This document shows, in pieces, positions 1 to 36,482 of a stretch of 36,482 bases of DNA. Position 1 is the first letter of the stretch, and every line of letters starts with the position of its first letter. The translations under genes were made by a program, and so were the position numbers. The notes beneath the pieces were generated by a model, which did no database searches, was not told the origin of the DNA, and worked only from the letters and a program-made list of their open reading frames with translations. Source of the DNA: Thermodesulfovibrionales bacterium (lineage in GTDB: Bacteria > Nitrospirota > Thermodesulfovibrionia > Thermodesulfovibrionales > CALJEL01); the NCBI GenBank assembly GCA_026417875.1, contig JAOACK010000014.1, positions 1 to 36,482 on the forward strand, in the 5' to 3' direction.

Positions 1-19
1 AGATGTGTATAAGAGACAG
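1..19. other. Tn5/Nextera mosaic-end adapter (artefact)
   Basis: The first 19 bases, AGATGTGTATAAGAGACAG, are exactly the transposase mosaic end used in Nextera tagmentation libraries. It is an untrimmed adapter at a contig end and not genome sequence. The gene that follows is therefore cut by the assembly and not by biology. Confidence 0.97.
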
Positions 20-365
20 GAAGTCTATTAAGATGATTGTAATTAAAATCAAAATTTTTTTCTATATCACATAATATAACATTTAAACCAGCCTTCTTGA
101 TTGCAGAGGGCACGGAAAAACATGTATAGGCAGGGATAATTACGTTTGATCGCTCTCCTGAGAGCCTTTTTAAGGATTTAAGTATCAAATAAAGAGCTGA
201 TTTTCCTGATGAAAGAAGAAAGGTATATCTAACACCAAAGAATTCTTTTATTTCTTCTTCCAGTCTCGCAATAGCCTTATCTTCACTAAAAAAGCCCTTT
301 ATTGCATAAATAAAAGCCTTCCACTCAACAGGTGCAGCGGCAGGTGGTATAATTCTTTTAATCAT
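20..365 (-). CDS. DegT/DnrJ/EryC1-type PLP aminotransferase, N-terminal part (cut at contig end)
   Basis: About 115 codons are readable, starting at the ATG 365-363. The protein begins MIKRIIPPAAAPVEWKAF and contains SSGKSALYLILK and VIIPAYTCFSVPSAIKKAG. These are the cofactor-binding and substrate-loop segments at the N-terminus of sugar aminotransferases of this fold-type I family. Such enzymes usually aminate a nucleotide keto-sugar, but the catalytic lysine lies in the missing part, so the substrate cannot be inferred. The start codon overlaps the stop of the upstream FemAB-like gene as ATGA, which implies translational coupling and membership of the exopolysaccharide operon. It is not a pseudogene on this evidence: the break coincides with the adapter. 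Confidence 0.8.
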
Positions 366-1387
366 GGAAGATATTTTACAATTTTTGGTCCAATACTATT
401 TGTAATCAGAAGCGGCATTCTTTTCCAGATATTAATAGCAAGCCTGAACTTTGGATTATCCGGACTCAGATCCGCAACTGCTTTTCCATTACTGGTCCAG
501 TAATGCCAGTATAACTGATGAGGAGTAGCACCCCACTGTTCTTTAAACTTATACGTAGAGCTACCAAAGGTTGACCTGCCAAAATCAAAAAATTTATACC
601 CCCTGTTACAGGCAAACTCAAGACAGGACCAGTAAAGTAACATATTGGGTGCATACCTGTTAAATCTTCTTAGAGAGGATGCCCAGGGGATTTCAATTAT
701 ATCCTTGAATCCAAGAAGAATACCTGATGCTATCGGTTTACTGGTTGAATCAAAGACAACACAAATCCAGGCATCTTTATAAGACTTAAAAATATTTTTG
801 AAGAATTTTTTTGGATATACTGGTGTGCCTAGATCCCGCATATTTTCTGAAAAAACAGAATAAAAATAATCTAAACCCTCTTCACGAAAAAATTTATGGA
901 ACATTCTTTCTTTTAATGGCCTTCTGATCTGTGACCTGAGCTTAGAGGAAAAAGATCTCCAGAGATTCTCGGGATCTGATGGTAGCGATAATCTCATCGA
1001 GACTTTCTTTATCTTTGCAGGCTGATGAGGAAGAAGATTTCTAGTGTGCCTTAATTCAATAAAGGTAACCTTCTTTTTCTTTGCTACATTTATAGCTTCA
1101 TAAAGCAATAGATCAGTTATCTCATCCTTGTCAGAGCAAATACCCCCATAATTGAAGAAAGGAAGAGAAACTAAGAGATTTCCAAATAAACCCTTTATGT
1201 GTACCAGAGGCAGTATACCATTTATCCTCCCTTGATCCTCGCTGTAAAGATAATAAGTATCGTGTCCAAATGTATCTTCTATAACATCCTTCCATATACT
1301 TAAATGATAAAGTACTGAATTTGGCGACTTCATCACATAGAAATCCCAGACTTGGTATTCAGATTTCTGTAGCAGTCTTATTTTCAT
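362..1387 (-). CDS. FemAB-like/GNAT-fold protein of the XrtA/PEP-CTERM locus type
   Basis: This is a 341-residue protein of the FemAB/BioF2-like acyltransferase group, which has a double GNAT fold. Visible marks are the C-terminal FFDFGRSTFGSSTYKFKEQWG segment, typical of the FemAB-like proteins found in exosortase-associated exopolysaccharide clusters, and the preceding NMLLYWSCLEFACNRGYKFF helix. No signal peptide or membrane segment is seen, so a cytoplasmic enzyme that N-acylates or aminoacylates a glycan or lipid-linked precursor is likely; the substrate is unknown. It overlaps the VanZ-like gene upstream by 29 bases and the aminotransferase downstream by 4 bases. The family call is firm; the chemistry is inference. 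Confidence 0.82.
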   Translation of the reverse strand: MKIRLLQKSEYQVWDFYVMKSPNSVLYHLSIWKDVIEDTFGHDTYYLYSEDQGRINGILPLVHIKGLFGNLLVSLPFFNYGGICSDKDEITDLLLYEAINVAKKKKVTFIELRHTRNLLPHQPAKIKKVSMRLSLPSDPENLWRSFSSKLRSQIRRPLKERMFHKFFREEGLDYFYSVFSENMRDLGTPVYPKKFFKNIFKSYKDAWICVVFDSTSKPIASGILLGFKDIIEIPWASSLRRFNRYAPNMLLYWSCLEFACNRGYKFFDFGRSTFGSSTYKFKEQWGATPHQLYWHYWTSNGKAVADLSPDNPKFRLAINIWKRMPLLITNSIGPKIVKYLP

Positions 1388-1733
1388 GGAAAAAAATTTT
1401 TATGAGTAATATGCCAACATATATACCAATAAGGTCTAAACATATATCCATCCAAGAGGAGGTTCTGCCGGAAACAGTAGATTGATTCAATTCATCGCAA
1501 AGAGCTACAGTCAAGGATATAATTATCAAAAGATAAAACCCTATTCTTTTTCTTGGCCTTAAAGCAAGAAAAAGAAGAATCACAAGAAGGGTATAGAGCG
1601 GTATATGACCCATGTTCCAGAAAATTTTTTCTGTAAGGGTATCAGCGAAGTGCAGAGCAATATCGGGCAAGGAAGAGATATAGAATATGAAGAGGATATA
1701 AAGAACTGTAAGTATTAAATAAACCAATTTCAT
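1359..1733 (-). CDS. VanZ-like small membrane protein
   Basis: A 124-residue protein with four hydrophobic stretches, near residues 3-20, 43-60, 65-82 and 98-113. It carries the VanZ-family signature of an acidic DE pair (CDELNQ) followed by GRTSSWMDICLDLIGIYVG, where the GR-x-x-x-x-D and the final D-x-x-G positions are the conserved ones. VanZ-like proteins occur both in glycopeptide resistance loci and in exosortase-type exopolysaccharide loci, where their role is unknown. It sits between two GNAT-fold enzymes with a 29-base overlap downstream and a 4-base gap upstream, so it is part of the same transcript. A resistance function is not suggested by this context. Confidence 0.8.
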   Translation of the reverse strand: MKLVYLILTVLYILFIFYISSLPDIALHFADTLTEKIFWNMGHIPLYTLLVILLFLALRPRKRIGFYLLIIISLTVALCDELNQSTVSGRTSSWMDICLDLIGIYVGILLIKIFFHENKTATEI

Positions 1734-1737
1734 AAAT

Positions 1738-2823
1738 TCAGCGAAGAATGATCTTTCCTAAAGACTTGCAGAACTGCCAGGCGGAAATAAGTAAAGGAGC
1801 AAACCCTCTTTTATAAAATCGAATGGAAATCTGAGTGATAATTCTGTTTGACCAGTGGAATTTATAATGTTCAGTTCCCCTTAAAAAATCATAAATTTTA
1901 ATATTCTCCCTGATCGCCTTCTCAATAGCCATACCTATAATTAAATTACCGATACTTATCTGAGGTCTGAAGGCTTTATCTACAGCCATTGAGTAGAGAT
2001 AAAGGATATCATTATATTTAAGATGAAGGAGGCCGGCTATATATTTATCATTAAATGTCAAAAAGTCTAATTGAAAATAAGGATTACCCCTTTCATGGAT
2101 TCTAATAAAAAATTTCTGCAGAAACATTGTAAAGGATTTTGATAGAGCTCTACTCTTTTCATAGATAGTAAAAAAACTCTGTAGCTCTCCGGTCAAATCC
2201 CCATCTCCACCGCTTGAATAAGTAATGAGCCCTACCGCCCCCTCTCTTCTTAAGAGATTCAGATGCCTCCTGAACTGCTGCCTCCTGTGATTGGATAGGG
2301 AGGCGAAAAAATCATCTGTATTTTGAGGCAGCACAGTGACAGGACAGAAAAAACTTGGCTTTACGTGAATATACTTGCCTTGCTGCTCCATTTTTTCATA
2401 AAGATATAGAAAAAAAACAGATTGAGCATGAATGGGGCATAATTCCATTATATCCCAATCTCTTTCACTCATGAGAAAATCATAAATTAATTCTGACACT
2501 TCTTTTTCATAGCCTCGCTTTATGATTACATCGAGATAATCAGAGCCGCATTCGGGATAACCCAGAAAATATAACCTTCTTATTTTTAAGATAGAAGAGG
2601 GTGATTTCTCAATGTAAAAGGGCGCGATACCAATTATGTTCGTATTTTCTTCTACTAGAAGAATAAATAGGGATCGCATATTATTCCAGTTACACTCAGC
2701 CCAAGTAAACAACCACTCCCATGTTAGAAAAATCGTATTCGAGGAAGATCTTACTAAAAGCTCATTCCATTTTTCTCTGATACTTTTCCATTCCTCAAAT
2801 GAATTAATTTTCCTTATGTTCAT
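1738..2823 (-). CDS. GNAT/BioF2-like acyltransferase
   Basis: A 361-residue soluble protein that resembles the BioF2-like/CelD-type GNAT family of exopolysaccharide loci. The N-terminal half contains NTIFLTWEWLFTWAE, the usual opening of this family, and the C-terminal half has FRPQISIGNLIIGMAIEKAI followed by YDFLRGTEHYKFHWSN, which corresponds to the acyl-CoA or acyl-donor lobe. It probably acylates sugar residues or a lipid-linked intermediate. It is a second enzyme of the same fold in the operon but clearly divergent in sequence from the one at 362-1387. It overlaps the deacetylase gene upstream by 20 bases. Confidence 0.78.
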   Translation of the reverse strand: MNIRKINSFEEWKSIREKWNELLVRSSSNTIFLTWEWLFTWAECNWNNMRSLFILLVEENTNIIGIAPFYIEKSPSSILKIRRLYFLGYPECGSDYLDVIIKRGYEKEVSELIYDFLMSERDWDIMELCPIHAQSVFFLYLYEKMEQQGKYIHVKPSFFCPVTVLPQNTDDFFASLSNHRRQQFRRHLNLLRREGAVGLITYSSGGDGDLTGELQSFFTIYEKSRALSKSFTMFLQKFFIRIHERGNPYFQLDFLTFNDKYIAGLLHLKYNDILYLYSMAVDKAFRPQISIGNLIIGMAIEKAIRENIKIYDFLRGTEHYKFHWSNRIITQISIRFYKRGFAPLLISAWQFCKSLGKIILR

Positions 2824-3646
2824 TGAAGTAGAAAAAACCTATAGATTCAAATTTAAAATCTTTTAATATGCTTTCTATCTTTGAAAGGGTTTTGCGAATA
2901 TTGAAATAGTGCCTGAAAGAGGATCTGAGCCCTGCCCTTAAACGAGGCTGTTCTGTATCTATTTCCCAGGGATGAATATAAAGGATCGCCATACTCTTTT
3001 CCTTCTCATTTAATCTCTTAATGGCATATTTTATAAATTCAACAGGAAGAAGCCTCAAATATCCTCCTCCAGCAACTGGAATATTTAAACCTAAAAATCT
3101 CAGTGTGGAAGGTGGATACTCCATTATTGAACCTGCCTCTGTCTTAATAATGTGAGGGAATCTTTTTGCTTCAGGAATTCCATATACATCATGATGAATT
3201 GGAAAAATACTTGAATCGTAAACATATCCCTCTTCAACAAGAATATCAAGGGCCCATAAAGTCTTCTTTGAAATTGAATAGCTTGGAGCCCTGTAGCCAG
3301 CTATCCTTATACCGATTATATCCTCAAGAATTCTTTTTGAAATCTGGACATCCCGTCTAAACTCATCAGGAGATAAATCGTAGATAAGTTTGTGGTTATA
3401 ACCGTGGGAGGCAATCTCGTGTCCGCTTTCATAAATATCTCTCACAAGAGCAGGATACCTTTCAGCAACCCATCCCAACATAAAAAAGGTCGCCCTGACT
3501 GAAAATTTGGCCAGCACTTCAAGAATTTTGTATACATTTCTATCCACTCTGCATTCGAAATTATTCCATTCTTCAAATTTAATACAATGAGCAAAGGCAG
3601 ACACCATGAAATAATCTTCTACATCAACAGTCAGAGCATTAATCAT
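2804..3646 (-). CDS. Polysaccharide deacetylase (NodB/CE4 fold), XrtA-locus type
   Basis: A 280-residue CE4-family deacetylase. The catalytic motif 1 is TVDVEDYF near residues 6-13 (the aspartate pair), motif 2 is HEIASHGYNH near residues 75-84 (metal histidines in SHGYNH), and motif 3 is AGYRAPSYSI near residues 115-124. The C-terminal HPWEID segment carries the last conserved histidine. This arrangement, with the extra C-terminal extension ending in IRKTLSKIESIL, matches the deacetylases found in PEP-CTERM exopolysaccharide loci. No signal peptide is evident. It likely removes N-acetyl groups from the polymer or its precursor. The gene follows the ATPase gene after 9 bases. Confidence 0.88.
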   Translation of the reverse strand: MINALTVDVEDYFMVSAFAHCIKFEEWNNFECRVDRNVYKILEVLAKFSVRATFFMLGWVAERYPALVRDIYESGHEIASHGYNHKLIYDLSPDEFRRDVQISKRILEDIIGIRIAGYRAPSYSISKKTLWALDILVEEGYVYDSSIFPIHHDVYGIPEAKRFPHIIKTEAGSIMEYPPSTLRFLGLNIPVAGGGYLRLLPVEFIKYAIKRLNEKEKSMAILYIHPWEIDTEQPRLRAGLRSSFRHYFNIRKTLSKIESILKDFKFESIGFFYFNEHKEN

Positions 3647-3655
3647 AATTGAAAA

Positions 3656-4603
3656 TCAACCGTAAACCTTTTTATAAATCTCGCTTACAACTAATTCAAG
3701 CTGTCTTATTTTTAAGTCACACCTTACAAGGGCTTCCTTAATCTTTCTAAAATCACCATTAACATTTTTAATCGTATCTGATGCCATTTTAATATCCGGT
3801 CTATTACCTAAATCCTTTATTACATCACTAACAACAGAACTGTTTATAACCTTGGTTTTTTCTGAAAAAGCTATCAAAAGTAAAAAATCACACAAAATAT
3901 TTACAAGTCTGGGCACGCCCTTGCTGTATTCAAAAATCTGCTCCATCACTCCATCTTCAAATTTTACTGCATCCCGGTTGCCGGCAATTTCAAGGCGGTG
4001 GAAAATGTATTCTTCCATTTCCTCCCTGCTTAAAGGATTGAGATGTGTATAAACAGCGATTCTCTGTCTCAACTGAGCAAGCTGGGGACTCGCAAGCTTG
4101 CGGTCAAGTTCGGGCTGCCCGACAAGAATAATTTTTAGAAGTTTTTCTTTTTCAGTTTCTAGATTGGATAATAATCTTATCTCTTCCAGCTGATCGTAAC
4201 TCAAATTATGAGCCTCATCTATTATTAAAAGGGTTTTCTTTTCTTCAATATAATTATTGATCAAAAAATCTGTCAGATCTTTTAAAAGCACAGGCTTATC
4301 CCTGTTCTCAATTTTTAAACCGAACTCCTGATTTATCATTGAAATAAGTTGACTTGATGTGAGCATTGTATGGGAGAGACTTGCTACATCCACAGCATTA
4401 GATATTTTTTTTAAAAATGCCCTTATCAGAGTTGTCTTACCTGTTCCGATTTCTCCAGATATGACGATGAAATTGCAGCTGCTTAACATCCCGTATTCAA
4501 GATAGGTTAGTGCCCTTCTATGGGCCCTTCCTGAATAAAAAAAATCAGGATCAGGCGTCAACTGAAAGGGATTTTCTCTGAATCCAAAAAAGGAATTATA
4601 CAT
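3656..4603 (-). CDS. ExeA-like AAA ATPase of the XrtA/PEP-CTERM locus
   Basis: A 315-residue AAA-type ATPase. It opens with MYNSFFGFRENPFQLTPDP, the hallmark N-terminus of ExeA/GspA-related ATPases. Walker A is GEIGTGKTT at residues 50-58 and Walker B is TLLIIDEAHNL near residues 125-135. A sensor-type segment KIILVGQPEL follows, and the C-terminal tail has a short coiled-coil-like stretch. Proteins of this subfamily are consistently found in exosortase-associated exopolysaccharide operons, where they are thought to energise assembly or secretion. The partner outer-membrane protein is encoded one base upstream, so the two are probably translated together. Confidence 0.88.
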   Translation of the reverse strand: MYNSFFGFRENPFQLTPDPDFFYSGRAHRRALTYLEYGMLSSCNFIVISGEIGTGKTTLIRAFLKKISNAVDVASLSHTMLTSSQLISMINQEFGLKIENRDKPVLLKDLTDFLINNYIEEKKTLLIIDEAHNLSYDQLEEIRLLSNLETEKEKLLKIILVGQPELDRKLASPQLAQLRQRIAVYTHLNPLSREEMEEYIFHRLEIAGNRDAVKFEDGVMEQIFEYSKGVPRLVNILCDFLLLIAFSEKTKVINSSVVSDVIKDLGNRPDIKMASDTIKNVNGDFRKIKEALVRCDLKIRQLELVVSEIYKKVYG

Positions 4604-4604
4604 T

Positions 4605-5828
4605 TCAGAAAATATGCCTGTATTTAATGGTTATTATATTTTCTTCATATTCATCCCTGTCAATGCTTGAATTGTAAGAAGTGTACCCGTAACTCAGGAT
4701 AAGATTATCCTTTTCACTTATTGAATAATCAAGAGCTGTTGAAATCATGTACCGCTCTCTTTCTTCTTTTTCAGGTCTAAGTCTTTCATTTCTGTAACCT
4801 GCACTTATCCTATGCTGAAACCATGGATTATAATTTAAAGTTATACCTGGGCTTATGGCATAAGACTCATCGACTCGATCGGTTTCTAAATATTTACTCT
4901 TTTCATGAATAAGATTAAGGTTATAAATAATTCCTGTCCCGTACCTTATCGAAATTTCCTCTGACCTTACATCATAAATTCCGAGCTGAGCAGATGGTAA
5001 GGTATCTCTTCTTACATTAAAAGTCACATCGCCTTTGTCAAGAGCCCTGCTAAAGGATAATCTGTACAGAATAAATTTTTTATCAGTTCTGTCACCGAAA
5101 TTAATATATCTGTACCCAACGGACATAGTCATATTGCTTTTTTGGGAGAATTGATGGGAATAATATAAAGAATTGGTAATCAGCTCACTGTCCTCTCCTC
5201 TTTCAGGTCTATGCATTATAAAAATTGATTCGATTCCGGCTGCTGCTCTCAGGCTTAATTTCTTTTCAAATCTATTAAAAAATTCATGCATGACCCTATC
5301 AATACCTTCTGGATCCCTGAACCAGATGTTATAATATCGATAACCTGGATTCATCACCAAAGTATCGGTGAGATTTATTTTCAGATAGGGTGAAGCGGAA
5401 AAAATATTTCTGTCAGTCTTGTTCACCGTAATATTTGTCTCTGTTGATGGACGCCTGGGATCAATGATAGTCTTTGAAAATTCATCGGATAAATCAAGAT
5501 ATAAGAAATTTTTTACGATATCTATCTTTGTAGAGGCGTTCAGCAAATGGGAAGTATCATCATCTTTAAGTCGGCTGTAATAAATCCATCTGAAGGTATA
5601 ATCTAATGACATATCAAGTCTTATAGTTCTGTAGATGATATTGAAAGATGGTTCTATATAAGATATATATTCATGAGTCTTATCCGATGCCGATAGATAA
5701 AGGTTGTCATTGTATTCCTCTGATAAGGAAAGGGATGTCTTTATTTTTAGGTCAGCAGCCTCAGCCCGGAAGAAAAAGCATAAAACTAAAAAAATGCAAA
5801 GTGCTATGAAATATCTTTTCTCTGCCAC
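4605..5828 (-). CDS. Outer-membrane beta-barrel protein of the PEP-CTERM/XrtA locus
   Basis: About 407 residues if started at the GTG 5828-5826, giving MAEKRYFIALCIFLVLCF, a cleavable signal peptide ending near FFRAEAAD. An in-frame TTG at 5843 would add five residues inside the upstream gene and is less likely. The mature part is dense in alternating amphipathic strands rich in Tyr, Arg, Asp and Ser and ends in an aromatic C-terminus (IKYRHIF), which is the classic beta-barrel export signal. It matches the uncharacterised outer-membrane family of PEP-CTERM operons and may serve as the outer-membrane exit pore for polysaccharide. The GTG lies one base after the kinase stop. Confidence 0.8.
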   Translation of the reverse strand: MAEKRYFIALCIFLVLCFFFRAEAADLKIKTSLSLSEEYNDNLYLSASDKTHEYISYIEPSFNIIYRTIRLDMSLDYTFRWIYYSRLKDDDTSHLLNASTKIDIVKNFLYLDLSDEFSKTIIDPRRPSTETNITVNKTDRNIFSASPYLKINLTDTLVMNPGYRYYNIWFRDPEGIDRVMHEFFNRFEKKLSLRAAAGIESIFIMHRPERGEDSELITNSLYYSHQFSQKSNMTMSVGYRYINFGDRTDKKFILYRLSFSRALDKGDVTFNVRRDTLPSAQLGIYDVRSEEISIRYGTGIIYNLNLIHEKSKYLETDRVDESYAISPGITLNYNPWFQHRISAGYRNERLRPEKEERERYMISTALDYSISEKDNLILSYGYTSYNSSIDRDEYEENIITIKYRHIF

Positions 5829-5829
5829 A

Positions 5830-6609
5830 TCATCGCCCGTCAAAATAGTAAGGATATTTTATCCTTATCAGGGAAGAAGGAAAACAGTTCAGAACAATAC
5901 CGATTATCCTTTCTTTATTTAGAAGTGAAAGTGCCTGCCTGACAGAGTTCTTAGTCGTTTTTTTATCATTAATCACAAGAAGAACAGCCTCAGAAAGAAA
6001 GGCAAGCTGAATAGTATCGGCCGACGAAAGAATGGGTGGAGAATCGAGTATAATGTATTGATATCTTCGCTTCATCGCCTGAATGAATATTTTCATCTTT
6101 TCCTGCAGATACCTATCATTTATATCCTTCCCGCAGAAGACGATATCAAGATTTCCTATGTTAGTAGTCATTATAATCTTTGATAAATCAAAAGAGCCTT
6201 CAAGATAATGAGAAAGGCCGCTATTTTCGTTAATTCCAAGATAGTGATGTATAGATGGATGCTTGAGGTCGGCATCAATAAGAAGTATTCTGAAATCAGA
6301 CGATAGTGCAAGACTTACAGACAAATTTAAAGCAACAAGACTCTTACCGGCACCTGCATCAGGACTTGTAACGAGCAAAGTCCTGTTCTCTTCTATCGCA
6401 TGATCCTTAAAGATTCTTGCCTTTAACTTTCTGAACTGCTCAGATTCAAAAGAATCGGGTCTAATGAGACTTACCACATAGGGGCTGACATTATTAAGAT
6501 CGACCACCACAGGCTGAGGATCACCCGAAAAGTTATCTTCAAGGTTTTGTGCGACAAGATATTTTTTTTCCTTAAGGACTCTATTAAACGCTCTCTCCAG
6601 TATATCCAC
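5830..6609 (-). CDS. Tyrosine autokinase of CpsD/CapB (BY-kinase) type, XrtA-locus subfamily
   Basis: A 259-residue cytoplasmic BY-kinase. The P-loop is SPDAGAGKS at residues 82-90, Walker A' is LLIDADLKHPS, and Walker B is IILDSPPILSSAD. The C-terminus ends KYPYYFDGR, with tyrosines 252, 254 and 255 forming the short autophosphorylation cluster typical of these kinases. The cognate transmembrane activator is the chain-length protein encoded 9 bases upstream. In this class, cycles of phosphorylation control polymer length and export. Here kinase and activator are separate polypeptides, as in Firmicutes and exosortase loci, and not fused as in Wzc. Confidence 0.9.
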   Translation of the reverse strand: MDILERAFNRVLKEKKYLVAQNLEDNFSGDPQPVVVDLNNVSPYVVSLIRPDSFESEQFRKLKARIFKDHAIEENRTLLVTSPDAGAGKSLVALNLSVSLALSSDFRILLIDADLKHPSIHHYLGINENSGLSHYLEGSFDLSKIIMTTNIGNLDIVFCGKDINDRYLQEKMKIFIQAMKRRYQYIILDSPPILSSADTIQLAFLSEAVLLVINDKKTTKNSVRQALSLLNKERIIGIVLNCFPSSLIRIKYPYYFDGR

Positions 6610-6618
6610 TTAGACCTC

Positions 6619-8139
6619 CTAAAAATTAATTATCCTAAATCCTAAATATTTAAAAAGAATTTCATTTAACCATACAAAAAAGATCAGTAATAAATAGACA
6701 CCTGATGCTAGCAGTATTCTATTTTCCCTTGTCTTGCTAAAATAAGAATCAGGTATAATTTCGGGTATTACAGAAAGCACTGGTAATCTTAATTCTGATT
6801 CTATTTCATTTTCATCATTAAATCTTCCAGAAATGTAAAAAAGAGCAATCACAATTCCCGAAGCCAAGCTCAGCCCTATCAAAAAACCAGCAAGAATTAA
6901 ACTAGACCTGTCAGGTTTTTTGGGATAGTGCGGAACCTTTGCATATTCTGCGATTAAAATTGATTTTGGTATACCGACCAGTTCTAACTGGGCAGCCTCA
7001 ATCTTCTGGAAAAGATCATCGTAGAGTTTTTGATAGACCGATTTTTCACGCTGCAGATTAAGCCATTCCTGCCTTTCGCGCGATAATTTTTTTAATTTCT
7101 CCTCTGCGACAATTTGCTGACCGGATATCTCTGATATCTGGGTTTTGACTCTCTCTATCTCGCTTTCAATTTTTTTGATCTCCTCGTTTATTGAATATAT
7201 GACAGGATTTTCACTATTATCAGGATATTTTTTCATGTGATCTATCTGTTTTTTTAACTCCTCGATCTCCATCCTTGTCTTTATTACATCAGGATGATTA
7301 TCAGTATACCTAGCACTTAAGTTCAGCAGCTGATTGTTCAGTCTTGATAACCTCATAAAAGGAGACTCCTCAATTTCTGTCCCTCTGTAAGCAACGCTAT
7401 GTGCATCGGTTAATTGTTTGGCCAGGCTCTCTCTGGTAGCCTCGAGCTCCTTTAATTTGATTTCTAATTCTATTCGTGAAGCATGCAGGGCTTCAAAACC
7501 CCTGAGTAAGGGTGATTCCCTTTCAGGCACAAAATTTGGATTTCTATTTAGAAAATCCTGAATGAGTTTATTTATCTGATCAAGTTTTTGTTCATATTCA
7601 AGTAGCTTTTTTTGCGAGAACTCAGTTATACCAGATATGGTATTTTTCCGGATGGTATTTAAATATTCAATATAATCTCTGATCAAGGTGTTAACAAAAT
7701 CTGCCGCGTATATGGGATCTTTATGTCTGAAAAAGACCTTAACTTGAAAAATATTTCTTTCCCCTATTGTGTTAATATTGATCTTCAGTCTTGATTTTGT
7801 TTCTGATACAATTCTATCTTCGATTAAATTTTTATTTGATGCTGGATAAATCTTCTTAAGGGAATTTCTGACAAGTTCTTCTGAAAAGAGTCCCTCTTTA
7901 ATCATGGATAATTTTGAATCCACATTCAGCACTCTTGAACCTCTTAAAAAGGTACTCTCAAAAAGGGTATTCTCTACGAGAAAGGTAGAAGAAGCCTCAT
8001 ATTCAACAGGCATGAGGAAGCTACCCCAGGTAAAAATGGAAAGAATAACAAGAAAAATAATAATAAAAAATTTTTTTCTGCGAAGAATCTGAAACCAGTA
8101 ATAACGAATATTTAATGAAGGATTTTCTGATATATTCAT
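6619..8139 (-). CDS. Polysaccharide chain-length determinant (Wzz/GumC family), XrtA-locus type
   Basis: A 506-residue inner-membrane protein. The first membrane segment is near residues 24-44 (FFIIIFLVILSIFTWGSFLM), followed by a periplasmic Wzz domain (EYEASSTFLVEN) and long coiled-coil helices from about 190 to 390. A second membrane segment is near residues 410-432, preceded by the family motif AKVPHYPKKPDRSSLI (proline-rich). A third hydrophobic stretch lies close to the C-terminus. It lacks a kinase domain, which is supplied by the next gene. It sets chain length and bridges to the outer-membrane export protein encoded 9 bases upstream. Confidence 0.9.
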   Translation of the reverse strand: MNISENPSLNIRYYWFQILRRKKFFIIIFLVILSIFTWGSFLMPVEYEASSTFLVENTLFESTFLRGSRVLNVDSKLSMIKEGLFSEELVRNSLKKIYPASNKNLIEDRIVSETKSRLKININTIGERNIFQVKVFFRHKDPIYAADFVNTLIRDYIEYLNTIRKNTISGITEFSQKKLLEYEQKLDQINKLIQDFLNRNPNFVPERESPLLRGFEALHASRIELEIKLKELEATRESLAKQLTDAHSVAYRGTEIEESPFMRLSRLNNQLLNLSARYTDNHPDVIKTRMEIEELKKQIDHMKKYPDNSENPVIYSINEEIKKIESEIERVKTQISEISGQQIVAEEKLKKLSRERQEWLNLQREKSVYQKLYDDLFQKIEAAQLELVGIPKSILIAEYAKVPHYPKKPDRSSLILAGFLIGLSLASGIVIALFYISGRFNDENEIESELRLPVLSVIPEIIPDSYFSKTRENRILLASGVYLLLIFFVWLNEILFKYLGFRIINF

Positions 8140-8148
8140 ATTGTCTCC

Positions 8149-8982
8149 TTAAAACATTCCTGTTTTTACGATCACTATATCACCAGGCATGAGAGCCAGA
8201 TCTCCTTCCAAATCACCATTTTTCATAATATCACCAACCCTAACTGAAAGTTTCTTTACTCTTCCCTCTTCTCTTCTCACTACGACTACATCATTTTGCT
8301 TTGCAAATTCAGTAAACCCTCCACACTGAAGAATGGCATCAACAACTGTGAGGCCTTCTTTATAGGATAGGAGTGAGGGATTTCTGACTGCTCCCATAAC
8401 CTTAATTCTATTGTTAAAGTTATCAGCAAGTAAAATTATATCCCCTGGTTTCAATATTATATCCTGTGTCAGATCACCTTTTAAAAGGTTAGATAAATTA
8501 ACAATTAATTTTTTGCCCTCTCTTATAATTGAGGAATTACGAAAATCAATATCTTCTAAAGAGCCTACTTGAGCAAGCAATTGTAACAAAGACGTTTTTC
8601 TTTTTAATTGGATGACACCTGTTGATCCCTCTCGAGTGCCAGCCTCAACTGGAGAACTACTTCTCTGTTTTACAACATAGACCTTATAATTATTTATTTC
8701 TGAAACCATGATGCTTACGACTGGTGCCTTTATATATCGGGAGAGCTCATTCTCAATTATCTTTTTGACCTCCATGGGAGTTCTGCCTGCTACCTTGATG
8801 TCGCCGATAAGATGAAAAGAGATCTTTCCATCAGGTCTCACGGGTAACTCAGCAGTCATCTCAGGATTTCCCCATACGGATATACGAAGGATATCTTCTT
8901 CACCGATCAGGTAATCTCCGTCAAAACTCCAGGTAATGGCTGGGATGAAAATAAAGTACAGAATAATTAGAATATTTTTCAT
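8149..8982 (-). CDS. Polysaccharide export protein (Wza/GumB-like, SLBB)
   Basis: A 277-residue exported protein with a signal peptide (KNILIILYFIFIPAITWS) followed by the poly-export domain (YLIGEEDILRISVWGNPE ... VRPDGKISFHLIGDI) and two SLBB segments, the second beginning NRIKVMGAVRNPSL and ending in ALMPGDIVIVK. It should form the periplasmic/outer-membrane conduit that docks onto the chain-length protein. Unlike canonical Wza, no lipobox cysteine is visible at the cleavage region (TWSFDGD), so it is probably not a lipoprotein; the separate beta-barrel protein of this operon could supply the outer-membrane part. A 75-base gap with a perfect palindrome precedes it. Confidence 0.88.
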   Translation of the reverse strand: MKNILIILYFIFIPAITWSFDGDYLIGEEDILRISVWGNPEMTAELPVRPDGKISFHLIGDIKVAGRTPMEVKKIIENELSRYIKAPVVSIMVSEINNYKVYVVKQRSSSPVEAGTREGSTGVIQLKRKTSLLQLLAQVGSLEDIDFRNSSIIREGKKLIVNLSNLLKGDLTQDIILKPGDIILLADNFNNRIKVMGAVRNPSLLSYKEGLTVVDAILQCGGFTEFAKQNDVVVVRREEGRVKKLSVRVGDIMKNGDLEGDLALMPGDIVIVKTGMF

Positions 8983-9015
8983 AAATCTACCTCTTTTAAG
9001 TAAAGCTCCGCCTTC

Positions 9016-9032
9016 TCAGTCACAGTGACTGA
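9016..9032. repeat. Perfect 17-bp palindrome in front of the export gene
   Basis: TCAGTCAC-A-GTGACTGA is a perfect inverted repeat of two 8-base arms with one central base. It lies in the 75-base gap between the antiterminator gene and the export-protein gene, ending 33 bases before the export start codon. As RNA it could fold as a 7-bp stem with loop CAG (or CUG on the minus strand), but no U-run follows on the minus strand, so it does not look like a terminator for this operon. It may be an operator or a pause/antitermination element. Confidence 0.6.
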
Positions 9033-9057
9033 TTTTTAAATTACTCTAAAATATTTT

Positions 9058-9561
9058 TTAAGCTACCTCTAAATCAGAACCGTACAATTTTACGGCAACG
9101 CTTCTGCCTAAAATATGAATATTTACCACAAAGAGAAAAGAATCATCTTTTTTCTTTATAATTCCTTCGGCTCCTTTAAGTGGTCCATTCTTTACCCTTA
9201 TTCGTATACCTTCCTGCAACTCAGGGTATACATTTATCTGTTCAGGACTCCCAAGCAAAATTTTAAGGGATTCTATTTCCTCGGTAGATATTGAAGCAGG
9301 CCTTCCATAATCATTACAGAGAAATCTTACAACTCCTTTTGTTCTTAACACCGAAAGAAAGTACTCTGGTCTTGCTTCCATATATACAAAAAGGTATCCT
9401 GGAAAAAGAGGAAAATCTATCATTTTTTTTCTGTCTTTCCAGTGCCTGAGTATCTTTATTACCGGCAGGAATGTTTCAATATTTTTTTGAACCAGGGCAT
9501 TATACGTTTTAAATTCATGCCTTGACTTAACATATACTGCATACCAGTTATTAGAAAACAT
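9058..9561 (-). CDS. UpxY/RfaH-like NusG-family transcription antiterminator
   Basis: A 167-residue NusG paralogue. The N-terminal NGN domain starts NWYAVYVKSRHEFKTYNALV and includes FPLFPGYLFVY (residues ~58-68), and a C-terminal KOW segment contains VKNGPLKGAEGII. Specialised NusG paralogues of this kind are encoded inside polysaccharide operons and help RNA polymerase read through long transcripts. The ATG at 9561 is chosen because GGGGA lies just upstream; an in-frame TTG at 9579 would fall inside the preceding gene. It starts one base after the sugar transferase stop. Its likely target is the rest of the same 9-kb operon. Confidence 0.88.
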   Translation of the reverse strand: MFSNNWYAVYVKSRHEFKTYNALVQKNIETFLPVIKILRHWKDRKKMIDFPLFPGYLFVYMEARPEYFLSVLRTKGVVRFLCNDYGRPASISTEEIESLKILLGSPEQINVYPELQEGIRIRVKNGPLKGAEGIIKKKDDSFLFVVNIHILGRSVAVKLYGSDLEVA

Positions 9562-9562
9562 T

Positions 9563-10912
9563 TTATCTTCCCCTTCCAAGTATAATTACCCTAATTGTTT
9601 CGATTATAATCATTAAGTCAAAAAAAATCGACAAATGCTTTATATAAAAAAGATCATATCTGAGTTTCTCAATGGCATCTTCCACAGAGGCTCCATAAGG
9701 ATATCTTATCTGTGCCCATCCAGTAATTCCTGGCTTTACAAAATGTCTTTCGCTGTAAAAAGGTATTTCCTGCTTGAGCTTTTCCACAAATTCAGGACGC
9801 TCTGGTCTCGGGCCCACAAAGCTCATTTCACCTTTTATAACATTAAATATCTGAGGCAGTTCATCTAACCTTGTTTTTCTCAATATCTTCCCAATCCTTG
9901 TAATTCTGAGGTCATTCTTCTCTGCCCAGACCGGTCCGGTATCCTTTTCTGCATCAGGAACCATTGTTCTGAATTTATACATTACAAACTTCTTCTCCTT
10001 CTCTCCCGTCCTTATCTGGCGATACAATACCGGACCTCTGGAGTCAAGCTTGATAAGAAGTGCCACCAGGCACATAAGTGGAAAAGTAATAATTAAAATT
10101 GTAAATGCCATAATAATATCCATAATTCTCTTAGAAACTCTTTTCAAAAAGGTTATCTTAAAGCCATTGGAGAAAATAAACCAGCTCGGTGTGATATTCT
10201 CTATAAGTAATTTCCCTGTAAGCTGTTCATAAAAAGAAGGAGCATCTAGAACCTCTATACCGCTGAACTTACACATAAGTAAATCCCTTAAAGGTAAAGA
10301 ACCTCTCCTCTCACTGATTGATACAATAACCTTATTAGCCTTTTCTTTTAGAACTATTTCACCAAGTTTTTCCTCGCTGCACAGAACTTTCTCCCGGGGA
10401 ACAGCAATAACATCAGAGGAACAATGGACATACCCAGCAAGGGCATATTGATGATTTGTTGAAAGGATTAGGTTGCCAATCTTACTGGCAACAGGTCCTG
10501 TGCCCAGTATGAGAACCCTTTTTGCTAGAAGTGGCATATTCAGCAGAGACCTCCAGCCCCTATGCCATAAAAACTGATAAATACTGAAGGAAAAAATTGT
10601 AATTGCCAGAAGCCCCCTTCCGATTGTTAAAGAGGGTATAAAGTAAAAAATTACTGACAGTATAAATACAGACAAGATATTACATATAACAATTTTTAAA
10701 AAAATCATTTTACCTGAATCATTACTCTGGTTATATAGTTCTGCCAGAAAGGAGATTAGAATTACTACCACGGTAAAGATAAATATTTTAATTAATGGTT
10801 TTTCAATTACCTCATCAGCAGATAGTGTTCCAAATCTTAATAAGATGCCAGTAAAAAAACTTGTAACAGCCAGAACTACATCTCCCAATATGATAAAAAT
10901 TATTCTATTCAT
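9563..10912 (-). CDS. Polyprenyl-phosphate sugar-1-phosphate transferase (priming glycosyltransferase, EpsB-type)
   Basis: A 449-residue membrane protein with four or five N-terminal transmembrane segments (about residues 5-125), a nucleotide-binding-like central domain (RVLILGTGPVASKIG near 140) and a further membrane segment near residues 265-287. The C-terminal catalytic bacterial sugar transferase domain has RGPVLYRQIRTG, YKFRTM, RKTRLDELPQ and GEMSFVGPRPERPEF, with the essential DE and PRP motifs intact. It transfers a hexose-1-phosphate to undecaprenyl phosphate, which starts repeat-unit synthesis. This subtype is associated with PEP-CTERM loci. It follows the receiver-like gene by 7 bases. 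Confidence 0.92.
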   Translation of the reverse strand: MNRIIFIILGDVVLAVTSFFTGILLRFGTLSADEVIEKPLIKIFIFTVVVILISFLAELYNQSNDSGKMIFLKIVICNILSVFILSVIFYFIPSLTIGRGLLAITIFSFSIYQFLWHRGWRSLLNMPLLAKRVLILGTGPVASKIGNLILSTNHQYALAGYVHCSSDVIAVPREKVLCSEEKLGEIVLKEKANKVIVSISERRGSLPLRDLLMCKFSGIEVLDAPSFYEQLTGKLLIENITPSWFIFSNGFKITFLKRVSKRIMDIIMAFTILIITFPLMCLVALLIKLDSRGPVLYRQIRTGEKEKKFVMYKFRTMVPDAEKDTGPVWAEKNDLRITRIGKILRKTRLDELPQIFNVIKGEMSFVGPRPERPEFVEKLKQEIPFYSERHFVKPGITGWAQIRYPYGASVEDAIEKLRYDLFYIKHLSIFFDLMIIIETIRVIILGRGR

Positions 10913-10919
10913 AAATTAT

Positions 10920-11291
10920 TTACAGGATACTGTATCCATTAATATTTATATCTCCATCAATGACCTTCTGAATTACAGTTTTAAATTTATGATAATCAAG
11001 GGGTTTAATCATACAATAGGAAGAATTAAAATCATTCAACCACTTTAACAGGGTTTGATCAATATTGTCTGCCAGTACAAGGACCGGAATATTTTTCTTT
11101 TTGATCTCGTTAAAAAAGACTGCTCCGTAAGGATAACTAGTTACAACGAGGTCAAAGTCGTACTGATTGAGTTTAGAATTGATATTATCATTGACCATAG
11201 AAAAGATCTCTACTGCATAACCACTGCTGCCAAGGATTGCTTCACAAATTTTAGAAAATCCATATTCATCAATTATCAGAATTTTTTTCAT
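10920..11291 (-). CDS. Degenerate (pseudo) receiver-domain protein
   Basis: A 123-residue stand-alone receiver fold. Strand 1 has KKILIIDE with its acidic pair, and strand 5 has MIKP with the conserved lysine-proline. However, the strand-3 position that should hold the phospho-accepting aspartate reads DLVVTSYPYG, placing Ser52 where Asp is expected, and the strand-4 Thr/Ser position reads VLADN (Ala). It therefore probably cannot be phosphorylated in the usual way and may act by protein contact. It is the first gene after a sigma-54 promoter whose predicted start site almost coincides with its ATG. No Shine-Dalgarno sequence is visible. Confidence 0.75.
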   Translation of the reverse strand: MKKILIIDEYGFSKICEAILGSSGYAVEIFSMVNDNINSKLNQYDFDLVVTSYPYGAVFFNEIKKKNIPVLVLADNIDQTLLKWLNDFNSSYCMIKPLDYHKFKTVIQKVIDGDININGYSIL

Positions 11292-11303
11292 AATTAATAA
11301 GAA

Positions 11304-11318
11304 GCAAATATAATGCCA
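11304..11318 (-). promoter_or_regulatory. Sigma-54 (-24/-12) promoter of the exopolysaccharide operon
   Basis: On the minus strand the sequence is TGGCATTATATTTGC. It has GG and GC separated by exactly 10 bases and matches the consensus TGGCAC-N5-TTGC at all but one key base. It lies just downstream of the gene for a sigma-54 activator. The predicted transcription start is about 12 bases beyond the GC, at roughly 11292, which is next to the ATG at 11291. Confidence 0.82.
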
Positions 11319-11478
11319 GTGATGAAATTCAGGGATATCGTTATTTAATTGCAGGATTTTTCTATTTTTTTTTGTTTCTAACAGGACATAAAGATATAAT
11401 TTATAAAAGTATAAAATTGTAGATTCAGGTCACAGATTTAAATTTTCACAGAAGTTAAAAGAAAAAAGTGTTGCAGAA

Positions 11479-11505
11479 GGTTACATTATAAAAGAGTGGT
11501 TACAA
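11479..11505 (-). repeat. Tandem TGTAACC boxes, candidate enhancer sites
   Basis: Two copies of TGTAACC on the minus strand (at 11498-11504 and 11479-11485, 19 bases apart) lie 160-190 bases upstream of the -24/-12 promoter, within the usual range for an NtrC-type activator. Related TTGTAAC sequences lie upstream of the kinase gene at 13907-13951. The assignment is inference. Confidence 0.35.
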
Positions 11506-11524
11506 GCATCGATTTTTTAATCAA

Positions 11525-12865
11525 TTAATTTAACTTAGATGTTTCCTTGGGAAACATAAGCGATAGTTCATTCAGCCTTTTATAAAGGGTCTTTCTGGAA
11601 ATACCAAGGAGCCTTGCAGCCCTTGATTTATTACCCCTACATTTTAAAAGGGTATCCCTTATAGCCAAAAGTTCCAGATCCTTTAAAGAATTGCATTGTT
11701 GCGATTCTTCGTCTTTATTACACACTATCTCTCTTGGTAAATCCCTGATAGTAATCTCATCTCCTTTTGCCAGCACTACGGCACGTTCAATTACATTTCT
11801 TAACTGCCTTACGTTCCCGGGCCAATGATAGTTTTTAAAAATGTCAAGAACTTGTTTCGAAAAAGTAAGGTGCTTATTCTCTTTTAGGGAAAATTGCTTT
11901 AAAAAAAGTTCTGCCAGTAAGGGTATGTCCTCCGTTCTTGCTCTTAGTGGAGGTAATGTTATTTGGACAACATTTATACGGTAATAAAGATCCTGTCTGA
12001 AGTTTCCTTTTTTAACTTCAAGCTCAAGATCACGATTGGTTGAACAGATAAGTCGGAAATCAACACTTATTTTTTTATTGCTTCCAAGGCGTTCTATTTC
12101 CTTTTCCTGTAGGACCCTCAGAAGCTTGGCCTGGAGATAAAAATCAAGCTCTCCTATCTCATCAAGCAATAATGTACCTGATGCAACCTCTTCGAAACGG
12201 CCTATTCTCCTTGAAATAGCTCCAGTAAAAGCACCTCTTTCGTGGCCAAAAAGTTCTGATTCGAGAAGTTCCTTAGGGATTGCGGCACAGTTTACTGCAA
12301 CAAAGGGCTTATTTTTTCTTGAACTTGTAAAATGTATTAATCTTGCGACCAGTTCTTTACCGGTACCTGTCTCTCCACAAACTAAAACATTACAGGTAGA
12401 ATCTTTAATGGACTTTATTACATTTAAAACCTTTTTCATTTCACTACTCTCTCCAATAAATGCATGTTCATCACTTAATGAATAAAATTTTCTTTTGAAT
12501 CTTTTCTCTTCCACTGCCTTTGATACAATTTCTTTAAGTTTTATATAATCTGGAGGTTTTATGAAATAATAAAAAGCTCCGAGTCTTAATGCAGAGACAG
12601 CTGATTCTACTGTTCCGTAGGCTGTGAGAAAAATCACAGGAATATCTGGATAATATTGGTTGATCTGTTCGAATAAATACATACCATCCTTATCAGGCAT
12701 TCTTAAATCTGTGATGATGCAGTCGAAGTCTTTTTGTCTAAGAAATTCAAGTGCCATTTCGACACTAGAAGCACCTTCAATAGTATAACCCTCATCAGTA
12801 AGAATGGCACTTAGGACTTTTATCGCATTGATTTCATCATCTACAATTAATACTTCTCCTCTCAT
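11525..12865 (-). CDS. prsR: NtrC-family sigma-54 response regulator (PrsR-like)
   Basis: A 446-residue activator with three domains. The receiver (1-120) has Asp53 in ITDLRMPDKDG and Lys103 in FIKPPDY. The AAA+ domain has Walker A GETGTGKE at 164-171, the sigma-54 contact loop GAFTGA at 211-216 and the DEIGEL Walker B. The C-terminal Fis-type helix-turn-helix has KSRAARLLGISRKTLYKRL. This domain plan and its position match the PEP-CTERM-box response regulators of exosortase loci, so the prsR name rests on context. Its ATG overlaps the kinase stop as ATGA, indicating a coupled two-component pair. The sigma-54 promoter 200 bases downstream is its obvious target. Confidence 0.88.
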   Translation of the reverse strand: MRGEVLIVDDEINAIKVLSAILTDEGYTIEGASSVEMALEFLRQKDFDCIITDLRMPDKDGMYLFEQINQYYPDIPVIFLTAYGTVESAVSALRLGAFYYFIKPPDYIKLKEIVSKAVEEKRFKRKFYSLSDEHAFIGESSEMKKVLNVIKSIKDSTCNVLVCGETGTGKELVARLIHFTSSRKNKPFVAVNCAAIPKELLESELFGHERGAFTGAISRRIGRFEEVASGTLLLDEIGELDFYLQAKLLRVLQEKEIERLGSNKKISVDFRLICSTNRDLELEVKKGNFRQDLYYRINVVQITLPPLRARTEDIPLLAELFLKQFSLKENKHLTFSKQVLDIFKNYHWPGNVRQLRNVIERAVVLAKGDEITIRDLPREIVCNKDEESQQCNSLKDLELLAIRDTLLKCRGNKSRAARLLGISRKTLYKRLNELSLMFPKETSKLN

Positions 12866-13863
12866 TTTGACACCTCAAATCGTAAATTTTTTGTGGGCAG
12901 ATAAATTTTTACTGATGTACCTTGCCCTTTAAAGCTATTTATTTCAATAAAACCTCCGTGAGATTTAATAATCTCTCTTGTGATGAAAAGTCCATAACCC
13001 CTTCCGCTTTCATTAGAAGGGAGGCAGTCATGTTTATCTTGAAACCCCATACCTGTATCAACTATCTCTATAACAACATAATTAGACGATACATCTTCTC
13101 TTAAATAGGTTCGGATATATAAATTCCCACCCCAAGGCATAGCTTCTATAGCGTTATTAATTATATTCAAAATTGCCTGTTCTATTTGAAATTGATTCAG
13201 AATTAAATCCGGAATCTTTCCGTATTCATAAAATGTTTTAATATTATGTGAACGAGTCTGGTAGGAAATATAGAGCTCTATTTTTTTCAATACATCATTT
13301 ATATTCATCTGAATCAACTCCGAGTCGGAGAGAGATGAGCTTAAAAATTTAGAAATAAAGTTATCAAGTCTCGATATTTCTTCATTCATGATCTTCAGGA
13401 ATTCTACAAGAGACTGATCATTTTTATATTTCTCACATATGTAGATAATTGCTCCCTTGATAGCATTTAGTGGATTTCTGAGACCATGAGCAAGAGAAGA
13501 GGCAGTCTTACCTATATCTATGAACTTTTTAGAGGCACTTAAATTTTGAATAAAGGAACAGGGCCGGAAGTTGCATACTGTTAATTTTACAAATTCGGGA
13601 GGCCTTTTTTCACCCAGGGGTTCTAATATTATATCTGCGGTCCCGCTATCAAAAAAACAATTAAAGCCAATATCTCTCAGATACATTTTTTTACTGTTTC
13701 GGAATATACTCAGTACGGCATCTCTTTTATCAATATATATCTTTGGTATAGCTTCAAAATATTTTTTTCCCACCAGCTCAGTATTTTTTATAAAACTCAA
13801 ATCTGATTCCCATTTTCTGATGGTCAATCTTTTATCAATAATCAGCGTTAATTTATCACCCAT
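12862..13863 (-). CDS. Cytosolic NtrB-like sensor histidine kinase, partner of the sigma-54 regulator
   Basis: A 333-residue histidine kinase without membrane segments. An N-terminal PAS-like region (about 1-105) contains three cysteines (FNCFF, VCNFRPC). The dimerisation/phosphoacceptor domain has SSLAHGLRNPLNAI with His126. The ATPase domain has the N-box NIINNAIEAM, G1 DTGMGF and G2 GRGYGLFITREI. Canonical PrsK kinases of exosortase loci are much longer and have many membrane helices, so this is a shorter, soluble alternative. The signal is unknown. The start has no clear Shine-Dalgarno sequence and lies very close to the predicted promoter. Confidence 0.85.
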   Translation of the reverse strand: MGDKLTLIIDKRLTIRKWESDLSFIKNTELVGKKYFEAIPKIYIDKRDAVLSIFRNSKKMYLRDIGFNCFFDSGTADIILEPLGEKRPPEFVKLTVCNFRPCSFIQNLSASKKFIDIGKTASSLAHGLRNPLNAIKGAIIYICEKYKNDQSLVEFLKIMNEEISRLDNFISKFLSSSLSDSELIQMNINDVLKKIELYISYQTRSHNIKTFYEYGKIPDLILNQFQIEQAILNIINNAIEAMPWGGNLYIRTYLREDVSSNYVVIEIVDTGMGFQDKHDCLPSNESGRGYGLFITREIIKSHGGFIEINSFKGQGTSVKIYLPTKNLRFEVSK

Positions 13864-13871
13864 AAAAATAA

Positions 13872-13898
13872 GTTATAGGATTTTTTTTTTAAAGTCAA
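13872..13898 (-). promoter_or_regulatory. Possible sigma-70 promoter of the kinase-regulator pair
   Basis: On the minus strand TTGACT (13898-13893) and TATAAC (13877-13872) are separated by 15 bases, shorter than the ideal 17. The predicted start lies only a few bases before the ATG at 13863, so the mRNA would have almost no leader. Confidence 0.4.
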
Positions 13899-13903
13899 TA
13901 CAG

Positions 13904-13952
13904 CAAATTGTAACAATAATTTAATGTAAACAATGAACACTATTACAATTTG
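13904..13952. repeat. Inverted repeat with three ATTGTAACAAT-like boxes
   Basis: CAAATTGTAA (13904-13913) and TTACAATTTG (13943-13952) form a perfect 10-base inverted repeat 29 bases apart. Inside are three related near-palindromes: ATTGTAACAAT (13907-13917, perfect around a central A), ATGTAAACAAT (13924-13934) and ACTATTACAAT (13939-13949). They lie directly upstream of the predicted -35 box of the kinase gene, where a regulator would bind. Confidence 0.55.
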
Positions 13953-14012
13953 ATAAGGGGACTAAACATCGAGAGACCAAAGACAGAATTTTTATTTTTT
14001 GTAAATTCTTTA

Positions 14013-14088
14013 TGGTGGGCAGGGACGGAATCGAACCGCCGACACGGGGCTTTTCAGGCCCCTGCTCTACCGACTGAGCTACCTGCCC
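14013..14088 (-). tRNA. tRNA-Phe (anticodon GAA)
   Basis: Read on the minus strand, the acceptor stem GGGCAGG/CCTGCCC closes the cloverleaf. The anticodon stem GGGGC/GCCCC holds loop CTGAAAA (anticodon GAA), and the T-arm contains GGTTCGATTCC. The 3' CCA is encoded. The 76-base gene lies between the second hemerythrin gene and the kinase gene. The 119 bases between it and the hemerythrin stop hold an AT-rich stretch (minus TATTAAAATATA) that may be its promoter. Confidence 0.97.
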
Positions 14089-14207
14089 GATGGGTATATT
14101 TTAATACATTTTCAAAAAGAAAGAAAAGGATAAAGTTTCCTTAATAAAATTCCATCATCAAGATAAGATGCACCATGTATGAATGCTGTCCGGTCTTAAA
14201 GTAATTA

Positions 14208-14654
14208 CTATATAGCACCTGCCCTTTTAAGATAGGGAGCAAATCTCTGATCAACATTCAGGACGTGCTGTTTGAGCCAGTCCCTTACATATTCCACCAC
14301 CTCGGCTGTTAAAACAGGTTTACCTTCTGTAAAATCCTTATGAAGATTATAAACCTTTTCTCTGAAGCCCTTATGAGCGGAGCGATGGCTTTCAAGCTCT
14401 GGATATTTAAATTTTTCCATATAGGCCTCTTCAGTCATGAAATGAATAACAGTATATTCAAGAAGTTCATTTAACACATTACCAAGTTCCTTCATACCTA
14501 CGCCTCTGTACATTGCTTCCACAAGATTGTTATACAGAATGAATAATCTTTGATGCTGTGCGTCAATCTCAATTATATCAACCTTATATTTATTATCCCA
14601 CTCAATAAAAAGGTCAGTTTTTTTTCTCTTTAATATCCAGTCAAAGAGTCCCAT
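14208..14654 (-). CDS. Bacteriohemerythrin
   Basis: A 148-residue hemerythrin. The ligand set for the oxo-bridged di-iron site is visible: IDAQHQRLF (first His), HFMTEEAYM (His and Glu in HxxxE), ESHRSAHKGF (HxxxH) and KQHVLNVDQRF (HxxxxD). It should bind O2 reversibly in the cytoplasm, either as an oxygen scavenger or as a delivery protein for the flavodiiron enzyme of the same island. The start follows AAGGAGG. It is the last gene of the island and is 10 bases downstream of the iron-sulfur flavoprotein gene. It has a charged N-terminal leader (MGLFDWILKRKK) absent from the other hemerythrin here. Confidence 0.93.
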   Translation of the reverse strand: MGLFDWILKRKKTDLFIEWDNKYKVDIIEIDAQHQRLFILYNNLVEAMYRGVGMKELGNVLNELLEYTVIHFMTEEAYMEKFKYPELESHRSAHKGFREKVYNLHKDFTEGKPVLTAEVVEYVRDWLKQHVLNVDQRFAPYLKRAGAI

Positions 14655-14664
14655 ATGAGCCTCC

Positions 14665-15234
14665 TTACTTCAATAATCTCAGACCCGCATCATAAACCCT
14701 ATGAAGTGCATCGGGTACCTCAAGTATGGCGCCCTTTGCATCCACGCCGAGGAAGCTGACCGTCTCGTGCTCAGGAACACTTATAGTCCTGAAAAAAGCT
14801 TTAGCAGTGGCTTCAGAGCACTGAATCCCTATCTCCTTCTTCATACCACCTACCAGTATCAAAAGACCTTTCCTTCCCTCTGGACCTTCAGGAATGGGTT
14901 TTTTAAGAAGGTATTTTTCACACCAGAAGGACTGGCATCTATCAATCATTACCTTTGCCTGTGCACTCAGGCTGAAAAAGAAAACAGGAGAGGCAAGGAT
15001 AAACCTGTGCCCCTCCCTTATGGCATCGTATATCTCTGCCATATCATCATTAATTATGCATCTTCCTGAAGTCTCGCAGCCACCACAATCCTGGCAGGGC
15101 TTTATATTCATGAGATTGAGATTGAAGAGGATAATCTCATGGCCTGCCTCTTTTACGGGTCTCAGACATTCCTTTATAAGGATATCTGTATTTCCTTCTA
15201 CCCTGGGGCTTCCATTAAAGGCAACTATCTTCAT
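14665..15234 (-). CDS. Iron-sulfur flavoprotein (Isf-like, NADPH-dependent FMN reductase fold)
   Basis: A 189-residue flavodoxin-like protein starting KIVAFNGSPRVEGNTDIL, the phosphate loop for FMN. A compact cysteine motif follows at residues 47-59 (C-x2-C-x2-C-x5-C, from PCQDCGGCETSGRC), which is the [4Fe-4S] motif of archaeal and bacterial Isf proteins. SPVFFFSLSAQAKVMIDRC is the second flavin contact. Isf proteins have been linked to reduction of O2 and H2O2, which fits the neighbours. Its ATG overlaps the stop of the rubrerythrin frame as TAATG, so it was coupled to full-length rubrerythrin translation; the amber codon upstream may reduce its expression. Confidence 0.85.
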   Translation of the reverse strand: MKIVAFNGSPRVEGNTDILIKECLRPVKEAGHEIILFNLNLMNIKPCQDCGGCETSGRCIINDDMAEIYDAIREGHRFILASPVFFFSLSAQAKVMIDRCQSFWCEKYLLKKPIPEGPEGRKGLLILVGGMKKEIGIQCSEATAKAFFRTISVPEHETVSFLGVDAKGAILEVPDALHRVYDAGLRLLK

Positions 15235-15728
15235 TATTCAATCTTCTTGAATGCCTGTTTCTTTGCACCGCATACAGGACATTCATCAGGTGGTTCATTT
15301 TCAAAAGTATTTCCGCATACCTGACATACATAGTAATCTACTTCAGCATTCTTTCCGAGGTTCTCAAGTGCCTTCCTGTAAAGATCTGCATGTATCTTTT
15401 CTACCTAATTGGCGAACTGAAAGCTCTTCAGAGCGCCTACTCTTCCTTCAGATTCTGCATCCTTTATCATTTGAGGATACATGCTTTCAAATTCATAGGT
15501 CTCTCCATTAATTGCTGCCTGCAGATTTTCTTTAGTTGATTTAATAGCTCCAAGTTCTCTCAGATGATTCATAGCATGGACCGTTTCTGCCTCGGCAGCT
15601 GCCCTGAAAAGCTTGGCTATCTGTCTGTATCCTTCCTCCTCTGCCTTCTTTGCAAAGGCGAGATATTTTCTATTCGCCTGTGATTCTCCTGCAAAGGCTT
15701 CAAGGAGATTCTTCTCAGTCTTTGTCAT
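15234..15728 (-). pseudogene. Rubrerythrin interrupted by an in-frame amber codon
   Basis: The frame encodes a whole rubrerythrin of 165 codons including the stop, but codon 108 (15407-15405) is TAG. Before it are the di-iron ligands Glu15 (AGES) and Glu48/His51 (AETVH). After it, in the same frame, come the second ExxH (VEKIH, Glu110/His113) and a complete rubredoxin domain (YVCQVCGN ... DECPVCGA). Homologues usually have Glu or a similar residue at this point, so one G-to-T change (GAG to TAG) explains it. The 107-residue product would lack the fourth helix and the rubredoxin centre. Options are a recent nonsense mutation, a sequencing error, or suppression. No second defect is visible. AAGGAGG precedes the ATG. 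Confidence 0.88.
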
Positions 15729-15739
15729 GCGCTTCCTCC

Positions 15740-15877
15740 TTAACGAACTCTCTCAAAGGCGTCTTTCGGTGCATTGCAGACAGGACATCTCCAGTCATCT
15801 GGAAGTTTTTCAAAAGGTATACCCTCTTTCCCTTCATCATATTCATAACCGCATATGGTACATCTCCATACAGCCAT
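15740..15877 (-). CDS. Rubredoxin (45 residues)
   Basis: A short rubredoxin starting [19 protein letters not shown] and ending in [16 protein letters not shown]. Both CxxC pairs that bind the single iron are present (CTIC and CPVC), as is the aromatic core. It carries electrons to the flavodiiron protein encoded 9 bases upstream and to rubrerythrin downstream. AGGAGG lies 5 bases before the ATG, and its stop overlaps the ribosome binding site of the rubrerythrin gene (TAAGGAGG). It is slightly shorter than typical rubredoxins of 52-54 residues but complete in its metal site. Confidence 0.93.
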
Positions 15878-15886
15878 ATTTACCTC

Positions 15887-17101
15887 CTAAAATTTTGCAT
15901 GATATTCCTTTACCTTTCTGGCAAAGTCCTTTCCGAATTCATAGAGTTTTTGCTCATCTTCAAAGGAAGGCCTGTAGATAATCTGCATTCCAGGCTCATA
16001 TGTTTCAAGTCCCATTCTCTTGAACTCCTCATATACCTCCTTAACTGCACCTCCACCCCATCCATAACTGCCAAAGGCACCGACGATGCGATTCTTAGGC
16101 CTTAAACCTCTTAGATGAGTAAGTAATTCTGCTATGGTTGGATACATTGTGTTATTAAGTGTTGGTGTACCTATCAGAGCTCCTCTTGCCTTCCAGAATT
16201 CTTTTATAGCTATACTCATAGGTGTTGCACGGAGTTTTATAACTTTGCAGTCCATCCCCTCATCCCTGATTCCCTGCATTATGGGAAGGGTCATCTGCTC
16301 TGTGCTGTGCCACATGGTATCGTATATAATGACGGCACCCAGATTTGCCTTTCCGTTTGCCATATCAAGATACATCTGTAAGACCTTTGCAGGATTCTGC
16401 CTCCATATAACTCCATGATCGGGTGCAATCATATCTATCTCGAGGCCGAGCTTCTTGAGCTCCTCTATCCTAGCCTTTATGAGCTGACCGAAAGGCATGA
16501 GTATATTGGCATAATAATCTATGACCGCATCCTCAAGTTCAGACATGGACTCACAGGTAATATACTCATCATCAAACCTTGCTGAGGATGCAATATGCTG
16601 GCCGAAGGCATCCTGGCTGATGAGAATCCTATCTTCCTTAACATAGGTCATCATGGAGTCAGGCCAGTGAAGCATAGGTGTCTCAATAAAGAGCAATGTT
16701 TTTTTACCAATCTTCAGTGTATCACCAGTCTTTACAGTTTTTATGTTCCAGTTTGATAGATCAAAAAATCTCTCAAGCCCCTTTTTACCCCGCTCGGTAA
16801 TGTAGATATCAGCCTCAGGGCAGAGGGACTTTATCCTGTCAAGACCTGATGCATGATCATTCTCTATGTGATTCACAATAATATGTCTTATCTTTGATGG
16901 CTCCACAAGAGCTTTTATGTTTTTTATTGAAATATCTGCAAAATCTTCCTTAACCGCATCAATAAGGGTTATCTCGTCATCAAGAATAAGATAGTTATTA
17001 TAAGTCGTTCCTCTCGGAGTAATGTATCCGTGAAAATCCCTTACAGCCCAGTCTATGGCGCCAACCCAGTAGATGCCATCCTTCAACTTAACCGGATTCA
17101 T
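15887..17101 (-). CDS. Flavodiiron protein (FprA/rubredoxin:oxygen oxidoreductase)
   Basis: A 404-residue A-type flavoprotein. The metallo-lactamase-like domain carries the di-iron ligands HIENDH (His78, Glu80, Asp82, His83), His145 in MLHWPDS, Asp164 in SQDAFGQH and His229 in APDHGV. From about residue 255 a flavodoxin domain binds FMN (IYDTMWHSTEQM and GTPTLNNTMYP, with AFGSYGWGGGA). It reduces O2 to water, or NO to N2O in some members, with electrons from the adjacent rubredoxin, and is a main oxygen-detoxifying enzyme of anaerobes. AGGAGG precedes the ATG. The next gene downstream is its likely electron donor. Confidence 0.95.
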   Translation of the reverse strand: MNPVKLKDGIYWVGAIDWAVRDFHGYITPRGTTYNNYLILDDEITLIDAVKEDFADISIKNIKALVEPSKIRHIIVNHIENDHASGLDRIKSLCPEADIYITERGKKGLERFFDLSNWNIKTVKTGDTLKIGKKTLLFIETPMLHWPDSMMTYVKEDRILISQDAFGQHIASSARFDDEYITCESMSELEDAVIDYYANILMPFGQLIKARIEELKKLGLEIDMIAPDHGVIWRQNPAKVLQMYLDMANGKANLGAVIIYDTMWHSTEQMTLPIMQGIRDEGMDCKVIKLRATPMSIAIKEFWKARGALIGTPTLNNTMYPTIAELLTHLRGLRPKNRIVGAFGSYGWGGGAVKEVYEEFKRMGLETYEPGMQIIYRPSFEDEQKLYEFGKDFARKVKEYHAKF

Positions 17102-17162
17102 CTTTTCACCTCCTTTTCGAAAATTAGAATCAAGCTAATTCAGGAAAACAAAATCTCTTTAC

Positions 17163-17579
17163 TTAATCCTCAAGCAGGGTTGAAAACTGATTATGATGCT
17201 CTTCCTCATCAGCAAGTATAGATTCAAAGAGCCTCTTGGTAACTACATCTCCTTCCTTCTCGGCAAGCTTGATTATCTCTTTGTAAAGAGCAATGGCCTC
17301 CTCTTCTGCTTTTTTATCAATTGATAACATTGCCTTGAGATTGTCTCCCACTGTAATTGTTGTTGGTTTTGTGGTTGGAACTCCACCAAGGTAATCAAGT
17401 CTTTCTGCTATTTCCTCAGCGTGTTTCATCTCAGTGATAGCTATCTTTTTAAATACTCCACCAACCGCCTCTGCATTCACACCCCTTACCATCACATGCT
17501 GCCACATGTACTGAATGCTCACCTGTAGTTCCCTTGCAATTGCGTCATTGAGTCTGTCAAGTAATTCCTTGCTTGCCAT
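17163..17579 (-). CDS. Ferritin-like/bacterioferritin-type di-iron protein
   Basis: A 138-residue four-helix protein. Helix 1 has ARELQVSIQYMWQH (Glu ligand), helix 2 has EMKHAEEIAERL (ExxH), and the last helix has ILADEEEHHNQF (ExxH). The length and the pattern fit small bacterioferritin-like proteins that oxidise and store iron, limiting Fenton chemistry. The ATG at 17579 is preferred because AAGGAGG lies 6 bases upstream; a start five codons earlier would remove that site from the leader. It follows a factor-independent terminator, so it may be expressed at a lower level than, or separately from, the genes upstream. Confidence 0.85.
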   Translation of the reverse strand: MASKELLDRLNDAIARELQVSIQYMWQHVMVRGVNAEAVGGVFKKIAITEMKHAEEIAERLDYLGGVPTTKPTTITVGDNLKAMLSIDKKAEEEAIALYKEIIKLAEKEGDVVTKRLFESILADEEEHHNQFSTLLED

Positions 17580-17594
17580 AAAAACCTCCTTCAT

Positions 17595-17624
17595 TAAAAA
17601 AATTAATCTCCCAAGGAGATTAAT
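17595..17624 (-). terminator. Intrinsic terminator or attenuator after the zinc-ribbon gene
   Basis: On the minus strand ATTAATCTCC-TTG-GGAGATTAAT is a perfect 10-bp stem with a 3-base loop, followed by a run of seven T. The stem includes the stop codon of the zinc-ribbon gene. It would end or attenuate transcription before the ferritin-like gene. Confidence 0.8.
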
Positions 17625-17802
17625 GAACTATTGTCTCTTTCCTGAATAGATGGTAACCGCAGAATATGCAATGAGTCTCTTCCTCATCCGTCCATATCTC
17701 CACGTCCTCTCCACACTTTGGACATGTTACAAATTCAGGAAAGGGCTCATAAAGCTCAATGCATGCCGGCTTATTATCTTTATATCCAGGTCTATTTTCC
17801 AT
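17620..17802 (-). CDS. Uncharacterised 60-residue zinc-ribbon protein
   Basis: I do not recognise a named family. The protein has two CxxC knuckles (TCPKCGED and HCIFCGYH) 17 residues apart with acidic residues between them (EIWTDEEET), so it should bind one Zn or Fe. The N-terminus (NRPGYKDNKPACIELYEPFPEF) is not obviously structured and carries one more cysteine. GGAGG precedes the ATG. It is encoded in the middle of the peroxide/oxygen defence island. A redox or metal-handling role is inferred from context only. It is shorter than a typical rubredoxin-like domain with a partner domain and is complete at both ends. Confidence 0.75.
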   Translation of the reverse strand: MENRPGYKDNKPACIELYEPFPEFVTCPKCGEDVEIWTDEEETHCIFCGYHLFRKETIVH

Positions 17803-17888
17803 TATTCAAACCTCCTTTTCTTAAAGGGCTCAATCTCTCCCTATAGTATTCTGAAAACTTATATTCTTAAAACTTTCCGTCACGGAAC

Positions 17889-18338
17889 CTATATCCAGAT
17901 CTTTTCTCCCTCCCTTGCCTTTCTCCATCCCTCTTTCTTGAGCCGCTCCATCCTCATGATACCCCATCTCTTTAATTCTTCGAGATATCTAACTGGATTA
18001 CTCTTTGCAAGTTCTATTATCTTCTGCCTCTCATTCATGGAATCGATGTAATCCAGCGGATACATTCCACGCCAAGCACAGTATCCTTTATCAAATATAA
18101 ACTCAGGTGTGATATCCTTAACAGGTAGAACCCTTGCTGCAAATCTTGCTACATCCATATCATATTCTATAATCCATCCATTGTCAACAATCATACTTGA
18201 TGGATCAAAGTTTATATCACCTGAACATTCAGGACAGAAGAGTCTGTTGACCACCTCAGGTGGCATTATATTGTCTCTGAAACTGAAACTTGCAATGTAT
18301 TTACCACATTGACAGCTTACTTTATAATCCATGCACAT
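17889..18338 (-). CDS. Uncharacterised Cys-rich protein of the oxygen-defence island
   Basis: A 149-residue protein without a recognised domain. The N-terminal part has SCQCGKY (CxC) and LFCPECSGD (CxxC), which together could make one metal site of four cysteines; the rest (IIEYDMDVARFAAR, CAWRGMYPLDYID, EKIWI) is mixed alpha/beta with several aromatic residues and a basic C-terminal helix. The start at 18338 is chosen because AGGAG lies 10 bases upstream; a second ATG two codons later is possible, and longer starts run into the rubredoxin gene. It begins 17 bases after that gene, so it should be cotranscribed with it. Function unknown. Confidence 0.75.
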   Translation of the reverse strand: MCMDYKVSCQCGKYIASFSFRDNIMPPEVVNRLFCPECSGDINFDPSSMIVDNGWIIEYDMDVARFAARVLPVKDITPEFIFDKGYCAWRGMYPLDYIDSMNERQKIIELAKSNPVRYLEELKRWGIMRMERLKKEGWRKAREGEKIWI

Positions 18339-18355
18339 AAAAAAAAAACTCCTGT

Positions 18356-18541
18356 TTAAAGCATTGGTGAAAACCTTGATTTTGGTGCTCCGCAGAGCGG
18401 ACATTTATATTCATCAGGTAATTCTTCAAATGGAACGCCAGGGGGTATTTTATTTTTCTTATCCCCTTTCGCTGGATTATAAATATAGCCACACTGCTGA
18501 CATACATACTCTTTCAGTTCTACTTTTGTTTTTGTCTCCAT
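18356..18541 (-). CDS. Rubredoxin (61 residues)
   Basis: A rubredoxin with [16 protein letters not shown] and [13 protein letters not shown], giving both CxxC iron knuckles and the conserved [14 protein letters not shown] linker. It has a short N-terminal extension ([10 protein letters not shown]). It is the second rubredoxin in the island, and is longer than the one at 15740. It may serve a different partner from the rubredoxin beside the flavodiiron gene, since it sits next to the uncharacterised Cys-rich gene. AAGGAGG lies just before the ATG. A 170-base gap with a gene remnant and a hairpin separates it from the hemerythrin gene upstream. Confidence 0.93.
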
Positions 18542-18570
18542 GTCTTCCTCCTTAAATTAATTTTAGAGCC

Positions 18571-18694
18571 CTACGGAGCTCTCTTTTGTGTCTTTACCGC
18601 TTCCTCAGTAAATTCATCCTTACCACAGCAGACTGGAACGCTCTCTCCTTCTGGGTAATATAAGTATTAAAGTATTACATATCTGACATACATA
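18571..18694 (-). pseudogene. Frame-broken desulforedoxin-like remnant
   Basis: The 170-base gap between hemerythrin and rubredoxin genes contains two coding-like pieces in different frames. One reads YVCQICNT (from 18694) and the other reads YYPEGESVPVCCGKDEF followed by TEEAVKTQKRAP and TAG (to 18571). Joined, they give CxxC, a spacer of about 15 residues, then CCG, which is the desulforedoxin/desulfoferrodoxin N-terminal iron-site pattern. No start codon in frame or ribosome site is present. A short decayed iron-protein gene is the simplest reading. A minus-strand hairpin (18565-18582) overlaps its 3' end. Confidence 0.42.
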
Positions 18695-18711
18695 GATTGG
18701 ACTTAATATGA

Positions 18712-19119
18712 TTACACCATTTTATCTCTCAGATACCTGCCTAGTTCCTTGTCTGTACGAGATATGTGGTTAAGCCACCACTGACCGAGCAGCTCATTGG
18801 TCTCCAGTGTAGCAACAAGCCTTAAACCATTCTTCTCAAAATCTGCTTTCAGTTCCTTGAACCTTTTTTCAAGATCCCTGTGCTGAGCAATATGAAATTC
18901 TATCCCGGGGTAATTATACTGTTTCATATATCTCTCTTCCAGTCCAAAATGGATTTTAATGTAATCCTCCAGAAACAGTATCAATTCATCAATTATTTCT
19001 TTACCCCTGCCTTCACGACAGGCTTCTCGCAACATGTTAAGTCTTTTTAAGAGCTCTTTATGCTGAGCATCAATCTCATTTACACCTGTTGATAGCTCAT
19101 CACTCCATTTTAAAGGCAT
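18712..19119 (-). CDS. Bacteriohemerythrin (second copy)
   Basis: A 135-residue hemerythrin, beginning PLKWSDELSTGVNEIDAQH. The di-iron ligands are IDAQHKELL, HFGLEERYM (HxxxE), FHIAQHRDL (HxxxH) and NHISRTDKEL (HxxxxD). It is about 45 percent similar by eye to the copy at 14208, with a clean N-terminus and a characteristic WWLNH segment. GAGGAGG precedes the ATG at 19119; an upstream in-frame start would bury that site. It is third in the perR-headed array, directly after peroxiredoxin, and separated from it by a stem-loop. Confidence 0.93.
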   Translation of the reverse strand: MPLKWSDELSTGVNEIDAQHKELLKRLNMLREACREGRGKEIIDELILFLEDYIKIHFGLEERYMKQYNYPGIEFHIAQHRDLEKRFKELKADFEKNGLRLVATLETNELLGQWWLNHISRTDKELGRYLRDKMV

Positions 19120-19141
19120 GTATACCTCCTCCACATTTACG

Positions 19142-19169
19142 GGTAAGGGCCAGATATACTGCCCTTACC
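19142..19169 (-). other. Stem-loop between peroxiredoxin and hemerythrin genes
   Basis: GGTAAGGGC and GCCCTTACC form a perfect 9-bp stem around a 10-base loop. No T-run follows on the minus strand, so it is more likely an mRNA stability or processing element than a terminator. Confidence 0.55.
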
Positions 19170-19185
19170 TATCCTTAATTACCTT

Positions 19186-19785
19186 TTACTTCAACGCCTC
19201 ATAGACCTTACCCACTATTTCCTCAGATGGCTTAAGTGTCTTCTGACCCGGTCTCCATTTAGCAGGGCATACCTCCTCCGGTTTATCCCATACATATGTG
19301 AAGGCCTCAAGCTTTCTCAGGAGCTCATCAGCATTTCTTCCCACATTGTAATAATTAATCTCAGAAGATACCAGAACTCCCTCAGGATTTATTATAAATG
19401 TACCCCTCAATGCAAGACCTGAATCTTCATCATAGACTCCGAAAAGTCTTGAAACAGTGCCTTTTGGGTCTGCACCCATCGGATATCTGACATTCTGGAT
19501 GGTCTTTTCCTGATGATACCAGCCATAATGGACAAACTTAGTATCAGTGCTTACAGAAACAACCTCTGCTCCAAGTTTCTTAAGCTCATCATACTTTTCT
19601 GCCACATCAGCAAGCTCTGTAGGACAAATGAATGTAAAATCTGCAGGATAAAATACCAGGATAGTCCACTTTTTGTTCTTCTTTGCCTCAGCAAGGCTGA
19701 ATTTTCCAAACTTATTTGTTTCAGGATTGTAAGTTTCAAGCTCAAAGTCTGGAACCTTCTGACCTATTTTTACCACCTCTGACAT
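19186..19785 (-). CDS. Typical 2-Cys peroxiredoxin (AhpC/Prx1 type)
   Basis: A 199-residue peroxiredoxin. The peroxidatic cysteine is in DFTFICPTELADVAEKY, with the Thr and Arg partners (T-x-x-C, and RGTFIINPEGV downstream). The resolving cysteine is in EVCPAKWRPGQKTLKPS near the C-terminus. It reduces H2O2 and organic peroxides; no AhpF is nearby, so electrons probably come from a thioredoxin or rubredoxin system. It is the first gene after perR, 50 bases away, with AAGGAGG before its ATG, and is a typical PerR target in anaerobes. The intergenic hairpin at 19811 would sit in its leader. Confidence 0.95.
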   Translation of the reverse strand: MSEVVKIGQKVPDFELETYNPETNKFGKFSLAEAKKNKKWTILVFYPADFTFICPTELADVAEKYDELKKLGAEVVSVSTDTKFVHYGWYHQEKTIQNVRYPMGADPKGTVSRLFGVYDEDSGLALRGTFIINPEGVLVSSEINYYNVGRNADELLRKLEAFTYVWDKPEEVCPAKWRPGQKTLKPSEEIVGKVYEALK

Positions 19786-19810
19786 AATTAAACCTCCTTA
19801 ATTTTGATAG

Positions 19811-19832
19811 AGGAGCTAAAAGCTCCTTTTTT
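19811..19832. other. Stem-loop between perR and peroxiredoxin genes
   Basis: AGGAGCT-AAA-AGCTCCT is a perfect 7-bp stem. It is followed by six T on the plus strand and preceded by six A on the minus strand. Read along the minus-strand genes it is not a terminator; read in the plus direction it is, and it could stop antisense transcription into perR. Confidence 0.55.
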
Positions 19833-19835
19833 AAA

Positions 19836-20246
19836 TTATAAAAATTTATCTTTTTCTCTACAGGCATGGCAGAGTCCATAAAGCTCAACGTGAATCCTTG
19901 TGACCTCAAAACCTTCAAACTCCATTCTGGATAAGTCTGAAAATTCTTCAGGTGATACATCAACAATTCTTCCGCATCCAGTGCATATCAGATGGTGGTG
20001 AGAGCTTGTATCAGGATCAAATCTCTTTTTTTGAGGATCTATATTGAGTTCCTGAACAAGTCCCTTTTCTTTTAATGTCTCAAGTATATTGTAAACCGTT
20101 GCCAGCGACATGGTAGGGTATTTCTCCCTAACTGCCCTGTATATCTCCTCAACCGAGGGATGGTTTTTATTCCCTTCAAGATACTCAAGTACAGCAAGTC
20201 TCTGTGGAGTTAACTTAAGCCCTATGTCTTTATATTTTTGAATCAT
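19836..20246 (-). CDS. perR: PerR-type Fur-family peroxide regulator
   Basis: A 136-residue Fur-family repressor. The winged-helix region is near residues 10-75 (LTPQRLAVLEYL, SLATVYNILETL). The regulatory metal site reads RFDPDTSSHHH, and the following GCGRIVDV has Asp where Fur has Glu, which together favour PerR over Fur. Two CxxC motifs (CTGC and CHAC) hold the structural zinc. PerR senses H2O2 by metal-catalysed histidine oxidation and then releases DNA. The gene has a strong promoter overlapping a PerR-box-like palindrome, so autoregulation is likely, and it heads the whole defence array on the same strand. Confidence 0.87.
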   Translation of the reverse strand: MIQKYKDIGLKLTPQRLAVLEYLEGNKNHPSVEEIYRAVREKYPTMSLATVYNILETLKEKGLVQELNIDPQKKRFDPDTSSHHHLICTGCGRIVDVSPEEFSDLSRMEFEGFEVTRIHVELYGLCHACREKDKFL

Positions 20247-20259
20247 TTTTATTTAATAA

Positions 20260-20288
20260 ATATTATCAAATTAGAATGATTATGTCAA
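20260..20288 (-). promoter_or_regulatory. Sigma-70 promoter of perR
   Basis: On the minus strand TTGACA (20288-20283) and TAATAT (20265-20260) are separated by 17 bases, a near-consensus promoter about 15 bases before the perR ATG. Confidence 0.82.
20271..20285. promoter_or_regulatory. PerR box overlapping the perR promoter
   Basis: TTAGAATGATTATGT matches the B. subtilis PerR consensus TTATAATNATTATAA at all but three positions. It covers the end of the -35 box and most of the spacer of the perR promoter, the expected place for a repressor. Confidence 0.6.
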
Positions 20289-20306
20289 GAGGCTTGTACC
20301 CGACAA

Positions 20307-20323
20307 CAAGGCTATATGCCTTG
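20307..20323. repeat. Inverted repeat CAAGGC-TATAT-GCCTTG
   Basis: A perfect 6-base inverted repeat with a 5-base centre in the 104 bases between perR and the first broken plus-strand gene. It could be an operator or a weak hairpin; no U-run flanks it in a useful position. Confidence 0.35.
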
Positions 20324-20350
20324 ACAATTTTATAATGTGTAAAAGATGTT

Positions 20351-20818
20351 ATGAAAGGTTTAGTAATAAGAACAGTATATAACAATAAAGATGGGAAGGG
20401 GCGCTGTAAAACTCCCTTAAGGGATTCGGGATTACAAAGTGTAGAAAGGGCACCTTTACATTAACCACAGTAACCCGGTAAAGGAAGATGAAAATGGATT
20501 CTGTATAGGTAATCCAAGAGAGCCGCTTTCTGATCTTCATTATGAGCCATTCTGGTGCGGGGAGCAGATATTGTGTAAAGAATTCTTCTAGGAAATCCAA
20601 TAGGAGAGTGGAGGTATGTTTATAAGGGCATGCCTGTTTTTTTTGTGTACCAGGAACGTGATAGAACCTACACTCTATGGGGTTACACAAAGGTTAGAGA
20701 TGTTGACAAAGAGAGGGAAGATTATCCTGTAATATTTTTTGAACCTTTCGAAGCCTTGCCTGAAGACAGAAGGATTAAGAAACTCACGGCAACAGAGGTA
20801 ACTGGAATAAAAAGGTAG
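20351..20818 (+). pseudogene. Frameshifted gene A (unrecognised family)
   Basis: Coding sense is carried by several frames in turn. The first frame starts MKGLVIRTVYNNKDGKG at 20351; a second segment reads KCRKG; a third reads INHSNPVKEDENGFCIGNP and continues to LCKEFF before a TAG at 20589; the last reads NPIGEWRYVYKGMPVFFVYQ and runs to the TAG at 20818. At least two, probably three, single-base indels are needed to join them. The composite would be about 155 residues with several cysteines (CRKG, WCGEQILC). I do not recognise the family. The last segment alone has an ATG at 20630 but no ribosome binding site, so it is not a convincing small gene. Confidence 0.72.
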
Positions 20819-20821
20819 AAT

Positions 20822-21105
20822 ATGCCATTTTACAGATACATTGAGACAGAAAAGGTAAGATTTTTAGAGAATATCACTGAGGAGGGTAAAAATATGATAT
20901 CAAATCATGCCTATGAACCTAAAAATTTTTTTAGTTTCTGCTTGATGTCCATGATTCTGTTTACTCAAAACTTCAGGAAATAGCATTTTTTGAAGGAAGG
21001 GAAATCGCAGACTTGTTCAGAGAGGCCCTTGGAAATTTAATTAGAGAAAAGTCCATAAAGAGTGAGCATCCTCACGAGGCAATTCAAACCAACAATCCAC
21101 TATAA
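20822..21105 (+). pseudogene. Frameshifted gene B (unrecognised family)
   Basis: The reading frame opens MPFYRYIETEKVRFLENITE three bases after gene A and stops at a TAG at 20981. The likely correct continuation lies in another frame: FLLDVHDSVYSKLQEIAFFE, then GREIADLFREALGNLIREK, to the TAA at 21103. The switch falls at a run of A5T7 near 20928-20939, a classic slippage site. The composite would be about 94 residues, helical and charged. I do not recognise the family. Coding periodicity on both sides of the break argues for a once-intact gene. Confidence 0.7.
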
Positions 21106-21116
21106 AGGAGGTTTTT

Positions 21117-21556
21117 ATGCCATTAATTAATTTTTATAAGGCAATAAGTGCGGATTTGAGCTACCAGCAGGCTGGGGCGGATATATATATTTAGAAGACG
21201 ACAATGGAAAAAGAATAATCTGTCCTCATCCAGATGAATTTGAGACCATTGAAAAGGTTCTTGGCAGCAAATTCTCACCTGAGCTTGTTGCGTCCAGAAC
21301 TGGTTTCAACTCTTTTTGTATATGCCTTGACTGTCTGCACCAGTTTTATGCAGACCTTGGAGAATTTTACTGGTTTGATGCATTGATTGCATACAAAACA
21401 GGTAAACTGCAAAAAAAGGCAAAGGATGAAAGAAAATGTCCAAGGTGTGGCTCAGAAAGGGTTAACACATTATTAGAATTGATTGAAAGGCCCTGCCCAT
21501 CATGCAAAGAGGGAATAATTGATGTGATTGATTCTGACATAATTGTAATGGCTTAA
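21117..21556 (+). pseudogene. Frameshifted gene C, zinc-ribbon protein
   Basis: AAAGGAGG precedes the ATG at 21117. The frame begins MPLINFYKAI and soon ends at TAG 21192. A second frame with strong coding sense reads KCGFELPAGWGGYIYLEDD and continues through CICLDC, CPRCG and CPSC to the TAA at 21554. One single-base indel near 21135-21150 accounts for the break. The composite is about 146 residues with four or five Cys pairs, so a multi-zinc-ribbon protein of unknown role. It is the third broken gene in a row and was probably one operon with A and B. Confidence 0.75.
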
Positions 21557-21557
21557 T

Positions 21558-21585
21558 TTGACATAAAAACCCACTTTATGATAAA
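21558..21585 (+). promoter_or_regulatory. Promoter of the tRNA-Gly/tRNA-Cys pair
   Basis: TTGACA (21558-21563) is a perfect -35 box. GATAAA (21580-21585) at 16 bases is a weaker -10. The predicted start falls a few bases before tRNA-Gly at 21598. Confidence 0.6.
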
Positions 21586-21597
21586 GTCAATTATTCT

Positions 21598-21673
21598 GCG
21601 GGTGTAGCTCAGCTGGTAGAGCACAACCTTGCCAAGGTTGGGGTCACGGGTTCGAATCCCGCCACCCGCTCCA
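21598..21673 (+). tRNA. tRNA-Gly (anticodon GCC)
   Basis: Acceptor stem GCGGGTG/CACCCGC, anticodon stem CAACC/GGTTG around loop TTGCCAA (anticodon GCC), T-arm CGGGTTCGAATCCCG, and encoded CCA. It is 8 bases before tRNA-Cys and likely transcribed with it. Confidence 0.97.
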
Positions 21674-21681
21674 TCCCTAAT

Positions 21682-21757
21682 GGCGGCGTACCCAAGCGGC
21701 TAAGGGAGGGGTCTGCAAAACCCCGATTCAGCGGTTCGAATCCGCTCGCCGCCTCCA
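21682..21757 (+). tRNA. tRNA-Cys (anticodon GCA)
   Basis: Acceptor stem GGCGGCG/CGCCGCC, anticodon stem GGGGT/ACCCC around loop CTGCAAA (anticodon GCA), T-arm GCGGTTCGAATCCGC, and encoded CCA. The next 127 bases contain only a weak AGAAAAG/CTTTTCT inverted repeat (21757-21786) that might terminate the transcript. Confidence 0.97.
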
Positions 21758-21884
21758 GAAAAGCCTCAAGAACTTCCTTTTCTAGCAAATCCTAAGAATT
21801 AATCTCCTAGTAAGAAGTCTACAATCAAGTCATTAATAAATCCTGCCGCTGTGATTTTGGAGGGAAGACAGCCTCAGGTAAAAA

Positions 21885-21913
21885 TTGATTCGCCCCATTA
21901 TTTATCCTATAAT
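21885..21913 (+). promoter_or_regulatory. Sigma-70 promoter of the 55-residue ORF
   Basis: TTGATT (21885-21890) and a consensus TATAAT (21908-21913) are exactly 17 bases apart. The predicted start near 21920 leaves a short leader with a GAAGGGGGTGAG ribosome site. Confidence 0.75.
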
Positions 21914-21935
21914 CATTTTAGAAGGGGGTGAGAGT

Positions 21936-22103
21936 ATGATGCTTGAATTAAATAATAAGGAAAAAGAATTATTAAAAGAAATCCTTGAGAGTTATCTTTC
22001 TGATTTAAGGGAGGAGATCGTAAAAACAGAGGACCACAGATGGAAACCCTTTCTTCATGAAAGAGAAGATATGGTTAAGGCCCTGATATCAAAACTTTCC
22101 TGA
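21936..22103 (+). CDS. Uncharacterised 55-residue helical protein
   Basis: A short acidic protein ([20 protein letters not shown] and onward) predicted to be mostly alpha-helical, with a second helix [15 protein letters not shown] strong promoter and a purine-rich ribosome site (AAGGGGGTGAG) support expression from the ATG at 21936; a second ATG follows immediately. Upstream in-frame codons would place the start inside the promoter and are rejected. It stands alone between tRNA-Cys and the convergent tRNA-Pro. No family recognised; an adaptor or anti-parallel helical hairpin is possible. Confidence 0.72.
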
Positions 22104-22110
22104 ATTATTC

Positions 22111-22187
<77 letters not shown>

Positions 22188-22194
22188 ATATTTA

Positions 22195-22203
22195 ATTATA
22201 CCA
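22195..22203 (-). promoter_or_regulatory. Extended -10 promoter of tRNA-Pro overlapping the lpxK stop
   Basis: On the minus strand TGGTATAAT is an extended -10 element (TGN plus consensus TATAAT). It includes the last codon and the TAA stop of lpxK, and the predicted start is at about 22188, next to the mature tRNA 5' end. The -35 region (GATATT) is weak. Confidence 0.65.
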
Positions 22204-23245
22204 GCTTTATTCTTCTGAATATCTCATCAAAAAAACTTCGCTCACAGGAAATTTCTATATTCAGCGTGAATATCTCGCCAGGCGGCAATTTCCCTTTAGT
22301 TCTTACAAGGTCCTTTTCTGTTGTTAAAAGAAAGGCACTCTTCTCATGAGCCTTATCAGAAAGGTCTTTCAGCTCGCATATCTTGTAATCATGATGGTCC
22401 ATAAAGGTTATAAAGTCAGTGATATTCAGCCCGCTCTCCTGAATGGTTAGTCTGAAAGATTCGGGGTTTCCAATTCCTGCAAAGGCAATAAATTTTTTAT
22501 CTCTAAGTTCATCCGGAATTAATATCTCTCCTTCGACGGGATAACCATTCTCATCAATTCTGTATCTAATTATCTCCTTTAATACATGTCTTGCAAGATA
22601 TAACGGCTGAAAGGGAGCGTACAGTCGTAGTTCATCAATGAGGGCATCAAGCCTTTTACACTTATCCGCCATTGTTATTACAAGTATATCCGCTCTTTTT
22701 ATCTCCTCAACAGGCTCTCTCAAAGGACCGAAGGGGAAAAGTCTTCTGTTGCCAAAGGGGTTAATACCGCTTATGAGTAAAATATCAAGATCCCTTTTCA
22801 GTCTCCAGTGCTGGTAACCATCGTCAAGTATAAAAAGATCCGGTTTTTCTTTAAAACACTGCATTGCATAGATGCCTGCTTCATATCTGTCCTTACACAC
22901 TACAACAGGTACGCCATGAAGCTTTTCAGCCATTAAAACAGGTTCATCTCCAACATCAACTGCATCTACAAGAGGTCCTGTCCTGCAGCTAACAATGACA
23001 GGTCCAGGAAGTCGTCCTTTATAACCCCTTGAAAGGATTGATACATCGTAACCCCTTCTTTTTGCTTCCTTCGCAATTTCAATCACCATTGGTGTCTTAC
23101 CAGTACCCCCAACAGTAAGATTTCCTATGCTTATGACATATCCTGGCAGGGTTTTCTGCTCCCTGATCGCTCTTTCCTTCTTTTTTCTTAAAAAATAAAG
23201 ATAGAGTCTCTCATAAGTTTTAATTAAACGGTCTTTTATCATCAA
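22196..23245 (-). CDS. lpxK: Tetraacyldisaccharide 4'-kinase
   Basis: A 349-residue lipid A kinase, which phosphorylates the 4' position of the tetraacyl disaccharide on the inner membrane. The P-loop is GGTGKTP at residues 46-52 in the family motif [17 protein letters not shown], and [20 protein letters not shown] is the conserved DDGxQH active-site segment. The N-terminus is an amphipathic, basic helix ([18 protein letters not shown]) rather than a strong transmembrane segment. It overlaps waaA by 26 bases and is the last protein gene of the lipid A operon before tRNA-Pro. Confidence 0.95.
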
Positions 23246-24494
23246 TGATCTCCTCTATTATTTTAAGAGTCTTTTCAAAGGCACCCCTGTTTCTCTCATA
23301 AATAATTCCTGCCTTTTTGCCTATCTCCAGCCTCTTCTGGGGATTATTGCATAGTTCCATAACATCTTTAAGGAGGGTCTCGGGCTCGGTCTTCAAGGCC
23401 GCTCCTTCCCTGAAAAATTCCTCAGCAAGTGGAAAGTTATCCATGTATCGACCGCATATTACAGGTTTTGACCAGTATGCTGGCTCTAGAAGATTATGAC
23501 CACCTACAGGTACAAAACTGCCTCCCATTAATACTATATCAGCAAAATAATACATGGAGGAAAGCTCTCCAATGGTATCAAGAAGTAAAAGTTGGTAACT
23601 GTCTGCATCAATTTCATTTCCTGAAAGTTCTGTTCTTCTAATAAAGTTAATACCCTCTGCCTTCACAAATCCTGCTACATCATTAAACCTCTGGGGATGT
23701 CTTGGTGCCAGGATAAGAAAAACCCTACCTGAAAGGAGAAGCTCCTTCAATGATTGGAGCATAATGGCTTCCTCACCCTGATGGGTGCTACCTGCAATAA
23801 TTATTACCTTGCCACTATTTTTGAGATTTAATTCCGGTCTTGCAGGTGGTGGCATATCAAATTTTAAATTTCCTGTAACATGTATCCTTGACCTTTCAAC
23901 TCCAAGAGAATGGAATCTGTCTGCATCAATATTGCTTGAACAGCAAAAGGCATTAACAGCGTCAAGTACTTGCTTCATAAAGAAATTTATTTTTCTGTAT
24001 CCCCTTGCGGACTTAGCAGAGAGCCTGGCATTAACAATAATAACTGGTATGTTGAGCCTTTTACATTCCTCAAAGGTATTTGGCCAGATCTCTGTCTCCA
24101 TGGTTATAAAAAGAAAAACCTTGAATCTATTCAAAATATTCTTTATTATAAAACCTAGATCAAAGGGCATATAAAAGATAAGAATACCTTCGGGGTTCTC
24201 TTTCATCAATTCCCTGCGTGCTATCTCCTGACCGGTATCGGTCATGGTAGAAAAAAGGATCAAACTTTCAGGGAATCTGCTATTTAAATAACTTACAATC
24301 CTCCTTGCTCCAAGGGTCTCACCGACACTTACAGCATGTATCCATATAGCATTGCTATAATTGCGCCCGGATTTTAATAATCCAATCTTTTCCCTAAGCC
24401 AGCGCGGTCTAAGTTCTTTGGGCCTTTTGAAAAAATGTACGGGCAGAAAAAAAATTAGTGCAAAAAAATAAAAAAGGGTGTAAAGTAATCTCAT
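23220..24494 (-). CDS. waaA: 3-deoxy-D-manno-octulosonic acid (KDO) transferase
   Basis: A 424-residue GT30-family glycosyltransferase anchored by an N-terminal hydrophobic helix (LLYTLFYFFALIFFLPVHFF). Conserved segments are IWIHAVSVGETLGA near residue 50, the METEIWPN motif, VNARLSAKSARGYRK and PVGGHNLLEPAYWSKPVI toward the C-terminus. It transfers one or more KDO residues from CMP-KDO to the lipid A precursor. Substrate supply is encoded on the opposite strand in this same window (kdsA, kdsB, pyrG). It begins 2 bases after msbA. Confidence 0.95.
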   Translation of the reverse strand: MRLLYTLFYFFALIFFLPVHFFKRPKELRPRWLREKIGLLKSGRNYSNAIWIHAVSVGETLGARRIVSYLNSRFPESLILFSTMTDTGQEIARRELMKENPEGILIFYMPFDLGFIIKNILNRFKVFLFITMETEIWPNTFEECKRLNIPVIIVNARLSAKSARGYRKINFFMKQVLDAVNAFCCSSNIDADRFHSLGVERSRIHVTGNLKFDMPPPARPELNLKNSGKVIIIAGSTHQGEEAIMLQSLKELLLSGRVFLILAPRHPQRFNDVAGFVKAEGINFIRRTELSGNEIDADSYQLLLLDTIGELSSMYYFADIVLMGGSFVPVGGHNLLEPAYWSKPVICGRYMDNFPLAEEFFREGAALKTEPETLLKDVMELCNNPQKRLEIGKKAGIIYERNRGAFEKTLKIIEEIIDDKRPFN

Positions 24495-24496
24495 GG

Positions 24497-26209
24497 TCAG
24501 CTCACAAACTGGTGTTCATAAAGTCTTCTATAGGCTCCATTCAGTTCAAATAGCTCATCATGGGTACCTGATTCTATAATTTTCCCTCTCTCAAGGACAA
24601 TTATCCTGGAAACGTTTTTTATAGTAGAAAGTCTGTGGGCAATAATGATAACGGTCCTGTGCTTCATGAGATTTTCGAGTGCCATCCTTACAGCATGCTC
24701 TGAGTGAGCATCAAGATTTGATGTTGCCTCATCAAGTATTAATATTGGCGGATTCTTGAGAATTGCCCTTGCAATGGATATCCTCTGTGCCTGTCCGCCT
24801 GAAAGCCTGGTACCTCTTTCACCAATTACTGTATCGTATTTTTCAGGAAACTCCATGATAAATTCATGGGCATGGGCAGCCTTTGCAGCGTATATTACTT
24901 CTTCATCGGTGGCATCGGGCTTTGCAAATCTTATATTATTCCTTACTGTATCATTGAAAAGTATTATATCCTGACTCACAATTCCTATGAGATTTCTGAG
25001 GGAATGAAGGGATAGGTCTCTAAGGTCTATGGAATCAATAAGGATCTTTCCGCTATCAGGATCATAGAATCTCGGAATTAGATCTACAAGGGTCGTCTTT
25101 CCAACCCCGCTTCTTCCAACTATTGCTATTATCTCTCCCTTTTTAATCTTAAGATTTACATCATCAAGCACTATCCTCTGAGTTCCGGGATACCTGAAGG
25201 TTACATTTCTGAATTCAATGGAATCCCTGAATTCCCTGATATCTATACCACCCTCTTTCTCTCCTTCTACTCTGAATATATCAGAAAGTCTTTCGAAGGC
25301 CACCTTTGCCTGCTGAATATTATTGTTAACACCCGCAAGCCTTTTTGCAGGTGTATGGATCATCATAACAGCAACCACAAAAGATGCGAGGTCTCCAGGA
25401 GTTAGGGCACCCTTAACCACAAGACCTCCACCATACCATAGCACAAAGGCAATAGCAATACCACCAATTAGTTCCATCAGAAGAGTTGCTCCTTCACTGA
25501 GCCTTACTGTCCTCATAACCTCGCGGTAAAAGGACTGATTTTTTTCACTGAATATCCTGAGCATATCTTCCTGCCTTCCAAAAACCTTTATTATCTTAAA
25601 ACCATTAAGTGTCTCTGTAAGGAGTTCTGTAAGAACAGATATCTTCTGCTGTGACTTTTTCACTGTAGCCTTGAGCCTTTTACCGATCCTCTGAACACCG
25701 TAAAGTGCAAGGGGTCCTATAATTATTACTGCAAGGGCAAGGTCCCATCTCTTGTAAAAGGCGAAGGCTGTAAGTACTATTACTGTAGCACCTTCAACAA
25801 AAAGATCTTTTACTGAACGGGCAACAAGATCCTGAAGGAGATTAACGTCATTGAGAAAACGGGATATTATTGAACCGGAGGCCTCTTTCTTTATAAAACT
25901 CATGGGAAGGGTGCTCAGGTGTTGATAGAGTCTGTTCCTTAGGTTGTTCACGATCTTCATTCCGACAGATTTCATTAAATATGCCTGACCTGCTATAAAA
26001 AGTCCTCTCATTGTAAAAAGGATCATGATCCCCAAAGGCAGAAGGGCAAGATATGTGAGGTTTTTCTTTATAAGCACATCGTCTATAACGGGCTTCATGA
26101 GCCAGGCAAGTGTGCCATTTATACCTGATACACAGAGACCGAGAAGACCTGCAAGTATAACCCTTCCGTAGTGGGGTTTAATAAGCCTTATCATCTCCCT
26201 TATTACCAT
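24497..26209 (-). CDS. msbA: Lipid A export ABC transporter, MsbA type
   Basis: A 570-residue half-transporter with an N-terminal six-helix membrane domain (helices at about 17-38, 55-75, 140-175 and 248-282) and a C-terminal ATPase. Walker A is GRSGVGKTT at 365-373, the signature is LSGGQAQRIS, Walker B is ILILDEATSNLD and the H-loop is IIAHRLSTI. It flips core-lipid A across the inner membrane as a homodimer. Its position between lpxB and waaA supports the MsbA assignment against other exporters of this broad family. It overlaps lpxB by 7 bases. Confidence 0.93.
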   Translation of the reverse strand: MVIREMIRLIKPHYGRVILAGLLGLCVSGINGTLAWLMKPVIDDVLIKKNLTYLALLPLGIMILFTMRGLFIAGQAYLMKSVGMKIVNNLRNRLYQHLSTLPMSFIKKEASGSIISRFLNDVNLLQDLVARSVKDLFVEGATVIVLTAFAFYKRWDLALAVIIIGPLALYGVQRIGKRLKATVKKSQQKISVLTELLTETLNGFKIIKVFGRQEDMLRIFSEKNQSFYREVMRTVRLSEGATLLMELIGGIAIAFVLWYGGGLVVKGALTPGDLASFVVAVMMIHTPAKRLAGVNNNIQQAKVAFERLSDIFRVEGEKEGGIDIREFRDSIEFRNVTFRYPGTQRIVLDDVNLKIKKGEIIAIVGRSGVGKTTLVDLIPRFYDPDSGKILIDSIDLRDLSLHSLRNLIGIVSQDIILFNDTVRNNIRFAKPDATDEEVIYAAKAAHAHEFIMEFPEKYDTVIGERGTRLSGGQAQRISIARAILKNPPILILDEATSNLDAHSEHAVRMALENLMKHRTVIIIAHRLSTIKNVSRIIVLERGKIIESGTHDELFELNGAYRRLYEHQFVS

Positions 26210-27405
26210 CCTGCTAACTCTCCCACTATCTCTGCTACCCTTTTTGAAGGCTTCTTGCTAAAAAATATCTCCCTCACTTTCAACAAATCATTTCTGGTTG
26301 ATTCACGAGATGCCCCTGATTCAAGAAATTTTCTTACATTCTTCATTATATTCTCCACACTTGCCCTTTTCTGGAGCAATTCTGGAAAGACCTCTCTATC
26401 AAGGATTATATTTGGTATGGTTATATACTTCACATCCACAATAAGCCTTCCTATAAAATAGGTTAACCAGGAAAGTCTGTAGATTACAATTGTGGGGACT
26501 CCTAGAAGCGCTGCCTGTAAAACCACTGTACCTGATGCAGCAATAGCAATATCAGATGCAATAAGAGAAACAACGGAGGAAGACATATAGATCTTCTCAC
26601 CAGAATGCTCAGTGGATAGAAAAGGAGGAAGAACCTTTACCCCGAACGAGCTCGTCAGATCCAGCTCACTTTTAAATTCTCCAGAAAGATTTGGAGCTAA
26701 AGGCATGAGAAAGAAAAATTTTTCTCCCACTACAGACCTCATGCTCCTTACAGTTTCTCTGAGCAGTGGAAGAAGTCTCTTAATTTCTGATGGCCTGCTT
26801 CCTGGAAGAAGAGAGATTACAGTTTTTCCTTCAGGTATTCCAAGAAGTTTTTTTGCCATTGCCCTGTAATTGCCTTCCTGAGAAAGGCGGGCTTCGACCT
26901 CCTCAATCTCTTCCACTACAGGATGGCCAACAAATTCAGCCCTTGCACCAATCTCTCTGTAAAGTCTTTCTTCAAAAGGAAGTATGAGGGCAATATAATC
27001 AGCAATCTCCTTTATTACAAAACACCTCTTCTTTCTCCACGCCCATACCTGAGGACTTACATAGTAGAGAACCTTTATTCCCAGTTTTTTTGCCAGTTTT
27101 CCAATCCTTATATTAAAATCAGGATAATCTATCAGCACAATGACCTGGGGTCTTCTCTCTATAATATGGTTAAGAACTTCTTTATAGTTTCTCCTTATAT
27201 TATTTATGGCAGCGAGCGCCTCAAAAAGACCGAAGGCATGGCCCAAGCTTCCAAGAAGCCTCACCCCTGATTGAGCCATCCTTTCGCCGCCAGTACCCCA
27301 TATCTCAGCATCAGGCCATCTTCTCAGGATCTCATTTGCAAGGAGCGCACCATAGAGCTCTCCTGAACTTTCACCTGCAAGGATTACAATATCTTTTCCT
27401 GACAT
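26203..27405 (-). CDS. lpxB: Lipid-A-disaccharide synthase
   Basis: A 400-residue GT19 glycosyltransferase. It begins KDIVILAGESSGELYGALL, the invariant N-terminus of LpxB, and has YYVSPQVWAWRKKR near residue 115, VGHPVVEEI, LLPGSRPSEI and AASGTVVLQAALLGVPTIV. It condenses lipid X with a UDP-diacyl sugar. With GnnA/GnnB encoded directly upstream, the natural substrates may contain the diamino sugar GlcNAc3N and so give an amide-rich lipid A. The gene begins 19 bases after gnnB. Confidence 0.95.
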   Translation of the reverse strand: MSGKDIVILAGESSGELYGALLANEILRRWPDAEIWGTGGERMAQSGVRLLGSLGHAFGLFEALAAINNIRRNYKEVLNHIIERRPQVIVLIDYPDFNIRIGKLAKKLGIKVLYYVSPQVWAWRKKRCFVIKEIADYIALILPFEERLYREIGARAEFVGHPVVEEIEEVEARLSQEGNYRAMAKKLLGIPEGKTVISLLPGSRPSEIKRLLPLLRETVRSMRSVVGEKFFFLMPLAPNLSGEFKSELDLTSSFGVKVLPPFLSTEHSGEKIYMSSSVVSLIASDIAIAASGTVVLQAALLGVPTIVIYRLSWLTYFIGRLIVDVKYITIPNIILDREVFPELLQKRASVENIMKNVRKFLESGASRESTRNDLLKVREIFFSKKPSKRVAEIVGELAGW

Positions 27406-27424
27406 ATCAACAATGTTTCACCAA

Positions 27425-28516
27425 TTATGCACCACGGATTATATTTGCTATAGTTTCAATAACAGATTCTTCAATTTCAGGATATATAGGTAGTGACAGT
27501 GCTTCCCTTGAAGCTCGTTCTGCCTCAGGCAGGCTACCTTCTCTGTATCCGAGAAAACTTAATGCCTTTTGCAGATGCATTGGTACGGGATAATAGACCA
27601 CTGAAGATATACCCTTCTCCTTAAGAATCTTCTGAAGTTGATCTCTCTTTTTAGATCTTATTGTATATTGGTGATAAACATGATAGACTCCTTCTTTTTC
27701 AACAGGTGTTTTTACATCTGAGTCTTTAAGAAGGCTGGTGTAAAGATGGGCCTTTTTTCTTCTAAGTTCATTATAATACTCTATTCTTCGGAATTTTACA
27801 AGAAGAACTGCTGCCTGAATCTCATCAAGCCTGCTGTTAAAACCAATGGTATCATGAACATACTGTGAAGAAGAACCATGATTCCTTAGCTGCCTGAGCT
27901 TTTCTGCAACTATATGGTTATCTGTAATAACCATTCCACCGTCTCCGTATGCTCCGAGATTTTTGCTAGGATAAAAACTGAAGGCACCAGCCATACCAAA
28001 GGTTCCTACAAGTTTTCCCCTTATCCTTGCACCAAAGGCCTGGGCACAGTCTTCTATTACTATAAGATTATATTTTTTTGCTATTTCCATAATCTTATCC
28101 ATATCAGCTGGTTGACCATAAAGGTGTACAGGCAGTATGGCCTTGGTCCTCTGTGTAATCTTTTCCTCAATAAGCAAAGGATTTATATTAAATGTATCTG
28201 GCTCTATATCAACAAAGACAGGCTTTGCACCCACATATACTATAGACTCTACAGTTGCAAAAAATGTAAAAGGAGTAGTGATAACTTCATCACCTTTGCC
28301 TATTCCTGCAGCAAGGAGTGCAAGATGGAGCGCATCTGTTCCTGAGGCAACCCCTATGGCTGAATGAACTCTGTGATACTCTGCTATTTTCTGTTCAAGT
28401 TCCTTCAACTTAGGACCTAGTATAAAGGTCGTTGAACTAACTACTTCATCCAGAAGTGACATTATCTCTGTTTTTATTTCCTTGAGCTGCGCCCTGAGAT
28501 CAACCATGGGAACCAT
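27425..28516 (-). CDS. gnnB: Sugar aminotransferase, likely GnnB (UDP-3-keto-GlcNAc transaminase)
   Basis: A 363-residue DegT/DnrJ/EryC1-family PLP enzyme. GVASGTDALHLALLA binds the cofactor phosphate, TTPFTFFATVESI is the substrate segment, IEDCAQAFGA carries the PLP aspartate, and Lys185 in FYPSKNLGAYGDGG is the Schiff-base lysine. In sequence it could equally be a WbpE-like enzyme. The pairing with a Gfo/Idh/MocA oxidoreductase directly upstream and lpxB directly downstream is the arrangement known for GnnA-GnnB in Acidithiobacillus, where the pair makes UDP-GlcNAc3N for lipid A. The name therefore rests on context. AGGAGG precedes the start. Confidence 0.75.
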   Translation of the reverse strand: MVPMVDLRAQLKEIKTEIMSLLDEVVSSTTFILGPKLKELEQKIAEYHRVHSAIGVASGTDALHLALLAAGIGKGDEVITTPFTFFATVESIVYVGAKPVFVDIEPDTFNINPLLIEEKITQRTKAILPVHLYGQPADMDKIMEIAKKYNLIVIEDCAQAFGARIRGKLVGTFGMAGAFSFYPSKNLGAYGDGGMVITDNHIVAEKLRQLRNHGSSSQYVHDTIGFNSRLDEIQAAVLLVKFRRIEYYNELRRKKAHLYTSLLKDSDVKTPVEKEGVYHVYHQYTIRSKKRDQLQKILKEKGISSVVYYPVPMHLQKALSFLGYREGSLPEAERASREALSLPIYPEIEESVIETIANIIRGA

Positions 28517-29446
28517 TTAATTCAACCTCCTGAGTTTTTTTGTCATATCTATTGCAATTGACAGAGGGTATAAAACATCCTCACCGGGAACAAGAGGGCA
28601 TCTTCTTGAGTTTATACAATCTACAAAATCCCTCAGCTCTTCTTTTAGAGGCTCCTTCTTCTCAACTGGAATATCTTCAAAGATAAGCTTTCCATTCTCA
28701 TGAACACCCCTCCTTAGCTTCTGCTCCATAAAATCTATTACCAGAATATAGTCTTTACAGTATAAAGTATGGGTTCTCTTTTTCTCTTCCGCTATCCTGC
28801 TTGCAATAAGCTGAACTTCACAACTATCACTCTTACTATTGAAAACAAGTCTTGCTTCGGCAAAATCTACCTTATCTGTCACAAGGCTGTAACCGTTTGC
28901 CTCAAGAAAATTTAATCTCTTATGTCGCAATGTATCAACGATTATATCTATATCATGGATCATGAGGTCAAAAGTTATATCCACATCAGTACCTCTTCCA
29001 GAAAAGGGAGAGAGTCTTTCAGCAAGAATAAAAAGGGGATCTTTAATAAATTCCTTTGCTCTCTGATAGGCAGGATTGTATCTTTCAAGATGACCTACCT
29101 GCAGGATCCGGTTTCTTTCCTTTGAAAGTCTGACAAGTTCCTCAGCCTCATCTATAGTGACTGTCAGTGGCTTTTCTACAAATACATCCTTTCCCGCAAT
29201 TAGTGCCTCTCTACATATTTCAAAGTGCGTGACGGTTGGTGTTACTATGCTTACAGCATCAATATCTCCAAGGAGATCCCTATAATCTCTGAATGCCCTA
29301 GTTCTGTAAAGAGCAGCAACCTCCTTTGCCCTATCAATATCAGTGTCTACAACTCCTGAGAGCTCTACATCTTGAAACTCACTCAGTATCCTTGCATGAT
29401 GCTGACCTAAATATCCTACACCGATAACAGCGACCTTTTTCAACAT
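28517..29446 (-). CDS. gnnA: Gfo/Idh/MocA oxidoreductase, likely GnnA (UDP-GlcNAc 3-dehydrogenase)
   Basis: A 309-residue NAD(P)-dependent oxidoreductase. The Rossmann motif is VAVIGVGYLGQHHARIL at the N-terminus, the catalytic region has the family VEKPLT motif near residue 94, and MIHDIDIIVDTL holds the conserved HDID. The ATG at 29446 is chosen because AAAGGAGG lies directly before it; a start 14 codons earlier has no such site. It would oxidise the 3-OH of UDP-GlcNAc for the transaminase encoded immediately downstream (its stop abuts that ATG). It follows tRNA-Leu by 125 bases, which appears to be the promoter region of the lipid A operon. Confidence 0.78.
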   Translation of the reverse strand: MLKKVAVIGVGYLGQHHARILSEFQDVELSGVVDTDIDRAKEVAALYRTRAFRDYRDLLGDIDAVSIVTPTVTHFEICREALIAGKDVFVEKPLTVTIDEAEELVRLSKERNRILQVGHLERYNPAYQRAKEFIKDPLFILAERLSPFSGRGTDVDITFDLMIHDIDIIVDTLRHKRLNFLEANGYSLVTDKVDFAEARLVFNSKSDSCEVQLIASRIAEEKKRTHTLYCKDYILVIDFMEQKLRRGVHENGKLIFEDIPVEKKEPLKEELRDFVDCINSRRCPLVPGEDVLYPLSIAIDMTKKLRRLN

Positions 29447-29570
29447 ACCTCCTTTCATAAGTTTCCGTGATGGTTTCTTAAGGCTCATAAATCATCACTT
29501 GTCACATGTTAAGCCTCACTACATTGCCTATTATTATACTGTAAAGGCAGGCTGTAGAGGTGAGATGAAA

Positions 29571-29655
29571 TGGTGCCGAAGGAGGGATTCGAACCCTCAC
29601 GGGATACCCCACACGCCCCTCAAACGTGCGTGTCTACCAGTTCCACCACTTCGGC
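29571..29655 (-). tRNA. tRNA-Leu (anticodon GAG)
   Basis: On the minus strand: acceptor stem GCCGAAG/CTTCGGC, anticodon stem CACGT/GCGTG with loop TTGAGGG (anticodon GAG), a long variable arm (GGGGTATCCCG) as in all class II tRNAs, T-arm GGGTTCGAATCCC and encoded CCA, 85 bases. Confidence 0.96.
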
Positions 29656-29663
29656 TATAAAAA

Positions 29664-29692
29664 TATTAACAGATAGCAAAAAGCCCTGTCAA
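29664..29692 (-). promoter_or_regulatory. Sigma-70 promoter of tRNA-Leu
   Basis: On the minus strand TTGACA (29692-29687), a 17-base spacer and TTAATA (29669-29664) lie just before tRNA-Leu, with the start site about one base from its 5' end. It might also feed the gnnA operon downstream. Confidence 0.75.
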
Positions 29693-29892
29693 ATCTTACT
29701 GTTTTTCCTGAGAATCAGTAGCTTGCAGCCATCTTGCTGGAATATACTGTAAAAATGATTGCAGGGAAAAAGAGACTTTTTCACATATTTCTGAAAGATT
29801 GGAAGGTTGTTAATTTACCCTTACCAAAGTTGAAAGGCATGCCTCTTTTCCTTCGAGGAAATTCAAGATAGTTTTTCTGCCATAATTCAGGG

Positions 29893-29901
29893 TGTTATAA
29901 T
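29893..29901 (+). promoter_or_regulatory. Extended -10 promoter in front of the radical SAM gene
   Basis: TGTTATAAT is an extended -10 element with a consensus TATAAT; the -35 region (TTTTCT at 29873) is weak. The predicted start, near 29908, falls on the ATG at 29907. The remaining bases 29693-29892 hold no convincing gene; a GAAAAAG-AGA-CTTTTTC hairpin lies at 29766-29782. Confidence 0.5.
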
Positions 29902-29906
29902 AAAAT

Positions 29907-30830
29907 ATGCTCAATCTCTTTGGCATCTATATGAAGAAAAGATTTGGAACCACTGTTTACAAGGTTAATGTGGACGCAGGCTTTACCTGTCCTAACAGAG
30001 ATGGAACAGTAGGATGGGGTGGTTGCATATACTGCAATAACGACAGCTTCAGACCTCCGGGTGCAAACCCTGTCCTTCCTCTTAAAGAGCAGATCAAAAA
30101 TGGTATCAGTCATGTATCAAAGAGATATGGAGCAAAGAAATTCCTCGTTTATTTTCAGCCTTACACAAATACCTATGCTCCCGTTGAGAGGCTAGAGGAA
30201 ATTTATCGGGAGGCGCTTTCAGAAGAAGGCGTGATAGGCCTTGCTATTGGCACAAGACCTGATTGTGTAGATGAGGAAAAACTCTCAATGATAGAAGAGC
30301 TTGCAAAAAGGCATTTTATACTCATTGAATATGGGCTCCAGTCCATATACGATAAAACCCTTGAGTACATAAATAGAGGACATGATTACAAAACCTTTCT
30401 GAAAGCACTTGAGATGACTGCTGGAAGGGGTATTCACATAGGAGCCCATATAATACTGGGCTTTCCAACAGAAACCCGAGAGGAGATGCTCCATATGGCT
30501 GACGTTATATCAGAATTACCTGTAGAATTTCTAAAGATTCACCAGCTTCAAGTGGTTAAGGATACTGTTCTTGAAAAGATATATATAAATAATCCTTTCC
30601 ATACATTCAGCTACGAGGAATATATTGACCTTCTGGTGGCCTTCCTGGAAAGACTCTCACCGGATATAGTAATCCAGAGACTTTTTGCTACAGCTCCAGA
30701 TGAAATACTCATTGCACCAAGGTGGGATCTCTCCAGGCACAAAATCATAAATGATATAATTACTGTCATGAAAACAAGACAGACCTTTCAGGGAAATCTT
30801 TTCAATAAAGTAGAAGTTAAAACAGTTTGA
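29907..30830 (+). CDS. YhcC-like radical SAM protein
   Basis: A 307-residue radical SAM protein of the YhcC/TIGR01212 type. The [4Fe-4S] cysteines are in GFTCPNRDGTVGWGGCIYCN (C-x10-C-x2-C, a family-specific spacing and not the usual CxxxCxxC). LIEYGLQSIYDKTLEYINRG follows as the SAM-binding part. The N-terminus LNLFGIYMKKRFGTTVYKV matches the start of E. coli YhcC, which supports this ATG even though it coincides with the predicted transcript start. The reaction is unknown. It stands alone between the tRNA-Leu promoter region and the OsmC/KDO operon. Confidence 0.88.
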   Translation: MLNLFGIYMKKRFGTTVYKVNVDAGFTCPNRDGTVGWGGCIYCNNDSFRPPGANPVLPLKEQIKNGISHVSKRYGAKKFLVYFQPYTNTYAPVERLEEIYREALSEEGVIGLAIGTRPDCVDEEKLSMIEELAKRHFILIEYGLQSIYDKTLEYINRGHDYKTFLKALEMTAGRGIHIGAHIILGFPTETREEMLHMADVISELPVEFLKIHQLQVVKDTVLEKIYINNPFHTFSYEEYIDLLVAFLERLSPDIVIQRLFATAPDEILIAPRWDLSRHKIINDIITVMKTRQTFQGNLFNKVEVKTV

Positions 30831-30842
30831 GGCAAGGTATGA

Positions 30843-31037
30843 AATAACGCCTGTAAATTAAAGATATACTCAAAAACAGGACCTGATGGAATTTATGAAA
30901 GAAATTTGAACATTCCTTATCCTTCAATTCCTGAAGGAAGCTTTACAGAAAACAGACTTTATCTTTATCATATAAAAACGCGCAGATTGTGGATAGAATT
31001 TTTAAAAAATAAAGGAGGAGGAAAACATGGACAGTGA
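30843..31037 (+). pseudogene. Start-less coding remnant upstream of the OsmC gene
   Basis: An open frame of 64 codons has clear protein-like sequence (KIYSKTGPDGIYERNLNIPY, then PSIPEGSFTENRLYLYHIKT) but is preceded by TGA at 30840 and has no ATG or GTG in frame near its beginning. A short neighbouring frame begins ATGAAATAA. It ends inside the OsmC gene. It could be a small gene with a lost start or an unusual start, or a remnant. I do not recognise the family. Confidence 0.45.
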
Positions 31038-31494
31038 AAAGGATCTTCTTGAGGAGGAGCTTAAGGGTTACAAAGAAAAGATTATGCCTGTCAACAAAGC
31101 TATCCTGACCTGGGACAGAGAGCTCATCTTTACTGGAAGAACACAGAGGGGTTATGAGATTGAATTTGATGCCCACCAGCAGTGGGGGTGCTCTCCTACT
31201 GAGGCACTCTTACTCAGTGTAGCTAGTTGTATGGCAATAGATGTTGTAACATTCTTGCAGAAGATGAAGGGAGAGATAAAGTCTTTCAGAATTGACATAA
31301 CAGGAGAAAGGAATCCCACACCTCCCCAGTATTACAAAAGAATAGAGATGACGCTCCATATATCAGCCAAAAATGTAACAGAAAAACAGATTGCCCGTGC
31401 TGTTTCACTTTCTCATGAAAAATATTGTTCTGTCTACCACTCCTTAAGAAAGGATATTGAAGTGAAGGTTGATTACATACTGACACCTGAATGA
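31027..31494 (+). CDS. OsmC-family protein
   Basis: A 155-residue OsmC/Ohr-fold protein. The two catalytic-type cysteines are in LSVASCMAIDVV and EKYCSVYHSL, about 85 residues apart, and QWGCSPTEALLLSVASC contains a further cysteine 13 residues before the first. OsmC/Ohr proteins reduce organic hydroperoxides, although the YhfA-like subgroup is less characterised. AGGAGGAGG precedes the ATG. Its last bases overlap the kdsB start as ATGA, so it is translated with the KDO genes even though its role is different. Confidence 0.88.
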   Translation: MDSEKDLLEEELKGYKEKIMPVNKAILTWDRELIFTGRTQRGYEIEFDAHQQWGCSPTEALLLSVASCMAIDVVTFLQKMKGEIKSFRIDITGERNPTPPQYYKRIEMTLHISAKNVTEKQIARAVSLSHEKYCSVYHSLRKDIEVKVDYILTPE

Positions 31495-32252
31495 ACGAAA
31501 GGGCTGTAGTCATAATCCCGGCAAGATACGGAGCCACGAGATTTCCAGGAAAGCCTCTCGCACTCCTTAAGGATAAACCTATAATTCAATGGGTTTTTGA
31601 AAGGGCAAGGTGTGCTAAAAGGATTCAGGATGTTATTGTGGCAACCGATGATGAAAGGATTGTAGAGGTAATAAAAAATGCTGGTGGAAAGGCAGTCATG
31701 ACTTCAAAGCACCACGCCTCTGGAACAGACAGGATAGCAGAGGTGGCAAAAGATATAATGTGTGATATAATTATCAATGTGCAGGGAGATGAACCCTTTA
31801 TTTCACCTGATATAATTGACAAAACCATTGAACTTCTCAATGACCGCAGGGCATCCATAAGCACAATGGCAAAGATTATCGAAGAACCGGGTGAAATCAA
31901 AGACCCAAATGTAGTGAAGGTGGTTCTTGACAGAGAGGGTTTTGCCCTTTATTTTTCCCGCTCGGTTATTCCATTTTACAGAGATAAATGGAGAAGTCTC
32001 GAGGAAATTAATTTTGAATCAGGTATGAAGGTTTACAAACATATCGGCATATATGGATACAGAAGGGATGTACTCCTTGGATTATCTCAAACACCCCAGG
32101 GTGAACTTGAGAAAACTGAAAAGCTTGAACAGTTAAGGGCACTTGAAAACGGTATGAGGATAAAGGTTGGTATAACAACAGTAAATACCATAGGTATCGA
32201 TACTCCCCAGGACCTGAAAAAGGCTGAAGAATGGCTAAATTTATATTCATAA
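31491..32252 (+). CDS. kdsB: 3-deoxy-manno-octulosonate cytidylyltransferase
   Basis: A 253-residue CMP-KDO synthetase. It begins [21 protein letters not shown], the nucleotide-binding signature of the family, and has [20 protein letters not shown] and [12 protein letters not shown]. It activates KDO with CTP for WaaA. It overlaps the CTP synthase gene downstream by 22 bases, which couples the two reactions at the level of translation. The length matches the 245-255 residues typical of KdsB. Confidence 0.95.
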
Positions 32253-33874
32253 CTGGCGGTGTTGTCTCATCCCTTGGAAAGGGCATTGCTGCGGCATCCA
32301 TCGGAGCACTCCTTGAAGCAAAAGGTTTGAAGATAACCATTCAGAAGCTTGATCCTTATATAAATGTTGACCCAGGAACCCTAAGCCCTTTCCAGCACGG
32401 AGAGGTCTTTGTAACAGATGACGGAGCAGAGACAGACCTTGACCTTGGTCATTATGAAAGATTCTGTTCCATAAGGACAACTAAAAATAACAACTATACA
32501 ACAGGAAAGATATATTACAATGTGATAACAAAGGAGAGAAGAGGAGATTACCTTGGAGATACCGTCCAGGTTGTTCCCCATCTTACTGATGAGATTAAAA
32601 GATCCATAAGGACAGTAGAGGATGACAATGATGTTGTTATAGTTGAAATAGGTGGGACAGTTGGAGATATAGAGAGTCTACCATTTCTTGAGGCAATCAG
32701 ACAGTTTAAATACGATGTGGGAAGGGAAAATGTTCTCTATATCCATCTAACCCTTGTTCCTTACATAAAATCTTCAGGAGAACTGAAAACCAAACCAACC
32801 CAGCACAGTGTAAAAGAACTGAGAGAAATAGGTATCCAGCCTGATATTCTTATCTGCAGAACAGAAAGACCGCTTCCTGCTGATGTGAAAAAAAAGATAG
32901 CCCTTCACTGTAACCTTGATGGAGAAAATGTAATAGCCGGTATAGACTGCGAGACTGTTTATGAAGTCCCACTTGTATTTTACAGGGAAGGACTTCACAG
33001 GCAGATATCCAAACTTCTAGGATTACCTGACAGGGAACCTGATTTGCGGAAATGGGAAGAGATCGTAAAAAAGATAAAAGAGCCGAAATATGAGGTATCA
33101 ATAGCAATAGTAGGTAAATACATAGGGCTGAAAGATTCCTATAAGAGCCTTGTCGAGGCTCTGCATCACGGTGGCATTGCAAATAATGCAAGGGTTAATC
33201 TCCACTGGGTTGACTCTGAAGAGATTGAGGCTCACGGAACTGAAAGATATCTTGAAGAGGCTGATGGAATCCTTGTGCCAGGTGGTTTTGGTCATAGAGG
33301 GATTGAGGGCAAGATAATGGCTGTAAGATATGCAAGGGAAAAAAAGATACCCTATTTCGGAATATGTCTCGGTATGCAGTGCGCTGTAATAGAATTTGCA
33401 AGAAATGTATGTGGGCTTCCTGCAAACAGCACCGAATTTGACCTCAATACAAAAGCTCCGGTCATATATCTTATGACAAGATGGTATAATTACAAAACAG
33501 GAAAGTTTGAAGAAAGGAGTTCCCAGTCTGACCTCGGGGGCACTATGAGACTTGGTTCCTATCCGTGCAGACTCCTTGAAGGTTCCATTGCCCACAGGTC
33601 TTACAGAGTCTTAGAGGTAGAAGAGAGACACAGGCATAGATATGAGTTCAACAATACCTACAGAGATATTCTCTCAAAGCATGGTATGATCTTCAGTGGT
33701 TTAAGTCCTGATGGAGAGCTTGTAGAGATAGTAGAACTCAAAGGACACCCCTGGTTCCTGGGTTGTCAGTTTCATCCCGAATTTAAATCAAGACCTACCG
33801 AACCCCATCCTTTATTCAGGTCATTCATCGAAGCATCCCTCAAACAGAGGAAGGGACTCTTTTATGAAGACTAG
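32231..33874 (+). CDS. pyrG: CTP synthase
   Basis: A 547-residue CTP synthase. The amidoligase domain starts [20 protein letters not shown] and has the [19 protein letters not shown] segment. The C-terminal glutaminase has GVICLGMQ-type [11 protein letters not shown] as the nucleophile elbow and CQFHPEF with the catalytic His-Glu. It makes CTP from UTP, ATP and glutamine in the cytoplasm. Its position between kdsB and kdsA suggests that CTP supply is linked to KDO activation. It ends with TAG, which shows that amber is used as a normal stop in this genome. Confidence 0.97.
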
Positions 33875-34694
33875 GGAAATAAGAATAAAAGATATAATAG
33901 TTGGCGGTGAAAGAAATCTCGTCCTCATAGCAGGTCCGTGCGTAATCGAGGATGAAGATACAGTTCTTGAGACAGCAAGGAGGCTCAAGGAAATATGTAC
34001 AAGATTGAATACTCCTCTCATATTTAAATGCTCCTATGATAAGGCTAATAGAAGTTCGGTTAAAGGATTCAGAGGGCCTGGCCTTAAAAAAGGTTTAAAG
34101 ATTCTTGAGAATGTAAAGGAAAAGTACGGTCTTCCCATATTAAGCGATATCCATTCTACTGAAGAGATAGAACCAGCAGCAGAGGTTCTAGATGTACTGC
34201 AGATACCGGCTTTTCTTTCAAGGCAGACAGACCTCATTATCAAGGCATCAAAGACCGGAAAGCCAGTTAACATCAAAAAGGGACAGTTCCTTGCACCATG
34301 GGATGTAAAAAATATAATAGAAAAATTCATCTCCACCGGAAATGAAAAACTTCTTATTACAGAACGGGGTACCTCATTTGGTTACAACAACCTTGTTGTG
34401 GATTTCAGGGGAATAGTGATTATGAGATCCTTTGGATATCCAGTGGTTTTTGATGCCACTCACAGTGTACAGTTGCCAGGAGGTCAGGGAACATCTTCAG
34501 GCGGTCAGAGGGAATTTGCACCATATCTTGCAAAAGCAGCGGTAGCCGTAGGTGTTGATGCCCTTTTTATAGAAACCCATCCCTCACCCCAGACCGCCCT
34601 CTGTGACGGACCAAATATGATACCCCTTTCAGAGGTAGAGAACTTATTAAAAGATTTAATCAGGATTCAGAATGCCCTTATTCCTCCTGGCTGA
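33864..34694 (+). CDS. kdsA: 3-deoxy-8-phosphooctulonate (KDO-8-P) synthase, metal-dependent class
   Basis: A 276-residue KDO-8-P synthase, which condenses PEP with arabinose-5-phosphate. [12 protein letters not shown] has Cys26 where metal-independent enzymes such as E. coli KdsA have Asn, and the C-terminal CDGPNMIPL segment is the other mark of the metal-dependent class. [14 protein letters not shown] and [11 protein letters not shown] hold the substrate lysine and the metal histidine. It overlaps pyrG by 11 bases. No kdsC phosphatase or kdsD isomerase is in the window. Confidence 0.94.
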
Positions 34695-34708
34695 AGGCGT
34701 ACGGTTAA

Positions 34709-35239
34709 GTGAGCAGAAAGATATTACTACTTCTAAACTGTGATCTGGATAAAAAAGACCTTTTGGAACTTAGACAACATATTGAAAGTATCTTTAGATT
34801 GAATACAGAAGATTGTCCTTACAGGATCGATCTCTCCTTTGCTTACAATCACATAAGAAGACAGTATCTGGGAGATAAAATAATAGAAAAACTTCAGATA
34901 GAAAAATCAGATCCAGAGGAAAAGTGGCTTCTTATTGTGAAGGATGATCTTTATTCATCAGATCTCAATTTCATCTTTGGACTGGCTGATCCCTCTTCAG
35001 GAATATCTCTGATCTCTATCGCAAGGCTCAGACCGCAATTCTATGGCCTTCCTAAGGACGAAACTCTCTTTCTTGAGAGACTCAAAAAAGAGGCAATCCA
35101 TGAGCTCGGACATCTCTTTCTACTCAGCCATTGTTCAAACAGAAGGTGCGTGATGAGATTTTCCAATTCAATAAGCGATACCGATCAAAAACAAGCATTT
35201 TTCTGTGAAAGGTGTATGAATAAACTTAATATAAATTAA
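34709..35239 (+). CDS. amzA: Archaemetzincin-type zinc metalloprotease
   Basis: A 176-residue protein started from GTG at 34709. The zinc motif HELGHLFLLSHC at 131-142 keeps His131, Glu132, His135 and His141 of the metzincin HExxHxxGxxH. It is followed by C-x4-C-VM (Cys142, Cys147) and a CERC pair, the archaemetzincin signature for a second zinc. The usual glycine between the second and third histidine (position 138) is Leu. Before it, GLADPSSGISLISIARLR matches the family. It is cytosolic and its substrates are unknown. It follows kdsA by 14 bases and ends at the shared terminator. Confidence 0.86.
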   Translation: MSRKILLLLNCDLDKKDLLELRQHIESIFRLNTEDCPYRIDLSFAYNHIRRQYLGDKIIEKLQIEKSDPEEKWLLIVKDDLYSSDLNFIFGLADPSSGISLISIARLRPQFYGLPKDETLFLERLKKEAIHELGHLFLLSHCSNRRCVMRFSNSISDTDQKQAFFCERCMNKLNIN

Positions 35240-35260
35240 AGGCAGGGCACAGCCCTGCCT
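35240..35260 (-). terminator. Terminator of hsp20, shared with the convergent amzA end
   Basis: AGGCAGGGC-ACA-GCCCTGCCT is a perfect 9-bp stem with a 3-base loop. On the minus strand it is followed by TTTAATTTAT, so it terminates hsp20. On the plus strand it starts 1 base after the amzA stop codon, but no T-run follows. Confidence 0.82.
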
Positions 35261-35267
35261 CCATCCT

Positions 35268-35723
35268 TTACTTCACCTCGACCTTTATCTCCTTGGGCTT
35301 TGCCTCTTCCTTCTTTGGAAGCACTATCTCCAGAATCCCGTTCTTGAATGTGGCCTTTGCCTTTTCAGAATCAACCTCTACTGGAAGGGCTATGGTTCTG
35401 GCAAAGCTTCCATAACTTATCTCCCTTGCATAATAGTCTTCATCCTTTATCTCTTCATCCCTCTTTATTTCGCCCTTAATCGTAAGCGTATCCTTTGTGA
35501 TTGTTATATCTATATTATCCTTTTCTACACCTGGAAGCTCTGCCTTTACAACAATCTCACCCTTTTTATCATATACATCTATATTTGGAACGACCATGCC
35601 CTCTCTGCCCCACCAGCGGCGCCTCCTCCTGGGAAAGGGCTCAAAAAATTCCTCAAACATTCTCTCAATATCCTTTCTCATTTCCTCAAGCTCCTTAAAG
35701 GGTGACCATTTTACCACTGACAT
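35268..35723 (-). CDS. Small heat-shock protein, Hsp20 family
   Basis: A 151-residue alpha-crystallin-type chaperone. The basic N-terminal region (PFPRRRRRWWGREG near 28-41) is unusually arginine-rich. The crystallin domain runs from about PNIDVYDKKGEIVVKAELPG to FKNGILEIVLPK, including the A-x-x-x-G-I/V-L signature, and the C-terminal IKVEV is an IxI/V-like oligomer contact. It binds unfolding proteins as large oligomers. AGGAGG precedes the ATG. It is cotranscribed with clpB, which lies 61 bases upstream and can disaggregate Hsp20-bound clients. Confidence 0.93.
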   Translation of the reverse strand: MSVVKWSPFKELEEMRKDIERMFEEFFEPFPRRRRRWWGREGMVVPNIDVYDKKGEIVVKAELPGVEKDNIDITITKDTLTIKGEIKRDEEIKDEDYYAREISYGSFARTIALPVEVDSEKAKATFKNGILEIVLPKKEEAKPKEIKVEVK

Positions 35724-35740
35724 GGCTGACCTCCTGTTTT

Positions 35741-35785
35741 TGTGAATGGCTTAACCATTCACATATGCATGAGCCAAAGGCTCAT
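35741..35785 (-). other. Tandem stem-loops between clpB and hsp20
   Basis: Two perfect inverted repeats fill the gap: ATGAGCC-AAA-GGCTCAT (35769-35785) next to the clpB stop and TGTGAATGG-CTTAA-CCATTCACA (35741-35763) 8-10 bases before the hsp20 ribosome site. Neither is followed by a T-run, so they look like mRNA processing or translational elements. Confidence 0.6.
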
Positions 35786-36482
35786 TAATGGACGAGTTCT
35801 GCCTCCGCAACCTTAGTGAATTTGAGCTCACCGGCTTCATAATCAACCTCTACTGTGTCTCCATCTTTCAGCGACCTGTCAAGAAGCTTCATTGCAAGGG
35901 GGTTGAGTATCTCCCTCTGTATGAGCCTCTTGAGAGGTCTTGCACCATAAACAGGGTCATATCCTCTATCAGCAAGGTATTCTTTTGCCCTGTCTGTAAG
36001 GACAATCTCAATGTGCCTGTCTTTGAGATATCTCTTCAGTCTGTTAACCTGTATATCTACAATCCTCTTAAGCATCTCTGGTGTAAGAGGATTGAAGATT
36101 ATTATCTCATCCACTCTATTTAAGAACTCGGGCCTGAAGAAGGCCTTGAGATCCTCCATAACCTTCTCTTTCAGCTCCTTTTCATCATCTCCTCCCCAGT
36201 ATACCCTGGGTCTCCTCTGCCTCTGCTCTATAAGCTGCTGGATATGGGTACTTCCTATGTTCGATGTCATTATTACTACAGTATTTCTAAAATCCACTGT
36301 CCTTCCATGACCATCAGTGAGCCTGCCATCATCAAGAAGCTGGAGCAAGAGGTTGAAGACCTCAGGATGAGCCTTTTCAATCTCATCAAAGAGTATAACT
36401 GAATAGGGCCTTCTTCTTACAGCCTCTGTAAGCTGTCCACCCTCTTCATAGCCAACATAACCTGGCGGTGCTCCTATGAGTC
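35785..36482 (-). CDS. clpB: ClpB disaggregase, C-terminal part (runs off the window)
   Basis: About 231 codons are present. The coding region continues to the last base, beyond the internal Met at 36348, and begins [20 protein letters not shown], the pore-loop GYVG segment of the second AAA+ domain. Walker B is [16 protein letters not shown], and the C-terminal small domain follows ([19 protein letters not shown]). The end, [15 protein letters not shown], matches the normal length. It unfolds aggregated proteins with DnaK. The first AAA+ domain and the coiled-coil M-domain lie outside the window. The gene is intact as far as visible. Confidence 0.95.

Follow-up and report, generated by a model that had tools for sequence, protein, structure and literature searches.

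Evidence for a sigma-54 promoter placed almost at the start codon of an orphan receiver gene in a Thermodesulfovibrionales bacterium, probably one of a recurrent near-leaderless class in the order

The sigma-54 sites that precede PEP-CTERM genes lie on average 71 nt, and at the least 23 nt, from the start codon (Haft 2006; PMC1569441). The locus described here resembles the PEP-CTERM sigma-54 regulon with its PrsK/PrsR pair (PMC1569441) in that a sigma-54 promoter, a 17-nt upstream motif and an NtrC-type regulator with a kinase occur by XrtA/exopolysaccharide (EPS) genes. It differs in that only 12 nt lead from the promoter to the start codon, a spacing below the range of Haft 2006 because the minimum there is 23 nt; in that the promoter leads an orphan receiver gene and EPS genes, whereas PEP-CTERM genes are led in PMC1569441; and in that the upstream motif reads TGTWTCC-N3-GGAWACA, in contrast to the TTTACA end of the motif in that study. 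Unlike PrsR and PrsK, moreover, the regulator, although PrsR-like, scores below the TIGR02915 cut-off (399.1 versus 502.6 bits) and the kinase below that of TIGR02916 (63.7 versus 300 bits). Membership of the pair in PrsK/PrsR was rejected because both cut-offs were missed.

Leaderless genes of Deinococcus-Thermus (PMC12340547), C. jejuni (PMC3847290) and B. japonicum (PMC4842269) carry -10 boxes of the sigma-70/RpoD type in the portions of those reports available. The present gene is like these -10-adjacent leaderless genes in that transcription is predicted to start at or near the start codon with no Shine-Dalgarno (SD) sequence, and is unlike them in having an activator-dependent sigma-54 -24/-12 element. 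The available part of the C. jejuni dRNA-seq study places the end of the sigma-54 motif 8-13 nt before the transcription start (PMC3847290), which agrees with the 12-base step applied here. For S. meliloti, 171 leaderless and 112 RpoN start sites are reported (PMC3616915); single leaderless sigma-54 cases may exist there, since the part of the paper available gives no overlap of the two sets. In D. vulgaris the response regulator DVU2934 targets lpxC according to the excerpt available (PMC3333781), a likeness to the lpxC promoters described below as regulator targets, although in other organisms and with another motif. Sigma-54 has been linked to the bacterial exterior (Francke 2011, in the part available), and the genes found here fit this link. 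Within the excerpts returned by a literature search on leaderless sigma-54 messages, no statement of such a class was found.

In the window, meaning the whole 36,482-nt stretch that was analysed (Table 1), the 233-nt gap between the regulator and receiver genes carries TGGCATTATATTTGC, with GG and GC 10 nt apart in a TGGCA-N6-TTGC context at 11304..11318. A sequence-only reading of this DNA had claimed a -24/-12 element here, and position, coordinates and spacing are all as it described. On the minus strand, 12 nt (TTCTTATTAATT) separate C11304 of the -12 GC from the ATG at 11291, which is the sole ATG, GTG or TTG in the receiver frame ahead of the receiver motif. A 12-base step from the GC leads to 11292, one base 5' of this ATG, and the predicted start of transcription is the first base of the ATG or a position 1-2 nt 5' of it. 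That the ATG has no SD sequence, a further claim of that reading, was borne out by an anti-SD pairing energy of +1.9 kcal/mol over the 20 nt 5' of it, which amounts to none. The absence is weak evidence when taken alone because many other genes in the window also have no SD sequence (17 of 34 reach -6 kcal/mol or lower). The sigma factor gene rpoN (PF04552) was detected in 41 of 41 genomes tested, the source genome included.

Table 1. Positions of the promoter, the candidate enhancer and the genes around them in the window
Feature	Coordinates	Strand	Basis
Sigma-54 -24/-12 promoter element TGGCATTATATTTGC	11318..11304	minus	Exact motif match and conservation in relatives
Predicted transcription start	11291..11293	minus	11-13 nt past C of the GC; sigma-54 geometry
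Orphan receiver-like protein, 123 aa	10920..11291	minus	First gene past the promoter; ATG 11291 without SD
17-bp palindrome TGTTTCCTTGGGAAACA, likely enhancer (UAS)	11540..11556	unstranded	Perfect copy; consensus in relatives
NtrC-family response regulator (receiver, Sigma54_activat, Fis-type HTH)	11525..12865	minus	Domain profiles
Histidine kinase	12862..13863	minus	Domain profiles; stop overlaps regulator start by 4 nt
epsB_2-type sugar transferase (TIGR03013)	9563..10912	minus	544.7 bits, cut-off 393.35
Remaining XrtA/PEP-CTERM-type exopolysaccharide cluster	362..9579	minus	Co-directional; profile matches

Among 176 genomes of the order, 34 contain relatives of the receiver at E <= 1e-12. 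Named contigs contributed 37 loci, most of which carry the label Nitrospirae/Nitrospirota, with one Thermodesulfovibrionales (L076) and a few Desulfuromonadales/Geobacteraceae/Deltaproteobacteria among the rest. The non-redundant set comprises 41 loci, with partial or broken loci (L018, L020, L081, L094) and one without an anchor (L082) left out; L095 gave no model match. Under a cut of at least 15 of 17 in site score and a gap of 10-22 nt, chosen after the relatives' loci had first been viewed, 24 of the 41 loci have a GG-N10-GC site 12-21 nt 5' of the start codon (median 16). These near-site loci span several Nitrospirota families and also include a Geobacteraceae MAG (L072) and a MAG labelled Deltaproteobacteria (L073). 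An equally good site has a probability of 4.2e-4 per position, and the chance expectation of near sites was estimated at less than one locus. Across the near loci the promoter columns GG, A and TTGC each hold 2.00 bits and the bases between site and start are unconserved, so the conservation of the near site is not mere relatedness. Conservation in relatives was a check that the sequence-only reading had named, and its outcome supports the nearly leaderless message proposed there.

An SD sequence at -6 kcal/mol or lower precedes 1 of 24 near loci versus 8 of the 17 receiver loci without a near site, where near loci were scored at the chosen start and far loci at the best of several candidate starts. 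Counting 11 nt from the C to +1, the near loci would have leaders of 1 to 10 nt. Placed on the receiver tree, the near/far label requires 5 changes, against a mean of 13.4 for shuffled labels, with none of 500 shuffles as low. The 17 loci lacking a near sigma-54 site include all of family f4, in which 7 of 7 receiver loci have no sigma-54 site scoring at least 15.

The second conserved feature upstream of the receiver is the palindrome. Its consensus, TGTWTCC-N3-GGAWACA, occurs with at most two mismatches upstream in 37 of 40 receiver loci (L046 was left out as too short) versus 0.25 expected from block-shuffled sequence, and relatives often carry two or three copies approximately 50-60 bp apart. 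The window holds a single copy at that tolerance, a perfect one within the last codons of the regulator gene and ~256 bp ahead of the predicted transcription start. Other loci of the source genome, 179,468 nt in total, yielded no copy at one mismatch or fewer; the UAS therefore looks specific to the receiver locus, and the idea that it is common to the other sigma-54 loci of the genome was rejected. The NtrC-type regulator is the likely binder of the palindrome, and a natural candidate because its gene adjoins the orphan receiver in most of the relatives' loci. In family f4 (L015, L016, L017, L048, L049, L051, L057) the palindrome is kept between regulator and receiver without a recognisable sigma-54 site; several of these loci have a second palindrome-like TGTATCCAAAATACA slightly downstream, and EpsB is found upstream of the regulator instead.

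Sites close to start codons recur elsewhere in the source genome, where 16 of 37 exact sites were called intergenic. Nine of these precede genes at a gap of 36-181 nt with SD energies of -8.7 to -13.3, six precede genes at 12-19 nt with no SD sequence, and at one no gene was called. The near six encode the orphan receiver, an FlgF/G-like rod protein, a second receiver (GTG start, Asp retained), two TPR-like proteins and LpxC. In the frame of the rod protein a second, later ATG is preceded by a moderate SD sequence (-6.6); its use would cut the rod motif. A cNMP/CBS/DUF294 protein (L140; gap 19, no SD) makes a seventh near case; its site was called inside a gene, since there is another in-frame ATG 69 nt upstream.

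Across 41 genomes, TGGCAY-N5-TTGCW followed by an ATG within 4-34 nt gave 461 matches, versus 154 when the spacer was lengthened by one base. Chance was judged by a spacing-broken control of this kind. In the ten genomes listed in full, an ATG at 11-19 nt was found 60 times against 13 in the control, compared with 23 against 13 at 5-10 nt, 27 against 12 at 20-27 nt and 34 against 15 at 28-35 nt. In the same ten genomes an SD sequence at -6 kcal/mol or lower accompanied 2 of 60 matches at 11-19 nt versus 17 of 34 at 28-35 nt. When the first match per genome was followed up in 30 loci, 14 had an ORF of at least 118 codons at the ATG, some of them named by N-terminal likeness only: LpxC (three), DUF294-type (three), FlgF/G (two), receiver-like (two), pilin-like, HAMP/GAF sensor, TPR and thioredoxin-like. 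About half of the single motif matches are thus chance or very short genes, since 16 of the 30 loci have no ORF of at least 100 codons at the ATG.

The lpxC gene product carries out the committed step of lipid A synthesis. LpxC was present in 60 of 61 genomes, and in the best 30 of the 60 matches (L205-L234), which are not a random draw, a sigma-54 site stands close before the start in all 30 loci, order-wide. Twenty-nine of these best-matching loci were parsed by script: all 29 have a site scoring 16 or 17 at 13-33 nt from the nearly invariant MRxQRT start, 26 have a gap of at most 21 nt, and none has an SD sequence at -6 kcal/mol or lower. In the thirtieth (L234) the site is 20 nt from the start; lpxC of the source genome is locus L139. 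A strict pattern of promoter plus MRxQRT matched 93 of 395 genomes of the phylum; as we counted the listed matches, 86 fall among the 134 genomes of the order, 3 among the 33 others of its class and 4 among the remaining 228. No strict match occurred among the listed genomes of family f9; lpxC is present in f9 genomes G009, G021, G031, G041 and G051 with the strict pattern unmatched.

From these comparisons we consider it quite probable that the element at 11304-11318 is a working sigma-54 promoter giving a near-leaderless message, and that it is one of a recurrent class in the order. The best reading of that class is of sigma-54 messages with predicted leaders of ~0-10 nt and SD-free translation; members with a gap of 19-21 nt (leader of 8-10 nt) are short-leadered and not strictly leaderless. 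The class would coexist with ordinary sigma-54 genes that have leaders of at least 25 nt and strong SD sequences. The earlier remark that such an arrangement is unusual for sigma-54 genes needs qualifying for Thermodesulfovibrionales, where it recurs (lpxC, FlgF/G-like, cNMP/CBS/DUF294, TPR and other receivers).

An unlikely alternative is that the promoter serves the EPS genes only, the receiver being made by read-through from the kinase and regulator genes while the first cistron of the sigma-54 message is poorly translated. The EPS genes are co-directional downstream, the kinase and regulator genes directly upstream share this orientation, and epsB_2, which begins 7 nt past the receiver stop and itself has no SD sequence, could be coupled to that stop. 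The longer message, however, would still have no SD sequence before the receiver, and 24 loci retain the near position, as do other genes, lpxC among them, in which the coding start itself is the conserved feature. Several sister loci in which the sigma-54 site is 47-184 nt away also have SD-like starts (L054, -8.6; L084, -5.8; L085, -6.1), although L050 and L088, likewise with a far site, do not. The earlier suggestion of a promoter for the genes that come next probably also holds, as the EPS genes follow co-directionally after 7 nt, but it does not replace the nearly leaderless reading.

Motif counts bear on a second alternative, that the 15-mer is a chance motif and some other promoter drives the receiver. 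At one mismatch the window contains 11 matches versus 7.3 expected, and 16 of 100 shuffles reach 11; the whole 2.0-Mb draft genome contains 37 matches with the correct N6 spacing (212 in all for N3-N9), against ~29 on average for each of the other six spacings. By counting alone the 15-mer is therefore within chance, in window and genome alike, and genome-wide enrichment of the exact motif was rejected as proof because the spacing control left little total excess. A reversed-pattern control (37 versus 1; 94 versus 3) was set aside as biased, since reversal creates CpG-rich patterns and is misleading. The site at 11304-11318 nevertheless rises above chance because it is conserved in relatives and accompanied by an enhancer-like palindrome; with the class-wide excess added, we regard a chance origin as very improbable.

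The idea that the receiver is started elsewhere, behind a leader of normal length, was rejected and merits almost no credence: GTG and TTG starts are often misread and some relatives have several candidate starts, but the frame has no canonical start other than ATG 11291, which opens the receiver fold directly (MKKILIIDE), the start codon of other loci is still 12-21 nt from the GC despite quite different spacer sequence, and the spacing recurs at lpxC with its MRxQRT start.

Returning to a working promoter with a near-leaderless message, we infer that the histidine kinase/NtrC-type regulator pair beside the receiver is the likely switch. Bound to the palindrome at 11540-11556, which lies within the 3' end of the regulator gene itself, the regulator would loop to sigma-54 polymerase at 11304-11318, with transcription from about 11291-11293. 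The message would have its 5' end at, or 1-2 bases from, the AUG of the pseudo-receiver and would run on into the EPS genes. Because there is no room for an SD sequence, the first cistron would be translated by leaderless-type (5'-AUG) initiation.

Whether this Nitrospirota order has a conserved envelope and surface regulon (lpxC, flagellar rod, exopolysaccharide switch, cNMP/CBS) on leaderless sigma-54 messages is a proposition on which we are evenly divided. If true, an enhancer-binding protein and 5'-AUG initiation would set expression of the regulon and the 5'-UTR would have no part in its control; this would be the sigma-54 equivalent of the "-10 adjacent to ORF" mode. A conserved class would couple the most tightly activator-gated promoter type to SD-free translation, and would put the committed step of lipid A synthesis under SD-free sigma-54 control in a whole order. 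Such a class would also supply a rule for annotating start codons and calling sigma-54 targets; orthologues whose promoters are near in some cases and far in others would be a natural set in which to test why leaders vanish.

The first gene of the message encodes a protein that, aligned with the receiver domain of the neighbouring regulator, is 30% identical, and that falls below the Pfam cut-off (15.1 versus 30.2 bits). It carries Ser at the aligned position of the phospho-acceptor Asp and does not qualify as a phosphorylatable PF00072 receiver. A TSYP-like motif is found here in 34 of 41 relatives, with Ser or Asn at that place in the other seven. The pseudo-receiver probably acts by contact and not by phosphorylation; we conjecture that it may feed back on the kinase/regulator pair, as its place beside the regulator suggests. 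The orphan pseudo-receivers (TSYP and KPLDY motifs) form a family with no Pfam or NCBIfam match above cut-off that travels with the NtrC-type regulator.

The XrtA/PEP-CTERM-type exopolysaccharide cluster headed by the promoter continues beyond epsB_2 with genes for a NusG-like protein, an export protein (TIGR03027), a chain-length protein, a tyrosine autokinase-like protein, an outer membrane protein (TIGR03016), an ATPase (TIGR03015), a deacetylase (TIGR03006), two GNAT/FemAB-like proteins and a VanZ-like protein. Elsewhere in the window, positions 20691-22195 form a stretch of ~1.5 kb without an ORF of 80 aa or more. The region 14208-20246 encodes two hemerythrins, a flavodiiron-type protein, a ferritin-like protein and an FMN reductase by Pfam, together with an apparent peroxiredoxin and Fur-type regulator by reading of the sequence, and this cluster reads as an oxygen-defence block.

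Follow-up and report, generated by a model that had tools for sequence, protein, structure and literature searches.

Organization of the locus

Three-frame translation of positions 20351-21556 of the window (the whole stretch of DNA analyzed here, 36,482 nucleotides, corresponding to contig 14 of a draft genome that comprises 179 contigs, totals 2.0 Mb and has an estimated completeness of 95%) yields related-looking protein pieces in different frames across the region and no intact open frame that covers it, as the first-pass annotation had indicated. That annotation divided the pieces among three consecutive genes, A, B and C; comparison with homologues reduces these to two, with A and B being the halves of one gene, here called AB. 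The features of the locus and the intact homologues used to define it are:

20290-21554, no strand assigned: lineage-specific insert between fur and tRNA-Gly, missing at the corresponding place in the congener
About 20351-21105, forward strand: broken gene AB, Cys/Trp-rich in its N-terminal domain and ending in a ribbon-helix-helix; its intact homologues are single genes
20426-20446, forward strand: two frame changes, both within the Cys-rich portion of AB, from alignment to the L014 and L015 homologues
20586-20592 (near 20589), forward strand: AB frame change that falls on a conserved Trp codon of the homologues, from frame-tolerant alignment
20816-20818, forward strand: in-frame TAG in AB, Trp in both intact homologues; the earlier end of 'gene A'
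20928-20939, forward strand: A5T7 run with an AB frame change (about 20930-20939), just 5' of the ribbon-helix-helix
20944-21054, forward strand: ribbon-helix-helix remnant (homologue-profile match, E 1.6e-4)
21106-21119, forward strand: Shine-Dalgarno-like AAGGAGG and the ATG of C, by direct reading
21117-21556, forward strand: broken gene C, multi-Cys zinc-ribbon-type, with one frame change at about 21138-21145, at the first Cys pair
L014:1198-1977 and L015:825-1571: intact AB homologues, each a single continuous frame through A and B

When ORFs of at least 90 amino acids are considered, the ORF-free stretch at this locus is the longest in the 236 kb examined, for which the organism's own genome was sampled as 200 kb in stretches. 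A comparable ORF-poor stretch on another contig of the same genome (L040:6922-8335) carries ankyrin-repeat pieces over several frames and is probably a pseudogene, so that decayed genes are not unique to this place.

Gene AB and its lesions

A search of 396 genomes of the phylum with the longest 'gene A' piece (20579-20815) returned two homologues from the same order, with intact open frames of 259 and 248 amino acids. Both extend beyond the end of 'gene A' to cover the part that corresponds to 'gene B'. A profile built from the two has three matches in the window that differ in frame, at 20351-20890, 20424-20657 and 20944-21054, the last of these in the frame of B. Because the homologues are continuous and the profile matches both parts of the window, we conclude that A and B are a single gene, whose original product had about 245 residues. 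Frame-tolerant alignment gives 43-44% residue identity to the intact homologues, with 44% over 231 residues. In the profile search AB occurs in 3 of the 177 genomes of the order, the broken window copy counted. Profiles of both genes found no second copy of AB or C in the organism's own genome, in which the DNA of 20300-21600 has a single occurrence.

The first-pass annotation had counted at least four indels, a number that is exceeded when the region is aligned in a frame-tolerant manner to intact homologues: there are five frame changes and one in-frame TAG. Four of the frame changes and the stop fall in AB, and the outcome is identical with either intact homologue. The A5T7 run had been located correctly. 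All five frame changes are of the same sense, an apparent loss of a single base, and some lie at short homopolymers. The residues themselves have also changed, with 79 kept out of the 139 positions that are invariant in the two AB homologues and covered in the window; among the eight invariant Trp residues of the homologues three are kept and five are lost, one of them to the stop codon.

Both intact AB homologues match RHH_1 at the C-terminus (24.4 and 22.6 bits against a Pfam cut-off of 20.5), and the window's own ribbon-helix-helix fragment, taken alone, has no Pfam match and is recognized by the homologue profile only. The description of A as Cys-rich and of unknown family is upheld for the N-terminal domain of about 190 residues, which matches no curated family, and needs extending in that A runs on into B and its ribbon-helix-helix end. 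A sequence search of the PDB with an intact AB homologue gave no match, and the moderately confident predicted structure of a 79-residue AB piece (pLDDT 73) found no significant match there (best E 0.25). These features make it likely that AB bound DNA sequence-specifically and that its Cys-rich domain, which may have bound metal, served as a sensor or as a second binding domain. AB may thus have been a DNA-binding regulator, with C as its partner or as neighboring cargo.

Gene C and its relatives

Gene C starts at the ATG at 21117, behind a good ribosome-binding site and 11 bases past the end of AB, in the layout of an operon. Its stop-free frame of 138 codons was seen in 1 of 20,000 first-order shuffles and is therefore not due to chance, and C is identical to an intact 125-amino-acid relative (L046:509-886) at 60 of 121 positions (50%). 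The earlier assignment of C as a multi-Cys zinc-ribbon protein holds at the level of type, below every curated cut-off: the best Pfam zinc-ribbon score is 16.5 of the required 30.8 bits for the window fragment, and 23.2 of 34.4 bits for the relative in genome G066, for which Zn_ribbon_8 gives E 7e-5. The predicted structure of C is poor (pLDDT 44).

The open frame of C bears on a reading in which part of the locus still functions, with translation of C beginning internally, or with the ribbon-helix-helix remnant being produced on its own, and the rest dead. The frame of C is stop-free from 21140 and keeps most Cys and the conserved residues from the second Cys on, and the ribbon-helix-helix piece is an open stretch of 56 residues. 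Against this, translation from the ribosome-binding site and ATG of C would enter the wrong frame, the first Cys pair, which is present in relatives, is disrupted, and a recent origin of the lesions accounts equally well for the open frame. We therefore regard partial function as highly improbable.

Relatives of C are distributed over distant lineages. Among 326 genomes of the phylum (E 1e-6) C was found only in the organism's own genome and in G066, from another class, where it is intact and adjoins a phage-type family gene. Two Geothermarchaeota MAGs also carry relatives, one intact (L006:1283-1966) and the other, although related to it, interrupted by an in-frame TAG at L007:3983-3985. A further relative, with two frame changes, lies on plasmid pCBA1112-01 of the haloarchaeon Haloplanus rubicundus (L051:3900-4265); beyond this broken copy, no relative of C and none of AB was found among plasmids. 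No protein is listed for the Haloplanus copy and one number is missing from the series of locus tags there, which fits a RefSeq pseudogene. Three of the five C copies found here, including that of the window, are broken.

These comparisons speak to the possibility that the breaks are functional and are bridged by recoding, such as programmed frameshifting. One break has a long T run, which would suit such a mechanism; however, AB homologues and intact C relatives are continuous, the plasmid and archaeal C copies are broken at other places than the window's, and five shifts and a stop would have to be bridged within 1.2 kb. As the breaks are not shared with homologues, recoding is not supported, and we consider its probability negligible.

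The insert in its genomic context

In the congener (G001), the closest relative, the gene run is shared up to fur and is followed by an unrelated gene, and the tRNA-Gly/tRNA-Cys pair lies elsewhere. In blastn comparisons synteny (L012) stops at window position 20289 and homology (L002, tRNA-Gly/Cys) restarts at 21555; AB and C are both missing from this genome. The place upstream of fur that AB and C occupy in the window holds a different gene in the congener (L012:11380-12100), and may be a site prone to gene turnover. The surroundings of the tRNA-Gly/tRNA-Cys pair (window 21598-21757, L002:1346-1503) also differ between the two species, with a restriction-type-looking neighbor in the congener. 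A small intact-looking ORF of 55 residues lies between tRNA-Cys and tRNA-Pro (window 21936-22103), with no family match above cut-off.

The patchy distribution of these genes across domains suggests that the AB/C insert was acquired horizontally. Searches for marks of transfer found neither an integrase nor an att site, and no clear donor; no att-like repeat joins the ends of the insert. A phage origin was considered and rejected, the 50,697 phage records searched containing no relative of either gene. Viral contigs likewise returned no relative of AB or C, apart from one counted C relative that presumably belongs to a record close to the genome of the window.

Clustering of the lesions and the case for decay

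For comparison we used the 37 other genes of the same contig, about 32 kb of coding sequence. Six of the seven known lesions fall in the 1.2 kb of the locus, which makes up 3.6% of the coding sequence. Such clustering has a binomial probability of about 1.6e-8, uncorrected for the post hoc choice of the patch. Each window gene that has a congener match for comparison is in a single frame with zero frame changes; genes with no congener match were judged by full-length open frames only. The earlier statement that the surroundings are largely clean is borne out by the single known lesion in the other 32 kb or so, and has to be qualified for the rubrerythrin gene that carries it (window 15237-15728, reverse strand). 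There an in-frame TAG at 15405-15407 stands in place of GAG in the congener, and the frame then continues intact to the C-terminal rubredoxin-like part.

The principal alternative is that the breaks are assembly or consensus errors, arising from low coverage, mixed strains or homopolymer undercalls, and that the organism itself carries both genes in intact form. Five frame changes of the same sense, one of them beside the A5T7 run, are what such errors could produce, and the fragmented state of the draft genome and the isolated stop in rubrerythrin point the same way. In contrast, no frame change was found in the other coding sequence of the contig, about 32 kb, and the genes shared with the congener are uniformly single-frame. 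The lesions lie exactly in the genes that the congener lacks, and errors are not expected to single out accessory genes; furthermore, errors of the indel type do not usually create a nonsense codon or replace invariant residues. Decay is favored over assembly error because the lesions are concentrated in lineage-specific genes and are accompanied by the stop and the replaced invariant residues. On these sequence grounds we infer that the lesions are biological, and assembly error appears unlikely.

Of the readings offered by the first-pass annotation, the true decay of one operon is thus the best supported, with the amendment that the operon had two genes and not three. The locus probably represents the remains of a lineage-specific two-gene operon, most likely acquired horizontally and recently disabled, which under standard decoding would give no full-length protein. 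The lineage would have gained the operon, most likely from a horizontal source, with the congener lacking it. Its first gene, AB, would have encoded a protein with a Cys/Trp-rich domain ahead of a DNA-binding domain of the ribbon-helix-helix type, and its second, C, a small multi-Cys protein of zinc-ribbon type; both genes would then have been disabled recently by the six lesions, of which five are frame changes and one is a nonsense codon.

A decayed operon is a routine phenomenon, and the main result here is the corrected gene count. If the breaks are genuine, the locus offers a snapshot of an acquired operon under loss. The two families are undescribed; one of them is common to distant bacteria and archaea, neither has a full-length curated model, and they could be useful for catalogues of mobile accessory genes.

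Comparison with known systems

A shorter relative of the N-terminal domain of AB was found in G098, from another part of the phylum, within the following locus:

L052:2200-10321: possible defence locus of G098, where the AB N-terminal relative lies upstream of genes for a DrmD-like helicase (HEPN_Swt1/SNF2) and a TmtA-like ATPase

The likeness to DISARM is that this relative lies just upstream of both the DrmD-like and the TmtA-like genes; in contrast, G020 and G359 have no such neighbors, and neither C nor intact AB matches a PADLOC model, nor does the archaeal C relative. As neither AB nor C matches a PADLOC model, a defence role is only a lead, taken from one neighborhood. A wider proposal would be that AB and C are two undescribed mobile accessory families, with C common to bacteria and archaea and often gained and lost, and with AB joining a new Cys/Trp-rich nucleic-acid-binding domain to a ribbon-helix-helix, maybe tied to defence or counter-defence; we hold this to be speculative and rather doubtful.

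AB resembles the RHH_1 (CopG/Arc) regulators through the C-terminal domain that scores above cut-off in its intact homologues, and differs from them in that this domain is preceded by a Cys/Trp-rich domain with no curated family. C shares paired Cys motifs with zinc-ribbon proteins (Zn_ribbon_8 and others), and is set apart by conserved GWGG, CPHP and CLHQF motifs outside the ribbon and by scores below the curated cut-off. The closest parallel to the locus as a whole is with ordinary bacterial pseudogenes that arise by the recent decay of acquired genes. Here, as there, several small disabling lesions lie in dispensable, patchily distributed genes and the housekeeping genes are intact; the disabled copies have intact homologues, the lesions are not shared with these, and among the features tested we found no difference from such pseudogenes.
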